From: a virus | Reading direction: 5' to 3' (one strand) | IMG/VR virus record: IMGVR_UViG_3300043436_003696 | Span: 1-64,000 of that record | Length of the DNA stretch: 64,000 nucleotides | Shown here: piece after piece, positions 1-64,000 of the stretch | Layout of the letters: every line of letters begins with the position of its first letter | Numbering within the stretch: position 1 is the first letter of the stretch | The notes under the pieces: model-generated | Seen by the model: only the letters and a program-made list of their open reading frames with translations | Told to the model about the DNA's origin: nothing | Databases searched by the model: none | Program-made: the position numbers and the translations under genes

Positions 1-2
1 GA

Positions 3-233
3 AGCGAGCAGTGGAAACTGTTTAAGAACGGCACACAATGGGAAAGCGCAACAATTACGAGCCTCTATACGGGGGTTAATAGTGCTATAGGTTCGTTGAA
101 TGGAACTGCATCATTGCTCACATTTGAAGGCACTGTATCAGAATTGATTTCGTTCCCCTCCGTCCTCTCCACCACCAACCGACAAACAATTGAACGTAAC
201 CAAGGGCAATTTTATGGAATCACAATAATTTAA
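3..233 (+). CDS. C-terminal end of a tail fibre/adhesin-like protein (partial)
   Basis: The reading frame enters from the left edge and ends at TAA 231-233, leaving 76 residues. The stretch with SEQWKLFKNGTQWES, then EGTVSELISFPSVLS, TTNRQTIERNQG and YGITI resembles the last strands of concanavalin A/LamG-type domains, where a 'G-x-SE-hhh-...-LS-xx-R-xxhE-x-Q-x-x-YGI' ending is common in Bacteroidota surface proteins and phage fibres. From this I infer a receptor-binding or fibre protein. Base composition is clearly richer in G and C than everything downstream, which suggests recent acquisition. The N-terminus and true length lie outside the window. Confidence 0.6.
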   Translation, partial: SEQWKLFKNGTQWESATITSLYTGVNSAIGSLNGTASLLTFEGTVSELISFPSVLSTTNRQTIERNQGQFYGITII

Positions 234-244
234 AACAATAAAAC

Positions 245-505
245 ATGATAACAATCAAACCAACAAGTTTAGGTGTACTAGGTACAGCCGAACAGTTACA
301 AGTAACAGTCCATGGATTTACAACAGATGCAACAACTACTGGTACTTATTGGGTGTTAAAAACAGCCGAAGGTAAACAAATAGCAGAAGGTACTTATTAC
401 CTAACAAAAGATGAATTTGAAGCATGGGGTGCTAATAATGTGTATGTAGAAAATTTAGTATTAAATTTTTTAAACTTAGAAAGAAAATTAATTGAAAATT
501 CATAA
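245..505 (+). CDS. Hypothetical 86-aa protein downstream of fibre gene
   Basis: The product is 86 residues, starts at ATG and begins 11 nt after the fibre stop. It has no signal peptide or membrane segment. It is rich in Thr and beta-branched residues in the first half (TTDATTTGTYWVLKTAEGK), ending in a charged helix-like tail. I do not recognise a family. Its place right behind the fibre gene would suit a fibre-associated or chaperone protein, but this is only inferred from position. Confidence 0.6.
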   Translation: MITIKPTSLGVLGTAEQLQVTVHGFTTDATTTGTYWVLKTAEGKQIAEGTYYLTKDEFEAWGANNVYVENLVLNFLNLERKLIENS

Positions 506-514
506 AAAATTTGG

Positions 515-541
515 TTTTTACTAATTTTTTTTTGTAAATTA
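515..541 (+). promoter_or_regulatory. Possible phage promoter-like AT motif
   Basis: The gap 506-575 holds TTTTTACTAATTTTT followed by TGTAAATTA. Nearly the same arrangement occurs at 12918-12943, in front of the next gene that lacks a close upstream neighbour. It does not match the host TTG-N20-TAnnTTTG form. It could be a target of the phage polymerase, but low complexity makes chance similarity quite possible. Confidence 0.25.
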
Positions 542-575
542 GCATTTTTTTAAATTTAACCTTAATTAAAATTTT

Positions 576-1058
576 ATGTCAAGTAACTCACAAAAACAAG
601 AAAACACAAAAAGTAAAAATGGTTTTGAAATAGATATTAAAACCTTAGCTAGTAAAAAACAATTAGTTATCTCTATTATAGGTACAGATAAAATTGAAAA
701 CGAAATAAAAGATAAAAAAACTTATTTTGTTAAAAAGTTTTTACAACAATATAATTTAGCTACAGAAAAAGAAATTAAAGACAATTCAAGTAATTTTGAA
801 AAAGAAAAAGAAGAACTTTTTTTTGAAACTGCTGTTGAAAATAAAGATGGATTATTAACTTACACAGATAATATTCCAAATACAAATAAAGAACAAGGTA
901 AAATACGTTCACGTAAACTTCATGAACTTGTTGAAAAATCTAACACTTCACTAGAAAGTAAAAAAGTATGGTTTGAACCTGTTATTTGTAAAGAAGAAAA
1001 AATACTTAATACTATTGACGAATTTACAAAAGAAGAATTAAAAGGGTATTTATTTTAA
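576..1058 (+). CDS. Hypothetical charged 160-aa protein
   Basis: The 160-residue product is soluble, Lys/Glu-rich and probably helical, with no hydrophobic segment. The N-terminus (SSNSQKQENTKSKNG) looks disordered, and a central KEKEELFF segment is followed by a globular-looking C-terminal half. No family is recognised. It opens the small-gene run that leads into the lysis-type genes (20-nt gap to the next gene). Confidence 0.6.
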   Translation: MSSNSQKQENTKSKNGFEIDIKTLASKKQLVISIIGTDKIENEIKDKKTYFVKKFLQQYNLATEKEIKDNSSNFEKEKEELFFETAVENKDGLLTYTDNIPNTNKEQGKIRSRKLHELVEKSNTSLESKKVWFEPVICKEEKILNTIDEFTKEELKGYLF

Positions 1059-1078
1059 TCATTAAAACAATTGTTATA

Positions 1079-1471
1079 ATGCCATTAACTAAACATGAAA
1101 AACAAGAAATAGTTGATGAAGTTTATAAAAAACTTCAGCCTGAACTAGAAAATTTTAAAAACAATGTTTCAACACAAATTAAAAGTATTTATTCAGAATT
1201 AATAAATAATTCTGTAGATGCTAAAACAAATTATAGTAAATTAGATAAAAAACTAGATAATTTATTATTTACTTTAGTAGGTAATGATTTAGACAACGAA
1301 AATTCTCTTTTTGCAAGATTTAAACGAGTTGAATCATTTTTAAATATTATTAAAGAAAAAAAAGCTTTTATTATAGGTTCTTGGGCTGGCATTACTACAA
1401 TTGTAGGTATTGTAATAGGTGCATTATACTTTATAATGCAAATTGTTAATTTTTTAAAAAATACTAAATAA
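1079..1471 (+). CDS. Holin-like / membrane-anchored coiled-coil protein
   Basis: The 130-aa product has a long helical, charged N-terminal region (residues 1-95) and one strong hydrophobic segment near the C-terminus, about residues 100-124 (IIGSWAGITTIVGIVIGALYF), followed by a short basic tail. This layout fits a C-tail-anchored inner-membrane protein. It shares its last base with the next gene (TAATG) and sits directly before an endolysin candidate and spanin-like genes, so a holin or antiholin role is a reasonable inference. Similar tail-anchored helical proteins can have other roles. Confidence 0.6.
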   Translation: MPLTKHEKQEIVDEVYKKLQPELENFKNNVSTQIKSIYSELINNSVDAKTNYSKLDKKLDNLLFTLVGNDLDNENSLFARFKRVESFLNIIKEKKAFIIGSWAGITTIVGIVIGALYFIMQIVNFLKNTK

Positions 1472-1779
1472 TGTTTGATTTTTCAAAATTTAATTGGAAA
1501 GAAGCTACTTCAAACAAAAACGGTAAATCTTCAGTAGGATTATTTATTTGTTTTTGGTATGCTGCATCTTTAATATTTTTAACTGTTATTTCTGGTATAA
1601 CTTACTTTATTAAATGGATTGATAAAAATTCTATTAATAATATTTTATTATTTGTAGGTGTTCAGATGCCTATTGTTTTAACTTATTTATTTGGAAGGTC
1701 TACAATAGAAAATACTACTAAAACAACTACAACAGAAATTGGTAATAACGATTTAAATTATAAAGAAATTAAAGAATAA
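1471..1779 (+). CDS. Holin-like protein with two membrane segments
   Basis: The 102-aa product has two clear hydrophobic stretches, about residues 23-47 (GLFICFWYAASLIFLTVISG) and 57-73 (ILLFVGVQMPIVLTYLF), and a polar Thr-rich C-terminal tail. Small size, two membrane spans and a place between a tail-anchored protein and the endolysin candidate fit a class II-type holin. There is no sequence motif that proves it. Confidence 0.6.
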   Translation: MFDFSKFNWKEATSNKNGKSSVGLFICFWYAASLIFLTVISGITYFIKWIDKNSINNILLFVGVQMPIVLTYLFGRSTIENTTKTTTTEIGNNDLNYKEIKE

Positions 1780-1783
1780 TAAT

Positions 1784-2221
1784 ATGGAATTAAATGTAAA
1801 ACGTATTTGGAATAATGAAAAAAAACTTTATTGTGGCGGTAAATGGTTTGTTAACGGTAAATTTTTTGCATTTTCTATTGAAGATTTTGATAGAGGGTTA
1901 GACCAAACAATGCAACTTAATGAAATTGCTAAAATTAAAGTACATGGAAAAACAGCTATACCTAAAGGTAGGTATGAAATTACTATGACTTATAGTAATA
2001 GATTTAAAAGATTTATGACTTATATCGTAAATGTAAAAGGTTTTGAAGGTGTTCGTATTCATGTTGCAAATACAGCTAAAAACGTAGAAGGTTGTATTGG
2101 TGTAGCTTATGAAGATTCTTCTGATGGATTTGCTGGTGATAGTGCTAAAGCAGCAACTAAATTAGAAAAAGATATTGAACTAGCTTTAAAGAAAGAAAAA
2201 GTATGGTTAACAATAGAATAA
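1784..2221 (+). CDS. DUF5675-like putative endolysin
   Basis: The 145-aa product has the pattern of the DUF5675 family: an N-terminal 'hxRxWxNEKxLYCGGKWFVNGKFFAFSIED' region, a KTAIPKGRYEI strand, then FEGVRIHVANTAKNVEGCIGVA around residues 87-108. The family motif 'RIHxGNTxxDxxGCIxxG' keeps the His and Cys, as in L,D-transpeptidase-like catalytic folds. Members are common in lysis modules of Bacteroidota phages. With holin-like genes before and spanin-like genes after, a peptidoglycan-active role is likely, although catalysis by this family is not established as far as I know. Confidence 0.7.
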   Translation: MELNVKRIWNNEKKLYCGGKWFVNGKFFAFSIEDFDRGLDQTMQLNEIAKIKVHGKTAIPKGRYEITMTYSNRFKRFMTYIVNVKGFEGVRIHVANTAKNVEGCIGVAYEDSSDGFAGDSAKAATKLEKDIELALKKEKVWLTIE

Positions 2222-2553
2222 TTTATTTATTAGGGTTGTTGTTAATAACAACAACTTTTTTTGTTTGTATACTAGGTTATTTTTACCATAAAAATAAATT
2301 ACTAGAGGTAGAAAAAAATATTTTAAAATCTACTATACAGTTACAAGCAGAAGAAACTGTTAAAAAAACAGAACTTAAAATAGATTCATTAACTAATGAA
2401 ATAGTCAAAAACCAAAAAACAATTATAAATAACACTTTTATTTATGAACAAAAAAGTAAAAATATTGGTAGTTTGGATAGTAATGCTACTGACAGTTTAT
2501 ATAGAAGTAACCTTTGGTCAGCCTACTTTAAATACCAACAATATATCAAATAA
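2203..2553 (+). CDS. Inner-membrane spanin-like protein (Rz-like)
   Basis: The 116-aa product starts with a single N-terminal membrane anchor, about residues 6-28 (IIYLLGLLLITTTFFVCILGYF), followed by a long charged helical region likely to form a periplasmic coiled coil. This is the layout of an i-spanin. It overlaps the endolysin candidate by 19 nt and the next gene by 110 nt in another frame, as Rz/Rz1 pairs do. Assignment rests on topology and position only. Confidence 0.6.
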   Translation: MVNNRIIYLLGLLLITTTFFVCILGYFYHKNKLLEVEKNILKSTIQLQAEETVKKTELKIDSLTNEIVKNQKTIINNTFIYEQKSKNIGSLDSNATDSLYRSNLWSAYFKYQQYIK

Positions 2554-2863
2554 TGACAAAAAGATTTGGAATTTAGTATATAATAAAAATAATCAAATGG
2601 AACAAGAAATAAAACAAAAGGATTCTTTATCTGTTTTATTTGCTGCAAAGATAAAAATGTTAGATACTTTAACAATAAACCAAAAACTTATTATAAAAGA
2701 ACAAGAAAATACTAATAAAGTATTAACAGACAAAAAAAATAGTTTAGAAAAAACTGTTGAAAAAAAGAATAACAAAATAAATTTTTTAACAAGTTTAATA
2801 ATAACTGTTAGTACTGTAGCTACTATTGAAACCATTATATTAATAGCATTAATTACAAAATAA
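2444..2863 (+). CDS. Overlapping spanin-partner-like protein with signal peptide and C-terminal membrane segment
   Basis: The 139-aa product has an N-terminal signal-like stretch (residues 5-25, KILVVWIVMLLTVYIEVTFG), a long helical charged middle and a strongly hydrophobic C-terminus (about 112-137, LTSLIITVSTVATIETIILIAL). Its first 110 nt are dual-coding with the preceding Rz-like gene. Unlike a classical o-spanin there is no cysteine after the signal segment, so it is not an obvious lipoprotein. Signal plus C-terminal span recalls a unimolecular spanin layout. A second start further downstream is possible. Confidence 0.5.
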   Translation: MNKKVKILVVWIVMLLTVYIEVTFGQPTLNTNNISNNDKKIWNLVYNKNNQMEQEIKQKDSLSVLFAAKIKMLDTLTINQKLIIKEQENTNKVLTDKKNSLEKTVEKKNNKINFLTSLIITVSTVATIETIILIALITK

Positions 2864-2867
2864 AACT

Positions 2868-3002
2868 ATGGCACTATTAAAAAAATTAAAACAAATAGTA
2901 AGTAAAGTTTCAAAATTTAAAATAGAATCTATAAATTTACTTGAAAGTTTAATAGACACTATTAATACAAATGCAAGTAATAACAGTATAAAATGTATTT
3001 AA
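2868..3002 (+). CDS. Small 44-aa hypothetical protein
   Basis: This short ORF (MALLKKLKQIVSK..., ending NNSIKCI) runs from ATG 2868 to TAA 3002, starting 4 nt after the previous stop and overlapping the next gene by 10 nt. The tight packing supports expression. The sequence is a basic amphipathic helix with a polar tail. No function is recognised. Confidence 0.5.
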   Translation: MALLKKLKQIVSKVSKFKIESINLLESLIDTINTNASNNSIKCI

Positions 3003-3631
3003 ATAAATATGTAGACACATTAGCTGCTTTAGCTAAAAAACCTTTTGACTATCCAACAAAATTAATAATTAAAGGGTTTATTATTACAGCTAGACAAGCT
3101 TTAGTAAGACAGCAGTATGAAAAAACTGGGTTGTTTCCAAGTAATTCAACAGCTAGTTTTTGCCAACCATTAGAATTAAAATCTAGTAGTGAATGTTGTG
3201 GTATTGATTTAAGTTGTAATTTACCAACAACTGTTAATCAAATACCTGTTCCTATTGAAGTTAAAGATGAAGTTAATTTTTTATTTATTGGGGAATTAAC
3301 TGGTATAAAACCATTTAATTATATTAAACCGTCTGAAATTCAATATGTTAAACATAGAAAATTTAGTAATAAAGAAATTTACTACACTTGGATAAATAGA
3401 CGTATTGTTATTATTAATAAACCTAGTTTAGAAAAAATTAAATTACGTTATATACCTGCTGACCCCACTGAATTAAGTGCAATATTAGATTGTGATAATA
3501 AACCATGTTGGGATTTAGAAGAAGACATTTTTATTGAAGGTCATTGGGAAGATACTATTACTAAAATGGTAATACCTAAATTAAATACTTTACTTAATAC
3601 TCAAATTTCTGTAGATGCCGAAAACAATTAA
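2993..3631 (+). CDS. Probable neck/ring structural protein
   Basis: The 212-aa product has an N-terminal helical part and a Cys-containing segment (CCGIDLSCN) around residues 63-71, then beta-rich sequence. No catalytic motif is visible. It opens a run of three overlapping genes that precede the large tail-hub-type gene. In crAss-like phages this position, upstream of the muzzle-type and cargo genes, is held by ring/adaptor proteins of the neck and tail. I assign it by gene order and size, not by a sequence motif. Confidence 0.5.
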   Translation: MYLNKYVDTLAALAKKPFDYPTKLIIKGFIITARQALVRQQYEKTGLFPSNSTASFCQPLELKSSSECCGIDLSCNLPTTVNQIPVPIEVKDEVNFLFIGELTGIKPFNYIKPSEIQYVKHRKFSNKEIYYTWINRRIVIINKPSLEKIKLRYIPADPTELSAILDCDNKPCWDLEEDIFIEGHWEDTITKMVIPKLNTLLNTQISVDAENN

Positions 3632-4181
3632 TTTTAACACACCTGATTTTATAAAAAATTATTTAATTAGTAATAATCAAAAAGTTACTACAACTAAATT
3701 ATTTAAACTAGGTAAAATATTAAACGATTTAAATGATTTAATGTTAGATGAAATAATATTAAATAATTACCCACTACGAGTGGGTAATGCTGTTTATATT
3801 AAACTAGTTAGAAAAGAAAGAAATTTTGATAAATTAGTTCCTAACTGGGGAGAAAGTAATAAATTAAAAAAACAGATTATTGAGCGTGGAGAAAAACCAG
3901 CTTCTAAAATTGGTACATCTCCTAATGGAAATCCTATTTTTGACGATGGTAAAAAATGGATGGTGTTTTTTATAGATGACTTTTATTTAACAATACAAAA
4001 AATATATACTTACGAAAAAATAAGTGAAACTAAATATAAAAAACTAGTACCAAATTCTATTTTTTGGAAATTTGATGTATCTAGTGAAGCATTTGGTAGA
4101 CTTACTAACTACGTTAATACAAATAAAATTAATAAATTAACTGTACCTTTATATGAGCGAAACAAAAACTATATCTTGTAA
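3615..4181 (+). CDS. Probable ring/adaptor structural protein
   Basis: The 188-aa product overlaps its upstream neighbour by 17 nt and its downstream neighbour by 29 nt. It has a helical N-terminus (residues 1-50) followed by a mixed alpha/beta domain with a KWMVFFIDDFYLTIQ strand. No membrane segment or enzyme motif is visible. It lies within the crAss-type neck gene order (ring-type proteins, then the large hub protein), so a virion neck component is the best inference. Confidence 0.45.
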   Translation: MPKTINFNTPDFIKNYLISNNQKVTTTKLFKLGKILNDLNDLMLDEIILNNYPLRVGNAVYIKLVRKERNFDKLVPNWGESNKLKKQIIERGEKPASKIGTSPNGNPIFDDGKKWMVFFIDDFYLTIQKIYTYEKISETKYKKLVPNSIFWKFDVSSEAFGRLTNYVNTNKINKLTVPLYERNKNYIL

Positions 4182-5070
4182 ATACTCTTTTCAAAGATTG
4201 TTAGCTAACCATAATATTCTTCATAGTAATGAAGAAGCTAATATGATTGATTGGGTTGGTCAAGCAATGCGATTTATTGGTAAACATGCTGGTTTTACAA
4301 CTAATATTTGTACTAATGTTTATGTAGATAATTATCATACTTGTTATCCTTTAGGTACAGAAGGTATTATTGCTATAATGTATAAAAATCAATTATTACC
4401 TTTAGGTAGCGATATTTCTGGAATTGGTTATGAAAAAAAACTAGATAAAAATCCTGACAATCTTAAAATATTAGAACAAGAAACTATTTTAGAAATTAAT
4501 GGATTGTTAAAACAACAAAAAGAATTAGTAGATATGTATGCTATGACACCAACTGATGAAATAGCTGAAAAAATAGAATACATATCTGGTAGAATAAATG
4601 CTTTAGAAGTTTATAGTTCTACTTTAAATATATATCAAGTTGGTAGAGGAACTCTTAATGCTACTAATGGAGAATTTTGGAACAGTAAATTAGATTTAAT
4701 TCAAACATCTTTTGAAAGAGGTTATATAGATATTGTTTACACAAGCTTTCCTATAGATGAAGAAGGTTATCCTTTTATAATTGATAATGAATACTATATT
4801 CAAGCAATTGAATGGTATATAATTTTAATGCTTATACAAAAAGGTTACAAGCATCCTATATTTGATTGGAAAACAGCTTATGCAATGTTTTGGGGAAATA
4901 CTCAATTAGGAGAATCTGGATGGAAAGCTAAAGCAGCTAATAATGTTCGTATACCATCTTTACAAGATGCTGAAAGATTTACTAGAATGTGGGAACAATT
5001 TAGAACTAGAAGAAATTTACCATTACAATTATTTAATAGAACTGAACAAGTATTTGGTCAAATGTATTAA
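4153..5070 (+). CDS. Probable neck/tail ring protein
   Basis: The 305-aa product begins MSETKTISCKYSFQRLL and includes Trp/Tyr-rich conserved-looking segments (IDWVGQAMRFIGKHAGF near residue 32, WYIILMLIQKGYKHPIFDWKTAYAMFWG near 217-244). It is followed after 2 nt by the 1348-aa gene. Size and location match the largest of the ring/adaptor proteins that precede the muzzle-type gene in crAss-like phages. No motif proves the role. Confidence 0.5.
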   Translation: MSETKTISCKYSFQRLLANHNILHSNEEANMIDWVGQAMRFIGKHAGFTTNICTNVYVDNYHTCYPLGTEGIIAIMYKNQLLPLGSDISGIGYEKKLDKNPDNLKILEQETILEINGLLKQQKELVDMYAMTPTDEIAEKIEYISGRINALEVYSSTLNIYQVGRGTLNATNGEFWNSKLDLIQTSFERGYIDIVYTSFPIDEEGYPFIIDNEYYIQAIEWYIILMLIQKGYKHPIFDWKTAYAMFWGNTQLGESGWKAKAANNVRIPSLQDAERFTRMWEQFRTRRNLPLQLFNRTEQVFGQMY

Positions 5071-5072
5071 TT

Positions 5073-8000
5073 ATGAAAATAAAAGGAATAAATAGAAATA
5101 TTACCCCAGATGAATTACCAGAAGGATTTGTTTTAAATAATAAAAATGTTGTTTATTCTCAACAATTAAATGCTGTTGTTAATGAAAATGGATTTTTAGT
5201 TCACCAAAAAAGAAATACTGCTTCTAATCAAAAATATGGGTTAATTGAAATTAATTTAAGTGGTATTATTTATATATTAAAACCAATTGGTTGTAAACAA
5301 ATAGATAATAATGCGCTATTAATTTGGTCATGTGGTTTTGAAAAAACATATGTTAATAACGCTTCTTTAGAAGTAAAGATAGCTGAAATAGGTATTATCA
5401 CTAAAGAAGGTGAATATGTATCTTATATTAGAGATATTAATAATGAACTTGAATTTAATCCTAATTATCCTATTGTAGGAGAATTTGATTACAATTATAA
5501 AAACGAACTTATTACAGCATTTACTGATAAAAACTCTTCTCCTAAATTAGTTAATTTAACTTTTTATAAAAACAATCCTAATTTATTTCAAATAAATGAT
5601 TGTTTAATGTTTCCTAATAAATCAGATGTTAATTGTACAATACAATACAATAATACTGGTGGAGCTTTATATAGTGGAAGTTATTTTGCTGTTTTTAAAT
5701 ATAAGAAAAAAGACGGCAGTGATACAAATTACGGTATTACTAAAAATCCTATTATAATTTACGCTGATAATTTTGATACTAGTAATATTACAGCTTCACA
5801 AGGTTCTGCTCCAAATACATTAACTTCTAAATCTATTACTTTTTATATAACAGATGTAGATACTACATTTGATTATTTAACTTTATCTGTAATAAAATGT
5901 ATTAACAATCAATTTATAGCAGAAGAAGTTGTGGATATTCCTATAATAGGTAATACATTAACTTATTTATATACAGGTAATGAAAAAACTACTGCTTTAA
6001 CTGTTGCAGAAATACTAACACCAAGAGCTGTTTATAGTAAATTAGGTAAATTAACAACAGTATCTAAAAGATTATATGCTATGAGTGGTGAACAATTTGA
6101 TTTTGATTACCAACCATACGCAAATAATATTAAAGTAAAATGGACTAGTAAATTAAAAAGTCCATTTAGTAATGGACAGGACAGCCCTAAATATCAAACA
6201 GATAGATTTACAGAAAAATCTTTTCAACATAGAGAAGTATATTCTTTAAATATTCATTTAATATTAGATGGTGGTGTTATAACAAGAGGTTTTCATATAC
6301 CGGGATTAGAACCTAATTCTGGTAATAAATTATTATCTACTATTGCTCAACCAGAAGGTGTTATAGGTAAAATATTTCAAGTAGAAGATACTTGTACTGT
6401 ATCTCCTACAACAAATAATCCTACAGGAGAATCTAAAGGGTTATGCGGTCAATGGGAAAATGATAATGAAAAATATCCTAATTTAGATGCTTTTGATATT
6501 TATGATGTAGATGTAAATGGTGAAACTTCTGTTATAGGTTCATTAAAAAATAAAAATGTAAGACATCATAAAATGCCATCTATTAGATGGATGAAAAATA
6601 ACATATATTCTACTATTCCAGATTATGGTAGAAGTTTTTTAGATTGTTTAGGATTAGAGTTTACAGATATTAAATTTCCAAAAGAATTACTACCTAAAAT
6701 AAAAGGTTATGTAATTTCTTATGGTGAAAGAACTGGCAAAAACAATACAATCATTGGTCAATCAATGTTTGTAAATGCAGCTTATTCTCAAGGAACTTCT
6801 GGTTTATCTTTTGGTAGTAATGGAGTTAATTGTACAGCATATCAATTTAATAATACTCAAAGCAATTTTTGTGTTACTGATATAATTAGATTTTATGATT
6901 CTAATTTGCTTAAAAATAAAATTGCTTTTAATAACGGTTATTTAATACAAGAATTATATACTCAAAATAAACCTATTTTATTTTATGAAAATAAAAATGG
7001 TTCTGGTTCTATAAATAATATACAAACATACGGTTTGAATTTTACTGAAACTACAAGAACAAATGTTTTTAATACTGTTGGTAATTCAGAAATTTATAGA
7101 GGAATTGCTTTTAATTTATATGTAAATAGTCAAATTATTGCTAATAAATCTGGGTTAGAATTTGATAATAGATATTTAGAAGATACTTTAATTTGTAAAT
7201 TAAATAGAGGATTACCAACTTTAACTGCAAATGCTAGATTTGATACTAGTAATGAAAGTTTAAATAATAAAAATATTCAATATTATTTATCTACATTAGC
7301 TATTATTAATTATAATCCGTATTCTAATTTTTATGCCCAAAAACCTGTTTCTACAGGAGTAATAAATCCTATAATAGGTTTTGTAAATAATTCATGTAAA
7401 ACATATTCTGGAGATACTTATATTACATATAATACTTTTAACACTTTAGGTTGGGGTGCTAGTCAATCAACAGTAGGTACTGGTACTTATGATGAATTTA
7501 AAGGTATAAGAACTTTTCATACTTTTTTATGTGAATCCACATTACCTTTAGATTTAAGAACTATTACTGATTCAGATGTTAATCAAAGGTATTTTCCTAG
7601 ATATGGTGCTAATTTATTAAGAGATTTAAATAATAGATGGAATGTTACATGTAATTTTTGGGATGATAGTATTTTAAAAATAAATAATTTAACTCCTTTA
7701 ATATTAAACAATCCTTATCAAGAAAATTTTTCTAAATTTGATTTTAGAATATTTAGAAGTAGTCCATTGTCTAAAGAATCATTAAGTAACAATTGGTCTA
7801 TATGGTTAACAAACGATTATTATGAAGCAAATAAAAACAAAGGTAAGCTTACTAATATACAAGGTGCTGATAGGAATTTATACATACAAACTAGACAAGC
7901 TTCGTATTATACTACAGGTAATGAGCAATTAAATACTGATGAAGTTACAGCTTTTGTAGGTGTTGGTAATATATTTGAAAGAGAGCCAATTGAAATATTA

Positions 8001-9119
8001 CCATCTGAAGAAGGTACAGTAGGAACTCAAAATATGTTTTCTTCTGTATTAACTAAATATGGTTTATTAACAATAGATAGAGAAAACGGTTTTATTTGGT
8101 TATTAAATGGTTCAGAAGCTACTAATATTAGTAAAGGATTACAAACGTGGTTTAAGCAAAATTTAGACTATTCTCTTGAACGTATAGAATTTCAAGAAGA
8201 CAATCCCCTTAGTTTATTCGGTTTTACGGCAGCTTATGATTGGTTTAGTGATAGATTAATTATAGCTAAAAAGTTTTATAAGCTAACTAATACAGCTATT
8301 TCTTTATTAGAACAATCTTCAAACATATATCCTAATTTACGTTATGTAAATGGTAGATTTATTTATGCTACAAGTTCAATTAAAAAAGAAGTAGTGTTGT
8401 TTGATAATGAAGCTTTCTTTATTAATAAAAGTTGGACTTATTCTTATTCTTTTATAACACAAGAATGGTTTTCTGAACATGATTATTTACCAGATTTTTT
8501 AGTTAATACTAGAAATTTACTTTTATCATTTAAAGATAACTTTATTTACAATAATAATAATTTAAATAATAAAGCAATTTATTATAACACTACATTAAAA
8601 GATATTGATTCTGTAAACCCTGAATTAGGGCAACCATATATTTCTTATATAATACCTATATTTAATTTTAATACTAAAGATTCTAAAATATTTACAGCAT
8701 TATCTTGGTTAGCTAAAGTATTTAAAAAGCAAGTATATCAACAACAAAATACTTTTACTTCTATATTAATATGGAATGATTATCAAACTACTGGAGAAGT
8801 AGGTTTAATTAATTTTAATTTTGATAATTATTTTAACTCTAATACTAGAAATATTAAAGATACATGGATGTTTAATCATTTAAGAGATTTACTACGTGAA
8901 GATTACTTATCTACAGAAACAGAACCTTTTATATTAAATTATGACGTTAATACAGATTTATCACCTATTGATACTAATAAACCTTTTGAAAAAAGAAGAC
9001 CTTTAATAGATAAATATTTAGCTGTAAAACTTTTGCATGATAACAAAATAAATGGTATATTGCAAAATGAAATCCGAATAGAAGATGTTTCTAGTAAAGG
9101 TCAAATAGTTGAAAGATAA
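5073..9119 (+). CDS. Large tail-hub / muzzle-type structural protein
   Basis: The 1348-aa product is beta-rich, Asn-, Thr- and Tyr-rich, with no signal peptide, membrane segment or enzyme motif. The N-terminus (MKIKGINRNITPDELPEGF) has the 'G-h-N-x-x-x-x-x-x-L-P-x-G' opening often seen in podovirus tail-nozzle or stabilisation proteins. Gene order (ring proteins, this gene, cargo proteins, RNA polymerase) matches crAss-like phages, where a protein of this size forms the tail muzzle. I infer a virion tail component; the exact subunit name is uncertain. Confidence 0.6.
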   Translation: MKIKGINRNITPDELPEGFVLNNKNVVYSQQLNAVVNENGFLVHQKRNTASNQKYGLIEINLSGIIYILKPIGCKQIDNNALLIWSCGFEKTYVNNASLEVKIAEIGIITKEGEYVSYIRDINNELEFNPNYPIVGEFDYNYKNELITAFTDKNSSPKLVNLTFYKNNPNLFQINDCLMFPNKSDVNCTIQYNNTGGALYSGSYFAVFKYKKKDGSDTNYGITKNPIIIYADNFDTSNITASQGSAPNTLTSKSITFYITDVDTTFDYLTLSVIKCINNQFIAEEVVDIPIIGNTLTYLYTGNEKTTALTVAEILTPRAVYSKLGKLTTVSKRLYAMSGEQFDFDYQPYANNIKVKWTSKLKSPFSNGQDSPKYQTDRFTEKSFQHREVYSLNIHLILDGGVITRGFHIPGLEPNSGNKLLSTIAQPEGVIGKIFQVEDTCTVSPTTNNPTGESKGLCGQWENDNEKYPNLDAFDIYDVDVNGETSVIGSLKNKNVRHHKMPSIRWMKNNIYSTIPDYGRSFLDCLGLEFTDIKFPKELLPKIKGYVISYGERTGKNNTIIGQSMFVNAAYSQGTSGLSFGSNGVNCTAYQFNNTQSNFCVTDIIRFYDSNLLKNKIAFNNGYLIQELYTQNKPILFYENKNGSGSINNIQTYGLNFTETTRTNVFNTVGNSEIYRGIAFNLYVNSQIIANKSGLEFDNRYLEDTLICKLNRGLPTLTANARFDTSNESLNNKNIQYYLSTLAIINYNPYSNFYAQKPVSTGVINPIIGFVNNSCKTYSGDTYITYNTFNTLGWGASQSTVGTGTYDEFKGIRTFHTFLCESTLPLDLRTITDSDVNQRYFPRYGANLLRDLNNRWNVTCNFWDDSILKINNLTPLILNNPYQENFSKFDFRIFRSSPLSKESLSNNWSIWLTNDYYEANKNKGKLTNIQGADRNLYIQTRQASYYTTGNEQLNTDEVTAFVGVGNIFEREPIEILPSEEGTVGTQNMFSSVLTKYGLLTIDRENGFIWLLNGSEATNISKGLQTWFKQNLDYSLERIEFQEDNPLSLFGFTAAYDWFSDRLIIAKKFYKLTNTAISLLEQSSNIYPNLRYVNGRFIYATSSIKKEVVLFDNEAFFINKSWTYSYSFITQEWFSEHDYLPDFLVNTRNLLLSFKDNFIYNNNNLNNKAIYYNTTLKDIDSVNPELGQPYISYIIPIFNFNTKDSKIFTALSWLAKVFKKQVYQQQNTFTSILIWNDYQTTGEVGLINFNFDNYFNSNTRNIKDTWMFNHLRDLLREDYLSTETEPFILNYDVNTDLSPIDTNKPFEKRRPLIDKYLAVKLLHDNKINGILQNEIRIEDVSSKGQIVER

Positions 9120-9120
9120 T

Positions 9121-12100
9121 ATGAAATATTTAGCAGAAATAAGAAATAACAAACTTAAAAAGTTTGAGTTAGGTGGCTTAGGATTAACTAATACACCAAC
9201 TTTTAAAACTAATACACCTAAGTTATTAGATTCTAAGGGTATTAATTTTGGTAACCAAAAATCTATTAAAACTAATAAACTTGGTCAAAATGGTGGAATG
9301 GCTAATGCACTAGATATTTTTAAAGCGCAGTCTTTTGGTGATGGTGCTGAAGCATCTAACCCATTAGGTGACGCTGCTAATTCTGTTCCTGTTGTAGACC
9401 CTATAACAGGAGTTATTAAAGCAGTAGGTATTATTGATACTATGAGTACAAGCATGGCTAAAAATTCAGATGGTACTTTTAAAAGTAAAACTGCTGAAGC
9501 ATTATATACATTAAATCCTTTATCTACACCTAAAAGTTTGCTAGAAGGTTTTACTACAGGTAATTATGAAGCTATGAAAAGAAATGCTTCTTTTGGGTTA
9601 TGGGGTGGGGAATCATATGCCGAAGCTCAAGTTAGAAAAGCTAAAGAAGAACAAACAAAACAAGAAAGTACTGCTTCTATTAATACTGCTAAATTAGCAG
9701 GTCAACAACAAGAAATGACTGGTGGGTTTGCAGGTAACTCTACAGCTACTATGTTTAAAAAAGGTGGGGTTATTAAAAAACCAGTTTTTCTAGGTAAGTT
9801 AGATAACAGAATGGTTTCTGATAATACCTCTGTGCAAAGACCTAGCATACAACAACAAGATGTAAGATTAAAAACTCCACAAGAAGTTAAGAAAGCTAAT
9901 AGAGAAAACTTTCAAAAACGTATAGGTGTAAAACCTACATACAATGTTCAAGAGTTAATTGACTTTGGTACACCTGAACCTGGTATAGAATACGTACCTG
10001 TAGAAGCAGCTTTACTTCCAAGCACTCCTGCAATTAAAGGGTTAGGAACTGTTGGTAATTTTGCTTTAGATATGCTTAACCCTTTAAGTGGTGCTAGAAG
10101 TTTAAAAATTAAACCTAAAGAATTAATTGGTTCTCCTAATGTTTTATCGGTTACAAAAAATATAGAAAAGTCTTTACCCATACCACAAAATATAAATGCA
10201 CTTAAATCTTGGCAATTAAAAGAACTTCCGGGATTGCATTTAAAATCTACAATGGAAGGAGAAGCTATTAGTAAAATAGTAGAACCTAAAACAGGATTGA
10301 TAAATACAGAACAAGCTCTTGCTATTATAGGTAAGGAATCAGGAGGTGCTGATAAGGTTGCTATTATAAGGCAAGGATTAGGAGAAAACATTCCTAAGAA
10401 GATGGATTATAATGAGTTTAGAAAAGTAGTTCAAGACCAACTTATTCCTTTAGAAAGACAATTTGTAACACATTCAAGTGAATACGGTATTGATAGATTA
10501 GGTTATGGTAAATACAAAACTGTTATCAACGAAAGGGGTAATCCTATATTACAACCTTTAAAAGGTAAAAATTTAGAACCATTAGAAAATCAAACTCTAA
10601 TATTAGGTAATAAGTCTAAGCTTGGTAGAGGTTCTTCTGCTCATGGTAACCCAGATGAAACATTAGGGCATATTCACTTTTTAAGAGATGCTGAAACTCC
10701 AGATGTATTAACAGTGACACAAATACAATCAGACGCTTTTCAAGGTACACATAGAAGAATGCCTAAAGGAAAATTAACTAAAACAAATGACCCAATAGAC
10801 AATGATTATATAGATGAAGCTGGAAGATATTTTGATAATGCAACAGGTGAAAATATTACTCAAAAACAATTACTTGATAAAAATCACCAAGAAAGATACT
10901 TACAAGAACTTGTAGACTATGCTGGTAAAAGAAGTGATTTAAATAAAGTAAGAATACCTACTTCTGAAACTGCTGCTAAAGTGCAGGGTTATAAACCTGT
11001 TACAACAGCTGAAGAAATTATAGAAAAATATAATAAACTAAAAGGAACTTCTAAATGGGATGAAATCATGGCTGATACTCCAGATGCAGATAAACTAAGA
11101 CTTCAAAAAGTTTTAGAAGGTAAAATTAAAGGAGATATTTATGATTTAGAAAGAACAACCATTCTTAAAAAATACTCAGAACAACCTAAAACTATTAAAA
11201 AACTATTTGGTGTAGAACCTAAAGTAATAAAAGACAATAAAGAAAATACTTGGTATGAATTTGATATCCCAAATAAGTTTAAAAAAGGTAAAGGTGAAAT
11301 TAAAGCATTTGGGCTAACACCTGCTATAGGAATAGGAGGGGCAAGTGCTTTAGGAGCAGGAGCGTTACAACAAAATCAAGAAAAAAAACAATTTAAAAAA
11401 GGTGGGGTAATAAAAGACAATAAAAGAAAATTTGCAGATGGTGGTAATGTAGCTAACCCACAATATGAAGTAGAAAAAGATGAAGTAGTTCAAGGTCAAG
11501 ATACCAATCTTGAAGAACAAACTGATTTAGCTAGTGATATGACTTTAGCTGGTGGTGAAACACATGAAAATGGTGGAACTTTAGGTGAAGGTGGAGAACG
11601 TGTATTTTCTAACAGATTGTTAATAGGTAAACCTCTTTATGGTTTTTTATCTGCTAATAAAATACCTGTTAAATTAACAAATACTTATGCAGAAGTAGCA
11701 ACTAAATTAGGTAAATTAAAAGGTAAATATGAACCTAATACAACTTCTAAAGACCCTTTAAAACATAAAACTGCTACAACAATGACTACAAGAATTGATG
11801 GTTTAATTGAAGCAGCTTTTCAAGAACAAGAAATTAATAAACAAAATGATATGGCAACTAAAACATTTGCTTATGGCGGTAAACTAAAAAAATTATTTGC
11901 TGGTGGTGTTAACCCTACTGGTAATGTTAAACCTAAGAAAACGTTAAAAAACCCACCTCTTTTTGAAACAGACGGGTATAACGAATGGAATACAAATGAT
12001 TCTAATGATATTGTTGATTTAGAAAGAAAAAAAGTTAATCCTACTTCTAAATTAGATTGGGAAAAAGCTTTAGAATATCCTACAGTATTTGGTGGTGAAT

Positions 12101-12849
12101 CTTTAACTAATCTTACAACACCTGTAAAATCTGATGTTGTTAAGAAGAATGATAAAATTAAGAAAAAAACTAATTATGATTTAGATGGATTAGACAGTCA
12201 TTTAATGAACGCAGCTATTTATTTAAAAACTCTAAACTTAATTGATAGCCAAGAAAAAGGAATTAAACGTAAAACAGCTACACCATTGTTACAACGTAAT
12301 GTTAACTTTTTATCTAGTGCTAATAATGAAATTGATAAAACTGTTGATACAGCTAACAAAACAATGGCTAGAAATACATCTTCATATCAAGACCAATACA
12401 GTAGAAATGCTGATTTAGTATCGAGAGGTATTGAAGGTAAAAATAAAGCTGCTCAAGCACAAGCTGCTATGGATATGCAAACAGCTAATACTAATAACAA
12501 TATTATTAATGATTATAATAATAGAAATGCTGAAAACATTAATGCTGATGCTATTGATAGAGTAATAAATAAAAATGCTATTATTGCTAACAAAACAAAT
12601 GCGTTAAATACTTTCTTGCAAGGTGTAATGGGTCACGAAGCTATTAAACGTAAGCAAAATGTAGATAAAGAAAAATTAGCTATATCAAGAATGTATGCAG
12701 GAAATAGAGGTACTAATGAATATATTAATTCTAAAATTAAAGATGCTTATAAAAAAGGTGAAATTACTAAGGAAGCAGTAGAAGAACTAACTGGTGAAGA
12801 ATTTAAACGTGGTGGAGTATTACCCAGAAAAATGAAATCATACTGCTAA
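9121..12849 (+). CDS. Cargo-type virion protein with KGG repeats and a polyvalent 'IQSD' domain
   Basis: ATG 9121 is preferred over an in-frame TTG at 9109 that lies inside the upstream gene; the product is 1242 aa. Three features stand out. First, short repeats of the type FKKGGVIKK, FADGGN, YGGKLKKLFAGGV and FKRGGVLPRK lie near residues 211, 758-773, 918-930 and the C-terminus. Second, around residues 430-640 there is a segment with DETLGHIHFLRD, VLTVTQIQSDAFQ and LNKVRIPTSETAAKVQGY, which matches the phage polyvalent-protein domain whose hallmark is 'EIQSDWHQ ... KVRFPTxxTAAKIEG'. Third, the C-terminal 250 residues are Ala/Asn-rich and helical. Position suggests a protein packaged in the virion and ejected. 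Confidence 0.6.
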   Translation: MKYLAEIRNNKLKKFELGGLGLTNTPTFKTNTPKLLDSKGINFGNQKSIKTNKLGQNGGMANALDIFKAQSFGDGAEASNPLGDAANSVPVVDPITGVIKAVGIIDTMSTSMAKNSDGTFKSKTAEALYTLNPLSTPKSLLEGFTTGNYEAMKRNASFGLWGGESYAEAQVRKAKEEQTKQESTASINTAKLAGQQQEMTGGFAGNSTATMFKKGGVIKKPVFLGKLDNRMVSDNTSVQRPSIQQQDVRLKTPQEVKKANRENFQKRIGVKPTYNVQELIDFGTPEPGIEYVPVEAALLPSTPAIKGLGTVGNFALDMLNPLSGARSLKIKPKELIGSPNVLSVTKNIEKSLPIPQNINALKSWQLKELPGLHLKSTMEGEAISKIVEPKTGLINTEQALAIIGKESGGADKVAIIRQGLGENIPKKMDYNEFRKVVQDQLIPLERQFVTHSSEYGIDRLGYGKYKTVINERGNPILQPLKGKNLEPLENQTLILGNKSKLGRGSSAHGNPDETLGHIHFLRDAETPDVLTVTQIQSDAFQGTHRRMPKGKLTKTNDPIDNDYIDEAGRYFDNATGENITQKQLLDKNHQERYLQELVDYAGKRSDLNKVRIPTSETAAKVQGYKPVTTAEEIIEKYNKLKGTSKWDEIMADTPDADKLRLQKVLEGKIKGDIYDLERTTILKKYSEQPKTIKKLFGVEPKVIKDNKENTWYEFDIPNKFKKGKGEIKAFGLTPAIGIGGASALGAGALQQNQEKKQFKKGGVIKDNKRKFADGGNVANPQYEVEKDEVVQGQDTNLEEQTDLASDMTLAGGETHENGGTLGEGGERVFSNRLLIGKPLYGFLSANKIPVKLTNTYAEVATKLGKLKGKYEPNTTSKDPLKHKTATTMTTRIDGLIEAAFQEQEINKQNDMATKTFAYGGKLKKLFAGGVNPTGNVKPKKTLKNPPLFETDGYNEWNTNDSNDIVDLERKKVNPTSKLDWEKALEYPTVFGGESLTNLTTPVKSDVVKKNDKIKKKTNYDLDGLDSHLMNAAIYLKTLNLIDSQEKGIKRKTATPLLQRNVNFLSSANNEIDKTVDTANKTMARNTSSYQDQYSRNADLVSRGIEGKNKAAQAQAAMDMQTANTNNNIINDYNNRNAENINADAIDRVINKNAIIANKTNALNTFLQGVMGHEAIKRKQNVDKEKLAISRMYAGNRGTNEYINSKIKDAYKKGEITKEAVEELTGEEFKRGGVLPRKMKSYC

Positions 12850-12875
12850 AATAAATGTATATACATGTTAATTTT

Positions 12876-12908
12876 AAAGCGGATAATTTTCGGATTATTC
12901 GCTTTTTT
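12876..12908 (+). terminator. Intrinsic terminator after the KGG cargo gene
   Basis: The arm AAAGCGGATAAT pairs with ATTATTCGCTTT (one G-T pair) around a 5-6 nt loop, followed by a T run. It starts 27 nt after the stop codon at 12849 and would end transcripts from the upstream neck/tail genes. Confidence 0.75.
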
Positions 12909-12917
12909 ATTTGCTTT

Positions 12918-12943
12918 TTTTTACTTATTTTTGTATTAAATAC
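12918..12943 (+). promoter_or_regulatory. Possible promoter for the cargo/RNA polymerase operon
   Basis: Just after the terminator, TTTTTACTTATTTTT and TGTATTAAATA repeat the arrangement seen at 515-541. A TATTTTTG at 12926-12933 matches the Bacteroidota -7 element TAnnTTTG, but the nearest TTG is only 12 nt upstream, too close for the usual spacing. A new transcript must start somewhere here if the terminator works. Confidence 0.35.
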
Positions 12944-12963
12944 AAAATTTTAATTTTAAAATT

Positions 12964-15123
12964 ATGCCACAATACGTTAAAGAACTATCGTTAATACCAT
13001 ATATAAAACCTTATGTAGCTGCTCCTGTTAAGGAAATGGAAGAACTACAAAAAAAGATGGCTGATGATTATGATGTAGTAGCTAGTCAATATGATGCGTT
13101 AGAAGAATTAAAAGATAATATGAAAGTAATTCCGTGGAAAAAAGATGATGTTTTAAAAAAAGAACAGTTGATTCAAGCAGCTTCTAAAGAAATAGAGGCT
13201 GCTCAAAAAGCAGGAGATTATCAAAATAGAGGAAGATTAGCTAGAAAAGCTTTTAATAATTTAAAAACAGGTTATGCTCAAATATTATCTAATTACGAAG
13301 CAGATAGAAAAAAAAGAGAGGAGTTGATGAAATTTGATAAAATTGCCGACCCTTTAGAAAGAGAAAAAGTTTATAATAAATTAAGTAGATTATATAATCA
13401 AGTTAATGATAATGATATTTCTTACGATAATAAAGGTAATATTGATGTACGTCCTTATCAAGATTTTAATGCTGCTGCTGATGCTAATGCAGTAGAAATA
13501 GCTGATAAATTAGCTTCTGGTTGGAAGGCTAATAAATCTACTACTTTTCCTATAAAATATAAAACAAAAGATGGAGAAGAAATGTTTGTTCAAACTAAAT
13601 TAGAAGGTGCTACTAGAAATGCAAATGGAAATATTATTCCAGAAATGGAGCAAGAAATTTTTAAATACATTTATGATAATTTAAAAACTAATCCTGAATT
13701 AAAAGCATATTTTGAGCAAAAACATCTTGTAAATAATTATAATTTAAAAGATTTTGACTCTGAAGCAGTAGCATTAATTAAAAGTAAAAATCCTAATGCT
13801 ACTGACCAACAAATAGGAGCTGTTCTTAAAGAACATCAATTAATTCAAGAAGCAGCAAATTTTGCAGGTAAAAAACATGGTTATACTACAATAGATTATG
13901 ATTTTAAATGGAATCCAAGATGGGAAACAAGTGCTAAAGCTGAAGCAGAACGAAAAGCTAAGGCTGCTACAGTAATAACAACAAGTACTTCAAGTGATTA
14001 TAAAATTAATATAGACGGATTAGCTCAAGTTAAAACACATTTAATAAATCAACAAACAGATTTACAGAAAAAATTAGCTAGTGTAACTGACCCAGTAGTA
14101 AAAGAAGAACTTGAAAATAATTTAAGTAATGTAAAAACAAAATTAAGATTACAAGATGAATTATTAAAAAATGCGGAAAGTAAAATTAATTGGAATTGGC
14201 AAAGTAAATATGCTGATTATGCAAATAAAGTTAGAAAAACAGGTGAAAAACCTTTATCTCCTAAAGAATTTAATAATGTAGTTAGAACAGGTAATTTTGA
14301 AAAAAATGAAATATTTCCTAAAGGTGGAGAAGCTGTTTCATTATCAGGATTATATGGTAGTAAAGCTGTAGATACAGCAAAAGCTTATTATCAAAAATAT
14401 AAAACAGCTTTAACAAAAGCTAATAAAGAAGGTTCAATAATTCAAGAACACCAGTTAGTAGATGGTAATGAACATACTTATGCTGGACAATATTCTAAAT
14501 TATTAACAGATAGATTAAAAAATAATAATGTAGAATTTATTACTCAAGGCGGTCAACAATTAGATATTGAAGAAAATTTTGCAGAAAAAGGTATAGATTT
14601 AAATACGTTAAATGTTATACCAACTAAAGGATTAATAGCAGGTAAACCAGGTTTTGCTGTTACAGGTACTAAAAAAGACGGTACTAGTAGAATTACATAT
14701 TATACTGTAATGGATGGTAATGGTAATATTGAAGATTATCAACAAAATGGATACGATTTAATTGAACAATCTAAAAATTCTAAATATGCAAATTCCCCAC
14801 AAAAACAAAATCAATTAAAAACAACTGGTTTAATGCAAGTAGGATATTCTTCTGATGAAGGTAAAAAAATATCAGAATTAAATTTACCTATTATTCAAGG
14901 AGGAACAAGAGAACAACCTACTAGATTACCTATTAATAATAAACTAGCTGTAGATGTTATAACCGATAAAGGTGTTGATATATATAGATTGTATAATATT
15001 AATACAAAACAATATATTAAAAACCCTGAAGATGGTAAATCTGATTTTCGTTCAGAAGAAGATTTAATAATTACATTAGGTCTAAACAATATTTTATTAA
15101 CTAATCCTAAAATACTTCAATAA
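12964..15123 (+). CDS. Cargo-type virion protein, 719 aa
   Basis: The 719-aa product is soluble and mostly helical. The first 150 residues have coiled-coil character (EMEELQKKMADDYDVVASQYDALEELKDNM), and another helical region spans about residues 320-420. No signal peptide, membrane segment or enzyme motif is seen. It sits between the KGG-repeat protein and the giant RNA polymerase gene, 2 nt before the latter, and is the first gene of the new transcript after the 12876 terminator. By position it is probably co-packaged with the polymerase. Confidence 0.5.
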   Translation: MPQYVKELSLIPYIKPYVAAPVKEMEELQKKMADDYDVVASQYDALEELKDNMKVIPWKKDDVLKKEQLIQAASKEIEAAQKAGDYQNRGRLARKAFNNLKTGYAQILSNYEADRKKREELMKFDKIADPLEREKVYNKLSRLYNQVNDNDISYDNKGNIDVRPYQDFNAAADANAVEIADKLASGWKANKSTTFPIKYKTKDGEEMFVQTKLEGATRNANGNIIPEMEQEIFKYIYDNLKTNPELKAYFEQKHLVNNYNLKDFDSEAVALIKSKNPNATDQQIGAVLKEHQLIQEAANFAGKKHGYTTIDYDFKWNPRWETSAKAEAERKAKAATVITTSTSSDYKINIDGLAQVKTHLINQQTDLQKKLASVTDPVVKEELENNLSNVKTKLRLQDELLKNAESKINWNWQSKYADYANKVRKTGEKPLSPKEFNNVVRTGNFEKNEIFPKGGEAVSLSGLYGSKAVDTAKAYYQKYKTALTKANKEGSIIQEHQLVDGNEHTYAGQYSKLLTDRLKNNNVEFITQGGQQLDIEENFAEKGIDLNTLNVIPTKGLIAGKPGFAVTGTKKDGTSRITYYTVMDGNGNIEDYQQNGYDLIEQSKNSKYANSPQKQNQLKTTGLMQVGYSSDEGKKISELNLPIIQGGTREQPTRLPINNKLAVDVITDKGVDIYRLYNINTKQYIKNPEDGKSDFRSEEDLIITLGLNNILLTNPKILQ

Positions 15124-15125
15124 AA

Positions 15126-18100
15126 ATGCCTGAAAATCCAATTAAACCAGATGCATCTTATGTAGATGCCGTTAAACAAGAAAATAAATCTAAATTATCT
15201 AATTATATTGAATCTAGTAAAAGTAAAGGTTCTTTAGATAAATACAAACCTTATTTTAATGAAGGTCAAATATATTTAAATGAAGGTCTTGATGATGCAA
15301 GAGCAAATAATCAAGGTTCTTTAGAAAGAGGAACTAGAATTTTAACAAGAGGTCTTGCTACTTTTGGAGCAGCTACAGCAGAAACTATTGCAGGTATAGC
15401 TAGTTTAGCTGCTAGTCCTTTTACTTACGATAAAGAAAGAGGTTTTGTAGATTCTACTTTTAATAATTCTTTAATGAAAGGTATTGAAGAATTACATAAA
15501 GATGTTTTAGAAAACCAACAACTATATTTTACTCAAGAGCAATTAAATGATGAAAGTATTACAGGTTGGTTATCATCTAGTCAATTTCTTGATGATTTAA
15601 CTCAAGGTGCTGCTTTTTTAGCTTCACAAGCTATACCAACGAGTTTAGTAAGTAAATTAGTTAAAAGTGCTACTTTTTTAACTAAAATAGGTAAAACAGG
15701 AAAAGTTTTAAATGAGGCTGGTGTAGCATCTAAATTTTTTGAAGGTAAAACTATAAAAGCATTACAAAATTTATCTAAAGAAGAACTATCAGCAATGGCT
15801 GCTGAAGGTATAGATATTGGTCAATTACAAAAAACTATAGGTAACACTCAACGTATTTTAGATAAAGTTGGTACAGGTGTTGGTGCTACTGTAGGTAGGT
15901 TAGGTGAATCTGCTATGGAGCGTAATCAAACATATAATGAATTAATAAATCAAGGTGTTGATGAACAAACTGCAATAAAACAATCTAACAATGTTTTTTG
16001 GGGTAATATAGCTTTAGCTGCGTTAGATGCTAACCAATATACTCAAATGTTTGGTGCTTTTAGTAAAGGGGCAAAAAAAGGATTAGTTAATGAAATGTAT
16101 GATGATGCTACTAAATTACTTTTTAAAAAAGGGGATAATTTAGCTGCTAAACAAATGAGCAAAGCAGACAAAATTGGAAACTACCTTTGGGGAGTTGCAA
16201 AACAAACTGGGTTAGAATCTTATGAAGAATTACAACAACATAGCTTTCAAGAAGCTGCTAAACAATTAGCCTTAAAAGCAAATAACCCAGAATATACAGA
16301 TAGTATTTTTGATTTTTTAGGTAAGTCTTTTGAAGGGCTACCACAATCTTTAGCTACTAAAGAAGGCTTACGTTCTGCTATTTTAGGTGGATTATTAGGT
16401 GGTGGAACAACTGCTATAACAACAGCTAAACAACAAGGTCAAATTCAAAAAACTGCTAATGAAATGGCTACAGATTTTAATAATAATTCTGTATACCAAA
16501 AAGAAAAAGTAGACCCTACTAAAAGATTTATTACATCACCTACTGGTGAAAAAATTGCTAACAATAATTACTTATCTGAACTTAATAGATTTACTGCTTT
16601 AGAAGAGGCTAAAATTATTGCAGCTGATAAAAAAGATTTTATTGAATGGGATAGATTAAATAATCTACAATTATTCGGTCAAGTAGAATCGCATAAAAAA
16701 GCTGGTATGCTTGATGAACTTGTTTCTAAATATGAAGCTCTATCTGATTTAAAACCTGTTGAATTAGCTACAGAATTAAAAACAAATATTAATCAAATAC
16801 AAGACCCTAAATTAACTGTAGATAATATTAATAATAAAATAAAACATTACAGCGAATTATTAGATTCTATTTCTTCCGACCCTACTTTATCTGCTTTAAC
16901 AACTAAAGCTCAAAGAATTGCTGCTGTAAAATTATTTAATTACGAAGAAAACAAACATCAATTAAATAAAATAACAGCTAAAATAAATGAACTTCAAGCT
17001 AAAAATGATTCATATACAATAAACACTAGATTTGATAGTGAAACAGATAGTAATAATTTAGGAAATAAAACTAAAGGTTTTGAAAAATTAGAGGGGTTAA
17101 ATCCTACAGAACAAATAGAATTTAAAGAATTAAATTCTCGTAAAGAAAAACTAGCTAAAGAAAATGAATCTGTTCTATCTTGGTTTACAAATGTAAGAAA
17201 ACCTGAAAATTTATATAAATTTAATGAAGGTATTAATGATTTTTCTGAAAACAATGATGAAGAAATAGTTGATAATGCTGTTAAAAAAGAAACCTCAAAA
17301 GTAAACTCACCAGAAGTAATGGATTTCTATAATAGAAACATTGTAGAAGATGAAGATGGTTTTGAGTCTTCTGATATTGAAGTTACAGATGAACTTGGTA
17401 ATAAACATACTTGGACTTTTCAAAAAGATAAACCAGAAGTTTTATTTAATGAAGAAGGTAAAGTAATTTATAAAACACAAGATTTTTTAGATAACTCTTA
17501 TAAAGATGAAAATGGTAACTACGCTATAAATGATTCCCAAAATAGAAAATATGTTGTAACTACTGTTAATCCTTTAGATAAAAGAACTATTCGTAAAAAT
17601 AAACAAGAACTTTTAAAACTAGAAGCTAGAGTATTTTCTTTAGATGTTATTATAAAAAACCTAAGGAAAAAACTTGACAATTACAAAAAACAAAAACAAA
17701 ATGAAATAGAATTAAAAAATAAAGAACTTGCTTCTATTTTAGAAGATATTAATTCTGTAAAAGACGGTAGAACAAAAAGAAGTAATGCTTACAAAACATT
17801 ATTAGAAAAACGCGACCAATTAGAAAATGAAATACTTGAATTAGAAACCGAGTTAGAAACTTATATACAAAATAGACCTAATATTGTTAAACGTGGTATG
17901 GAACTACGTGAAGAATCTAATAAATTAAAATCACGTATACAAGAAATAAATTCTAATTTAAAAAAAGAGTTTAAATCTATTGAAAAAGAAAAGTTAGAAA
18001 ACAATGTTAAAGATTTAGAACAACAAATTCAATTAGAAGAAGAATTTAGTCAAGTTTATGAAGATTTAATAAATGATAAACGTGAGTATTTAATAAACTT

Positions 18101-21100
18101 AAAAAAAGTTGTTAACGCTATTAATCATTTTTTATCTGGTGAATTAGATAAGCTTATTGACAAATATCCTTCTGTAATAAATACTATTATTAGTAAATAC
18201 GATATTAAAACTTCAGAAGAGTTTTTTAATTGGGTAAAAAATTATAAAGATAAAATAACAGATATTTACGAAATAACTTATTTAAATACTAGCCCAGAAT
18301 TTAAAAACTTATTACAAGAAGCTTTAACTAGTATAGAAGATTCTGAATTAGATAAATATACTAATGAAATTTCTGATTTAGAAAAAGAATTAGCTTTAAT
18401 AGAAAACGAATATACAAAATATTTAGAAACTAAAACTGATAATTTAAACAAGTTAAAATTTTTACTGGAAAATGCTCAACAAGAATTAAAGTTATACACT
18501 AATATATATGATAAATTAATTAATAAAGAGCCTTCTAAACCTTTAACTACTCAAGAATTTGTAGAAACATCTAATGATTTAACCGCACCCAAAAATGGTA
18601 AAAAAATAGATATTAATAGAAATGGTAAATTTGTTACAGCAGGTAACGATGGTTGGGAAGAAAATGAATTAAATCCAAATATTGAAGAAAGACGTTGGTA
18701 TAGATTCCTTGAAAACGAGGCTTTTAAACTGAAAGGTTTAAAGTTAATGACAGTAACTATTAACGATAAAGTTTATGGAGTAAGTAAACCAGATTCTATT
18801 TACAAAGATGAAAAAATAAAAGATGTTACGCATACAATTGACGATATTAGATTTATTGTTGTAGATGCTAATAATACACCTGTAAAATTTGCTGGTGGTA
18901 TTGTTACTGGAAGAATGAGAACAGATAGTGATACTTTTACTAATGGTGAAATGCGCTATTACAATTCAGACCTTTCTATTACAGAACAAGAATTTTTAAA
19001 TCAACTAGAAAATGAATCTAAAAAATTAAATGAAGTAAGAGAAAAAATAAAATTAAATGATACTAATTTTTATTTCCCAGTAACTTTTGTAAATAGAGGA
19101 ACTAATTTAAATGCAGCTCCTTCAAATGTTGTAGGTACATTAGTTAACAACTCAAAAGAAGTAGATGAATTAACTATTGAAATATCTACAGGTAAAACAC
19201 AAAAAGGTAGTTTTTTAATTAATTATCCTGTTGGTAGAGTTTTAATAAAACAAAATGAAACTATTATACCAGCTATAACTAGAAAAATAAATAAAAATAC
19301 TGAAGGTAGAACAGTTTTAGAACTAACTAAATTATTAGCTAAAAACATTTTAGCAGGTAACCCAGAACAGAAGCCTAAGAATTTTAAATACTCTATACAA
19401 GCTTATATAAATAATATAGTATATACTGGTATATCTAGTACTAATAATTTTAGTATATTAGATAATAATACAATATTAGTTGGCGATAAAAATATTACTT
19501 TTGAAGAATTACTTTCAGGTAATTATGATAACGATATATTAGAATTACTTGGTAATAAAACTTTCCAAGTAAATAATAACAAATGGTTAAATGATACTAA
19601 AAAAGAGTATCATCAAATAGCTTTTGTAGAAGGTGAATTTAAAAACTTTACTTATGAAAGTTACAAACATTTTTTATTAACTAGTGAAAATTCTCCACTC
19701 ACAGTAGCTATAAAATCTTTTTTACCTAATGCTACAGATGAACAAATTTTAAATGACCCTGATTTTAGAAGATTTCAGAATGGTTATATTATGTATTCAC
19801 CTGTTTTTAATAATAGTGAAACATCTCCTATTGTAACAAAACAAGAAGGAGTAGGTGAATTAGCTGGAGAATTAGCTCAACTTCGTAACAAAAAAATAGA
19901 AGTAGAAAATAAAAAATCTATTAAAAATACTACATTAAATAACCTTATAAATAATTTACCTAAAGAAGTTAAAACAGATAGTAATGTTAAACCTTCTTCT
20001 GAAAAAGAAATTACATTAACACCTAGAGATGAAAAAATTAATTCTGCTTTAGAAAAATTAATAGGTAAAAAATTACCTGTAGAAAATAAATCTAATTTAG
20101 ATAAATTAGGTTTAAATAGACTATCTAATAAATCTGGTGTTCTTATTGACATAAATAAAGCTAAAGAAAATTTATCTAAAATATTAAATGTTTCTGTAGA
20201 AATTATTAATGGTAAATTAATAGACGGTATTGCAGATGGTCAATTGACTTCTGATGGTAGAATATTGCTTTCTTCTTTAGCTGAAGAAGGTACAGAATAT
20301 CACGAAGCTTTTCATAGAGTAAGTCAATTTTTATTAACACCTTCTCAAAAAGAAGAGTTGTATAATGAATATAGAAAAACTAATAAAGCTAATTTAACTG
20401 ATTTACAAGTAGAAGAAAAATTAGCTGAAAATTTTAGATTACATGCTCTTGGTATTAACCCAGCACAATCTAAAAGTAAAACATTTTTTGATAAAGTTAT
20501 AGATTTTATAAAAAACTTATTTTTATTAGAGCAAAGTAATAGTAATTTAATAAACAATTTGTTTAATTCTATAATGCTTGGAGAATTTAAAAATAAAGAA
20601 GCTTTAGTAAATTTTATGGATTACAGTAGATTAAATTCTAGTAATACAGATAAAGCAAGAATTTTTAACGCTTATTTTTCTGAAATATTAGACAATCAAC
20701 CAGAATTATATGGTATATTGTCTGATGATAGTTTTGATTCTGATATTTTAATTAAAGAAATTTATAAACAAGCTGCTGCTAAATTTGCTGATGCTGCGTT
20801 TCAAATAGATATATTTGATGAAAAAAATACTTTAACAAATGCTCAAGCAGATGCTATTAAAACTTATATACAAGCTCATAAAAAATATATTAAAAATGTG
20901 GGCGTACTAGTTTCTGATAATGTAGATAATATATTTAATGAAAATGAAAATAATTTAGAAGAAGAACAAGACCCAGAATCTTCTGATATTGGAAAAAGAG
21001 ATAGTGAAGATTATAGAGAAGGTTTTGAATCTTCTTCTGTATCTAATGTATTTAAATCTGTAAAATTATTAATTGCTGGTTTAACCGTTGAAATTAATTA

Positions 21101-24100
21101 CGGTCTTAAAGCAACTGTTAATTATGAAAAAACTTTAAATAAAGTTGCTAATATTGTTGCTGATAGCATTAATTATTCTGATATGCTATCTAAATTAAAA
21201 ACCAGTAATGATTTAGCTTTACATCAATTAGCTGATAAATTAGGTGAAATAACTAAAGACAGTTCTGAAACTCAAATTAATTTAATTAAAGATTTTTACG
21301 CTCAATTTTTTAAAAACAAAAATACTTTTTATAAAGGTATATATAACGAAGAAGAAAATACTATAGGATTAAGTAATGCTAATACAACAACAGTACAAGA
21401 TAAAATACGTGTAAATTGGTTAAATAAATTAAAACATATTAAAGCTAATAAAATTATTAAAACTGTTAATAGTAAAATAATTTTAATTGATACTATTGAA
21501 AGAAATACTCCAATTTTAGCAAAAGAGTTTTTAGAAGATTTAGGGTTAGATACTTTTTCATTAACAGTTGAATATATGTCAACTAATCCTGAAGTTATGA
21601 CTGATATTTACAGTTTTATACAAGCTGTAAAATCTTTACCTAACAAAGATATTACATCTATTTTAGATAGAAAAAAATCTGATTTAAAAGGTAGGGTAGA
21701 AAAAGTATTAAATATATTAGCTAATGTTGAAGGTGATATAATAGAAACTAAATCTAGTACAGCTAAAGGAGCTACTGTTTATGGGTTAACTAATAGTTCT
21801 AATTATACTAGAACTATTGATAAAATAAATGCTTATGAATTGCCTGATTATTTAACTAACGACCCTTATAGTAAAGATTCACTTATTATACAAATGATGA
21901 TGAATCCTAACAAAGGAGAAAATTACTTTATTGAAAAAATTATTAATAGTGGTTTAGCAAAAGCTAATAAACTAGAAGGAGAAGATACATCTAAATTAAG
22001 TTATAGTGATTTAGTTGCTTATGATTTTGCAAATAATCTTGAAGGTATTCAAAGTTTATTACCTACAGGAGATAAAAAAACAAGTAGAGCTTTTGCTATT
22101 AAAAAAAGAGTTGGTAATTCTGTAACAAATGTTTCATTAGTTGACTTACAAAAAGGTCAAAAAAGCTATGAAAATATTTTAGATGAATTGACTACTAAAT
22201 TATTTAATTACTATAAAACAGAATCTAAATTAAAACCTAGAAAAGAAAATATATTACCTAAAGGTGAAAATCAACTAGGTAAAAAAACTTTATTTGATGG
22301 TATATTTGAACAATTTCCTTCTATTAACAAAGAAAAATCTATTAAACAATTTTTAGAATTTGTTATAAATGAAAATAAAGAATTGTTTAAAAAAACAAAT
22401 GTGTTAACAAAAAACAATACTGTTTTAACTCCAAATTTACTTAATAAATTATTAGGTAAAAATAGTGTTAATAATGAAAACGATGTAAATTTATTAACTG
22501 CTGCTTTTACAGGTAATTATATTTTATCTGCTATTGAACAAACAAAATTATTTTTTGGGCATCCTTTATTCTATAAAGATTTTATAGAGTTATTTAAACG
22601 ATTTGCAGGAGAAGTAGCTGAAACTAATGCTATATTAAACGACCAAGAACTACTAGATTGGTATGATAATAATCCTAAATACACTAGAAAAGATGGTAAA
22701 AAAAGAGATGGTAAATTTACTACTTTAGTAGTAGATGATATTGAAGTTTATAATAAAGAATTAGCTGGTTTAAATTCTGCGTATGCTGAAACAAATGAAG
22801 CTGATGCTTATGGAATTATTTTTGATGATTTTTTTAGAGATGTTCATTTATTATCAAATAAATGGTCAGAAGATTTTAATGAACAATGGTTAAAAGAATA
22901 TGAAGGTGAACAAGGTAATTTACAAATACCTGCTGCTTCTAAATTATTAGTTTTTGGTTCTCAAGAAGAAAATTTATTAAGACCGTTCAATTTAAAATTT
23001 GCTACATTTAGAGTAGGAAAATCTTTGATGGAAGTTATTAAAGAACAAAAAGGACAATACCCTCAATTAAATTCTTTATTAGAAAAAGTTAATAATCTAG
23101 CTAAAGAAGGTAATTATGTTGATATGGTTGTTTTTAAATCTGGTAATAAAGTAGGAACTAAAGTAAATTCTAATGGAACTATACATCCTTTTTATTCTGA
23201 AGATGGTAAAATATCTGATATTAATACAGAGTATCTTTCTACATTATCTTTATCTGATATAGGTATTCAAGTAGAAAACAATGCTAAAGAAGATTTAAAA
23301 ACAACAAGAGGTACTCAAGCTGCTGCTGTTGAATATTCAAATCTTTTTGAAAATGGTACTGCTATTGACCAAAAAGTAACTGTTAATAATAAAGAAATGT
23401 CTGTAAAAGATGCTGTTGAAGAATCTTTTAAAACACAAAACGATTTAACAGAAGCTTTAAAAGAACAGCTTAAAATTGAATTAGATATGGTTAATTCAAC
23501 AAAAGGTTATATATTTAAAGACAGTGGTAAAAAATTGTTAAAAATATTAACAGAAGAACAATTAAAAAGAGATAGTAGTGATAATGATATTGAAGGTGTT
23601 ATTGCAGAAATTAAAGGGTTACAAAATAACAATTCTATTATGTTAGAAAAACTTGTAAACAAAGTTAAACTAGAATACATATTATCTTCTATTGTTACAA
23701 ATAAAGTTATTAATCAAAGTAGATTTGGATTACAAGCTGTACAATTTCCTTCTACAGGTTTTGAATTTTCACCTAGAACTAAAAATAAAAATGGTAAATG
23801 GGAAACATCTGATTCATTAAGTTTTTACACAAACAATTTAGGTAAAAGTGTTATGCAAGTATATTTACCTTATTACTTTAAAGGTAAAATTAAAGGTAAT
23901 TCTATTGAACAATATAATGAAAAACTAAAACAAATGTATGGGTTTCGTATTCCTACTGAACAATTAAACTCAATTGAAGTAATTGAAGTAGTAGGATTTT
24001 TACCAAAATCTTATGGTAATACAGTAATTGTTCCAACAGGTATTACTACTAAAGTAGGTTCTGATTTTGACTTTGATAAAATTAATATGTATTTTCCTAA

Positions 24101-26303
24101 TTTTACTTATGATGAAAATAATAACCCTGTATATGTAGAATACAATGAAGAAAACTTAAATAATCCTAAGTTAAAAATAAAAGCATTAGAAAATAGATTA
24201 TTAGAATTATCTATAGGGTTAACTTCAGCTAATTTTAGAAAAAAAGAACATTTAAGTCCTAATAGTATAGCAGACGTATATAATGGTAAAGATAAACCGT
24301 CTATTGTAACTACTATACGAGAAGCTAAAATGAAAGTTAATCCTGATTTATTAAAAGATGATTATAATAATTTTAAATTAAGTGATTTATTTAGATTTAA
24401 AATAGTTTCTGAATTACGTAATAAGTTTTGGTATGGTAAAGACCTTATTGGTATTTTTGCTTTACACAATAAAAATCATATTATTGCTCAAATAGCTGGT
24501 TTAAAAATAAAATCTAAAACAAGTATTAATTTTGAGAATATTCAAAATGAATTGATTAATGAAGATTTTGTACACCCATTAGGTAATATGTTAGATACTA
24601 AAGGAAATTATATATCTTCTACAACAGGTCAAAGTGTTACATTAGCTGCGGATATTGCAAAAAATCCTGATATATTACCAGTACTTAATTTAAATGATAT
24701 AACTGCTGATGCAGCATTATTTTTAATAAGAAGAGGAGTACCAAAAGATACTGTATTTTATTTTATATCTCAACCTATTATTAAACAATATGTTGCAGAA
24801 ATAGCAGATTCAAAAGGCTGGTTAACAGAAAGTAATAATAGTAAAACAACTATAGTTAAAAATTTATTGTCGAAATATCCTATAACAGAAGATACAATTA
24901 ACTTTAATGACAAAATGTTATTATCTTTTGATAATAAGTATCAAAGACAAATATTAGAAGATTTTATTAATTATCAAACTTTAGGTAGTGAATTATCTGA
25001 ATTTCAAAGAGCTGTTTCATTTGATAGACTAGATTATAAAACTCAAGACGAACTTGATTATGCTTTATTTGGTTATGAAAAAGCTATGAAAAATGATAAT
25101 ATTGTGAATAAAGAACAATATATAAATACTTTTATTAAAGGTTTTTATAATGCTACTTTAGATACAAAAAATTTCTGGGATAATTTGTTTTTGTCAAGAC
25201 AATTACCTATATTTAAAGAGTTGAAAAATTTAAAAGAAGTTATTTACAATAAAATAAGTAAAAAGAATGATAGAAATAAAACATTAAATCTTATAACTAA
25301 TGATTTATTATCTTACATTTTAACAAATACTAATTCAAGTTTATTTAATTTTTCTATAAATGATTCTTACGATAGTTTAATAAAAGGCGAAAATTCTGTA
25401 GCTAAACAATTAGAAGCATTTAAAGAAGCTAATCCACAATATTCTGCTTTAAATAATCTTGTTGCTGATTTAAATCATAAAGATACTGGAATAGACAACA
25501 TTAAACTTTTTTCTAAAAAATTAACTTCTTATGAAATAGATGAAATAGTAGAAACTTTAAGAGATGTAGCTAAAATTAAAACTGATAATTTTAATGGTAA
25601 TCAATTTGTTTTAGATTTAATTAAAGTAGGATTTTTACAAACAGGTTTTAACTTATCTGGGTTTAATTATAACAATGTATTACCTAGTATAACTAAAAAT
25701 AATGAAGTATCGTTTTCTAGTGTTATTAATTCTGTTGTAAATAAATTAAATGTAAATGATATAAATATTAACGAATTTATTGAATTAGTACATTTAAATA
25801 ATATAAGCAATAATAATTTAGTACCTTACTATAAAAAAAGTAAACCTAAGTTTGAAAATGGTAATTTAGTAATAGATTCAAATACTAGTTATGTAGAATC
25901 TCTTTATGTAAAAAGAAAAGAAAAAGATACTTGGGTTATTTACAGAAAAGATAGTATTAATCAAGAAGGTAATGTTTTGTATAAACCTCTTTTACATAGA
26001 AATAAAGAAGGTAATGCAAAAGATTTTAGACCTTTAAAAGTAAAACTAGATTCAAAAGAATCTATTAATAATAGCAAAAATTTTGCGCCTACTATTGCAG
26101 AATTAGTTAATACTTATAATAAAATGTCTTCTACTAGAAAAACAGAATTTGCTAATAGTACTGGAATTAAAAACTCACAACAATTTGAAAGTAATGTAAC
26201 TGAAATTGTAAATAAACTTTCTGAAAATGAAAATTTAACAACAAAAGATATTGATACAATAATTAGAGATACAATTAATAAATGTTTTAAAGGAAAAGTA
26301 TAA
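15126..26303 (+). CDS. Giant virion protein with zincin motif and crAss-type RNA polymerase (DFDFD)
   Basis: The product is 3725 aa. Visible parts in order are: hydrophobic Ala/Gly stretches near residues 79-99, 155-175 and 417-430; a long charged coiled coil, about 825-1130; a zincin metalloprotease signature HEAFH at 1726-1730 (EGTEYHEAFHRVSQ); and GSDFDFDKINMYF with Asp 2980, 2982 and 2984. The triple-Asp motif in this context matches the catalytic loop of the crAss-like phage RNA polymerase (DFDID in phage phi14:2 gp66), a single-chain double-psi-barrel enzyme related to cellular and RNAi polymerases. Known relatives are packaged in the virion and transcribe early genes after ejection. 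Hydrophobic segments could aid membrane passage. Whether the chain is cleaved into parts cannot be seen. Confidence 0.85.
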   Translation: MPENPIKPDASYVDAVKQENKSKLSNYIESSKSKGSLDKYKPYFNEGQIYLNEGLDDARANNQGSLERGTRILTRGLATFGAATAETIAGIASLAASPFTYDKERGFVDSTFNNSLMKGIEELHKDVLENQQLYFTQEQLNDESITGWLSSSQFLDDLTQGAAFLASQAIPTSLVSKLVKSATFLTKIGKTGKVLNEAGVASKFFEGKTIKALQNLSKEELSAMAAEGIDIGQLQKTIGNTQRILDKVGTGVGATVGRLGESAMERNQTYNELINQGVDEQTAIKQSNNVFWGNIALAALDANQYTQMFGAFSKGAKKGLVNEMYDDATKLLFKKGDNLAAKQMSKADKIGNYLWGVAKQTGLESYEELQQHSFQEAAKQLALKANNPEYTDSIFDFLGKSFEGLPQSLATKEGLRSAILGGLLGGGTTAITTAKQQGQIQKTANEMATDFNNNSVYQKEKVDPTKRFITSPTGEKIANNNYLSELNRFTALEEAKIIAADKKDFIEWDRLNNLQLFGQVESHKKAGMLDELVSKYEALSDLKPVELATELKTNINQIQDPKLTVDNINNKIKHYSELLDSISSDPTLSALTTKAQRIAAVKLFNYEENKHQLNKITAKINELQAKNDSYTINTRFDSETDSNNLGNKTKGFEKLEGLNPTEQIEFKELNSRKEKLAKENESVLSWFTNVRKPENLYKFNEGINDFSENNDEEIVDNAVKKETSKVNSPEVMDFYNRNIVEDEDGFESSDIEVTDELGNKHTWTFQKDKPEVLFNEEGKVIYKTQDFLDNSYKDENGNYAINDSQNRKYVVTTVNPLDKRTIRKNKQELLKLEARVFSLDVIIKNLRKKLDNYKKQKQNEIELKNKELASILEDINSVKDGRTKRSNAYKTLLEKRDQLENEILELETELETYIQNRPNIVKRGMELREESNKLKSRIQEINSNLKKEFKSIEKEKLENNVKDLEQQIQLEEEFSQVYEDLINDKREYLINLKKVVNAINHFLSGELDKLIDKYPSVINTIISKYDIKTSEEFFNWVKNYKDKITDIYEITYLNTSPEFKNLLQEALTSIEDSELDKYTNEISDLEKELALIENEYTKYLETKTDNLNKLKFLLENAQQELKLYTNIYDKLINKEPSKPLTTQEFVETSNDLTAPKNGKKIDINRNGKFVTAGNDGWEENELNPNIEERRWYRFLENEAFKLKGLKLMTVTINDKVYGVSKPDSIYKDEKIKDVTHTIDDIRFIVVDANNTPVKFAGGIVTGRMRTDSDTFTNGEMRYYNSDLSITEQEFLNQLENESKKLNEVREKIKLNDTNFYFPVTFVNRGTNLNAAPSNVVGTLVNNSKEVDELTIEISTGKTQKGSFLINYPVGRVLIKQNETIIPAITRKINKNTEGRTVLELTKLLAKNILAGNPEQKPKNFKYSIQAYINNIVYTGISSTNNFSILDNNTILVGDKNITFEELLSGNYDNDILELLGNKTFQVNNNKWLNDTKKEYHQIAFVEGEFKNFTYESYKHFLLTSENSPLTVAIKSFLPNATDEQILNDPDFRRFQNGYIMYSPVFNNSETSPIVTKQEGVGELAGELAQLRNKKIEVENKKSIKNTTLNNLINNLPKEVKTDSNVKPSSEKEITLTPRDEKINSALEKLIGKKLPVENKSNLDKLGLNRLSNKSGVLIDINKAKENLSKILNVSVEIINGKLIDGIADGQLTSDGRILLSSLAEEGTEYHEAFHRVSQFLLTPSQKEELYNEYRKTNKANLTDLQVEEKLAENFRLHALGINPAQSKSKTFFDKVIDFIKNLFLLEQSNSNLINNLFNSIMLGEFKNKEALVNFMDYSRLNSSNTDKARIFNAYFSEILDNQPELYGILSDDSFDSDILIKEIYKQAAAKFADAAFQIDIFDEKNTLTNAQADAIKTYIQAHKKYIKNVGVLVSDNVDNIFNENENNLEEEQDPESSDIGKRDSEDYREGFESSSVSNVFKSVKLLIAGLTVEINYGLKATVNYEKTLNKVANIVADSINYSDMLSKLKTSNDLALHQLADKLGEITKDSSETQINLIKDFYAQFFKNKNTFYKGIYNEEENTIGLSNANTTTVQDKIRVNWLNKLKHIKANKIIKTVNSKIILIDTIERNTPILAKEFLEDLGLDTFSLTVEYMSTNPEVMTDIYSFIQAVKSLPNKDITSILDRKKSDLKGRVEKVLNILANVEGDIIETKSSTAKGATVYGLTNSSNYTRTIDKINAYELPDYLTNDPYSKDSLIIQMMMNPNKGENYFIEKIINSGLAKANKLEGEDTSKLSYSDLVAYDFANNLEGIQSLLPTGDKKTSRAFAIKKRVGNSVTNVSLVDLQKGQKSYENILDELTTKLFNYYKTESKLKPRKENILPKGENQLGKKTLFDGIFEQFPSINKEKSIKQFLEFVINENKELFKKTNVLTKNNTVLTPNLLNKLLGKNSVNNENDVNLLTAAFTGNYILSAIEQTKLFFGHPLFYKDFIELFKRFAGEVAETNAILNDQELLDWYDNNPKYTRKDGKKRDGKFTTLVVDDIEVYNKELAGLNSAYAETNEADAYGIIFDDFFRDVHLLSNKWSEDFNEQWLKEYEGEQGNLQIPAASKLLVFGSQEENLLRPFNLKFATFRVGKSLMEVIKEQKGQYPQLNSLLEKVNNLAKEGNYVDMVVFKSGNKVGTKVNSNGTIHPFYSEDGKISDINTEYLSTLSLSDIGIQVENNAKEDLKTTRGTQAAAVEYSNLFENGTAIDQKVTVNNKEMSVKDAVEESFKTQNDLTEALKEQLKIELDMVNSTKGYIFKDSGKKLLKILTEEQLKRDSSDNDIEGVIAEIKGLQNNNSIMLEKLVNKVKLEYILSSIVTNKVINQSRFGLQAVQFPSTGFEFSPRTKNKNGKWETSDSLSFYTNNLGKSVMQVYLPYYFKGKIKGNSIEQYNEKLKQMYGFRIPTEQLNSIEVIEVVGFLPKSYGNTVIVPTGITTKVGSDFDFDKINMYFPNFTYDENNNPVYVEYNEENLNNPKLKIKALENRLLELSIGLTSANFRKKEHLSPNSIADVYNGKDKPSIVTTIREAKMKVNPDLLKDDYNNFKLSDLFRFKIVSELRNKFWYGKDLIGIFALHNKNHIIAQIAGLKIKSKTSINFENIQNELINEDFVHPLGNMLDTKGNYISSTTGQSVTLAADIAKNPDILPVLNLNDITADAALFLIRRGVPKDTVFYFISQPIIKQYVAEIADSKGWLTESNNSKTTIVKNLLSKYPITEDTINFNDKMLLSFDNKYQRQILEDFINYQTLGSELSEFQRAVSFDRLDYKTQDELDYALFGYEKAMKNDNIVNKEQYINTFIKGFYNATLDTKNFWDNLFLSRQLPIFKELKNLKEVIYNKISKKNDRNKTLNLITNDLLSYILTNTNSSLFNFSINDSYDSLIKGENSVAKQLEAFKEANPQYSALNNLVADLNHKDTGIDNIKLFSKKLTSYEIDEIVETLRDVAKIKTDNFNGNQFVLDLIKVGFLQTGFNLSGFNYNNVLPSITKNNEVSFSSVINSVVNKLNVNDININEFIELVHLNNISNNNLVPYYKKSKPKFENGNLVIDSNTSYVESLYVKRKEKDTWVIYRKDSINQEGNVLYKPLLHRNKEGNAKDFRPLKVKLDSKESINNSKNFAPTIAELVNTYNKMSSTRKTEFANSTGIKNSQQFESNVTEIVNKLSENENLTTKDIDTIIRDTINKCFKGKV

Positions 26304-29300
26304 TGGCTACATGTATAAACAGAAATCACCCTAATTTTAAACAAATTAGTGAAGCTAATAATAATAATGATATATTAGCTAATATTTTAATTGATAATTG
26401 GCAACAACGTAATAATACGGATATTATACCAACTTTAGAAGAATTAAAAGGTAAATCTTTTAGTGTTATTAAACCAGGTGTAGAAGAATTATTTGATTCT
26501 AACCCTGAATTACCATCTCAAGTATATGAAGCTTTAGGGTTTGAAAATTTAACAAGAGACCAATTTAATAATATTACGAATATGAATTCTGATATTAATA
26601 ATGGTTGGAAGTTACATTTATCTATAAAAGGAGTAGAAGAATATGAATCAACTGAAGACAGTACACCATCTAAAGAAATTGAAAAAAGAGCTACTAAAAC
26701 AATTTCTATTTTAAATACTTTAAAAAATAGAAATTTAATACAAGATTATAAAATAGGAAATGATGGAGGGCAGCCAGGTAAAAACATTACAGTCTATATC
26801 GGAAATTCAAAAACTATAGATGAAGTTGTTAAAATATTATCAACAGATGAATTAAGAGAGTCTAACATAGAAGGAAATTTAAGTTTAGCTAAAGGTATTT
26901 CTGCAAGATTTGATTCTCATAGAAACGATTTAAAAGTAGATTCTGAAAAATATAAACTATTTAGATATGGTGTAAATGGAATACCAAATATAAGATATGG
27001 CTCTAGTGGAGTTAATCAATATTCAAATGAAGAAATTCCTTATAGTTTAGAATTGTTACAAGCATCATTAGGTAGTTATTTTAATAGTTCGTCTATTATA
27101 AATAATAAACTTAATAAGCTATATCCTAATACTGTACAGATTAGCAGTCAAATAACCCCACAACAAAAACAACAAGCTTTACAACAATATTCTCAATACT
27201 TAGATACTATATTTCCTGATAGTAAAGTAAAAGATATTGTTTATCATGGTACAGAAGATAAATTTGACAAATTTGATATAAAGTATTTTGGAAAAAATGA
27301 TTTCGGAGATTTAGGTAAAGGTTTTTATTTTGCTTTTGATAAAGCTAGTATATTTAATGAACCTATTGTTGTATCTGCTATTGTTAATGATACTAACAGT
27401 AAACAAAGTCCTGGATATGAGATAATGATTCCCAATGCAGAACAAATTCATATACTAGGAAATAAACAAGATATAGAAGGGTTTAAAGAGTTTGTAGGCA
27501 AAAAAAATAATTTAGAATCTTTTCAAAAAGATAAAGAAGGCAAAGTAATTAAAGTAGAAAGTAGTGACGAATTAATTGATTGGTTAAAACAAAATAATAT
27601 AATTACAAAACAAACTGAAAAAGGTGATTGGTTATTAAAAGTTTCTATTGATGCAACACCTACAGGTATTCAAACTAATAAAAACTTAGATAAATTAAAA
27701 AGTATTAAAGGTAAAAATATAATAAGAATTAATAAAACCAATGAAAAATTTAAAGAAACTTTTAAAACTAATTTAAATATAATTGAACCTAATTTATTAA
27801 ATAGTGGTATAGTTAAATTTAATAAAGAAGCTTTAACTTTATTAAATAGCCCCACTATAAATTTTCAATTATCTTCTAAAGATACTGAAAATTTTATACC
27901 TGATGAACAATTAGATTCTCGTATTAGAGAATTTTGTACTAAACTTGGTATTAAAGTAAATATTGATTCTGTTTTAGATGCAGAAGGTAATCCTATACCA
28001 GACGTTGTAGCCAGAGCTAAATTTGTTAGAGAAAACTTATCTGCTATTATTGATATTGCTCAAAATAAACAAGGTTATGACACGTTAACAGAAGAAGCTG
28101 TACATTTTTTAGTATGGATGATGCGAGGAACTCCTTTATATAATTCTATGATTAATGATGTAATAAAAACAGATACTTATAAACAAGTTAAAAAAGAATA
28201 TGCAAATGTATATTCTTCTGAAATACAGTTTAAAGAAGAAGCTATTACTAAATTAATAACTGAATCTGTTATTCAACAACACCAAAAAGGAACTAAACTT
28301 ACTTTTGATGAATATACCAATATTAATAATAGAATAAATCGTTGGTTTAATAAAGTAATGTCGTTTATAAAAGATTTATTAGCTAAATATTCTGTTAATG
28401 AATATGATGTAGCTGCTATGAAACTTTTATTTAATGATACATCTGATTTATCTTTAAATAATATAAATAACAATGAAGAAATGTATCAATTAGAAACTAA
28501 TGATATATCTTCTAAAATTAATGATGCGATTAATAAAATTAAAAGTAGACATATTAAAAGAGATTCTAACCATAAGTATAGTGAAGATGGTTTTGAGTAT
28601 TCAAAAAGTGTTACTGAATATATTCAAAGAAATAAACAATTTCCTGATAGAAGCCCTTCTGAAAAAGAACAAGACGAATTTGCTAGAAAAATAGGAGATT
28701 TAGGTCACGCTGATTTTAATAACTCATTAAAAAGAGCAATTGAATTAAAAGAAATTGGTAGTTATAAAACAGCAATAGAAATATACACTAATCCCTCTAT
28801 TAGAAGTAAAATTGATACTTTAGTAGATGATATAGTTTCTTCTTATGGAGAAAATGCTAGATTCTTAACTGAACAAATGATTGGTGATAAAAGTAAAGAT
28901 ATTGCAGGAGCATTTGACTTTTTAGTAGTTTATGAAAAAAATAATCAGGTAGAAGCAGAAATTTTAGATTTTAAATTTACTCAATTTAAAAAAGAAAAAA
29001 GTAAAGTAATTGCTGATGAAATACCTGCTTATAAAAAGAAAGATTATCAAGAACAGTTAAAAACATATAAAAATATTTTACAAAATGCTTATGGGTTAAA
29101 ATTTAATATTAATGCGTCATTAATACCTATTGGATTAAACACTATTAAAAAAGACAATAATTGGTTTTTAACTGGTGTTGAAATAGGTTCTACTAAATTT
29201 AATGAAGAAAAAAAATATTTAAATCCTATACCTTTAGAAACAAATAAAACAGGTAATGATTCTGTAGATTCTATAGTAGCTGGTTTAGTGGCACAAAAAA

Positions 29301-32239
29301 ATATAATTACAAAACAAGAACCTGAAACAGAAGAAGAAAAAAATAAAAAAATTATACGTCTTAAATCAATTAATGCAACTATTAAAAAAATTATTCTTAC
29401 AAAAGATTTAGAAGAATTTTTTAACGAAGCTAAATTTGAATTAGATAATATTTTATCTGGTAATATAACACCTGAAAAATTAGAAGCTGCTGGAGAAATT
29501 TTACCTTTTTATAAAAACTTAAACTTTAGTGATTATATTAGTTCTTTTTCAGAAGATAAAGAATTACAAAAAACAGCTGTAAATAATTTAGGTAATTTTT
29601 TAATTAAAATACAAAAAATAGAAAAAATTTATAACGAAAATTTAGATAAAATAGCTGATAGTATTGGAGAAAAACTTGGAGTTGATGGTATAAATATACC
29701 ACAAAAAGATATTGGGTGGTGGTCTAAAATACTTAGTTACTTTTCAAGTAGCCAAAATCCGCATATACAAAGTTTATATAAATTATGGATTTCTGCAAAA
29801 GATACTGCAAGATTAGCTTTTGAAAAAGATTTAACAGAAATTGAAAAACTTCATAAAGATGTTTTAGAGTATGCTTCTAAAAACGGTATTGAATCTAAAA
29901 ATGCTTATAAATTCATGCTTAAAAGAGATAAATTTAATAATCTTATTTTAATTGATAAATTTAGTAAAGAAGCTAGAAAAAAAATAAATAAAGCTAGAGA
30001 AGAAAAAAATTACTCTTATCTAAAAAAAGTTTTAGAATTTGATGAAAAGAAATACCTTGAAAAATATGAACAAGATAAAGCTTTTTATGAAAAACGATAT
30101 GAAGGGGATAATAAAAAAATAAAACAAATGTTAGAGTTAACTAAAAAACAATTTGATGTTAGAAAATCTGAATATGCTTTATTAAATAAAAATAATCGCT
30201 TTGTAAAACTAAATGAAAAAGAAGTAGAAAAATCTAGTGAGTATGAACACATACAAAAAACACCTGAATTAAAAGCTTTTTACGATTATTTTGTAGATAA
30301 AGTTTCTAATACTAGAAAAGAATTAGGTTTAGAATATGATTATAAGTTTGTACCACAAATAGGTAAGTCTATTATAGAAGCTATAACAGATGACGATACT
30401 AAATTTAGTTTTGGAGATAATTTTTGGAATAGTGTTTCTACTAATAAAAATGGTAGTTATGGTGAAGTAAATGTTTTAACAGGTAATGTTGAATACCAAA
30501 TATCTATGCCTTATCAAACTAAAATTGGTGAAAATTCTTCAGCAGATTTAGGTAAAGTTTTAGCATTATGGAGTAAAGCTGCACATGATACTAACCAACT
30601 TAAAAAAATAGAAACTAGTAGTAAAATATTATTACAACACCTTGAAAAACAAGAATTTTATTTAACAGATTTTTTTGGTGACCCCAAAACTAAAAAAGAT
30701 TCACAAGATTTAGCATTAGTCAATGCTGAAAATAGTAACACTCTATCTGCATATATTAGTTATATGCAAGAAGCTATTTACGGTGTACAAAACGCTAATG
30801 GTATGGCATTACCTAAAACAAGAAAAAGAGCTAAACGTGATTCAGAAGGTAATGTTGTAAAAGATGAAAATGGTAATATTGTAATGGAAGAATATGAATT
30901 ACCTGTTAGTGTAGATAAGTTAGTACAAAAAGTATTATCTTATATATCTGGTAATGCTTTAGGTTTTAATGTAATTTCAGCAGGAGCTAACTTAGGTGGA
31001 GGATTAGCTAACGGTTATTATATAGCACATCAAGATAAATTTTACAATAAAAAACAATTTACTAACGCAATTAGATTATTTAGTGCTGGTAGTATGAATC
31101 TTCAGACAAAAGCTTTATTAAGGTACTTTGATATTACAGGTAATATGGAAGGTTTTAATAAAGCAAATGCATTATCAGTAAGTGCTGCTGACAGATTTTT
31201 AACTTATGATAAGTTATATACACTACAGAAAAAAGGAGATGATTTAATACATAACACAATTTTATTATCATTACTTCAATCTCATGGTATTTCAGAAAAT
31301 GGTAAAATAAAACTTTTGTCTAAATTACCAGAAGGTACTAAATCTTTACTAGAATCTACTGAAATTAAAGAAGATGAAATTTATATTAAAGGATTAACTG
31401 ATAATAAAGATAAAACAGAATATTTAAATTTTAGACGTAAAGCACATGAACTATCTAAAAAAATAGTAGGTGTTAGTCCTGACCATGATATTAGATTAGC
31501 TAATCAAACTATTATGGGTAGAATATTAATGCAGTTTAGAAATTGGTTGCCTAGAATGGCTGAAGAAAGATTTATGATTGGTACTAGATTTAATAAAAAT
31601 TTAGATGATTTTGAAAAAGGTAGATACATTAGTTTTGTACAGTTTCTTAATAAAAATATAACTGATGGTATGCTACAAATAACAAAATCATATATTGGTA
31701 TAGGTGGTAATTTTGATGAAGTACTTTCTAAAAAATGGGAATTATTAAATCAAGAAACTAAAAACAAATATTTAAATAATACAGCAAATGAAGCAGAAGC
31801 AAAAGCGTCTTTCATATCTACTGAAAAAGCTAATTTAAAAGCAACAGTTTTAGAATTACAACTCATGTCTTTATTATTTGCTGCATTAATGCTATTAAAT
31901 GGTGGGGATGATGATGATGATAAATCACCAGTTAAAAAAATGCTTATAGCTATGACAGATAGATTACATAGTGAACTTTCTTTTTTTGTTTTACCACCAT
32001 CATTTTTAACAATTATAAAATCTCCTGTAGCTGCAAGTAGTACACTTAATGATAGTTATAACATAGTTGAAGATATTATAGGTCAAACAGTAGGTTTTAT
32101 TACAAATGATGAAGATAGAATGGATAAAAATAAACCTTTAAAAAGAACAGGTAAAATGTTTCCGCTTTTAAAAGAAGGTATAAAAGATTTTGACATTATG
32201 TTTGATGACAGTTATCTTGATAATATTAAAAGTTGGTAA
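26303..32239 (+). CDS. Giant polyvalent virion protein: ART-like and PD-(D/E)XK nuclease-like segments
   Basis: The product is 1978 aa and its start overlaps the RNA polymerase gene (TAATG). Around residues 310-350, DIVYHGTEDKFDKFD followed by GDLGKGFYFAFDKASI fits the ADP-ribosyltransferase-like domain of phage polyvalent proteins (Y-H-G-T strand, then G-x-G-x-Y/F-F). Around 590-600, LTEEAVHFLVWMM recalls a degenerate metalloprotease helix. Around 868-922, IAGAFDFLVVY (Asp ~872), EILDFKFT (D-x-K ~887-889) and QLKTY form the D...DxK...QxxxY set of a RecB/Cas4-like PD-(D/E)XK nuclease. Near 1850 a hydrophobic helix precedes NGGDDDDDK. Being last in the cargo operon, it is probably ejected into the host. 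Confidence 0.75.
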   Translation: MATCINRNHPNFKQISEANNNNDILANILIDNWQQRNNTDIIPTLEELKGKSFSVIKPGVEELFDSNPELPSQVYEALGFENLTRDQFNNITNMNSDINNGWKLHLSIKGVEEYESTEDSTPSKEIEKRATKTISILNTLKNRNLIQDYKIGNDGGQPGKNITVYIGNSKTIDEVVKILSTDELRESNIEGNLSLAKGISARFDSHRNDLKVDSEKYKLFRYGVNGIPNIRYGSSGVNQYSNEEIPYSLELLQASLGSYFNSSSIINNKLNKLYPNTVQISSQITPQQKQQALQQYSQYLDTIFPDSKVKDIVYHGTEDKFDKFDIKYFGKNDFGDLGKGFYFAFDKASIFNEPIVVSAIVNDTNSKQSPGYEIMIPNAEQIHILGNKQDIEGFKEFVGKKNNLESFQKDKEGKVIKVESSDELIDWLKQNNIITKQTEKGDWLLKVSIDATPTGIQTNKNLDKLKSIKGKNIIRINKTNEKFKETFKTNLNIIEPNLLNSGIVKFNKEALTLLNSPTINFQLSSKDTENFIPDEQLDSRIREFCTKLGIKVNIDSVLDAEGNPIPDVVARAKFVRENLSAIIDIAQNKQGYDTLTEEAVHFLVWMMRGTPLYNSMINDVIKTDTYKQVKKEYANVYSSEIQFKEEAITKLITESVIQQHQKGTKLTFDEYTNINNRINRWFNKVMSFIKDLLAKYSVNEYDVAAMKLLFNDTSDLSLNNINNNEEMYQLETNDISSKINDAINKIKSRHIKRDSNHKYSEDGFEYSKSVTEYIQRNKQFPDRSPSEKEQDEFARKIGDLGHADFNNSLKRAIELKEIGSYKTAIEIYTNPSIRSKIDTLVDDIVSSYGENARFLTEQMIGDKSKDIAGAFDFLVVYEKNNQVEAEILDFKFTQFKKEKSKVIADEIPAYKKKDYQEQLKTYKNILQNAYGLKFNINASLIPIGLNTIKKDNNWFLTGVEIGSTKFNEEKKYLNPIPLETNKTGNDSVDSIVAGLVAQKNIITKQEPETEEEKNKKIIRLKSINATIKKIILTKDLEEFFNEAKFELDNILSGNITPEKLEAAGEILPFYKNLNFSDYISSFSEDKELQKTAVNNLGNFLIKIQKIEKIYNENLDKIADSIGEKLGVDGINIPQKDIGWWSKILSYFSSSQNPHIQSLYKLWISAKDTARLAFEKDLTEIEKLHKDVLEYASKNGIESKNAYKFMLKRDKFNNLILIDKFSKEARKKINKAREEKNYSYLKKVLEFDEKKYLEKYEQDKAFYEKRYEGDNKKIKQMLELTKKQFDVRKSEYALLNKNNRFVKLNEKEVEKSSEYEHIQKTPELKAFYDYFVDKVSNTRKELGLEYDYKFVPQIGKSIIEAITDDDTKFSFGDNFWNSVSTNKNGSYGEVNVLTGNVEYQISMPYQTKIGENSSADLGKVLALWSKAAHDTNQLKKIETSSKILLQHLEKQEFYLTDFFGDPKTKKDSQDLALVNAENSNTLSAYISYMQEAIYGVQNANGMALPKTRKRAKRDSEGNVVKDENGNIVMEEYELPVSVDKLVQKVLSYISGNALGFNVISAGANLGGGLANGYYIAHQDKFYNKKQFTNAIRLFSAGSMNLQTKALLRYFDITGNMEGFNKANALSVSAADRFLTYDKLYTLQKKGDDLIHNTILLSLLQSHGISENGKIKLLSKLPEGTKSLLESTEIKEDEIYIKGLTDNKDKTEYLNFRRKAHELSKKIVGVSPDHDIRLANQTIMGRILMQFRNWLPRMAEERFMIGTRFNKNLDDFEKGRYISFVQFLNKNITDGMLQITKSYIGIGGNFDEVLSKKWELLNQETKNKYLNNTANEAEAKASFISTEKANLKATVLELQLMSLLFAALMLLNGGDDDDDKSPVKKMLIAMTDRLHSELSFFVLPPSFLTIIKSPVAASSTLNDSYNIVEDIIGQTVGFITNDEDRMDKNKPLKRTGKMFPLLKEGIKDFDIMFDDSYLDNIKSW

Positions 32240-32250
32240 TTAATAAATAG

Positions 32251-32273
32251 AAAAGGGGTTATTAACCCCTTTT
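32251..32273 (+). terminator. Bidirectional terminator between convergent blocks
   Basis: The hairpin AAAAGGGGTT-ATT-AACCCCTTTT with T runs on both sides lies 12 nt after the last late gene. Its symmetry lets it work on both strands, as expected where the two genome halves converge. Confidence 0.85.
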
Positions 32274-32289
32274 TCTTTGCGATAAAAAC

Positions 32290-32337
32290 TTTTAGCCTTG
32301 CCCTATACTTAAAATTTTTAGTTTCTACTGGCTAAAA
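32290..32337 (-). terminator. Second terminator-like stem for the minus-strand block
   Basis: TTTTAGCC near 32290-32297 is complementary to GGCTAAAA near 32329-32336, with a T-rich exit on the minus strand. It lies just downstream of the MazG-like gene stop at 32345 and would back up the symmetrical terminator at 32251. The loop is about 30 nt, so it is less certain. Confidence 0.45.
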
Positions 32338-32344
32338 TTTTTAA

Positions 32345-32884
32345 CTATTTTAAAAAAGTATTAGTTGTTACTATTTCTAAGGTTTTTCGTTCTTCATCTA
32401 AATTTCTATTTAATGCAGCTTCTTCTGTAAACTTTTCTGGATAACGTACTTTTAATTTTTCTATGTTGTTGTATAAACATTTTTCAAAATTTAAATTATA
32501 ATATTCTGCTATACATTTCATAGTAAATATTATATCATTATGATTATTACGTTGTATATCAAAATATAAAAGATGTCTTAATATTTCATCAAAATCTTCT
32601 ATTTTATAATTAGCTATATATTTTTCTAATGTTACTTCGAGATTTAAAAAAGTAGCTTCATTACAAGCATACCAAGCTACATCTGCTAATTCTTCACCTA
32701 AATTTACTATATCAATAGATTTTTTATAAGCTAATTCTTTTTTAAATATATCTAATATTTCACCTATTTCTGTTAATACCCCTAATTTCATGTGTAATAA
32801 ATCTTTTTCTAAACTTCCTAAACTTACGCAAGTTCTTTTAGCTAATTGTTGGTATTCTTGTATTGTTAATGTATTATTGCTCAT
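32345..32884 (-). CDS. MazG-like nucleoside triphosphate pyrophosphohydrolase
   Basis: The 179-aa product carries the all-alpha NTP pyrophosphatase pattern: LTEIGEILDIFKKEL (residues ~36-50), then LGEELADVAWYACNEA (~62-77), giving the ExxE...ELxD metal-binding set. The C-terminal YPEKFTEEAALNRNLDEERKTLE also matches phage MazG-like enzymes. Family members hydrolyse NTPs or dNTPs to the monophosphate and may lower alarmone or non-canonical nucleotide levels. It is the last gene of the minus-strand block. An oligomeric state or substrate cannot be read from the sequence. Confidence 0.8.
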   Translation of the reverse strand: MSNNTLTIQEYQQLAKRTCVSLGSLEKDLLHMKLGVLTEIGEILDIFKKELAYKKSIDIVNLGEELADVAWYACNEATFLNLEVTLEKYIANYKIEDFDEILRHLLYFDIQRNNHNDIIFTMKCIAEYYNLNFEKCLYNNIEKLKVRYPEKFTEEAALNRNLDEERKTLEIVTTNTFLK

Positions 32885-32957
32885 ATTTTTTTTTCAATTA
32901 AATTTAAATCCTCATAATTTTACATAAAAAGATAAACTTTCATATAGTTCTTTGTAA

Positions 32958-33260
32958 CTAATTGTTTTCTGTTTTAGTTTTATATTGCTCATAAAGTATA
33001 TCTAATATTTTCATACCTTCTTCAAATTCTTTGTCTAATTCTTCAATAGGTAATTGTTTATCAATTCGTTTTATAAAATAATCATTTCGTTCTATAGCTT
33101 TTTTAATTAATTTTTTATAATCATTATTTATATATTCTTGTAAAAACAAAAATTGTTCATTTAATGCTTTACTAAGTCTATATAAAATAATAATGTGTTT
33201 AATTAATTCTTTTCCAGTTAATTTATTGCTTAAATTACCATTCAATTCTGTCATAACCAT
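32958..33260 (-). CDS. Hypothetical helical 100-aa protein
   Basis: The 100-residue, mostly helical, basic/acidic mixed product starts MVMTELNGNLS and overlaps the uracil-DNA glycosylase gene by 26 nt. A second in-frame ATG (residue 3) could be the start. No family is recognised, and there are no membrane segments or Cys motifs. Confidence 0.55.
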   Translation of the reverse strand: MVMTELNGNLSNKLTGKELIKHIIILYRLSKALNEQFLFLQEYINNDYKKLIKKAIERNDYFIKRIDKQLPIEELDKEFEEGMKILDILYEQYKTKTENN

Positions 33261-33915
33261 TATCCATTAAAAATTTATTAGCTAAACTAAAACAATTATT
33301 ATAATTCCATTTTTTATCTTCATTATATAATGAAGCATTAGGGTGTTCACATTCTATAATTAATGCTTTTTTATTTACTATGTGTAATTTAACTTCTTTG
33401 GTTTTTTTACCAAATAATAAATAAAGAACAGGTTCATTTTTTTCTTGTAATTTATAAATAATAGCTGTTATAAATTTATCCCAATCTAAAATAGTATGAC
33501 TTTCAGGTTTTTGTTTTTCAACAGATAATGTTTTATTTAATAATAAAATTCCTTGATTAGCCCATCTTTCTAAATTACCATCTTGTTCTACTTTAAACCC
33601 TTTGTAAATATCTTCTTCTATTGCTTTAAATATAGTTTCTAAAGCAAAAGGATATTTCATAGCATCTTCTCTACAGCTAAATGCTAGTCCATCTGATTCA
33701 CCATTAGTATAAGGTTCTTGACCTACAATTACAATTTTAGTATTTTTATAAGAAGTTAATTTTAAAGCTTTAAAAAAATCTTTAGGTTCTGGATAAATTG
33801 TTTTACCTAATGTTATTTCATTTTGAATATAAACACCCATTTTATGAAAATAAGGTTTATGTAGTTCATCTTGTAAAATTTCATCCCAATCATTTTTAAA
33901 AAGATTTACTATCAT
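33235..33915 (-). CDS. ung: Uracil-DNA glycosylase, family 1-like
   Basis: The 226-aa product follows the UNG pattern: IVIVGQEPYTNGESDGLAFSC (residues 61-81) for the water-activating loop, WANQGILLLNKTLSVEKQKPESH for the uracil-binding strand (Asn), and a C-terminal HPNASLY for the HPSPLS-type DNA-intercalating loop. The length matches family 1 enzymes. The enzyme removes uracil from DNA. The canonical GQDPYH loop here reads GQEPYT, so the usual catalytic Asp is Glu and the following His is Thr, which may affect activity. A purine-rich AAAGGAG lies about 9 nt upstream of the start. Confidence 0.85.
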   Translation of the reverse strand: MIVNLFKNDWDEILQDELHKPYFHKMGVYIQNEITLGKTIYPEPKDFFKALKLTSYKNTKIVIVGQEPYTNGESDGLAFSCREDAMKYPFALETIFKAIEEDIYKGFKVEQDGNLERWANQGILLLNKTLSVEKQKPESHTILDWDKFITAIIYKLQEKNEPVLYLLFGKKTKEVKLHIVNKKALIIECEHPNASLYNEDKKWNYNNCFSLANKFLMDNGYDRIEW

Positions 33916-34100
33916 TATAATTCAGCTCCTTTTCTTGGTGGTATAATAATTGATACAGGTTCTTTTCTTTTAAAAACTTGTACCCAACTTATTTTTTCTT
34001 CATACATTTTTTCACCAAAAAATTCTTTAGCTTTTTTTTGTGCTTTAAAAATATCTTCAGCTTCTATATTTAATGTAAATTCAAATTGTCGTAACATCAT
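33915..34100 (-). CDS. Hypothetical 61-aa protein
   Basis: The 61-aa product (MMLRQFEFTLNIEAEDIFKAQKKAKEFFGEKM...) has alternating strand and helix that look like a small alpha/beta fold. It overlaps the previous gene by 4 nt and its stop abuts the glycosylase start. No family is recognised. Confidence 0.55.
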   Translation of the reverse strand: MMLRQFEFTLNIEAEDIFKAQKKAKEFFGEKMYEEKISWVQVFKRKEPVSIIIPPRKGAEL

Positions 34101-34294
34101 ATTTCTATTTCTTCATCTAAATTGTTAATAAACTGTGTATGTAAATGATTAAAAGATTTTTCTTCATCATCAATAAAAGTTGTGCAACCACATGTTGCAC
34201 AACTATGTTTTTTACTTGGAATTGGATTTAAACAATTTCTACATTGATTAAATTTATCAGGATTATTTATTACTTCTTCAATCGTCACTATCAT
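34097..34294 (-). CDS. Small zinc-ribbon protein
   Basis: The 65-aa product contains C-RN-C-LNPIPSKKHS-C-AT-C-GC, a CxxC...CxxC zinc ribbon at about residues 18-35, followed by an acidic helical tail. It overlaps its neighbours by a few bases on both sides, as expected in a translationally coupled run. Such ribbons often bind nucleic acid or proteins. The partner is unknown. Confidence 0.6.
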   Translation of the reverse strand: MIVTIEEVINNPDKFNQCRNCLNPIPSKKHSCATCGCTTFIDDEEKSFNHLHTQFINNLDEEIEI

Positions 34295-34382
34295 TTTTAT
34301 GTATTAAATCTACATGTTCATTACAATTATTACACCAAGTATCATTACTTTCCCCATTTACTATTGCACCTAAATCTGCCAT
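34278..34382 (-). CDS. Very small 34-aa protein with CxxC
   Basis: The ORF runs from ATG 34382 (2 nt after the preceding stop) to TGA 34278, overlapping the zinc-ribbon gene by 17 nt. The product MADLGAIVNGESNDTWCNNC... has one CxxC followed by two His residues (NEHVDLIH), a possible single zinc site. The spacing supports a real gene, but it is short and unproven. Confidence 0.45.
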   Translation of the reverse strand: MADLGAIVNGESNDTWCNNCNEHVDLIHKNDSDD

Positions 34383-34384
34383 AA

Positions 34385-34600
34385 TTATTCTATTTTTAGC
34401 AATCCTAGTTTTTTACATTTTATTTTAAAATCTTTAACTTTTTCTTGTATTGCTGAAAAAGGTATATCTTGATTATCTCCACCATTTTCTACAAAATCTA
34501 CTAAAGAAACTTTAATATACGGTTCTGCTGAATCAGTTTTTAAAATTACCCATCCTGTATCATAAGGGTAACTAATTTCAAGGCTTATAATATTTCCCAT
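34385..34600 (-). CDS. Hypothetical 71-aa protein
   Basis: The 71-aa product (MGNIISLEISYPYDTGWVILK...) has a beta-rich first half and a basic helical C-terminus (KVKDFKIKCKKLGLLK). It begins 3 nt after the end of the DNA polymerase gene, so it is in the same transcript. No family is recognised. Confidence 0.55.
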   Translation of the reverse strand: MGNIISLEISYPYDTGWVILKTDSAEPYIKVSLVDFVENGGDNQDIPFSAIQEKVKDFKIKCKKLGLLKIE

Positions 34601-34603
34601 AAT

Positions 34604-35122
34604 TTATTTCTCCCAACATTCGCTTATTTTACAATCTACTTCTACAGGAACACGTTTTAAAACTACTTTAGCCGATTCAATCATTATTCTATTTATTTCT
34701 TCTTTCCACCATTCAGAAATATTTATAGGACATTCTGTTCTAATTTCATCATAAACAGATAATAATATTTTAATAGGTAATTTTTCTGTAGTTATTTTTG
34801 TTTGAATAGTATATAAAGCCCATTTAATAATATCTCCATTAGTTCCTTGTATAGGAGTGTTTTTACCAGCTCGTTCTATTTCTCCTAAAACTGTAAAATC
34901 ATTATTAACTTTTGCAGTTGTCCATTCTGGAAAACGCCTCATTCTTTTAAAAGGTGGTGCTGTTCTAATGTAACCATTAGATTTTGCTACATTACCTAAT
35001 TCATCAAGTAGTTTTTTAACTTTTGGTACAGTGTTAAAAAATTTATCAATAATATTTTTAGCTTCTCTTATAGATATATCCATAGTATCAGCAAGTTTAA
35101 ATTCAGACATTCCGTATGCCAA
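34604..35122 (-). CDS. Family A DNA polymerase, exon 2 (C-terminal)
   Basis: This exon holds the last 172 codons of the polymerase. It begins LAYGMSEFKLAD, the second half of motif B (O-helix), and contains GKNTPIQGTNGDIIKWAL and LLSVYDEIRTEC, which is motif C. The usual VHDE of motif C reads VYDE here (joined residues 581-583). Joined to exon 1 the protein is 629 aa. A GTG at 35125 makes this look like a separate ORF, but that GTG is the last triplet of the intron; the spliced frame restores the family signature exactly. Confidence 0.85.
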   Translation of the reverse strand: MAYGMSEFKLADTMDISIREAKNIIDKFFNTVPKVKKLLDELGNVAKSNGYIRTAPPFKRMRRFPEWTTAKVNNDFTVLGEIERAGKNTPIQGTNGDIIKWALYTIQTKITTEKLPIKILLSVYDEIRTECPINISEWWKEEINRIMIESAKVVLKRVPVEVDCKISECWEK

Positions 35123-35735
35123 CACGGTTACCCTGCATTTTCATACAGGTGTGGACTATCCCTTTGCGTATCTTCCTAGTTCATCTCTTGTTTCGTGATG
35201 TTTTTGGTGACATCTTTTACAAAGTATTTCTAGGTTATCTAACTCATTATTACTTCTATTTTCATCTTTATGATGAACTAATAGATTTTTTAAAGATTGA
35301 CATCTGTTACACATATTAGGTAAATTAGCAAAACCTTTTTTACTATAATTACCTATACCTGTTTTGTACTGATGATTTTTTTCTCTTATTTGATTACCTC
35401 CGCTACCTACTCCAGGTTTTTCAAATTTACCTTTTCGTAAACACCATTGATAAGCATTATACGCATTTCTGCATTTAGGAGAACAAAATTTTAATCCTTT
35501 TCTTTTATTAGTAATAACATTATTACATTTAATACACACTCCCTGTCTAGTCTCTACACACGCCTCTACAACATTTATTGTAGTACTTGGTTCGGGATTA
35601 CCATCAGCATTATCTGTTAAGGTTTCCCCGACTTTAAGGAGTTTTACTTCGGCTTGGCTTTTATTTTTTATTTTTTCCATACATCAAAGTTAATACTTTT
35701 TGCATAAAAAACAATAAATTTTAAATATTTATTTA
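35123..35735 (-). ncRNA. Group I intron in the DNA polymerase gene
   Basis: This 613-nt insertion interrupts motif B between NFG and LAYG. The proposed 5' splice site follows T 35736 (exon ends TTCGGT) and the intron ends with G 35123, the U-to-G rule of group I introns. Core-like elements are visible: GGTAATCCCGAACCAAG (Q-like), GAGACTAGACAGG (R-like, about 35543-35555) and GATAGTCC (S-like, 35153-35160). The core lies in the 5' part and 3' end, around the HNH ORF. Splicing gives a continuous frame (457 + 172 codons). Confidence 0.85.
35156..35680 (-). CDS. HNH homing endonuclease in the polymerase intron
   Basis: The ORF has 174 codons. Residues 48-75 hold a CIKC...FCSPKC zinc-finger, and the C-terminus has CNRC...LLVHHKDENRSNNELDNLEILCKRCHQKHH, an HNH nuclease with its two CxxC zinc pairs. 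The first 45 codons overlap the intron core, so the true start may be later, for example the GTG before CIKC. The enzyme would cut intron-less polymerase alleles to spread the intron. Confidence 0.8.
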   Translation of the reverse strand: MEKIKNKSQAEVKLLKVGETLTDNADGNPEPSTTINVVEACVETRQGVCIKCNNVITNKRKGLKFCSPKCRNAYNAYQWCLRKGKFEKPGVGSGGNQIREKNHQYKTGIGNYSKKGFANLPNMCNRCQSLKNLLVHHKDENRSNNELDNLEILCKRCHQKHHETRDELGRYAKG

Positions 35736-37106
35736 ACCGAAATTTATAGTTTTTTGAATATCTCTATATGTAATATCAGGTTTTTGAGGAAATGGTTTTT
35801 TTACATCTTCAACAGGTATACCAAAAGTCATACTACACAAAATACTGTGTAAATCTTTACCATTATCAAAAGCATCTAACCAAATAGGGTCGTTACTAAA
35901 TTCAGCTATAATTCTAAGTTCTATACCAGAATAATCTCCACCAACAAGAACATTACCTTTTTCAACTATAAAACAACTTCTAATTAATTTACCAAAATTT
36001 CCTTTACTAGGAATTTGATTTAAATTAGGATTACTTACACTTATTCTACCTGTTTGTAAAACTTGCCATATATCACAATGTATTCTCTTAGTGTTAGAAT
36101 TAACATTATTTAAAAATTTTTCACCAAAACTTGTTTTAAGTTTAGAAAATTTATTGTATTCTATTAATTCTTTAGCTATTTTATTTTTCTTTTTTATTTT
36201 TTGCAGTTCTCTATCACCAGTAGATTCTAATTTAGGGTTTTCTATTTGTAATATTTTTAATTTTTGTAACGAACTACTCCAATTAATTTTTAATAATCTA
36301 TCAGGTTTATCAAATAAGCTTCCTTGTGAGTATAAAGGTAAAAAAGCTTTGTACTTATCATGATTACTTATTAAAATATTATCTAAAGATTTTATTTGTT
36401 CTTTTTCTAGGTTTTTAACTTCTTTTGCAACCTCCATCCATTTAGCTGTATCAATTTTTATACCGTTGTATTCTAAATGCGCAAAAGCAATTACAGCTTT
36501 ATTTTCTAAATCAATTGTATTTAATAATTCTTTTGATTCAAGAAGTTTCATTTGTTGTTCTCTTATTAAAGTTAAATACGCAACATCTTCAGCAGCATAT
36601 TTTATAACTCTATCAGATAATCCTTCTGAATGTATTTTATTTCGTATTGTTTTATTTAGTTCAATGTTTAAGTATTTTTTACATAAAGCTTCTAATGAAG
36701 TACCTATATAATGTTCAGAATCTTCTAGTCTAAACTCATAACCTGTAAATAAAACACATTCAGCTAAAAACACATCAAAAAGATTAACTATGTTTATTCC
36801 TTTTTTAATAAAAAATTTTAAATCAAATTTAGCATTAGCAAATAAAAATAGTTTATTTTTATTTTGTAACAAGTCTTTAAAATAATCTAAATTTTCTTTA
36901 GTATAAGGAATTACAAATTGATTATCAGGATTACCTAATTGAAAACATAATAATTCACAATTATGAACGTCTAATCCAGTAGTTTCTGTGTCTACTTCTA
37001 TTATGTCTAATTGTTCCAAGTATTCTTTACAATATAAAAGGCTACAAATTTTATGTTCTGTAGCCTCAAATAAAATAGATTGATTTTCATTTACTAAATA
37101 ACGCAT
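35736..37106 (-). CDS. Family A DNA polymerase, exon 1 (3'-5' exonuclease and palm)
   Basis: This exon supplies 457 codons. The N-terminal proofreading domain shows IIEVDTETTGLD (Exo I, residues 36-46), FANAKFDLKFF (Exo II) and KYAAEDVAYLTLI (Exo III). The polymerase part has VGGDYSGIELR (motif A, Asp 391) and YRDIQKTINFG (motif B first half, Arg 448 and Lys 452). The ORF stops in the intron 3 nt after GGT. There is no 5'-3' nuclease domain, as expected for phage replicative family A enzymes. It starts 2 nt after the Gp157-like gene. Confidence 0.9.
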
Positions 37107-37107
37107 A

Positions 37108-37683
37108 TTATTTTAAAGTTAATCCAAATTTTTCTACTATTGATGCACCTTCGATTTGATTACCATCTTCAATAGCTTTTTTAATATTAGTTTTAAGAAT
37201 TACAATAGTTGTTTCTAAATTTCTACCTAGAACATCAGCAACTTTAGCTAAATCTTCTAAAGATAATTTATCTTTAACAGTTACTTGTTTCCATTCATTT
37301 CCAATCAATTCTTCATCAATTTGAACAGATTGTGATTTTCTAGTACTTAATTTAAATGTACCTAATTCTAGTCTCCAAATATCTTTTTTAGAGTCTTTTT
37401 GTCCAAATGTGATTAAAGCATCTAAAATAAATTGTTCTAACCTATCTACTAAATTACTTTTAATTAATTTTAATTTAGAAATTCTTTCAATTTCACTATC
37501 ACAAAATTTAATTTCTGATTCTAATGTTTTTACAATTTTAGAATATTCTTCAATTCTTTCTAAATAGTTTTCTTGTACTATTTTTAGTTCTTGTACTTGA
37601 CCGTCTTCTAAAATACCTTCTTGTTGTTCAGCTAAACTCATTAGTTCTAGCCATTCTTGTTTTATATTATAAATTGGTTTCAT
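37108..37683 (-). CDS. Gp157-like (Siphovirus Gp157 family) protein
   Basis: The 191-aa product has a long N-terminal coiled coil (LEDGQVQELKIVQENYLERIEEYSKIVKTLESEI, residues 26-60) followed by KLIKSNLVDRLEQFILDALITFGQKD and a beta segment LELGTFKLSTRKSQSVQI. This order, helix bundle then 'F-x-h-x-h-R-K-x-x-S-V-x-I', is typical of the Gp157 family found beside phage recombination and replication genes. Its biochemical role is not well known. It overlaps the nuclease-like gene by 17 nt. Confidence 0.7.
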   Translation of the reverse strand: MKPIYNIKQEWLELMSLAEQQEGILEDGQVQELKIVQENYLERIEEYSKIVKTLESEIKFCDSEIERISKLKLIKSNLVDRLEQFILDALITFGQKDSKKDIWRLELGTFKLSTRKSQSVQIDEELIGNEWKQVTVKDKLSLEDLAKVADVLGRNLETTIVILKTNIKKAIEDGNQIEGASIVEKFGLTLK

Positions 37684-38317
37684 TTTTATTTTCTTTTAAA
37701 AAATCTAGTTTTAAATTAATTAATTCTGGTTTTACTATATCAACTGGTTTAATTGATATATTTACAAACTGCTCTAAACTAACAATAGGAAAATGTATTA
37801 TTCTTTGTTGTTTACCAGTATCAGTAAGTAAATATTTTTTAGGTGTGAAAGTATCTTTAAATATATCAGGCACTTTAATTAGATTAACAAATATACTATG
37901 TTTTTGATACATCCATCTTCTATTTAATTGATTAAGTCTAGTCATATTATTTTTATCAAAAGAAGGTTTAATTTCAATAATAGATTTACAACAAGTTTCA
38001 CTATGACGTTCAAATTTAGCTAATAATAAATTTGTATTTATTTTATAATTTGCTCCTAAATGTGGAAATTCATGATAAAATAATTCAAAAGCACTTGGAT
38101 TCCAATTTATTTCAAAATCAGGAGTATATTCAGAACCACTAAGAATAGTTTGTTCTTTTTCTTTAGATTTACTTTTTAGTTTTTCAACATATCTATTAAT
38201 AATTTTTTCACCTAATTCATAACTTTTACATTGATTCCAACTATCTATGTAACCAGCTTGTTCTAATTCCTCACACCACCATGAAAAATATAATTCTTCT
38301 TTACTATCAAATTGCAT
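37667..38317 (-). CDS. PD-(D/E)XK-like endonuclease
   Basis: ATG 38317 is chosen because the longer frame (from 38395) would overlap the primase by 67 nt. The product is 216 aa. FDSKEELYFSWWCEEL at the start, SEYTPDFEINW and CKSIIEIKPSFD form the E...PD...ExK pattern of PD-(D/E)XK nucleases, and the MTRLNQLNRRWMYQKHSIFVNLI helix follows. The family includes resolvases and recombination nucleases. Lying between primase and Gp157-like genes, it probably works in DNA replication or recombination. Confidence 0.65.
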   Translation of the reverse strand: MQFDSKEELYFSWWCEELEQAGYIDSWNQCKSYELGEKIINRYVEKLKSKSKEKEQTILSGSEYTPDFEINWNPSAFELFYHEFPHLGANYKINTNLLLAKFERHSETCCKSIIEIKPSFDKNNMTRLNQLNRRWMYQKHSIFVNLIKVPDIFKDTFTPKKYLLTDTGKQQRIIHFPIVSLEQFVNISIKPVDIVKPELINLKLDFLKENKNETNL

Positions 38318-38328
38318 ATTTTTTTTGT

Positions 38329-39375
38329 TTAAAATGGTAACTCTAGTCCTTTTTTTAATTCTTTTGTTATTTCTACAGCTTCTTGAAAACCACATATTTT
38401 AGCTACATCTGTAATATCTTTAGGCATATTAGATGGATTACAATAAAAAGGAACTCCTAAATTATTAGATTGTGAGTTCATAGCTTCAATACCTGCTTTA
38501 TCATTATTATAATAAAGTACTACGTTTTCATATTTAGATTTAAAAAATTCTATTTTTTCATCAGAAACAGGAGTTGTTTCACTCATAGATGCAACAGATT
38601 CGTAATCTAAATTATACAGTTTCTCTATTTTTTTTAATAGTTTTACATCTTTATAACTAGACGTTAATATAATAGTAGATTTATTATATTTTAATTTAGT
38701 TTCTCCTTGTAAAACAGTTGCATTATTATGTATAAAACGCAATTCACTTTTCTTTTTATCTGCTAAAGGACAATAAACTTTTTTATCTTTGTTAAATATA
38801 TAAACAAACCCTAAATCTTTAGGTGGGTAAAATTTATTACCGTTTAACCAGTAAGTTTTTATACTAAAAACATCATCTTCTAAATCTTCTAAATCTAAAT
38901 AATATTGTTTCCAATATTTTATATCTTGAATAGTAAAATCTCTTTTTTTAACAAGTAATTCTATTTCAGAAGATGTTTTAGCTAATTTTTTAATAGTTTC
39001 AATTGGTAATACATATTTAAAATCTTTATTTTCTTCAGCAGATAATAAGTTAAAATGGTGGGCAATTAAACATAAAGCGTCAAAATAAGTGCAATTATTT
39101 GCTATTTTTTGTACTAATCCTATACAATCATATCCTTTAGAATCTGCCCAATCTCTAAAATTAATCATCACACCTTCTCTTGGATAAGATACATTATTAA
39201 TATATACAGCAAAACTACATGTTGGATTATCATCATCTCTTAAAGGATTACAAAATAATTTACCATCTAGTAAATCTGCAATACTTATTTGTAAATATTT
39301 TTCAAACACTTGTTGTTGTGTTATTTTAGAAAATATAAATTCTTTTGTTATATTTGAAGCTCTAGGTTTTATCAT
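38329..39375 (-). CDS. DnaG-like primase
   Basis: The start is set at ATG 39375 (MIKPRASNITKEF, 348 aa), because the in-frame TTG further upstream lies inside a terminator. The N-terminal part (KLFCNPLRDDDNPTCSFAVY ... VMINFRDWADSKGYDCIGLVQ) resembles the zinc-binding CHC2-type domain, though the zinc ligands are incomplete. The C-terminal part has STIILTSSYKDVKLLKK and VVLYYNNDKAGIEAM, the TOPRIM metal-site pattern (DxDxxG-like, first Asp replaced by Asn). It would make RNA primers for the helicase-polymerase pair encoded nearby. Divergent motifs lower certainty about activity. Confidence 0.75.
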   Translation of the reverse strand: MIKPRASNITKEFIFSKITQQQVFEKYLQISIADLLDGKLFCNPLRDDDNPTCSFAVYINNVSYPREGVMINFRDWADSKGYDCIGLVQKIANNCTYFDALCLIAHHFNLLSAEENKDFKYVLPIETIKKLAKTSSEIELLVKKRDFTIQDIKYWKQYYLDLEDLEDDVFSIKTYWLNGNKFYPPKDLGFVYIFNKDKKVYCPLADKKKSELRFIHNNATVLQGETKLKYNKSTIILTSSYKDVKLLKKIEKLYNLDYESVASMSETTPVSDEKIEFFKSKYENVVLYYNNDKAGIEAMNSQSNNLGVPFYCNPSNMPKDITDVAKICGFQEAVEITKELKKGLELPF

Positions 39376-39388
39376 ATTAGAATAAAAA

Positions 39389-39412
39389 AAGGGCAAGTAT
39401 TAACTTGCCCTT
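39389..39412 (-). terminator. Intrinsic terminator after the 275-aa gene
   Basis: The stem AAGGGCAAGT / ACTTGCCCTT has a short loop and, on the minus strand, is followed by a T run. It sits 9 nt after the stop of the 39422 gene and upstream of the primase. Read-through is needed for primase expression unless another start exists. Confidence 0.8.
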
Positions 39413-39421
39413 ATTGTTAAT

Positions 39422-40249
39422 CTACAAAAAAGCTGATTTTGTAGTTGGTTGTTCTGAATCTGGTGTGTCTACTTCAATTTTTGGATAAAATACTTTTAAT
39501 TCAAACCCTGTAAAAGGTGATTTAGTATCTCCATATTGTTCTTTAAATGCGTTTGCAAATAAAGTTTCTGGGCTTTTAGCAGTTGGTCTACTAAATGCTT
39601 TTCCATAAATTACTTGATAATGCTTACTATTTTTTTCAGTTACGTCTAAATAAACCGTAATTTCATTATTAGGATGTTGTTTTAAATAACCTCTTAATTC
39701 TGTAACATCTGCGTTCATAATTTTAGTAACATCAGCAAAATTACATTCATCATTAGTTGCTAAATTTAACCAATTTCTTACAAAAGAAAGCAACATTTCT
39801 TCTCCTATATAAGCATTATGATATGGCGGTTTAAAGAACCATTTCATTTTAGGGTTGCTTAAAATAGTTTCTTTTGTTCCCCAAGAACATTGACCTAAAG
39901 CATTAACTAATTGAGTTTTACCTGTTTGAGAAACTCTTTCTTTAGGAGCTACTAAAAATTCTATTCTAGTTTTAATAACAACATCTTTTAAAGAACTATC
40001 TTTTTCTTTAGCTTTTGTTGTAGCTTCTAAATGAAAAACTACTTTATTTTGTAAATTACCATCATTTTGTAAATCTAAATCTGTATATTGTGGTTCTTTT
40101 TCTATTTTACCTTCTTCTAATCCTAAAAGTTTTTCTAATTCTGATTTAGAAGGATTAATTGCTACTACTTTCATATTAGCCAATCCTGTAAATTGGTCTA
40201 TTGAATTTAAAACTACTTTGTCACTACTGTTTCCTGATATTCCACTCAT
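39422..40249 (-). CDS. Possible ssDNA-binding / replication accessory protein
   Basis: The 275-aa product is soluble, with a beta-rich middle (VVFHLEATTKAKEKDSSLKDVVIKTRIEFLV) and aromatic-rich segments (MKWFFKPPYHNAYIGEEMLLSFVRNWLNL). The tail SEQPTTKSAFL is short and polar. I recognise no certain family. It is flanked by terminators on both sides, suggesting strong expression, and lies beside primase, helicase and RecA-fold ATPase genes, which would suit an ssDNA-binding or annealing protein. That role is inferred from context only. Confidence 0.45.
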   Translation of the reverse strand: MSGISGNSSDKVVLNSIDQFTGLANMKVVAINPSKSELEKLLGLEEGKIEKEPQYTDLDLQNDGNLQNKVVFHLEATTKAKEKDSSLKDVVIKTRIEFLVAPKERVSQTGKTQLVNALGQCSWGTKETILSNPKMKWFFKPPYHNAYIGEEMLLSFVRNWLNLATNDECNFADVTKIMNADVTELRGYLKQHPNNEITVYLDVTEKNSKHYQVIYGKAFSRPTAKSPETLFANAFKEQYGDTKSPFTGFELKVFYPKIEVDTPDSEQPTTKSAFL

Positions 40250-40291
40250 TTTTATGTTGTTTTATTATTATGTTAATTTTTAAAGATAAAA

Positions 40292-40316
40292 AAAGGAGAT
40301 ATAAAATATCTCCTTT
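40292..40316 (-). terminator. Intrinsic terminator after the 180-aa gene
   Basis: AAAGGAGATA / TATCTCCTTT forms a 10-bp stem with a short loop and a T run on the minus strand, between the 40340 stop and the start at 40249. Confidence 0.85.
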
Positions 40317-40339
40317 TAAGGTTTTTGTTTTTACTATAA

Positions 40340-40882
40340 TTATTCAGCAGAATTACTCATTGCAGTTAATTCGTCTGTAGAAACTTCTGATTTACTTTCT
40401 CTAGGATTGTAAACTTTAGGTTGTACAGATGAAGGTATAATTTTTAAATACGAAACACCTTCGTTTTCACCAATTGATTCTAAATCAAAATACTGACTAC
40501 CTTCAAAAGTAATGTCAAGCATACCTACTTGTTCTAAGTATTTAACTAATACTGGAACGCTTACATTACGTGCTTTATCTTCACCACGTTTAGCAGTTCC
40601 TAAAAAGATTGCATTAGCAGCAGGTACTACAGCAATACCAGCAAAAGTTGGGTTTTCAGCATCATCTACAAATGGTACTGCACCTACTTCTTGAGAAGAT
40701 AATCCAAATTTAGCTAAAGCACCTTCAGTAAATGCAAATTGATTTACTTCTTGTGAACCTGATTTAGTATCTTTTGTGTAATGTGCAAAACGGAAAGCAA
40801 AATTTGATTCACGAGTTGCTCCTTTTGTAGATTTACGTACTGTACCTTTTGTTTCTGCTAATTTAAAGTTTGAAAAATTCAT
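40340..40882 (-). CDS. Highly expressed protein of unknown function, 180 aa
   Basis: The 180-aa product starts MNFSNFKLAETKGTVRKSTKG. It has a basic N-terminus, an Ala/Gly/Val-rich middle (FAGIAVVPAANAIFLGTAKRGEDKARN) and a Ser-rich acidic tail, without membrane segments. No family is recognised. It has its own near-perfect Bacteroidota promoter 43 nt upstream and its own terminator, so it is probably transcribed alone by host RNA polymerase at high level. Codon choice is richer in GCA/GCC and GGT than its neighbours. A nucleic-acid-binding or DNA-coating role is possible but unproven. Confidence 0.65.
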   Translation of the reverse strand: MNFSNFKLAETKGTVRKSTKGATRESNFAFRFAHYTKDTKSGSQEVNQFAFTEGALAKFGLSSQEVGAVPFVDDAENPTFAGIAVVPAANAIFLGTAKRGEDKARNVSVPVLVKYLEQVGMLDITFEGSQYFDLESIGENEGVSYLKIIPSSVQPKVYNPRESKSEVSTDELTAMSNSAE

Positions 40883-40925
40883 GTTGTTTTTTGTTTAATT
40901 GTTTAAAATGTTAAAATTTATGATT

Positions 40926-40956
40926 CAAATATACCTCTTTTAATTTAAATAGTCAA
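40926..40956 (-). promoter_or_regulatory. Host-type Bacteroidota promoter for the 180-aa gene
   Basis: On the minus strand TTG (40956-40954), a 20-nt spacer and TATATTTG (40933-40926) match the primary sigma consensus TTG-N19-21-TAnnTTTG. It reads towards the ATG at 40882. The rest of the 194-nt gap (to 41076) is AT-rich and shows no further clear signal. Confidence 0.8.
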
Positions 40957-41076
40957 GTTTTTTTTATTTTTTTTCTATACTTTTTAGTTCCTTTATAATT
41001 TGTTTTTATAATTACTGACAAGTGCTGCCAATATGACTTAACTATTTATAATTAAAATTAGTATGGTTTTGCTTAA

Positions 41077-41769
41077 TTATTGTTCATTCCAATCTTGAAT
41101 TATCTTATCTGTTATAAGTTGTAAATTGTTTGGAATAAACTCTGTTTCCCACATTCCCATAGGACTTCTTGCTGTATCGTTGGAAGATACTGTTCTTAAT
41201 TGGTATCTAGTAGGGTCTGTATTTTTTTTATCTTCGTCTACATGAGTATAATAAGTATGACTTAATGCACCTTCTATATTATATTTAGTAGCCATTTTAC
41301 CTAATACTTTAAGTCGTTGTCTTAAAATATCTCCTTTTACTTTATAATCTTCTATATGACCTAACATGTAGACAATTAAAGGTGTTTTAGCTGCTCCTGA
41401 AATAGCTTTTAAATTATCTTTAACTTCTTTATAACCAGTTAAAATAGCATAATTCTTTTTTTCTAAATTATACATTTTTCTAGCACCTACAAAAGTTAAA
41501 GGTTTTTTATCTATATTAAAATAAGCTGTTTCATCAGGATTTAAAAAACTTGCACCTACTGTTTTTCCACTACCCTCGTATCCAAGTACTTGAACAGGTA
41601 CTACATTAGGTAAAGATTTAATATAATTATATAAATCTAATAAATCTACACCAAAATCACGCCATTCATCGTAAGTTGCACCTCTATTTTTAGCTTCCAT
41701 TAAAGCTACATGTTGGTCATTCATAATTTGATTTATAGTATCAATAACTACATTTCTAAATTTACTCAT
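41077..41769 (-). CDS. RecA-fold ATPase (Sak4/AAA_24-like)
   Basis: The 230-aa product has a Walker A motif GYEGSGKT at residues 63-70, a Walker B-like strand TPLIVYMLGHIED, and an ALSHTYYTHVDEDKK sensor-like strand, typical of phage AAA_24/Sak4-type ATPases that act in single-strand annealing or recombination. It follows the helicase and a small gene on the same strand. The gene has one of the few strong Shine-Dalgarno sites in the window. Exact class (Sak4 versus other AAA_24) is not certain. Confidence 0.7.
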   Translation of the reverse strand: MSKFRNVVIDTINQIMNDQHVALMEAKNRGATYDEWRDFGVDLLDLYNYIKSLPNVVPVQVLGYEGSGKTVGASFLNPDETAYFNIDKKPLTFVGARKMYNLEKKNYAILTGYKEVKDNLKAISGAAKTPLIVYMLGHIEDYKVKGDILRQRLKVLGKMATKYNIEGALSHTYYTHVDEDKKNTDPTRYQLRTVSSNDTARSPMGMWETEFIPNNLQLITDKIIQDWNEQ

Positions 41770-41991
41770 TTATTTTACCTCCTTAAAATTAAATTCATTT
41801 TTTGTTACACTAGAACCTATTTCAAATACACCTTCATAAACAATAAAAGAAGATTTATCTGTAAATGTAATTTGTATTTTTTTACGTGTTTTAAAACTAT
41901 CTAAAATGTTACCATCATTTTTATTATATTTTTCATGTGTATCATTTTCTATTTTTAAACAGTCTTCTATTTTAAGTATTAAATCATTCAT
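41770..41991 (-). CDS. Hypothetical 73-aa protein
   Basis: The 73-aa product (MNDLILKIEDCLKIEND...) has a helical N-terminus followed by strands IQITFTDKSSFIVYEGVFEIGSS. It overlaps the helicase end by 8 nt and abuts the next gene, whose Shine-Dalgarno is encoded by its last codons. No family is recognised. Confidence 0.55.
   Translation of the reverse strand: MNDLILKIEDCLKIENDTHEKYNKNDGNILDSFKTRKKIQITFTDKSSFIVYEGVFEIGSSVTKNEFNFKEVK
41778..41784 (-). promoter_or_regulatory. Strong Shine-Dalgarno for the RecA-fold ATPase
   Basis: AAGGAGG lies 8 nt before the ATG at 41769, inside the last codons of the upstream 73-aa gene. Most genes here, as usual in Bacteroidota, have only A-rich leaders, so this site stands out. 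Confidence 0.7.
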
Positions 41992-42956
41992 TTATTAGTT
42001 CATTAAACGGTTTACTAAAATCAGGTATTTTTTTATACCATTTTGGATTTTCTTTAAAATCTTCTGATTTTGGTATTTCTTCATAATACCCACATATACC
42101 TAAAAATCTAAATGCTATATAAACACCATCTCTACCACCTCTATTTTTAAGTACAAAAGCAGTTCTAAAACTATCTAATATATCATGACTTTGAGTTTTT
42201 AATTCATAGTCTAAATAATTAGTAATATTGTATCTTTTAGGGTGAAATAATGCTATAACTACATTAGCAGATTCTTGAGTATTACCAGAATCTTTAAAAT
42301 CTGTTAATTGAGGTCGTAACTCTTTAAATTTTTGTCTTTGTATGTCACCTAATTCTCTATTAAATTGACTAATAACTACAGGGCTACATCTATATTTATT
42401 TCTTAATTCTATTAAATGCTCGTCTAATTTATCTATATTAGCTTTTTTCTGTAGTTTTTGTTCCGCTTTTACTAACCCCACATGGTCTACAATTACAATA
42501 ACATATTCATTAATATTATTTGGTTTATAATATTTTATTTTTTTAGGTTTACCTTCAACTATTTTTTCGTATTCTACAAATTTACCGTTTTCATTACAAT
42601 AATTTTCTACTTGTTTTTTAATGCCTGTAGGATTAATAGGAATATCTTCAAATTGTATTTTATCAAACAATTCTTCAAAATATTTTTTGTAACTTAATAC
42701 TAATTTATAATTTTCTTCTGAAAGTTTATTTTTGTCATCGTCTTCATCTTTCATATCCATACCCAAAATGTGTTCTGGGTCTATTTCTATTTTATGGTCT
42801 TGAAAAATTCTATATGATACCCATTTAGCTAATTTACTTTCTAAATCAATTTCAAAAGAATAATAAAATACTTTTAAACTTTCTTTTCTATTATTTTTAA
42901 TTATTTCTTCATACGGATTTAATATAAACATTTCATCAGCTAAAGCAGTTTTACCA
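41984..42956 (-). CDS. DnaB-like replicative helicase, exon 2
   Basis: This exon holds most of the RecA-like helicase domain: GKTALADEMFILNP (end of Walker A), VFYYSFEIDLESKLAKWV (H1a-like), YVIVIVDHVGLVK (Walker B), CSPVVISQFNREL (sensor/H3) and AFVLKNRGGRDGVYIAF (KNR arginine finger). The frame starts at T 42956 after the intron. Joined to exon 1 it gives 372 aa without the DnaB N-terminal domain, a size seen in phage gp4/DnaB-type minimal helicases. It works with the primase and family A polymerase of this block. Confidence 0.85.
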
Positions 42957-44056
42957 CATTTTATTATCTCATAAGTTCTTTATCTTATGATTCTACAGTT
43001 TCGTTATGTTATATCTGTAGTTTAGACTATCTCATCTATTGATTCATTATCAATAGCCGATATTTCGTGGATGAGTTGTATGTCTTTACTATCATCTAGT
43101 CGTTGAACCTCTATACTACTATTTAGACTTTGTATAGTTGGTAACTGATTGTCCTCTTCAGGAGTTTCCAGTTTTAAATCGGTTTTTCGGGGGCAAGTAA
43201 AACTATATCTACTTTTATATAATTTTTTTTTCGATGTTAATATTTGACTTATTGAAGGGCTTGGTAAATTAAAATATATAGAACATTCTTTTATAGAATT
43301 AAATATTAATTTTTCATTTGTTATTAAATCTGTAACTTCTACTATTTTATTTAATTTAGAAACGTCTTTAGGTTTATAAACAATTTTTGATATTATTTTT
43401 TCAGTATCATTACTTAATTTAAACTGATAACCTTTGTTTTGTTTATGTGTACCTAATAAAACCCTATCTATGCCAGACCTTGAAATATTAAGATTCTTAG
43501 AAGCTTCTTCTATAGATTTATAACTAATTATATAATTACCATCTTTATCATATACATCTACAGCTTTATTAACAGGATTTTCATAACCTAATTCATAATT
43601 TTTCTTTAATTTTTTAGAAATAGATTTTTTTATATCTTCTGTTATAATTTTATTTAATTCTCCTTCTCCTCTATCATCAGCGTTAGTTAAATTGTATTTA
43701 CCTTTATATTTATTTATTAAATTTCTTTCAAAAATATGTGATTCTTTCCAACCATCAACAGTTGTTAACAATTTTATTTTTGGTTCTTTTCCTTCTTTTA
43801 ATAAAGATTTTATCCAATTTACTTTATGACTGTATTTTTTATTAGGATAATATTTTTCAAAATATTTAGCTTTAGTTATATGTTCTATTAATCTATATTC
43901 TAATATTTCTTTTTTAGTTCTTCCTATGTAACGTATTTTACACTCATTGTAATCGTAAAGACAATATATTTTAATTTTTTCCATAAAACAAATATACAAA
44001 ATATATATTGATTATTCAGCGCAGAAATAATAAATTTTTAAATTTATTAATATTTT
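42957..44056 (-). ncRNA. Group I intron in the replicative helicase gene
   Basis: This 1100-nt insertion splits the Walker A loop inside codon 49: exon 1 ends ACGGGGGT (T 44057) and exon 2 begins TGGTAAAACT after intron-terminal G 42957, giving TGVGKT. The core is clear: GGTTCAACGACTAGA (R element, 43095-43109), GAGATAGTCTAAAC (S element, around 43021-43036), and GACAATCAG (Q-like) upstream of R. The 3' tail after the ORF contains a CTACAG...CTGTAG hairpin. The GIY-YIG ORF overlaps the R and part of the S region. Confidence 0.9.
43022..43984 (-). CDS. GIY-YIG homing endonuclease in the helicase intron
   Basis: The start is ATG 43984 (MEKIKIYCLYDYNE, 320 aa); the longer frame begins at a TTG. 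The N-terminal nuclease domain has YCLY (residues 7-10), KIRYIGRT (16-23) and ESHIFERNLINKYKGKYNLTN, the GIY-YIG fold pattern with catalytic Arg and Glu. Then come a NUMOD-like DNA-binding stretch (AVDVYDKDGNYIISYKSIEEASKNLNISRSGI) and a second similar repeat (LIFNSIKECSIYFNLPSPSISQIL). The last 40 codons overlap the ribozyme core. Confidence 0.9.
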   Translation of the reverse strand: MEKIKIYCLYDYNECKIRYIGRTKKEILEYRLIEHITKAKYFEKYYPNKKYSHKVNWIKSLLKEGKEPKIKLLTTVDGWKESHIFERNLINKYKGKYNLTNADDRGEGELNKIITEDIKKSISKKLKKNYELGYENPVNKAVDVYDKDGNYIISYKSIEEASKNLNISRSGIDRVLLGTHKQNKGYQFKLSNDTEKIISKIVYKPKDVSKLNKIVEVTDLITNEKLIFNSIKECSIYFNLPSPSISQILTSKKKLYKSRYSFTCPRKTDLKLETPEEDNQLPTIQSLNSSIEVQRLDDSKDIQLIHEISAIDNESIDEIV

Positions 44057-44202
44057 ACCCCCGTTTCAGCACCTACTAAATAATATTTCTTTTTTTGTAA
44101 CCCTCTTAAATATTTATCTAATCTAGGAAAACCCATTGGTATACCAGCATTTAATCCTTTTCTACCATCATCAACGTATCTTATAAAATTGTCATATATC
44201 AT
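44057..44202 (-). CDS. DnaB-like replicative helicase, exon 1
   Basis: This exon encodes 48 codons plus two bases: MIYDNFIRYVDDGRKGLNAG, then GFPRLDKYLRGL and YYLVGAETGV, the strand and P-loop start of a DnaB/RecA-fold helicase. The unspliced frame would stop after three more codons (KY-stop). The start overlaps the preceding gene by ATGA, showing translational coupling. Confidence 0.85.
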
Positions 44203-44873
44203 ATTTGTGTTCCTACATCTTTGTCAGTTTCTTCTAAAGCTAACAGCTCTTCAATATCATTATAAAGTTTACTTTCTAAAGCTTTAACTAATCCAACAGG
44301 ATTTAAAACAGGTACACCACCTTTTTTTGTTTCTGTTAATCTTTTTACATGCTTAAACATTTCAACTATAAATTTATGTTTTAAAATATCTCCTTGTATA
44401 ATACTGTTGTAATATTCATAAAAAGGTTCTTTATCAAAAGGTATTCCTTTTAAATAAGTTCTACTTCCTTTAATTATCATCCAAGATGGATAAGCTTTTA
44501 AAACTTCTTCGGCAGCAATTTCAGGGTCTATATAAACTTTGTTTTTAAACAAAGGAGTTACAATAAGTAAATCTAATAAAACAACATCTTTTAATTTTTT
44601 ATATTCTTTTTTATAACCAGATTGTTTATTTATTACAATTTCTACAGTTTTTTCTATTTCATTATTATTACCGCAATCTTCAACATACCCTAAATTTTCT
44701 AGTTTTAAAATATCCATATAATCTATTCCATCATGTTTTTCTATATAGTTATAAAACAATTCTTTTTTATATTTAAAGTTTTGTTCTAAAAGCATTATAC
44801 ATATCCATGCTTGATTAGGCGTAATATTTAATTCTTTTAATATATTATTTGTTCTTTTAAAATCATAGAACAT
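44199..44873 (-). CDS. Probable replication-associated protein, 224 aa
   Basis: The 224-aa product has an N-terminal helical region that resembles a winged-helix arrangement (NNILKELNITPNQAWICIMLLEQNF ... DYMDILKLENLGYVEDCG), then charged helices and KHVKRLTETKKGGVP near the C-terminus. It ends with ATGA overlap onto the helicase start. The pairing suggests a helicase loader or replication initiation factor, but there is no firm motif. Confidence 0.5.
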   Translation of the reverse strand: MFYDFKRTNNILKELNITPNQAWICIMLLEQNFKYKKELFYNYIEKHDGIDYMDILKLENLGYVEDCGNNNEIEKTVEIVINKQSGYKKEYKKLKDVVLLDLLIVTPLFKNKVYIDPEIAAEEVLKAYPSWMIIKGSRTYLKGIPFDKEPFYEYYNSIIQGDILKHKFIVEMFKHVKRLTETKKGGVPVLNPVGLVKALESKLYNDIEELLALEETDKDVGTQI

Positions 44874-44876
44874 AAA

Positions 44877-44883
44877 CCTCCTT
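44877..44883 (-). promoter_or_regulatory. Shine-Dalgarno-like AAGGAGG before the 224-aa gene
   Basis: AAGGAGG ends 3 nt before ATG 44873, closer than the usual optimum. It lies in the short gap after the SF2 helicase gene. Confidence 0.5.
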
Positions 44884-44894
44884 ATTTTATATTG

Positions 44895-46100
44895 TTATAA
44901 TTCAATTTCATTTATGGATTCAATCCATCTTACATTAGCAAAAGATTTTTGACTAGTTTTTAACCAACCTATTTCCATAGTATTTTTACAATAAAGACTT
45001 ACAAAAACAGCAAATTCTTTATTTTCTTCTTTTCTAATAACTCTACCTAATGTTTGAATCATTCCTCTTTCAGTAGAATCATAAGAAGCTCTAATACCAC
45101 ATTGTAACCCTTTTACGTCTAATCCTTCTTGTAAAGCTTTTACAGATAATATACAATTATATTTATCTGTTATTATACCTAATAAAGCAGCTTCTTTTTC
45201 TTTAGGTTTTAAATTAGAATGATATATTGTACTTTTATCAACAAGTTTTTTAGCTTCTTGGCAAAATTTAATTGTTTGTGAAAATACAATAGTTTTTTTG
45301 TTTACTAATTTTACTATATCTGCAATAATTTGTTTTTTGTTAAAAGCATTATAAACAATTGATTTTCTTTTGGATATTGCAGCAGTAGCTCTTACAGCTC
45401 TCATTGCAATATCTTGTTCGTTAAAATCATTTTCATTACAATAATTTAATCTTGCTTCTTTATTTTGTAATAATTCATAAAGTAGTTTTAAATCATTATT
45501 AAAATAAGGAAAGTGAGACTTGAAAATGTTATCTACTTTAATATATTCTTCTTCTTCTTGTGTAGTTAAATCAATAGCTAAATTATAAATTTTATATTGG
45601 CTAACCCAATTATTTTTTTTAGCTTCTTCAACAGTTATTTTACTAATAAGTTTAATGTCTTTAGATTCTAAAAATAATAATTGTTCAGTTGTAAATTTAG
45701 CTGATAAAATCCAACAATTAACAAAAGTACAAATATCTAAAACTAAACTAAACATTACTGCATCTTTATTTGATATTTTGTGACCTTCATCAATAAGTAA
45801 AAAATCACATACTCTTAATTCCATAACATAAGTATTTATAATAAATACTTTTATGTTATAATTAGGTAATTGTTCAAGTATTAACTTTTCCCATTGGTTT
45901 TTTAAAGCTTCAGTAGGTACAATAACATGAACAATTTTATTAATAGGTATACGTTTAATAGCTAAAAAAGCCATGTAAGTTTTTCCAAACCCAGTTGGAA
46001 ATTCACCTGCTACTCCTCTTGATACTCCACTAATAAAATGATTAATTACTTTATCTACTTCTATTGTTTGTCTTGCTAATCTATTCTCGTCTATTTGCAT
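44895..46100 (-). CDS. SF2 (DEAD/DEAH-type) helicase
   Basis: The 401-aa product has FPTGFGKT (motif I, residues 34-41), HVIVPTEAL (Ia), LLIDEGHK (motif II as DEGH, 102-108), WILSAKFT (III-like), KTIVFSQTI (IV), ILSVKALQEGLDVKG (V) and IQTLGRVIRKEE (VI, ending QxxGRxxR). All parts of a compact SF2 helicase/translocase are present. Crassvirales commonly encode one near the replicative helicase. It starts inside the end of the 3D-domain gene (20-nt overlap). Confidence 0.85.
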   Translation of the reverse strand: MQIDENRLARQTIEVDKVINHFISGVSRGVAGEFPTGFGKTYMAFLAIKRIPINKIVHVIVPTEALKNQWEKLILEQLPNYNIKVFIINTYVMELRVCDFLLIDEGHKISNKDAVMFSLVLDICTFVNCWILSAKFTTEQLLFLESKDIKLISKITVEEAKKNNWVSQYKIYNLAIDLTTQEEEEYIKVDNIFKSHFPYFNNDLKLLYELLQNKEARLNYCNENDFNEQDIAMRAVRATAAISKRKSIVYNAFNKKQIIADIVKLVNKKTIVFSQTIKFCQEAKKLVDKSTIYHSNLKPKEKEAALLGIITDKYNCILSVKALQEGLDVKGLQCGIRASYDSTERGMIQTLGRVIRKEENKEFAVFVSLYCKNTMEIGWLKTSQKSFANVRWIESINEIEL

Positions 46101-46590
46101 GTTTTAATACTACACTATTTATTTTTGTATGTTTTTGTTTATTACCTATTAAAATATCAACATGTCTTAAAAATCTACTATTCATACAATCAGCAACAAT
46201 ATAATAACCATTATAATTACCAGCATTTTCTAATATTACAATTTCACCGTAATGAAATTCTTCTAATAAATCTCTACTTAATCCTATAAATTTTTGTGTA
46301 AATGGATTTTTTTTGTCAATTTTATATTGAGCTGAAGTTAAATTAGGAGTTTTATCTGTTTGTTTATCTGTTGCATTATAAGTAGTTACAGTTACTAAAT
46401 AAGATTCTTTTTCCATTGTATCTACAATAGAATAATATAAATCTTTCCATAAACTATCTTGTTCTCGATTTACTTTATTTACAGTATTTATTCTAACATT
46501 TGTTATATAATGTGTAGAAGCAGAAAGTATAAACAAAAAAAATGTTAAAAACCATAATTTATTAATTGTTTTTTTTTCTTCGTATATCAT
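46081..46590 (-). CDS. Membrane-anchored 3D-domain protein
   Basis: The 169-aa product has one N-terminal membrane segment (residues 11-30, LWFLTFFLFILSASTHYI), a short linker, then VTTYNATDKQTDK, IGLSRDLLEEFHYGEIVIL and GYYIVADCMNSRFLRHVDILIG. This is the double-psi beta-barrel '3D' pattern with the Asp of VAD and VDI. Such domains occur in lytic transglycosylases and cell-wall-associated proteins. The domain would face the periplasm. Its place among replication genes rather than lysis genes is unusual; an envelope-modifying role early in infection is possible. Confidence 0.65.
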   Translation of the reverse strand: MIYEEKKTINKLWFLTFFLFILSASTHYITNVRINTVNKVNREQDSLWKDLYYSIVDTMEKESYLVTVTTYNATDKQTDKTPNLTSAQYKIDKKNPFTQKFIGLSRDLLEEFHYGEIVILENAGNYNGYYIVADCMNSRFLRHVDILIGNKQKHTKINSVVLKHANRRE

Positions 46591-46810
46591 ATCTATATTT
46601 ATTTATTTTGTTTGATAATTGAGTCACTAATATTTTTTCCATATTCATACCTAATTCTTCTTCTAATTTATATGCTACCGATATACTAATTTGTCTTGTT
46701 CCTAATAATATTTGATTTAAAGTTCCATATTCAACACATAATTTTTCAGCTAATTCTTGTCTTGTAAATTTAGCTATTTCCATTTTTTTAAGTATTTCAG
46801 TACTAATCAT
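46562..46810 (-). CDS. XRE-family helix-turn-helix regulator
   Basis: The 82-aa product EIAKFTRQELAEKLCVEYGTLNQILLGTRQISISVAYKLEEELG has the five-helix lambda-repressor-like fold (residues ~9-55), with Q/ELAEKL as helix 2 and YGTLNQILLG as recognition helix. It resembles the HigA group but no toxin gene is adjacent. It overlaps both neighbours by 4-29 nt, so it is part of the operon. A transcriptional regulator is likely. Confidence 0.7.
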   Translation of the reverse strand: MISTEILKKMEIAKFTRQELAEKLCVEYGTLNQILLGTRQISISVAYKLEEELGMNMEKILVTQLSNKINKYRYDIRRKKNN

Positions 46811-47544
46811 ATTTTTATTATTCTATTATTGACAACATTTATATAATTTTTAAAAATATTTATTTCATCTTCTTTAATATTCAAAGATTTTAATTTAAGT
46901 TTTAACTCAGCTAATTTTGCTTCAGGAGTAAATTGATTTTTTAAATATTTTACTATTCTGTTAGCATCTATTATTCTTTTTGATATAACATTATAATCAA
47001 ATGTCATTTCTCCAATTCTTATTTCACAAGTTTTAAATTCAGATTGAAAATTAACCCACCCCCTAGAATTTAAAAAACATGCAGCAGATGATGATGAAGT
47101 ATCTTTAGCAGTACCCCATTTAATTAGTTCATTTATTATATAATCATTATGTTTGTAAATAAATTCTTTGTCAATAGAATCAAAAACATCAGTCATATCA
47201 ATGTGATAATGTATTCCACTACCTTCATTTAATGTAAAATAATCTGGTAATAAATTACATATTTCTTGTAAACAAATTAAACCATTTAATTTAGAAGGTA
47301 TTCTAAATCTAACTTCTCCATCTCCACCACTAACGTGCATTATATTCGGTATGTTTGAAAAAACTTCTTCTATTTTATTAGAATCATGTATTGAATTACA
47401 TTCTATTTCAAAACCTGTTGAATATGGTAACATATAATCTACAATTTTAAGTAGATTTTTATTTGTTAATTTTAATAAAGCTTGAGGATGATTATATACA
47501 GCATCCTCAAGCAATTTTATTATTTTAAACGTATCGTTCTCCAT
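46807..47544 (-). CDS. Amidoligase-like enzyme
   Basis: The 245-aa product shows the COOH-NH2 ligase signature of the amidoligase family: YSTGFEIECN (Glu 46, Glu 48), HVSGGDGEVRF, NEGSGIHYHID (residues 107-116; 'G-x-H-x-H-h-D') and CEIRIGEMTFDYN (E-x-R-like). Related enzymes form amide bonds on peptides, proteins or cell-wall units. The N-terminal 40 residues are a helical extension. It overlaps the XRE gene by 4 nt and the H1-like gene by 20 nt. The substrate is unknown. Confidence 0.65.
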   Translation of the reverse strand: MENDTFKIIKLLEDAVYNHPQALLKLTNKNLLKIVDYMLPYSTGFEIECNSIHDSNKIEEVFSNIPNIMHVSGGDGEVRFRIPSKLNGLICLQEICNLLPDYFTLNEGSGIHYHIDMTDVFDSIDKEFIYKHNDYIINELIKWGTAKDTSSSSAACFLNSRGWVNFQSEFKTCEIRIGEMTFDYNVISKRIIDANRIVKYLKNQFTPEAKLAELKLKLKSLNIKEDEINIFKNYINVVNNRIIKI

Positions 47545-48127
47545 TCCAAGTTTTACCTGTTTTAGGATGTTTATAACCTACATATCTTAAATGTCTAGCT
47601 AATTCTGCTATTTGTTCTACTTCTTTTAAATCTTTTTTTTCAACAAGTTTTTCTGGTTTTAAAATTTCTTTTTCTTCTACACCAGCAGCTTTTTGTTGGT
47701 TAATTTCTTTTTTTAAAATCTTTTTAGTAGTTTTAATATTATTAGATTCTTTTTCTTTTTCTACTTTTTTTTGTTCTTCTACAGCAGAAATTTCAGATTC
47801 AATAGACAATCTTATTTTCATAGCAGCTATAGTAGTTTTATCTTTAAGTTTATTATATTTAGTAATTTTAGTTATAATAACTGCTATTTCATCTGATGTG
47901 CCTTTTTTAGTAAGTATTGTTTTACCTTTTTTTACATTTAAAGTAGATTTTTTACCTGCTTTAATTTCTTGGTACTTAATTTCTGTAGTTTCGGCTTTAA
48001 TTTCAGGTTCTTTATTAACTACTTTTTTAGCAGCAGTCTTTTTTGGAGCAGCTTTCTTAGCAGCAGCTTTTTTAGGAGCGGCTTTTTTAGTTACTTCTTT
48101 TTTTGCAGGTGTTTTTTTAGTTCCCAT
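47525..48127 (-). CDS. Histone-H1-like basic protein
   Basis: The 200-aa product has an N-terminal tail (residues 3-38) of repeated AAPKKAAAKK-type units, as in bacterial histone H1-like and HU-extension proteins. A middle domain (KGTSDEIAVIITKITKYNKLKDKTTIAAMKIRLSIE) and a Lys/Glu-rich coiled stretch follow, then a C-terminal tail HLRYVGYKHPKTGKTWNGERYV. The tail would bind DNA or RNA non-specifically; the C-terminal 'G-Y-x-H-P-x-T-G-x-x-W-x-G' block looks like a separate conserved module. It may organise phage or host DNA. Confidence 0.6.
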   Translation of the reverse strand: MGTKKTPAKKEVTKKAAPKKAAAKKAAPKKTAAKKVVNKEPEIKAETTEIKYQEIKAGKKSTLNVKKGKTILTKKGTSDEIAVIITKITKYNKLKDKTTIAAMKIRLSIESEISAVEEQKKVEKEKESNNIKTTKKILKKEINQQKAAGVEEKEILKPEKLVEKKDLKEVEQIAELARHLRYVGYKHPKTGKTWNGERYV

Positions 48128-48509
48128 TTTGAATTGTTATTTTAGCTATTATTTTATGAATTGAAAAGTTTTTTTCTTTATTTATTGTTATTTTTTTTCT
48201 AACATCTTCTAATAATTCTTCAACACAAGATTCTTCTATTTGTTTTAAAGATTCTTGACCAAATTCTTTAACTTGAAAATCAGAAATTTCTTTTTCTACT
48301 ACAAAAGTATTTAATTTTTCTAATTCTAATTTTATCTCATTTCTTAATGTAATTAATTCTTCTGCTGATTTTTCTAATTCTTTAATTATTGTTAAATTCT
48401 TTTTAGTATTGGTATAAAATTCTAAATTTAAATTTTGATAATTTTCTTCTGCGCTATGATATTTTTGCATTAAATTATCATACTTTTTTTTACTTATTAA
48501 TCCAAACAT
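48117..48509 (-). CDS. Coiled-coil protein, 130 aa
   Basis: The 130-residue product is helical and charged (MFGLISKKKYDNLMQKYHSAEENYQNLN... LEKSAEELITLRNEIKLELEKLN). No membrane segment or Cys pair. It starts 1 nt after the rIIA-like stop and overlaps the H1-like gene by 11 nt. Probably a structural or scaffold-type accessory protein; no family is recognised. Confidence 0.55.
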   Translation of the reverse strand: MFGLISKKKYDNLMQKYHSAEENYQNLNLEFYTNTKKNLTIIKELEKSAEELITLRNEIKLELEKLNTFVVEKEISDFQVKEFGQESLKQIEESCVEELLEDVRKKITINKEKNFSIHKIIAKITIQNGN

Positions 48510-48510
48510 A

Positions 48511-51165
48511 TTATTCTTCTCCTTCTGATGTGTTAAATTGTTGTAATTCTAATTCTTGGTTTTCTTCTAAATCTTCTTCATAAGTAATATCATCACTTTC
48601 AGGAGTAGATTCTTCACTAGTTAAAAAAGCATCTGCTTGTTTTTGCTGTTCATAAGCTTTTCTATTAGCTTCTTCTTGTTCTTTTGTCATAAATTGTTTA
48701 TTTAAATATTTAAAAGAATTTTTTATTACGTCTTCTGGGTCTATTAATCCAAAACTATTAATAAAAACATTTGATAATTCTTTTTGTTTTTGCTGTGGTA
48801 TATTTGAATTATTATAATGTATATAATTAAGTTTTTTACCCCTACTTTTTAAATAATCTATTATATATGGTAAAGAATCTTCATCCCAATTTAAGTGTTG
48901 TAGTATTTCACAACCATCAAAATAATTATTTACCCATTCAAAAACATCACAAATAGATTTATCTTCGTATTTAATAATACCAGATTTTGTTAAACTTAAT
49001 AATTCTTTAGCAAATTCTTTATTTTCATCTATTCTCCAATCTACTTTATCTGTATAAGATTCTAATTCTTTAACAGCTAAATAAATATTAAAATTAATTT
49101 TTTTCAATATATTTAAAGCTGTAGAATTACTAAATAAAGATTGATATTTTTTTCTTATTTGTATTGTTTGTATTAATCTACATACTATTTTATTATTACT
49201 TTGCATAAATAAATTTACATGTGCCGCATTAGGCATTTTATTAAATAAATATTCATTTGATTGACTTATTCTTATTATTTTAATAGCTTGTTCATTAAGA
49301 ACAGATTCAGAATAAATAAAAGATTTATTTAACTGAAGAAGTTTTGAAATAAATTCTAATTTTGTATTATCTTTTAAAAATCCATATATAAGAATACCTT
49401 TAAAATTTTTTAATGTATTTAAATGTAAATCACCTACATAAGAACTTGAAATATTTTTATAAGGTATAATACCATCTAATTTAAGTTTTGGTTGTCTATT
49501 TGCCTTAGCAATTGCTTTTTGTTTAGCTAACCATTCTTCAGGTATTTTAAAATCTTTATATTCAATTACTTCAAAATCTTTTTTTAATTCTTCAAAAATT
49601 ATATTTCTATATTCTAATAATTCTTTAATAATACCTACAGGTTTATTAAAAACAGTAGTTTTAACTTTTTTATAAGAAACAATTAAATTACCTTCCCCAT
49701 CTCTTTTTTTTACTGGAACTGTTTTATTAATTTCAATTTCATTAAATTTTATACCAACACTTTCTAACCAAGCATTATAATAATATTTAGATATTTTTTT
49801 ACGTTTTACAAATATACAATTATTAATATATTTTTTAAATTCCTTACTTTCTGGTATATTATCAGTTTCTTCTAATAAAACTATTTTAGTAATTACAGAA
49901 TCATAATTAATTAAATTTAAATCATTATTTTTAACTTCTTTACCATATACTATTTTTTTATTAAGCACGTTAAACGAATATAAAATATTTTCTATTTTAG
50001 CAGGATTAATTACTTTAAAATGTGTTATAGGTTTAAATAAAATAGATGTTAAATTATATAAACAAGTTGCATCTAAACTGTAATTAAAATTATCACTAAT
50101 AGGAAAAATTAAATATTTGTTTTTACCTTTAGAAAAATTTATTTTTTTTACATAATTAATTAAACCTTCTACAGGTAAATTTTGTTCATTATATCTTTTT
50201 ATTAAGTTTTTAACTACATCAGCTATTTTATTTTTTATTAATAATATAGTTTCATCTGAATAAAGAATAGATTCTCTAGTCATTGTTACTTGAATATCAC
50301 CAATATTAAACTTAATGCCTATAGGTATATTAATTTTTTCAACCCCTATAGTTTTCCAATCTATTGGATAACAAACTTTTCCTAAAACTAAATGTATTTC
50401 TTTAGAATATTGGTTAGTAGTACGTAATTTAAATAAATCAGATTCAACAATTTTACCTGAATTATATGATTGTTCTAATTTATATAATTTATAATCATCG
50501 TAATAACAGTAATTATCTTTAAATTCAAAAATAACATTATCAAAAAAAGATAATTCTTTAACAACTATACTAGCAATATAATTTATTTCTTTTACTTCAC
50601 TATAATTATTTATTTTATAATCTTCTTCTTTTAAATAAATTTTTACTGTAGTTCCATTAGTTAAATTAGTTTCTTCATTTTCAATTAATAATGTAACATC
50701 AGGCATACCTGAAGTTTTACGGTAAACATTAAATTGATTTAATAATCCATTTTTTACACTAGTAACAATAAAATTATTTTGATAAGATAAAGGTGACATT
50801 CTTCCTATACCAAAACCACCTATTTGTTCATTACTTTGGTCTTTTGTAGAATCTAAAATTTGAGTGTATCTTTTTGTAATAAACTCATAATCCATTCCAA
50901 TTCCTTTATCTATAATTTCAATATAATTTCCACCATCATCATCATCTAATTTAACAATAACTGGATTAGGATTATTAGCTTCTTTCATAGCATCCCAAGC
51001 ATTTGATACAGTTTCTCTAATAAATGAAGCTCTAGGATTATGATAACCGCCAATTAAAATATCAAATAATTTATCTGTTTTGTCTAATTTAATACTTGTT
51101 TTAAGAGTACTTTCATCATTAAAATTTGTATTAATTTCTGCTAAATTTTCTTCTTTTAATTTCAT
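48511..51165 (-). CDS. rIIA: rIIA-like GHKL ATPase
   Basis: The start is set at ATG 51165, which forms ATGA with the upstream stop; a longer frame from 51192 exists. The product is 884 aa. An N-terminal Hsp90/histidine-kinase-type ATPase is clear: RETVSNAWDAM (N box, residues 50-60), YIEIIDKGIGMD (G1, 81-92) and IGGFGIGRMSPL (G2, 115-126). The long C-terminal part is helical with a very acidic tail. This matches T4 rIIA-like proteins, membrane-associated factors that counter prophage exclusion. No rIIB partner is evident next to it. Confidence 0.8.
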   Translation of the reverse strand: MKLKEENLAEINTNFNDESTLKTSIKLDKTDKLFDILIGGYHNPRASFIRETVSNAWDAMKEANNPNPVIVKLDDDDGGNYIEIIDKGIGMDYEFITKRYTQILDSTKDQSNEQIGGFGIGRMSPLSYQNNFIVTSVKNGLLNQFNVYRKTSGMPDVTLLIENEETNLTNGTTVKIYLKEEDYKINNYSEVKEINYIASIVVKELSFFDNVIFEFKDNYCYYDDYKLYKLEQSYNSGKIVESDLFKLRTTNQYSKEIHLVLGKVCYPIDWKTIGVEKINIPIGIKFNIGDIQVTMTRESILYSDETILLIKNKIADVVKNLIKRYNEQNLPVEGLINYVKKINFSKGKNKYLIFPISDNFNYSLDATCLYNLTSILFKPITHFKVINPAKIENILYSFNVLNKKIVYGKEVKNNDLNLINYDSVITKIVLLEETDNIPESKEFKKYINNCIFVKRKKISKYYYNAWLESVGIKFNEIEINKTVPVKKRDGEGNLIVSYKKVKTTVFNKPVGIIKELLEYRNIIFEELKKDFEVIEYKDFKIPEEWLAKQKAIAKANRQPKLKLDGIIPYKNISSSYVGDLHLNTLKNFKGILIYGFLKDNTKLEFISKLLQLNKSFIYSESVLNEQAIKIIRISQSNEYLFNKMPNAAHVNLFMQSNNKIVCRLIQTIQIRKKYQSLFSNSTALNILKKINFNIYLAVKELESYTDKVDWRIDENKEFAKELLSLTKSGIIKYEDKSICDVFEWVNNYFDGCEILQHLNWDEDSLPYIIDYLKSRGKKLNYIHYNNSNIPQQKQKELSNVFINSFGLIDPEDVIKNSFKYLNKQFMTKEQEEANRKAYEQQKQADAFLTSEESTPESDDITYEEDLEENQELELQQFNTSEGEE

Positions 51166-51437
51166 AAATTTTTGTCTTCGTATAAATGCCAAACAAATAA
51201 ATCTTCTTTTTGTAATATTGTACCTATATAAATTAAATTACCTTTAAAAAACATATCACCTGTGCGTATAATACAAAATTTTCTTTTTACTTGTTTTATA
51301 ATTTCACTTGTTTCAAACTCATACCATATCATAGGTACTTCATTTTGAGTTTTAAAACATAAAATATTAGCATTTTTAGGTAAAGACAAAAAAAAATTAT
51401 CACTAATAGGTATTTCTTTTTTAAGTATTACATTCAT
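51162..51437 (-). CDS. Hypothetical 91-aa protein
   Basis: The 91-aa beta-rich product (FFLSLPKNANILCFKTQNEVPMIWYEFE..., then KRKFCIIRTGDMFF) overlaps its neighbours by 4 nt on each side. It is coupled to the rIIA-like gene. No family is recognised. Confidence 0.55.
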   Translation of the reverse strand: MNVILKKEIPISDNFFLSLPKNANILCFKTQNEVPMIWYEFETSEIIKQVKRKFCIIRTGDMFFKGNLIYIGTILQKEDLFVWHLYEDKNL

Positions 51438-51745
51438 TTTGTTTCAATATTAAATTCATGTCTCCAAAATCTTACTCCTGTGTATTCTTTTTTACCATCA
51501 GGTTTTTTTTCTTGAATAAATTCTTTTAAATAAACTATTTTAATACCTTCAGATTCTTTAAATATTTGCTTTAATTTACTTACAAAATAACTTATTTTAG
51601 TTTCAGCTAATTTATCTTTTGGAATAACAAAAGATTCATCTTCTGAAGTAATTTGTTTTAAACATGCTATAGCATTATTAAATACTTCATTTACATCTTT
51701 TTTATTAGGGTGTAGATATTTTTTACCTTTTTCTATTCTAAACAT
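51434..51745 (-). CDS. Hypothetical 103-aa protein
   Basis: The 103-aa product (MFRIEKGKKYLHPNKKDVNEVFNNAIACLK...) has alternating helix and strand, ending KEYTGVRFWRHEFNIE. It sits in the coupled run that leads to the rIIA-like gene. No family is recognised. Confidence 0.55.
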   Translation of the reverse strand: MFRIEKGKKYLHPNKKDVNEVFNNAIACLKQITSEDESFVIPKDKLAETKISYFVSKLKQIFKESEGIKIVYLKEFIQEKKPDGKKEYTGVRFWRHEFNIETK

Positions 51746-51747
51746 AG

Positions 51748-52002
51748 TTATATTTCTTTAAGTTTTTTGGTTTTATAATAATTTTTTAATCCGTGTTCAG
51801 CTAATAATTCTTTATTGTGAGCTTTTATAGCTATATTAAACATTTTTCCTATAAAATGACAATGTTCAAAAGTTCCTTCTGCTAATTTAAACAATTGATT
51901 ATTTTGTTGAACTTCTACCCGCCAATTTTTAGTTTCCATTGTATCACAACTACGACTAAAAGAATTTTTTTTTCTATTTGTATTGAAAAGATTTATTTTC
52001 AT
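51748..52002 (-). CDS. Hypothetical 84-aa protein
   Basis: The 84-aa product starts MKINLFNTNRKKNSFSRSCD with a possible second start at METKNWRVEV (51939). The later part is helical (FEHCHFIGKMFNIAIKAHNKELLAEHGL). ATGA overlap with the upstream macro-like gene supports the longer start. No family is recognised. Confidence 0.55.
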   Translation of the reverse strand: MKINLFNTNRKKNSFSRSCDTMETKNWRVEVQQNNQLFKLAEGTFEHCHFIGKMFNIAIKAHNKELLAEHGLKNYYKTKKLKEI

Positions 52003-52424
52003 AATATTTTTACATTAAAATCAACCAATTCTCTTTTTATTATCTGCTCTAAAATATTCCACCTAACACCTTCTATTTTAGGTATTGCTATAAATTCATC
52101 ACCTTTTAATACAGCACAAATATTTCTTAATCCTAAAGCAAAAGCAGTATATTCAAAATTAATTGGTATTACTTTATATTCATAACTAGTATATATATTA
52201 AAGATAGTTAAATCTAAATTTTTGTAATAACAACTACTAAATTCACCTAATTTAAATATATCACCTTTTATTGTTTTTAAATCAGCTTTATTAACTTCTG
52301 GAAAAGCTTTAGCTAATTCTTTGTTATTCATATTACAAAAGCAATTACAAAAATTAATTATAACATCAAATTCTCCTTTAATCGCTTCTATAACAATGTT
52401 TTTATTTTGAGTATGTTCAATCAT
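51999..52424 (-). CDS. Macro-domain-like protein
   Basis: The 141-aa product reads FDVIINFCNCFCNMNNKELAKAFPEVNKAD (residues 19-48), GDIFKLG, then LTIFNIYTSYEY, FEYTAFALGLRNIC and DEFIAIPKIEGVRW (109-122). This follows the macro-domain plan: N-x-x-N/C-C loop, G-D-I/L, 'A-h-x-x-h' helix and I-A-I-P-x-I-G strand; it resembles the compact Poa1p-like ADP-ribose-1''-phosphatase group often found in phages. The usual glycine-rich binding loop is altered (FCNMNN). It may hydrolyse or bind ADP-ribose derivatives. Confidence 0.6.
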   Translation of the reverse strand: MIEHTQNKNIVIEAIKGEFDVIINFCNCFCNMNNKELAKAFPEVNKADLKTIKGDIFKLGEFSSCYYKNLDLTIFNIYTSYEYKVIPINFEYTAFALGLRNICAVLKGDEFIAIPKIEGVRWNILEQIIKRELVDFNVKIL

Positions 52425-52435
52425 AAAATTTTTGA

Positions 52436-53002
52436 TTAATCCAATAATTTTTCAAGTTCTTCATATTTTTCAGTTGTAATTATATTTTGTTTTAAAGCTT
52501 CTAAAATTTCTTCTTTAATAACAGGTTTAATTGTACAATATTTATTATTAGAATCCCACCAAACAATAATTGTTTCTGTTTCTAAATTAAGATTGTTATT
52601 TTGTAACAATTTAATGTATTCACTGTTTTTTAATAATATTAATTGATTAGGTTCTTTAATAGCTAAATGATTATCAAATAAAAAAAGATTAAGATTTGAA
52701 AAATGTTTATCAACTCTTAAAAGTTTATATGTCATAGATTTTCCTGCTTCTACAGCTTCTTCTTTAAAACTTTTTTCTTCCTCTTCACTAAATTTAGATA
52801 TTACTTTCCAATCAATTTGATTACGATGTTCATCTGTAATTTCTTCTTCTTTAGAAACACCTAATTCTTCTAATTTTTTTTCAGCTCTTTTAATAATTTC
52901 TTTTTGTTTTAAATCATCTATTAAAAATTGAGTATATTCATCACTAGCTAACTTTTCTTTTCCTAATCCTTTTAAATATAATTTATTTATTTTTATGTTC
53001 AT
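52436..53002 (-). CDS. Hypothetical 188-aa protein
   Basis: The 188-aa acidic, helical product includes DDLKQKEIIKRAEKKLEELGVSKEEE and a beta-rich middle (YKLLRVDKHFSNLNLFLFDNHLAIK). It lies right after a terminator, so it may head the transcript that runs into the macro- and rIIA-like genes. No family is recognised. Confidence 0.55.
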   Translation of the reverse strand: MNIKINKLYLKGLGKEKLASDEYTQFLIDDLKQKEIIKRAEKKLEELGVSKEEEITDEHRNQIDWKVISKFSEEEEKSFKEEAVEAGKSMTYKLLRVDKHFSNLNLFLFDNHLAIKEPNQLILLKNSEYIKLLQNNNLNLETETIIVWWDSNNKYCTIKPVIKEEILEALKQNIITTEKYEELEKLLD

Positions 53003-53017
53003 TTTATAATATTTTAA

Positions 53018-53045
53018 AAACCCCTACCATTTCTGATAGGAGTTT
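53018..53045 (-). terminator. Intrinsic terminator before the macro/rIIA run
   Basis: AAACTCCTATCA / TGGTAGGGGTTT forms a stem of about 12 bp (with G-T pairs) followed by T-rich sequence on the minus strand. It sits 20 nt after the 53066 stop. Confidence 0.75.
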
Positions 53046-53065
53046 AACCAACAATTAATTATTAA

Positions 53066-53419
53066 TTAAAATGAAGCTAGCATACTTTCAAAATAAATAA
53101 TTGATTTTCTTACTTCTTCAAGTTTTTCAGTAGATTCATCAAATCTTAATTTATAAGATTGAATGTTTTGAATGTAACTTTGATTATTTGTAAATACTGT
53201 AGTTGGGTATTTAGCGTTATGTAAAGCTTCTAAAGAATCTTCTACCTCATTTTCTAAATCTACTTCTTTAGCTCTTAATGCTGCTAATTGCCCTTCTACT
53301 GCTGAAATTGCTTTTCTTGCAATTTTTTCTGATAATACAGCTGCATCATCACCCTTTAATTTCGCTAATATTTCTTTTGCAAAACTTTGACCTTTTTTTA
53401 CTTTTGTTTCTAATGACAT
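53066..53419 (-). CDS. Coiled-coil protein, 117 aa
   Basis: The 117-aa helical product has two coiled stretches (KEILAKLKGDDAAVLSEKIARKAISAVEGQLAALRAKEVDLENEVED and FDESTEKLEEVRKSIIYFESML) around a TTVFTNNQSYIQN turn. Its terminator directly downstream suggests good expression. No family is recognised. Confidence 0.6.
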   Translation of the reverse strand: MSLETKVKKGQSFAKEILAKLKGDDAAVLSEKIARKAISAVEGQLAALRAKEVDLENEVEDSLEALHNAKYPTTVFTNNQSYIQNIQSYKLRFDESTEKLEEVRKSIIYFESMLASF

Positions 53420-53430
53420 AATTTTTAATT

Positions 53431-54471
53431 TTAAATGATAAATAATTGTTTTACTTTTTGTTTTTTGTTGGTTATTATTATAGGTTCTTGAAATTCAAGA
53501 TTAATTGTTGGTGTTAATGGATATTGGCTATTTACAGGACTACTAGCTGTATGAATTTTACTTTCATTATCTGTTGAAAATAAAAATGTAGTACCAGAAT
53601 CAATTGTATCTGCTGAAGTTCCCAATGCAGTATTAAAATTACCTGTAATATTATTATAAAGTCCTTCTACTCCCAATGTCGAGTAAAGACAGTTATTTGT
53701 TTTTACTAATTTAGCAGATTTAGCAAATAGAGAATTATCAGAAAAATAATCAAATCTTTTAGTTGTATCAGAATTAATAAGTATATCACCAGATATATGT
53801 TTGTGTTCATAAATACAAGTATTAGATTTTAAATTCCAAGTAGAATTATTAGAATCTAATAAATTATTCATTTTTTGAATATCTGTATGAATATTTACAA
53901 TTTCTATTATTTCTTTATTATTTTTATCATCTGTAATTTCATAATGATTACCTATTTCTAATTTAACTACTGGTTCTTTTTTGGTTTCAAGATTACTTTC
54001 AGAAATAAAATCTTCGGGTATTAGTTCATATTTAGTTTGATTTTTTTCAAGTACGCCAGAACAAAGATATCCATGTTGACTAGGAAAATTAGCTTCTAAC
54101 GAAGTTTTTTCATGGTTAGTAATTAATCCATATTCTCCTGCTTTAACGTTACCTGCCTGAGGGTAATCAATTAAAGCTTTTAAATATCTACCAACTAACG
54201 ATTTTTTTTCAAGTTCTTCTTTCAATACCCATTTTTTAAATTGCTCAAATGAAATTTCTGTATGCGCAGAACGTTTATAAAAACCCCAATTATTGTTAGA
54301 TAATCCTTTTTCTATTACTTCTTCTAATTTTGATGGATAAAATCCGATTTTTCCTTCAATTAACCCACATTCAATTTTGTCAAAATATTCAGCTACAATT
54401 TTAGCTTCTTCTAATGTATTAGGTTTAATATACCATTTTTCAGGTAATTCTTTTAATTCATTGTCTATCAT
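53431..54471 (-). CDS. Unknown protein with a fibre-repeat-like segment, 346 aa
   Basis: Two parts are visible. Residues 1-95 (PEKWYIKPNTLEEAKIVAEYFD ... EISFEQFKKWVL) resemble a short helical domain common in Bacteroidota phage accessory proteins. Near residues 265-285, LGVEGLYNNITGNFNTALGT matches the 'A-L-x-x-N-x-T-G-x-x-N-T-A-h-G' repeat normally found in tail fibre or chaperone-domain (S74) proteins. That repeat is unexpected in an apparent early gene. ATGA overlap with the 74-aa gene upstream. Function unknown. Confidence 0.55.
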   Translation of the reverse strand: MIDNELKELPEKWYIKPNTLEEAKIVAEYFDKIECGLIEGKIGFYPSKLEEVIEKGLSNNNWGFYKRSAHTEISFEQFKKWVLKEELEKKSLVGRYLKALIDYPQAGNVKAGEYGLITNHEKTSLEANFPSQHGYLCSGVLEKNQTKYELIPEDFISESNLETKKEPVVKLEIGNHYEITDDKNNKEIIEIVNIHTDIQKMNNLLDSNNSTWNLKSNTCIYEHKHISGDILINSDTTKRFDYFSDNSLFAKSAKLVKTNNCLYSTLGVEGLYNNITGNFNTALGTSADTIDSGTTFLFSTDNESKIHTASSPVNSQYPLTPTINLEFQEPIIITNKKQKVKQLFII

Positions 54472-54692
54472 AATTTTGTATCTTCTAATTGTATTACAAT
54501 TTCTAATAAATCATTAACTTCTTTTTCAAGTTTTTCATGTTCATTACGAAGTTCTGTAAAAAACCTAACTGCATCATGGTGTTCAACTTTTACCATATCT
54601 TGCATAACTTGTAAAACATATTCAAAAGATTTTTCTTCTGCTTTACACCATTGATTTATTGTAGCTAATTTAAGTTTTGTTATTTGTTTCAT
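54468..54692 (-). CDS. Hypothetical helical 74-aa protein
   Basis: The 74-aa product (MKQITKLKLATINQWCKAEEKSFEYVLQVMQDMVKVEHHDAVRFFTEL...) is entirely helical and soluble. Coupled by ATGA to the 346-aa gene. It follows the 46-aa gene with a 3-nt gap. No family is recognised. Confidence 0.55.
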   Translation of the reverse strand: MKQITKLKLATINQWCKAEEKSFEYVLQVMQDMVKVEHHDAVRFFTELRNEHEKLEKEVNDLLEIVIQLEDTKL

Positions 54693-54695
54693 AGT

Positions 54696-54836
54696 TTAAT
54701 ATATTTTAAAACATTTTCTTTTTCTTGTACCATACCATATCCAAATCCCTTCCTTAGAAACATCTATTCTAGGTTTAAAGGAAAGTTCTACTATTATGTA
54801 GATTAATAATATTGTTGTTAATAATTCAAAATCCAT
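54696..54836 (-). CDS. Small 46-aa membrane protein
   Basis: ATG 54836 to TAA 54696 encodes 46 residues: a single hydrophobic segment (ELLTTILLIYIIVELSF, residues 4-20) followed by a basic tail (GTRKRKCFKIY). It fills the gap between the tmRNA and the 74-aa gene with a 3-nt spacer to the latter. Single-span small proteins like this are common in phages. Role unknown. Confidence 0.5.
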   Translation of the reverse strand: MDFELLTTILLIYIIVELSFKPRIDVSKEGIWIWYGTRKRKCFKIY

Positions 54837-54873
54837 AATTTTATTTTAGTTTAATTCTTTTGTAATTAGTTTG

Positions 54874-55220
54874 TGGAGATGTGGGGAGTCGAACCCCAGT
54901 CCGAATAGTTGCTATAATACAACTTGATTACATGCTTAAATCTATTATTGCTAATTGATTAGTATTAGGCTGAACCGAAATTCAGCTCCACCAGTTAGTT
55001 TAAAGTTCTAACAAACTTTTGATTAAGCAGCTAAAGCTACTTTTTCAGTTTTAGCAAATAAAGCTACAATGTTATTTGTAGTTGTTTCAGCAAAATTCCT
55101 AGAATTTTCTGAAATTGTATTGTTGTTTGCGTTTGTTTTTGATACTAATTTAGATGTAATGTATCTACCATCGCATGATTGTATTAAGGCTTAACACTCT
55201 CGTCAATTCCCGTCATCCCC
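54874..55220 (-). ncRNA. ssrA: tmRNA (ssrA)
   Basis: This 347-nt gene has the tRNA-Ala-like ends of tmRNA: 5' GGGGATG pairs with 3' CATCTCC (7 bp) with a G-T at the third pair, the alanine identity element. The T arm is TGGGG-TTCGACT-CCCCA, directly next to the acceptor. The discriminator is A, and CCA is not encoded. Near the 5' end, GACGGG matches the conserved tmRNA 5' region. An internal tag frame starts GCAAACAAC at nucleotide 91, the same place as in E. coli tmRNA, and ends GCTTTAGCTGCTTAA. The RNA would rescue stalled ribosomes and tag products for proteolysis. Confidence 0.93.
55023..55130 (-). other. tmRNA tag-peptide frame (35 codons)
   Basis: From resume codon GCA (55130-55128) the frame reads ANNNTISENS... 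and ends ...TEKVALAA with TAA at 55025-55023. The end matches the usual ALAA degradation signal, but typical tags have about 8 to 15 residues. A later resume codon would shorten it, yet GCAAACAAC agrees with the classical GCAAACGAC start. Confidence 0.7.
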
Positions 55221-55281
55221 ATTATTTTTATTTAAAATTATAAAAAACCTGTTTTATGTCGTGTGTAATTAATGTCTTCTA

Positions 55282-55473
55282 TTATATTTTAAATCTGTTA
55301 TTTGGATAAGATGATACCTTAACCCCATTTTCATTAAAAAGTTCAACAAAAATACAACCCTTATCTTCATAGTCGTTAAAAGCTTTTGTGGTTGTTTCGT
55401 AATACTTTTTAAGGGGGCTTTTACCCCTAAAATAAATTATTGCATACTTTTTACTTTTTTTTGTAGTTGCCAT
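55282..55473 (-). CDS. Hypothetical 63-aa protein
   Basis: The 63-aa basic product (MATTKKSKKYAIIYFRGKSPLKKYYETTTKAFNDYEDKGCIFVELFN...) looks like a small alpha/beta protein. It is the first gene upstream of the tmRNA on the same strand. No family is recognised. Confidence 0.55.
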   Translation of the reverse strand: MATTKKSKKYAIIYFRGKSPLKKYYETTTKAFNDYEDKGCIFVELFNENGVKVSSYPNNRFKI

Positions 55474-55534
55474 AACATTTATTCAGTTGCCTATATTCTG
55501 AAAGGTTCTAATTTATAAAAGCTATTGGCAAGTG

Positions 55535-55741
55535 CTACAACTCGTCCATAACAGCCATTAACATTAACGGACTAAAGCATACATAGCAAAATATTACAAA
55601 CAACATTCCACCTCTTGCATCTTGCGACCATAGAAATGGGTTTGTTTCTGCTTTTAAAAAAGCTATTGCTATGTAAGCAAGTACCGACCAAATAATTAGT
55701 CCTAATGAAACTAATCCTAATGCTTTTACTGTGTTATTCAT
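55535..55741 (-). CDS. Small membrane protein, two spans
   Basis: The 68-aa product has two hydrophobic segments, residues 8-29 (LGLVSLGLIIWSVLAYIAIAF) and 45-63 (MLFVIFCYVCFSPLMLMAV), linked by a short loop. It ends with TAG, showing that TAG is a real stop in this phage. Function unknown; superinfection or envelope roles are possible for such proteins. Confidence 0.6.
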   Translation of the reverse strand: MNNTVKALGLVSLGLIIWSVLAYIAIAFLKAETNPFLWSQDARGGMLFVIFCYVCFSPLMLMAVMDEL

Positions 55742-55761
55742 TTTTCGTTTAATTTAAAGTT

Positions 55762-55986
55762 TTAGTTTTCAAAATAGCCTTCTGGAATTAAAGACATAAA
55801 TCTGCTCATTGGTCTTGGTGTTCCTTCTTGTTCTTTTCCGTAAGCGTATTGAAATGCTCGAACACTACTAAACACTTGTTCTTCTTGTTCTCCGAATGAG
55901 CAAATAGTATTGCTTATTGTATCATAAAAAGCAAAGTCGTTTTGTCCTTCGCAGATTTGGTTTTTTAAATTTAAAAATATAATCAT
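55762..55986 (-). CDS. Hypothetical 74-aa protein
   Basis: The 74-aa product (MIIFLNLKNQICEGQNDFAFYDTISNTICSFGEQEEQVFSSVRAFQYAYG...) is soluble, with no motif recognised. Codon use and base composition are a little less AT-rich than in the replication block. Confidence 0.55.
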   Translation of the reverse strand: MIIFLNLKNQICEGQNDFAFYDTISNTICSFGEQEEQVFSSVRAFQYAYGKEQEGTPRPMSRFMSLIPEGYFEN

Positions 55987-56032
55987 ATTTTTGTTGAATT
56001 TACTTGTGAATAAACCGCACTACTACATAACG

Positions 56033-56254
56033 TTATAACATTCTAATATATGCCTCTTCAAGTTTCCATTCACAATGAGCTATTGCGTTTGCCTGCTTTT
56101 CTTTATTACTATCATCATTGTACCAGTCGTATACTTCGGAGTCGTTTGTGTATGTTTCAACTTCTTCCCCATTTACAGTTCCACTAATTACGTATCTTCC
56201 ATAAGATGAAGTGCTAGATACTTTGATGTTTTCTATTGTGTGTGTGAATTTCAT
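56033..56254 (-). CDS. Hypothetical 73-aa protein
   Basis: The 73-aa product has a beta-rich half (FTHTIENIKVSSTSSYGRYVISGTVNGEEVETYTND) and a helical C-terminus (KQANAIAHCEWKLEEAY). The pattern suggests a small compact domain. The 130-nt gap upstream (56255-56384) holds a GC-richer stretch at 56337-56372 and no ORF. No family is recognised. Confidence 0.55.
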   Translation of the reverse strand: MKFTHTIENIKVSSTSSYGRYVISGTVNGEEVETYTNDSEVYDWYNDDSNKEKQANAIAHCEWKLEEAYIRML

Positions 56255-56384
56255 TTTGCGAGTTTTTAAATTGTTATTGTTGTTGTTATTGTTATTTAAC
56301 GGTACGAATGTAAATTTATTATTGACAATAGTTTAGTGTTCCAAAATTTTCTACTTCGCCAAGTCCTGTTCGTTGTATGCAATT

Positions 56385-56999
56385 TTATTTTACAGTCACT
56401 AAATAATTTTCTCCAACGTAGTTACCTAACAATCTAAAAGTTAAACCTTTAGGAAGATATTGTCTTTTTAAATGCTTTATAACTGATTTTACCGATGTTA
56501 AATGTGCAGTATTGGTATTATGAGGATATGGAGTATCATAGCTGACCCATATATTTGTTTCATTATTGTACCAAAAATCACCTTCACATTGTAACCACCA
56601 TTTGCTTTTACCATCTAAAGGTTTTCTACGCAACGGAAATTTAGTGTATTTATCACGTGTAATTTTAATTACTCTATTTTGCTTAAAGGTTTCTTTTGGT
56701 TTTGCTGTTAAATCAATTGTTTTAAACTGTTCAAATGATTCTTCACTATAAACATTTTTCATTCTTTCTAAAACAAAATCATTTTTACAATTTTGGATTA
56801 AATATATATCTAACCAAGTTGGAGTATTCATAATAGGAATTTCACCATTTAAAAAATCTTTTTCTTCATAAGTCCAAACCCAATCACTAATACAAACTGT
56901 TAACCCATCAAAAAATGTTAATTTTTGACTATCTGCCCAAATTTTAAACTCTTTATAATCTTTATAAGAGTTTGTGTATGTTTTATCTATTCCTGCCAT
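56385..56999 (-). CDS. Conserved-type hypothetical protein, 204 aa
   Basis: The 204-aa product starts MAGIDKTYTNSYKDYKEFKIWAD and is Trp/Tyr-rich (CISDWVWTYEEKDF, GKSKWWLQCEGDFWYNNETNIWVSYD). The C-terminus (SVIKHLKRQYLPKGLTFRLLGNYVGENYLV) is basic. I associate this layout with uncharacterised proteins of Bacteroidota phages, but no function is known to me. Confidence 0.55.
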   Translation of the reverse strand: MAGIDKTYTNSYKDYKEFKIWADSQKLTFFDGLTVCISDWVWTYEEKDFLNGEIPIMNTPTWLDIYLIQNCKNDFVLERMKNVYSEESFEQFKTIDLTAKPKETFKQNRVIKITRDKYTKFPLRRKPLDGKSKWWLQCEGDFWYNNETNIWVSYDTPYPHNTNTAHLTSVKSVIKHLKRQYLPKGLTFRLLGNYVGENYLVTVK

Positions 57000-57026
57000 A
57001 TTAATTTCTGCGTTTATTACTTTACG

Positions 57027-57284
57027 TTATAAGTAATGCTTACTAACGCACTCAACTAACTCATTATATTCCTCAATCCATTCAATGTTAATCTTTAACC
57101 CAGCATTATAGTATCGAGCAATTGCTCCACGCACTTTATTAAATCGTTCTACTTTTACTCGTTCAAAGAAAACATCGTGAAATCTTTTAGGTATCAATCC
57201 TAATGGTGGTTCGATAGCATTACCGCTAATAGCACTTATATTTAATTGGGCGGTTTTTTGGTTATTCAAATTTTCTACTTTCAT
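57027..57284 (-). CDS. Small conserved-type phage protein, 85 aa
   Basis: The 85-aa product contains PLGLIPKRFHDVFFERVKVERFNKVRGAIARYYNAGLKINIEWIEEYNELV. The 'LGLxPKxxHD...R...I..AI.RY...G..I..EWIEEYNEL' pattern recurs in small uncharacterised proteins of Bacteroidota phages. Helical and soluble. Function unknown. Confidence 0.6.
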   Translation of the reverse strand: MKVENLNNQKTAQLNISAISGNAIEPPLGLIPKRFHDVFFERVKVERFNKVRGAIARYYNAGLKINIEWIEEYNELVECVSKHYL

Positions 57285-57294
57285 CTTTTATTTG

Positions 57295-57669
57295 TTATTT
57301 AAAGTTTGTACTATTTAATCCTCTCCTTTCATCACTTATAAATAAATTCTTTATAAAATTGTCAATATCTTTAATATTTTCTTCCCAAGAATATTCGTTG
57401 TCTAACATATATAAAGAAACTTCACTTGAATCAACTTGTGAATTTCTACCATAAACACCTTTATAAAACCTCAATAATATATTATCATCTGATTTATCAC
57501 CAAATATATAATAAGCTATTGCATCCGTAGCATAAGGATATTTATTACCATATTTTTTGTATAGTTTTTGAATGTTATCAACAACACTCACATTTTTATT
57601 TACAAATTGCTTAAAGTTCTTAATTTTATCAATCATTTTTTTAATATCTTTACTCATAGGTTTTTTCAT
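57295..57669 (-). CDS. Hypothetical 124-aa protein
   Basis: The 124-aa helical, basic product starts MKKPMSKDIKKMIDKIKNFKQFVNKNVSVVDN. Tyr/Asp-rich in the second half. No membrane segment or motif. It begins 10 nt upstream of the previous conserved-type gene in the same direction. Confidence 0.5.
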   Translation of the reverse strand: MKKPMSKDIKKMIDKIKNFKQFVNKNVSVVDNIQKLYKKYGNKYPYATDAIAYYIFGDKSDDNILLRFYKGVYGRNSQVDSSEVSLYMLDNEYSWEENIKDIDNFIKNLFISDERRGLNSTNFK

Positions 57670-57729
57670 TACATAAAATATTAATAATTAAATAATTAAG
57701 TAAAACTACATATATAATATAGTTATATG

Positions 57730-57969
57730 CTATTTTAACCCATCACACCCAAAATGGTTATAAAGTATTATTTGTTTCTTTACAATCATTATAGTTGCAT
57801 CAGGACTTTCGATTGTATCTGTTTCATATTTTGTTTGGCATTTGTAATACTTTTCTCCATGTACTGTTATATAATATTTAATAGTAGATGGTATAAATGC
57901 CACCAAAAATATGCAAACAAATAAAATCCATTGCTTAAATAGTAGTATTTTTGAAATTAATCTTTTCAT
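57730..57969 (-). CDS. Small membrane-anchored protein, 79 aa
   Basis: The 79-aa product has a basic start (MKRLISK) and one hydrophobic segment, residues 8-29 (ILLFKQWILFVCIFLVAFIPS), then a polar domain with KCQTKYETDT and HFGC. It could be exported or inner-membrane anchored with the domain in the periplasm. Function unknown. Confidence 0.55.
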   Translation of the reverse strand: MKRLISKILLFKQWILFVCIFLVAFIPSTIKYYITVHGEKYYKCQTKYETDTIESPDATIMIVKKQIILYNHFGCDGLK

Positions 57970-57976
57970 ATTTATT

Positions 57977-58165
57977 TTATTTTAACATTTGTTCTTTAAA
58001 AAGTTTCATCGCTTCCTCGCACATTACTTTTATTGTTTTAGAACAAATATTATTTGAAAATGCCCCTTGCACTTCGTTATTATGCCATTCATAGTTAATA
58101 ACAGTATTGTTATTATTGTCATCTACTTCTATTTCAATGTCTTTTACTTTTACTTTTATTCTCAT
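57977..58165 (-). CDS. Hypothetical 62-aa protein
   Basis: The 62-aa product begins with a strand MRIKVKVKDIEIEVDD followed by INYEWHNNEVQGAF and a helix MCEEAMKLFKEQML. It is 7 nt from the membrane protein gene. No family is recognised. Confidence 0.5.
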   Translation of the reverse strand: MRIKVKVKDIEIEVDDNNNNTVINYEWHNNEVQGAFSNNICSKTIKVMCEEAMKLFKEQMLK

Positions 58166-58199
58166 TTTGATTAAGTTTTGTTTTTAATTTTAACATTTA

Positions 58200-58325
58200 A
58201 AACAATATCTAAAGCTATATCTATATTAATTATAATGAGTTATAGTCCATTGATTACATTATATGACTTCCGTATACTATGAAAATATATTTTATAGCTT
58301 GTAATTAATATAGTAGATATTGTTT
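58200..58325. repeat. Long imperfect inverted repeat in a gene gap
   Basis: The 171-nt gap 58166-58336 has no ORF. AAACAATATCTA (58200-58211) and CTATATTAATTA (58221-58232) are repeated in inverse at 58314-58325 and 58302-58313, with an extra AAGCTATAT in the left arm. The core between them is 69 nt, slightly less AT-rich. It could fold into a large hairpin in RNA, or mark a regulatory or replication site. Confidence 0.6.
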
Positions 58326-58336
58326 AATATTTTAAT

Positions 58337-58654
58337 TTAAAAAGTTCTTTCTTTTACTATTGCTTGCACATAAGTGTTTTCAATATAATCAATTTCAAAC
58401 TTTTTTTCTTGAGCAACTTTTTCAAATTTTTCTAATAAATCTTCCCAACCATTAGCTTGTCTGTAAAGTTCAGCTATTTTATGTTGACATTTTAATGCTG
58501 CCTTTTTAATATGTTTTTCGCTCATTTCATGCATATTAAATTTTACAGTTTTTTCAGTTTTTCCTTCCAAATATACTTGTCGCCAAATATAAGGATTTTT
58601 TTCTGTTTTAACTACGTTTTTTTTATTTATAAATAAAGCTTTTTGGTTATTCAT
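58337..58654 (-). CDS. Hypothetical 105-aa protein
   Basis: The 105-aa basic helical product starts MNNQKALFINKKNVVKTEKNPYIWRQVYLEGKTEKTVKFNMHEM and continues with a long helix (KHIKKAALKCQHKIAELYRQANGWEDLLEKFEKVAQ). It follows the 180-aa gene on the same strand. No family is recognised. Confidence 0.55.
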   Translation of the reverse strand: MNNQKALFINKKNVVKTEKNPYIWRQVYLEGKTEKTVKFNMHEMSEKHIKKAALKCQHKIAELYRQANGWEDLLEKFEKVAQEKKFEIDYIENTYVQAIVKERTF

Positions 58655-58681
58655 AATTGTAATTTATTAGATTGTTATTTA

Positions 58682-59224
58682 TTAAAATACTTTTGTAGTT
58701 TCTTTTTCAGGTACTTCTTCTACATTTTTACTTATTACTAAAGCTTGTTCAACATTTTCAGAAGTTAATTTAAAAATACCTTCTTCATCTTTAGTTGTTA
58801 AAAAAGAATGTTCGTAAATAGGAGCGTCTTCAAATAATATTTGTTCTCCTGCTGCTGGATGCGTTGAAGGATATACTTTAGGTGCTTGACTTTCATAAGC
58901 AGGTAATTGTTTTTCTTCTACACGAATACCAAAACCTTCTAAAACATCTCCAATACTAAAAGCGTTAGCAATTTCTGTTGTTGAATTTTGAATACATCTG
59001 ATAATACGAGTATTAGACCATCCTAAAAATGTATTTAATACTTTATTATTATTAGCAGTTTTAATACCTTGTACTAAAAACATACTTGTATAAGATTCAT
59101 TTTTAGTTTCTTCTAATGCAAAAATTCTTACTTTACCATCATTTAAAGTTTCTTCACCAAAAGCTTCAATAATTTCTTGGTTAGTGCTGTTTTTTGTCAA
59201 TGATTTAATTTTTTCTAAGTTCAT
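58682..59224 (-). CDS. Hypothetical 180-aa protein, acidic
   Basis: The 180-aa product has an N-terminal helix (LEKIKSLTKNSTNQEIIEAFGEE), beta-rich middle (SYTSMFLVQGIKTANNNKVLNTFLGWSNTRIIRCIQN) and a proline/acid-rich C-terminal third (SQAPKVYPSTHPAAGEQILFEDAPIYEHSF). Short spacing to the downstream gene suggests co-transcription. No family is recognised. Confidence 0.55.
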   Translation of the reverse strand: MNLEKIKSLTKNSTNQEIIEAFGEETLNDGKVRIFALEETKNESYTSMFLVQGIKTANNNKVLNTFLGWSNTRIIRCIQNSTTEIANAFSIGDVLEGFGIRVEEKQLPAYESQAPKVYPSTHPAAGEQILFEDAPIYEHSFLTTKDEEGIFKLTSENVEQALVISKNVEEVPEKETTKVF

Positions 59225-59256
59225 AATGTTAATTTTTAATTTGTGGTTAAAATAAA

Positions 59257-59285
59257 AAAGCTACTAACATTACATTAGTAGCTTT
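59257..59285 (-). terminator. Intrinsic terminator upstream of the 58682 gene
   Basis: AAAGCTACTA / TAGTAGCTTT gives a 10-bp stem with a 9-nt loop and a T run on the minus strand. It ends the transcript that starts at the 59834 promoter and covers the zinc-ribbon and 89-aa genes. Confidence 0.85.
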
Positions 59286-59325
59286 AAATCTGCAAGCAAT
59301 TACTTACAAATATTGTTTGGTGTTT

Positions 59326-59595
59326 TTATTTAATTAGTGTTAATGTTAAACTATCACAATTAAGTGTTTTTTGATTTAATATAATAGATAAACATTCATC
59401 ACGTAATTGATTATTAGTTATTTTATTACTAATATTTTTTATTTTTTGTAATTGAATTTTTTCTTCTTTTGTTTTAACAAAAATAGATTTATCTAATTTA
59501 ATTAAAGGTAATCTATTGTTATTTTTTACCATCCAATCATCGTTGGTAGGTTTAATTGCATTAGGATGCAAAGCTGTAATTTGATTGTTTGACAT
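59326..59595 (-). CDS. Hypothetical 89-aa protein
   Basis: The 89-aa product (MSNNQITALHPNAIKPTNDDWMVKNNNRLPLIKLDKSIFVKT...) overlaps the zinc-ribbon gene by 35 nt and is mostly helical in its second half (EEKIQLQKIKNISNKI). It is the last gene before a terminator. No family is recognised. Confidence 0.55.
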   Translation of the reverse strand: MSNNQITALHPNAIKPTNDDWMVKNNNRLPLIKLDKSIFVKTKEEKIQLQKIKNISNKITNNQLRDECLSIILNQKTLNCDSLTLTLIK

Positions 59596-59797
59596 TATTA
59601 GTTAATTTTAATGAGTTTCTATGTTCTTCAATTTCTTTTGAAGACAAAAGAATAAAACCTTCACGCATACCCATATAATCACAGCAAGTACATTTTACTG
59701 TTTTTATTTTTTGATTGCTTTCGTATTGAGGTAAATGGTCAATAAGAGGTACTGAACATTGTGGGCAGCCAATCATGTTGTAGTTAGGTGTATTCAT
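59561..59797 (-). CDS. Zinc-ribbon protein under a host-type promoter
   Basis: The 78-aa product has GCPQC (residues 11-15) and CTCC (36-39), a two-pair Cys zinc ribbon separated by a 20-residue loop, then a YMGMREGFILLSSKEIEEHRN helix. It has both a consensus host promoter and an AAAGGAG ribosome site, so it is likely expressed early by host machinery. Possible DNA-, RNA- or RNA-polymerase-binding role. Confidence 0.65.
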   Translation of the reverse strand: MNTPNYNMIGCPQCSVPLIDHLPQYESNQKIKTVKCTCCDYMGMREGFILLSSKEIEEHRNSLKLTNNVKQSNYSFAS

Positions 59798-59804
59798 AAT
59801 TTTA

Positions 59805-59812
59805 TCTCCTTT
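59805..59812 (-). promoter_or_regulatory. Shine-Dalgarno for the zinc-ribbon gene
   Basis: GAAAGGAG followed by an 8-nt A/T spacer precedes ATG 59797. It is one of few canonical sites in the window. Confidence 0.6.
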
Positions 59813-59833
59813 CTTTGTTATTAATTAACAATA

Positions 59834-59864
59834 CAAATATAATACATTGTTTTATCAAATACAA
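59834..59864 (-). promoter_or_regulatory. Host-type Bacteroidota promoter for the zinc-ribbon operon
   Basis: On the minus strand TTG (59864-59862), exactly 20 nt, then TATATTTG (59841-59834). It points to the start at 59797 and has the same -7 sequence and spacing as the promoter at 40926. Confidence 0.8.
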
Positions 59865-59865
59865 G

Positions 59866-60123
59866 TTAAAGATAATATTTTTTACCATCTTCAATATTAT
59901 TTTTTATAAGCGTGTTATTTTCTTTTTCTTTTACCTTTTTTTCCTTTTCAATGGTTAAAATATCTGAAAAAATGTCAGTATTATAAAAAATTAAACTAAT
60001 GCTTATTATAAAAGGAGAAAAAATTAAAAAATGATGATTTGTAATAAAACCTATAAAACCTAGTACAGCACTAATAATGTTTAAATATATATTAGTTGAT
60101 ATTTCATTTTTATAGTTCATCAT
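59866..60123 (-). CDS. Small membrane protein, two spans
   Basis: The start is set at ATG 60123 (MMNYKNEIST, 85 aa) because the longer frame overlaps the 49-aa gene more deeply. Two hydrophobic segments lie in the first half (IYLNIISAVLGFIGFIT and FLIFSPFIISISLIFY), followed by a charged cytoplasm-type tail with KEKKVKEKENN. It resembles small phage-encoded membrane proteins of unknown role. Confidence 0.55.
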   Translation of the reverse strand: MMNYKNEISTNIYLNIISAVLGFIGFITNHHFLIFSPFIISISLIFYNTDIFSDILTIEKEKKVKEKENNTLIKNNIEDGKKYYL

Positions 60124-60259
60124 ATAATTCTTCTTTAACTTTTTCAAATTTAGATTTTATTTTAACATAGCCTATATTAACTACATATCGTATTTTTTTT
60201 AAGCTAATTAACCAATCCATTAAAGCATTTGTGTTTTGTTGATGTGTATTTTTACTCAT
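60110..60259 (-). CDS. Small 49-aa protein
   Basis: ATG 60259 to TAA 60110 encodes MSKNTHQQNTNALMDWLISL... ending VKEELYDEL. The start overlaps the 137-aa gene stop by 8 nt and the end overlaps the next gene, so it fills what would otherwise be a gap in a coupled run. Helical and basic. Function unknown. Confidence 0.5.
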   Translation of the reverse strand: MSKNTHQQNTNALMDWLISLKKIRYVVNIGYVKIKSKFEKVKEELYDEL

Positions 60260-60665
60260 ATTGTTTTAATTCTTTTTTTAATTTACTTAATACATGAAGA
60301 CTTATACTATCAAATATAAATAATATAATTATTCCAATTACAATGTCGTTAATAGTTGTTGTTAAACAAATTAATAAACAAGTTAATAAAATCCCTATTC
60401 CAAAATAAAGTATAATAAATAATAAAAAATTTAAAACATTAAATAAGTTTTTATTTTCTATTTTTAACATTGTATTATTATAATTATTTATTACATAATC
60501 ACCAACAGCAGAAAAATATTCTTCAACAGGTACATTAATATTACCGTCTTTAATAATATTAATATTATTATCTTTTAAAAATTTAATTCTTTTAGATAAT
60601 TGTATTATATTATGTTTTTCTTTTGAATAAAGATTATTTAAATCTTCAACCATTATGTATTTCAT
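60252..60665 (-). CDS. Membrane protein, 137 aa
   Basis: The 137-aa product has a soluble helical N-terminal part (residues 1-70) and two adjacent membrane spans (LFNVLNFLLFIILYFGIGILLTCLLICL and IVIGIIILFIFDSISLHVL), then a short basic tail. It lies upstream of two further small membrane-region genes, so the three may act together at the inner membrane. No family is recognised. Confidence 0.55.
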   Translation of the reverse strand: MKYIMVEDLNNLYSKEKHNIIQLSKRIKFLKDNNINIIKDGNINVPVEEYFSAVGDYVINNYNNTMLKIENKNLFNVLNFLLFIILYFGIGILLTCLLICLTTTINDIVIGIIILFIFDSISLHVLSKLKKELKQYE

Positions 60666-60666
60666 A

Positions 60667-60936
60667 TTAATTATTTACATGTTTAATAACTTTACCTTTA
60701 ATACCTAATTTTTTATTACCTACAATAATTTGATTATAAGTTTTAGGTTTTTCACTAGGTGATTTTTTATTTAGTAAAGCAGGTTCTCTATATTCTGTTT
60801 CTACTACAACAGTTTTACAATCTCCTGTTTTTTTATCACATAATAAAGAATGTATTGTGTGTTTTACATTTTCTTGATTTTTTAACATTCTTTTACCACC
60901 AATAATAGCGTAGGTTTTTGAATTACGATTACTCAT
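60667..60936 (-). CDS. Hypothetical 89-aa basic protein
   Basis: The 89-aa basic product has an internal symmetry: YAIIGGKRMLKNQ near the start and YNQIIVGNKKLGIKGK near the end flank a Cys-containing middle (LLCDKKTGDCKTVVVETEYREPALL). Beta-rich. It is one nt from the membrane protein gene. No family is recognised. Confidence 0.5.
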   Translation of the reverse strand: MSNRNSKTYAIIGGKRMLKNQENVKHTIHSLLCDKKTGDCKTVVVETEYREPALLNKKSPSEKPKTYNQIIVGNKKLGIKGKVIKHVNN

Positions 60937-60978
60937 TTTTATTTGTTATTAAGTTATTAATTAAATTTGTTTTTGTTA

Positions 60979-61053
60979 AAACAGCAGAACTACATTTCAA
61001 CCTAGTAGTTATTTGTATTATAAAGAACGATAATTGGTTTTAAACTGCTGTTT
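60979..61053 (-). repeat. Nested inverted repeat, possible terminator or leader structure
   Basis: In the 119-nt gap, AAACAGCAG (60979-60987) pairs with CTGCTGTTT (61045-61053) and AACTAC (60988-60993) with GTAGTT (61005-61010). On the minus strand the outer arm is followed by T-rich sequence. It follows the 55-aa gene and precedes ATG 60936, so it may end the upstream array or control the genes below. Confidence 0.5.
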
Positions 61054-61055
61054 AA

Positions 61056-61223
61056 TTAATTGATAGGGATAATTCTAATTTTCCCATATTCTTTATCATC
61101 AGTAAATCCTTTTCTAACTAAATTACAATCTAAATAATAAGATAATCCAATATATTTATCAGGAGTTACATTATAAACTAACTTATTTGGTTTATTTGTT
61201 GGTACGTGTATATTTTGTTTCAT
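61056..61223 (-). CDS. Truncated NIHV-family protein, 55 aa
   Basis: The 55-aa product begins MKQNIHVPTNKPNKLVYN and ends GKIRIIPIN. The opening matches MKNIHVLPTDKPSRLYL of the 198-aa gene at 62730, but the middle and C-terminal modules of that family are missing, and the tail looks like the 'KxxIIIP' strand. It is either a reduced paralogue or a deletion product kept in frame. Confidence 0.5.
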   Translation of the reverse strand: MKQNIHVPTNKPNKLVYNVTPDKYIGLSYYLDCNLVRKGFTDDKEYGKIRIIPIN

Positions 61224-61233
61224 ATCTTATTTG

Positions 61234-61482
61234 TTAAAGGTTTTGTTGTAGTATTACTACAACAAAACCTTGTTTTGCTGTAATTACTTCATAAGGTCTA
61301 TCTTTAAAAAAAGTTATACCCTCAATAATCTGTTGCTTTTCCATTTCTTTGGCTTGTTTTTTTAACTGCAAATAATCTTCAACCTTAATTGAAATTTTAA
61401 TTGTTCCCATACTCACATTTTCCCAAGAGTCACCTTGTTTCTCAAGTTGCTCTATAAATTGTTCTACTGCTGTTTGTTTCAT
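61234..61482 (-). CDS. MKQTAVE-family accessory protein, 82 aa
   Basis: The 82-aa product begins MKQTAVEQFIEQLEKQGDSW and contains KKQAKEMEKQQIIEGITFF. It shares the N-terminal MKQTAVE and central AKEMEKQQ modules with the genes at 61751 and 61956, but ends VVVILQQNL instead of the common KKK tail. Helical, soluble. Member of the tandem paralogue array; function unknown. Confidence 0.6.
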   Translation of the reverse strand: MKQTAVEQFIEQLEKQGDSWENVSMGTIKISIKVEDYLQLKKQAKEMEKQQIIEGITFFKDRPYEVITAKQGFVVVILQQNL

Positions 61483-61485
61483 ATC

Positions 61486-61746
61486 TTATTTCTTTTTAAA
61501 TTGTTTAACAAGCATACTAAATTCAGCTTCTATTGCTTCCTCACAAGTACTTACTGATTCTTCTTTAAATAATATTGCGTGTTTAAAAAATATTTTTACT
61601 TCTTCCTCACTATAACCTTTTTCTTGTTGATTTGCATATTCATCCATTGCATCAATTATTGTTAAAGGTAAAAGTTCAATAGTTTCTGACTGGTTTACAT
61701 CTTCAAATTGTATATATTCTCTTAAAACACTTTCTGTTGTTTTCAT
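61486..61746 (-). CDS. YSEEE/QFKKK-family accessory protein, 86 aa
   Basis: The start is set at ATG 61746 (MKTTESVLREYIQFED), since the longer frame begins inside the neighbouring repeat. The product has MDEYANQQEKGYSEEEVKIFFKHA and ends LVKQFKKK. The YSEEE helix and the QFKKK end are shared with several array members. Function unknown. Confidence 0.6.
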   Translation of the reverse strand: MKTTESVLREYIQFEDVNQSETIELLPLTIIDAMDEYANQQEKGYSEEEVKIFFKHAILFKEESVSTCEEAIEAEFSMLVKQFKKK

Positions 61747-61750
61747 AATG

Positions 61751-61954
61751 TTATTTCTTTTTAAATTGTTCATCCCAATAAGATATTACTAGTCTATCTT
61801 GCATCATAAAACCTACTGCAAAATCACACATTTGTTTCTTCTCCATTTCTTTGGCTTTTTCAAAAGTTTGTTCTAATTTTACCCATTGACTATTATATAA
61901 TTCTAATTCAAAATCTAATTGGTCAATTAAGTATTCTACTGCTGTCTGTTTCAT
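61751..61954 (-). CDS. MKQTAVE/QFKKK-family accessory protein, 67 aa
   Basis: The 67-aa product starts MKQTAVEYLIDQLDFELELYN, has the AKEMEKKQMCDFAVGFM middle and ends DEQFKKK. It thus has both the common start and the common tail of the array. Helical and soluble. Its start is 1 nt from the neighbour's stop, so the array is one transcript. Function unknown. Confidence 0.6.
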   Translation of the reverse strand: MKQTAVEYLIDQLDFELELYNSQWVKLEQTFEKAKEMEKKQMCDFAVGFMMQDRLVISYWDEQFKKK

Positions 61955-61955
61955 T

Positions 61956-62171
61956 CTATTCTGATTTAAAGGTTTCGTTGTAATATTGTTCTGCTATTTG
62001 TTGATTGTCTAATACATGTTCAGATGGGTATGTATTTTGCCCTTTTATAAAAAAATCAACTATCTGTTGCTTTTCCATTTCTTTGGCTTGTGGTAAACAT
62101 TTTTTGATTTGTTCTAAATTTGCTCCACATTCAATTAATTCTTCTAACCATTCTACTGCTGTTTGTTTCAT
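61956..62171 (-). CDS. MKQTAVE-family accessory protein, 71 aa
   Basis: The 71-aa product starts MKQTAVEWLEELIECGANLEQ, has AKEMEKQQIVDFFIKGQ and ends QIAEQYYNETFKSE. The tail YYNETFKSE is another recurring ending in this family rather than QFKKK. Member of the array; function unknown. Confidence 0.6.
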   Translation of the reverse strand: MKQTAVEWLEELIECGANLEQIKKCLPQAKEMEKQQIVDFFIKGQNTYPSEHVLDNQQIAEQYYNETFKSE

Positions 62172-62174
62172 ATC

Positions 62175-62483
62175 TTATTTCTTTTTAAATTGTTCAAACC
62201 ATTTATCAATTTCATTACCATTTATTACAATGTTATGTTGATATGCAAAGTGTCCTAAACACTCATATAGTTTTACTAAAACTTCTTCCTCACTATACTT
62301 ATTCTTGTCTTGTTGAAATTCTTTAAACCAATAGTCTCTTGCTGCATATGATTTAGCACCTTGTTGAAATCCTCTATATACCTGTTGATGTTTTAAAGTA
62401 TTATTAGAATTACCAAAATAGTTTAACAAATATTTTTCAGCTGCTTCTTCAATTGTTTCTTGTTTAGGTTCTTCTTGTTTCAT
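62175..62483 (-). CDS. EEAAE/YSEEE/QFKKK-family accessory protein, 102 aa
   Basis: The start is ATG 62483 (MKQEEPKQETIEEAAEKYLL). The order is: EEPKQETIEEAAEKY, FQQGAKSYAARDYWFKEFQQDKNKYSEEEVLVKLYE, then NEIDKWFEQFKKK. This 'EEAAE ... GAK ... YSEEE ... WFEQFKKK' plan recurs in small uncharacterised proteins of Bacteroidota phages. Function unknown. Confidence 0.65.
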   Translation of the reverse strand: MKQEEPKQETIEEAAEKYLLNYFGNSNNTLKHQQVYRGFQQGAKSYAARDYWFKEFQQDKNKYSEEEVLVKLYECLGHFAYQHNIVINGNEIDKWFEQFKKK

Positions 62484-62484
62484 C

Positions 62485-62733
62485 TTATTTCTTTTTAAAT
62501 TGTTCAATGATTTTATCTTCTTTTTCTTTAGAATAGATACCTCTATCAACTCCTAATAAAAATGATGTTAATATTGCTTTCCTTAAATCTTCCTCACTAT
62601 ACATTCTTTCAGCTTGCCATTTAGCACCATCCGTCCAAATCATTCTTATATCTTCATTTGTATCATAGTCCAATATAATATTAGTAGGATATAATCTTTC
62701 AGCAGCTTCTTCAATTGTTTCTTTATTTTTCAT
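62485..62733 (-). CDS. EEAAE/YSEED/QFKKK-family accessory protein, 82 aa
   Basis: The 82-aa product has NKETIEEAAERLYPTN, MIWTDGAKWQAERMYSEEDLRKAI and ends DKIIEQFKKK. It starts inside the stop of the next upstream gene (ATGA overlap). Same module order as its 62175 neighbour with a different middle. Function unknown. Confidence 0.65.
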   Translation of the reverse strand: MKNKETIEEAAERLYPTNIILDYDTNEDIRMIWTDGAKWQAERMYSEEDLRKAILTSFLLGVDRGIYSKEKEDKIIEQFKKK

Positions 62734-63326
62734 CGTTTTGATATATTAAAGTTTTGTTTAAGAACAGTCAATACTTCATAATTAAGTCCATACTGTTTTA
62801 TTTTAGCAAACACATTACCCCATAACTCGTTTTCAAGTGTTTCTTGTTTAGCTTTTTCTTGTGGAATGATGATTTTCCAACCATATTTAGTTTGGAATTG
62901 TCCATTATGTTTTGACAAATCAACTTCAACCTTAACTTCCTCACACTTTGGATTTTTAATAAACCATTCAAGAAACTCATCATCAATAGCTTGTACACCG
63001 TCTTTGATTAAGTTTTGGTCTGTTGTTAAGATGATTTTTTTGCAATTATCTTTATGTCTTGTAGAAATTACATCAAAATTGTTACACCAAACATCATCAA
63101 GTTTAGTACATTTTTCAATATGAAACCCATCAGATTCTCCTGTGATTTTGAATAATTCAACCAAATACCAATCTCCTTCTTTAATTTCTGAATCATCAGT
63201 GATGTAGATGTTTTTGTTTTGACACTCATCTGTTGATAAAGCATATCCTTTTTCAAAAATATATTCATGTGTTGTTAAATATAACCTACTTGGTTTATCT
63301 GTTGGTAATACGTGAATGTTTTTCAT
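62730..63326 (-). CDS. NIHV-family accessory protein, 198 aa
   Basis: The 198-aa product starts MKNIHVLPTDKPSRLYL, then NIYITDDSEIKEGDWYLVELF, KKIILTTDQNLIKDGVQAIDDEFLEWFIKNPKCEEVEV, KYGWKIIIPQEKAKQETLE and a free C-terminal helix. This order, with 'EGDW' and 'QAIDDEFLEWF', is seen in small Bacteroidota phage proteins of unknown role. Unlike the gene at 63328 it lacks the EEAAE/QFKKK module at the C-terminus. Confidence 0.65.
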   Translation of the reverse strand: MKNIHVLPTDKPSRLYLTTHEYIFEKGYALSTDECQNKNIYITDDSEIKEGDWYLVELFKITGESDGFHIEKCTKLDDVWCNNFDVISTRHKDNCKKIILTTDQNLIKDGVQAIDDEFLEWFIKNPKCEEVKVEVDLSKHNGQFQTKYGWKIIIPQEKAKQETLENELWGNVFAKIKQYGLNYEVLTVLKQNFNISKR

Positions 63327-63327
63327 C

Positions 63328-64000
63328 TTATTTCTTTTTAAATTGTTTAAACCATTCTTTACCTTGAATTAATTTACCTCTAACATTTAATGCTTGTCCT
63401 TCATTAAAAGCATTTATTAAATCTTCCTCACTATACATTTTCTTGTCTTGTTCTTGTTGCCATTTAGCACCTGCAATAAAAGAATCACGTTGCGTTTTAA
63501 ATTCATCATACACCCTTGCACTTTTCCCACTACCTATCCAAAAGGGTTTATGTGGGTACATTCTTTCAGCAGCTTCTTCAAGTGTCTCTTGTTTAGGTTC
63601 TTCTTTAGGAATGATGAGTTTGTAATCACCATATTCAGTAGCAATTCCTCCTAAGTGATTTCCAACTTCTCTTTCGTCTCTATCAACCTCAACTTCATTA
63701 CAACTTGGATTCTTAACAAACCATTCTAAAAATTCATCATCAATAGCTTGTACACCATCTTCGATTAGGTCGGTGTCTGTTGTAAGAATGATTTTTTTAA
63801 AGTATTCTTTGTGAATATTAATATTTACTAAATCAGTATTTTCATTAACTTTACTAATGATATCTTCTCCAAAATGTTTATAGTAAAACCAATCTCCTTT
63901 TTTAATATCTTCTGAATTAGTGATGTAGATGTGTTGGAATTTTGTAGGATAATCTTTATGACCTACTAAGATATTTTGATGATTAGGTAAAAATGTTAAT
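63328..64000 (-). CDS. Fused NIHV + EEAAE/QFKKK-family protein (partial)
   Basis: The frame is open from 63999 to the stop at 63328 (224 codons) and its start lies beyond the window. A short internal ATG at 63561 is not the start. It contains IYITNSEDIKKGDWFYY, DGVQAIDDEFLEWFVKNPSCNEVEV, YKLIIPKEEPKQETLEEAAERMY, FIAGAKWQQEQDKKMYSEEDL and WFKQFKKK. It joins the 62730-type and 62485-type modules in one chain, which shows how the array genes are built. Confidence 0.75.
   Translation of the reverse strand, partial: LTFLPNHQNILVGHKDYPTKFQHIYITNSEDIKKGDWFYYKHFGEDIISKVNENTDLVNINIHKEYFKKIILTTDTDLIEDGVQAIDDEFLEWFVKNPSCNEVEVDRDEREVGNHLGGIATEYGDYKLIIPKEEPKQETLEEAAERMYPHKPFWIGSGKSARVYDEFKTQRDSFIAGAKWQQEQDKKMYSEEDLINAFNEGQALNVRGKLIQGKEWFKQFKKK

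What the first reader, a model, noticed from the sequence alone, without database searches (positions are those of the whole stretch)
54874..55220. Phage-encoded tmRNA with an unusually long, 35-codon tag
All tmRNA hallmarks are present (G3-U70 alanine acceptor, T arm, GACGGG, resume codon at nucleotide 91), but the tag frame runs 35 codons before ending VALAA. E. coli uses 10. The RNA is still only 347 nt, so room for pseudoknots 2-4 is reduced. The extra tag residues could retarget or speed degradation of products, or carry another signal, during infection.
Basis: partly seen in the sequence, partly recalled or inferred. Interest (0 to 1): 0.85.

Follow-up and report, generated by a model that had tools for sequence, protein, structure and literature searches.

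The report
Phage tmRNA with 35-residue tag
A crAss-like phage carries its own ribosome-rescue RNA that appears to append a 35-residue tag instead of the usual 9-10, and at least 81 other distinct phage tags of 26-45 residues share a conserved protein motif, so phages seem to have rewritten this bacterial quality-control label for a still unknown purpose.

Summary
Window 54874-55220 (-) is a one-piece tmRNA (RF00023, 82.4 bits): G3-U70 acceptor, T arm, H2, pseudoknot 1 ending 10 nt before resume codon GCA at nt 91, then 35 open codons, ANNNTISENSRNFAETTTNNIVALFAKTEKVALAA*. ARAGORN instead reports AKTEKVALAA from nt 166, but nt 91 is the best match to 29 Bacteroidota resume contexts and relatives resume at nt 84-103. 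The record (90,098 bp) is a crAss-like phage without SmpB. Bacteroidota host tags are 9-10 aa.

The long tag is not a one-off. Cultured phages have them: F. psychrophilum FpV group (35 aa), Cellulophaga phi14:2 (38), phi38:1, phi40:1 and Calle (30), mostly unannotated. A pattern scan found at least 120 viral contigs with such tmRNAs; their 81 distinct tags (26-45 aa) all contain QxxANM, 77 end in AA, and the core is under protein-level selection (pN/pS 0.39 in frame; 0.81 and 1.21 shifted).

Limits: the window's own tag is not significantly similar to that family, no near relative covers its tmRNA, and the role of the extension is inferred. Best guess: a ClpXP-type C-terminal degron plus a second, helical recognition element.

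The parts
54874..55220 (-). one-piece tmRNA gene, 347 nt without CCA
   Evidence: RF00023 82.4 bits; ARAGORN
55214..55220 (-). acceptor stem 5' strand GGGGAUG (G3 at 55218)
   Evidence: sequence
54875..54881 (-). acceptor stem 3' strand CAUCUCC (U70 at 54877)
   Evidence: sequence; discriminator A at 54874, CCA not encoded
54882..54898 (-). T arm UGGGG-UUCGACU-CCCCA
   Evidence: alignment
55173..55177 (-). helix 2 inner strand CAUGC, pairs with GCAUG at 54931-54935
   Evidence: alignment
55141..55172 (-). pseudoknot 1: GATG (55172-55169)/CATC (55156-55153) and GATAC (55165-55161)/GTATC (55145-55141)
   Evidence: sequence, position as in RF00023
55128..55130 (-). resume codon GCA, nt 91
   Evidence: best-scoring site with 29-host matrix
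55026..55130 (-). 35-codon tag ANNNTISENSRNFAETTTNNIVALFAKTEKVALAA
   Evidence: translation
55023..55025 (-). tag stop codon TAA
55085..55114 (-). hairpin A inside the tag frame
   Evidence: fold
55064..55081 (-). hairpin B inside the tag frame
   Evidence: fold
55053..55055 (-). rival resume codon GCU (nt 166) chosen by ARAGORN
55025..55042 (-). hairpin over the tag end (VALAA), reaching the stop codon
   Evidence: fold
54994..55019 (-). H-type pseudoknot after the tag: AAAGTT/AACTTT and GTTAG/CTAAC
   Evidence: sequence; drawn by eye, not tested by covariation

Best explanation
It is a working, phage-encoded, one-piece tmRNA that uses the host's SmpB, alanyl-tRNA synthetase and ribosomes. 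Charged with alanine, it enters stalled ribosomes during infection and restarts translation at GCA (nt 91), so stalled chains receive Ala plus a 35-residue tag instead of the host's 9-10 residues. The C-terminal VALAA keeps a ClpXP-type degron, so tagged chains are probably degraded. The extra ~25 residues are probably not accidental: in a large related phage family the extension is conserved as protein (QxxANMxxV core, variable linker, AA end), which fits two separately read elements, a C-terminal protease signal and an internal, probably helical element bound by an adaptor, unfoldase or other partner. Shown by computation: the RNA, its phage context, the frame, host tag lengths, selection on the family's tags. 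Inferred: charging, SmpB use, degradation, the partner, and that this tag works like the family's.
For: tmRNA. Resume at nt 91. Phage context. No phage SmpB, so host SmpB must serve. Host tags 9-10 aa. Long tags in cultured phages. Family of at least 120 contigs, 81 distinct tags, QxxANM in all. Protein-level selection: pN/pS 0.39 against 0.81 and 1.21, synonymous codons at invariant residues. Search by tag alone lands in tmRNAs in 63 of 64 loci. G3-U70 in 70 of 70. Core and end conserved with a variable linker.
Against: The window's own tag is not significantly like the family (p 0.56 on the profile with VALAA kept; ungapped p 0.07), and no homologue was found for a codon test. ARAGORN's nt 166 also has U-A at -5/-4, and in E. 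coli the PK1 distance is not critical (PMC2481249). The tag region folds unusually well as RNA (z -3.0). No transcript or tagged protein is known. AlphaFold2 helices for peptides this short are weak evidence.
Confidence: 0.72

Rival explanations
1. Short-tag tmRNA: translation resumes at GCU (nt 166) and adds the 10-residue AKTEKVALAA; the 75 nt after nt 91 are an inserted pair of RNA hairpins whose open frame is accidental.
For: ARAGORN picks it; U-A at -5/-4; a 10-aa tag is the commonest length (PMC11915505); stable hairpins in the insert.
Against: nt 166 scores 2.6 bits against 9.87 for nt 91; no relative examined resumes outside nt 84-103; an open frame in register by chance has p about 0.04; ARAGORN also mis-starts Calle and misses FpV21.
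Confidence: 0.1
2. Long but unselected: the RNA works and the 35-residue tag is made, but its extra residues are a neutral spacer in this phage; only VALAA matters.
For: No significant similarity of this tag to the conserved family; tag length varies widely among phages.
Against: Long tags are frequent and conserved as protein in related phage tmRNAs.
Confidence: 0.2
3. The insert acts as RNA: hairpins A and B replace lost pseudoknots or pace the ribosome, and the amino acids are incidental.
For: Tag region folds better than all 200 shuffles (z -3.0); fewer pseudoknots after the tag.
Against: In the relatives the codons, not just the bases, are conserved.
Confidence: 0.12
4. Decoy or decaying tmRNA that blocks the host system, like the tRNA-like-domain-only RNA of mycobacteriophage DS6A.
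For: The phage lacks SmpB; the DS6A precedent (PMC4131195).
Against: Complete tRNA-like and mRNA-like domains, resume signal, open frame and stop; relatives under coding selection.
Confidence: 0.05

Closest known systems
Bacterial one-piece tmRNA (ssrA, Rfam RF00023), Bacteroidota type
   Same: tRNA-like domain with G3-U70, H2, PK1, resume codon near nt 90-100, tag ending in LAA
   Different: Host tags 9-10 aa against 35 aa here; host RNAs read here are mostly 350-400 nt with a fuller set of downstream elements
tmRNAs of Flavobacterium phage FpV21 group, Cellulophaga phi14:2, phi38:1, phi40:1 and Calle
   Same: Phage-encoded, long tags of 35, 38 and 30 aa, no phage SmpB in those tested
   Different: They share a pseudoknot-1 sequence and the QxxANM tag core that the window's RNA lacks
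Mycoplasma tmRNA tags (about 26-27 aa; from memory, not tested here)
   Same: Tag much longer than 10 aa
   Different: Chromosomal bacterial genes, unrelated tag sequence, shorter than most tags described here
Permuted two-piece phage tmRNAs, e.g. methylophage Melnitz (PMC9004378) and S-CRM01
   Same: tmRNA carried by an aquatic phage
   Different: Circularly permuted gene; this one is standard one-piece
Mycobacteriophage DS6A tmRNA-like RNA (PMC4131195)
   Same: Phage-borne tmRNA derivative
   Different: DS6A has little more than the tRNA-like domain; this one has a full tag frame

Membership tests
tmRNA, standard one-piece form (RF00023) | covariance-model match above the gathering score | tested here: met
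   82.4 bits against 47, model 1-374
tmRNA, standard one-piece form (RF00023) | alanine identity pair G3-U70 in the acceptor stem | tested here: met
   GGGGAUG/CAUCUCC
tmRNA, standard one-piece form (RF00023) | pseudoknot 1 just upstream of a resume codon in a resume context | tested here: met
   10-nt spacing; best site of 29-host matrix
tmRNA, standard one-piece form (RF00023) | tag frame ending in a small hydrophobic degron and a stop | tested here: met
   VALAA-TAA
tmRNA, standard one-piece form (RF00023) | typical tag of about 10 aa | tested here: not met
   35 codons; typical, not defining: known tags reach from 2 aa upward (PMC11915505)
tmRNA, standard one-piece form (RF00023) | trans-translation with SmpB in cells | not testable with these tools
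   no experimental data; phage has no SmpB gene
QxxANM long-tag phage tmRNA family (defined here) | phage-encoded tmRNA with a tag of 26-45 aa | tested here: met
   35 aa
QxxANM long-tag phage tmRNA family (defined here) | QxxANMxxV core in the tag | tested here: not met
   no such core; profile score no better than shuffles. Not filed as a member
crAss-like phages (Crassvirales and relatives) | TerL, portal and major capsid proteins of crAss-like type, in that order | tested here: met
   PHROGs 6681, 6547, 11589; tblastn to crAss-like phages

The most novel reading that the evidence does not exclude
Phages of Bacteroidota, and independently other phage lineages, encode tmRNAs whose long tags are bipartite signals: a ClpXP-type C-terminus plus an internal recognition helix that routes stalled chains to a specific host or phage partner, so infection rewrites the fate of ribosome-rescued proteins.
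Probability: 0.35. Interest if true: 0.9.

Novelty: new variant of a known kind. Interest (0 to 1): 0.74.

Why it matters
tmRNA tags are usually treated as a short degradation label; the 2025 tmRNA database paper gives 10 aa as the most frequent length and highlights 2-aa tags (PMC11915505). A widespread class of phage tmRNAs with 26-45-residue tags, an invariant internal motif and coding selection would mean that the tag can carry a second signal and that phages exploit it. It can be tested now: Cellulophaga phage phi38:1 carries such a tmRNA, and raw mass-spectrometry data from infected cells are public (MSV000098485 / PXD066074; PMC13288928). It also shows that ARAGORN mis-starts or misses such genes.

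Tried and rejected
Near relatives of this locus: the 346-aa neighbour and RIIA gave no confirmed viral-contig relatives; a window-like tmRNA 3' pattern returned only loci already found; a degenerate pattern for this tag's end gave none; tblastn of the tag gave none. Contigs with TerL 100% or 58% identical to this phage are fragments without a tmRNA match. Homology of this tag to the QxxANM family was tempting (same length, 10 of 35 identical to FpV21 ungapped) but fails shuffles and is not claimed. A resemblance to cyanobacterial tags (ANNIV..., from memory) was noted and not pursued. PDB profile search of the tag family: no hit. The one weak match among 296 Bacteroidota genomes lies inside a long open protein frame (613 aa) with no tmRNA features seen, so chance. 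Programmed bypassing of the tag hairpins: considered, not tested; the frame is open throughout, so it is not needed. Promoter scan no better than shuffles. Phage ClpP: none found.

Full report
Check of the observation. The window's only Rfam match is RF00023 at 55220-54871 on the minus strand, 82.4 bits against a gathering score of 47; ARAGORN agrees on the gene. Reading the strand 5' to 3', acceptor GGGGAUG pairs with CAUCUCC with G3-U70, the T arm is UGGGG-UUCGACU-CCCCA, H2 is closed by CAUGC/GCAUG, and the encoded end is ACAA, so CCA must be added after transcription. Pseudoknot 1 (GATG/CATC and GATAC/GTATC) ends 10 nt before GCA at nt 91, and the frame from GCA runs 35 codons to TAA.

Which resume codon. 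ARAGORN starts the tag at GCU (nt 166), giving AKTEKVALAA. A matrix from 29 Bacteroidota tmRNAs ranks nt 91 first in nt 60-230 (9.87 bits), with nt 166 at 2.6. The matrix from the QxxANM phage family fits this RNA poorly (nt 91 scores 0.3 and is not its top site), but it puts nt 166 far lower (-8.2). Hosts resume at nt 90-103 and 70 phage relatives at nt 84-91. A random 25-codon extension, open and in the right frame, has probability about 0.04. ARAGORN also starts Calle's tag at codon 9 of the frame I read and finds no gene in FpV21, so its choice carries little weight. In E. coli the key determinant is A at -4, and the distance to PK1 is not critical (PMC2481249); both sites have that A, so the short-tag reading is unlikely but not excluded.

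The carrier. The record is a 90,098-bp virus record whose TerL, portal and major capsid proteins match PHROGs 6681, 6547 and 11589 in that order. Best hits are crAss-like phages and F. psychrophilum phages. It has no SmpB and no ClpP, so host factors are needed. Known crAss-like hosts are Bacteroidota (general knowledge); the exact host is unknown.

Hosts for comparison. Of 38 Bacteroidota tmRNA loci, ARAGORN read 36 with tags of 9-10 aa (GENNYALAA, ANDYSYAMAA and similar), one with an odd 14-aa call (L377), and missed one. The missed one, F. psychrophilum, reads GEGNYALAA by hand.

Relatives in cultured phages. FpV21 carries an unannotated tmRNA at KT876726 84348-84762 (58.2 bits) whose frame reads GNTNNSVVSLEDNAQVEANMNMAFSLIREDVAVAA, also 35 codons; the gene is at least 99% identical in all 29 F. 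psychrophilum phage records that match. phi14:2 has one at 4031-4499, 46.0 bits, just under the gathering score, reading GNDTDNTQLKANMTVVHNILNGSDALIGSSVQKLAMVA, 38 codons. Calle, phi38:1 and phi40:1 read GNNTNAVNAQIEANMEAVNAILNLEVAVGV, 30 codons (RF00023 87-88 bits for Calle and phi38:1). Of these only Calle's is annotated as a tmRNA (PMC8776804).

A large family. Read from the resume codon they give 81 complete distinct tags of 26-45 aa, median 35. The pattern did not select on the tag, yet every tag contains QxxANM, 80 of 81 have V three residues after M, and 77 of 81 end in AA. Invariant residues use different codons (GCT/GCA/GCC/GCG, AAC/AAT, GTA/GTT/GTG), and pN/pS around the core is 0.39 against 0.81 and 1.21 in shifted frames. 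A search by tag alone returned 64 loci, 63 of them in a tmRNA context. Seventy distinct genes with both ends found, 301-474 nt long, all have G3-U70 (my end-finding score gave that pair a small bonus). RF00023 finds the gene in 28 of 30 such records, 23 above its cut-off. TerL matches in 42 of these records range from crAss-like to much more distant or none, so the tmRNA seems to cross phage lineages. None of 33 tmRNA phages tested has SmpB. The tag is absent from 296 Bacteroidota genomes apart from one chance match.

Other phage groups. The first viral scan also contains unrelated long tags, for example DNTTVELSNYTFESLVAELEGSELELA, AKTTSERVAEGEAILASLFADVAIAA and AKSEFDFAPSVAEADAFLKAAGFVDAELLAA. 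In-frame synonymous change exceeds the shifted frames in groups C and D but not clearly in B; only two or three sequences each. Long tags may have arisen more than once in phages.

The window's own tag. Despite equal length and 10 of 35 identities with FpV21's tag, it does not score above shuffles on the family profile when its VALAA end is kept (p 0.56; ungapped p 0.07). I treat it as a long tag outside the demonstrated family. The insert forms two hairpins within the tag frame (z -3.0), so an RNA role is possible. AlphaFold2 draws both this tag and FpV21's as helices, which for 35-residue peptides is weak evidence.

How it most likely works. Charged with alanine through G3-U70 and delivered with host SmpB, the RNA moves stalled ribosomes to GCA and appends the long tag; the AA end should engage ClpXP (inference from known ssrA biology). 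In the family, 15-31 residues of mostly variable sequence lie between ANM and the C-terminus, so a conserved core and a conserved end sit at variable distance, as expected if two factors read them separately. What reads the core is unknown.

Novelty. Phage tmRNAs are known (79 of 97,179 database sequences, PMC11915505; PMC9004378; PMC8776804). In nine searches of the held open-access library I found no description of long phage tags. The tmRNA database itself could not be searched, so individual sequences may already be listed there.

Noticed in passing
L209:1501-1915 (KT876726 84348-84762) and L231:1462-1930 (NC_021806 4031-4499): Unannotated tmRNAs with 35- and 38-codon tags in the F. psychrophilum FpV phages and in Cellulophaga phage phi14:2; in phi14:2 and phi38:1 spurious small protein genes had been annotated over them.
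   Followed up: yes
L457:601-962 (NC_021796, phi38:1): Unannotated tmRNA (RF00023 87.6 bits) with a 30-residue tag that ends GV rather than AA; the same tag is in phi40:1 and Calle.
   Followed up: partly
L455:761-982 (Synechococcus phage S-CRM01, HQ615693): Unannotated permuted cyanobacterial-type tmRNA (RF04321 82.5 bits, RF01851 74.3 bits) next to two tRNAs.
   Followed up: no
L018, L020, L028, L055, L114; L026, L041, L075; L043, L086, L052; L104: Other viral contigs with unrelated long tmRNA tags (26-33 aa), each group with its own recurring sequence before the small hydrophobic end.
   Followed up: partly
window 43022-43999 (-): NUMOD1 / I-HmuI-like homing endonuclease between replication genes (Pfam); possible intron or inserted mobile gene.
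   Followed up: no
window 48511-51192 (-) and 32345-32884 (-): An RIIA-like protein with a HATPase domain (893 aa) and a MazG-like pyrophosphatase.
   Followed up: no
window 15126-26303 and 26303-32239 (+): Giant ORFs of 3725 and 1978 aa, not searched here.
   Followed up: no
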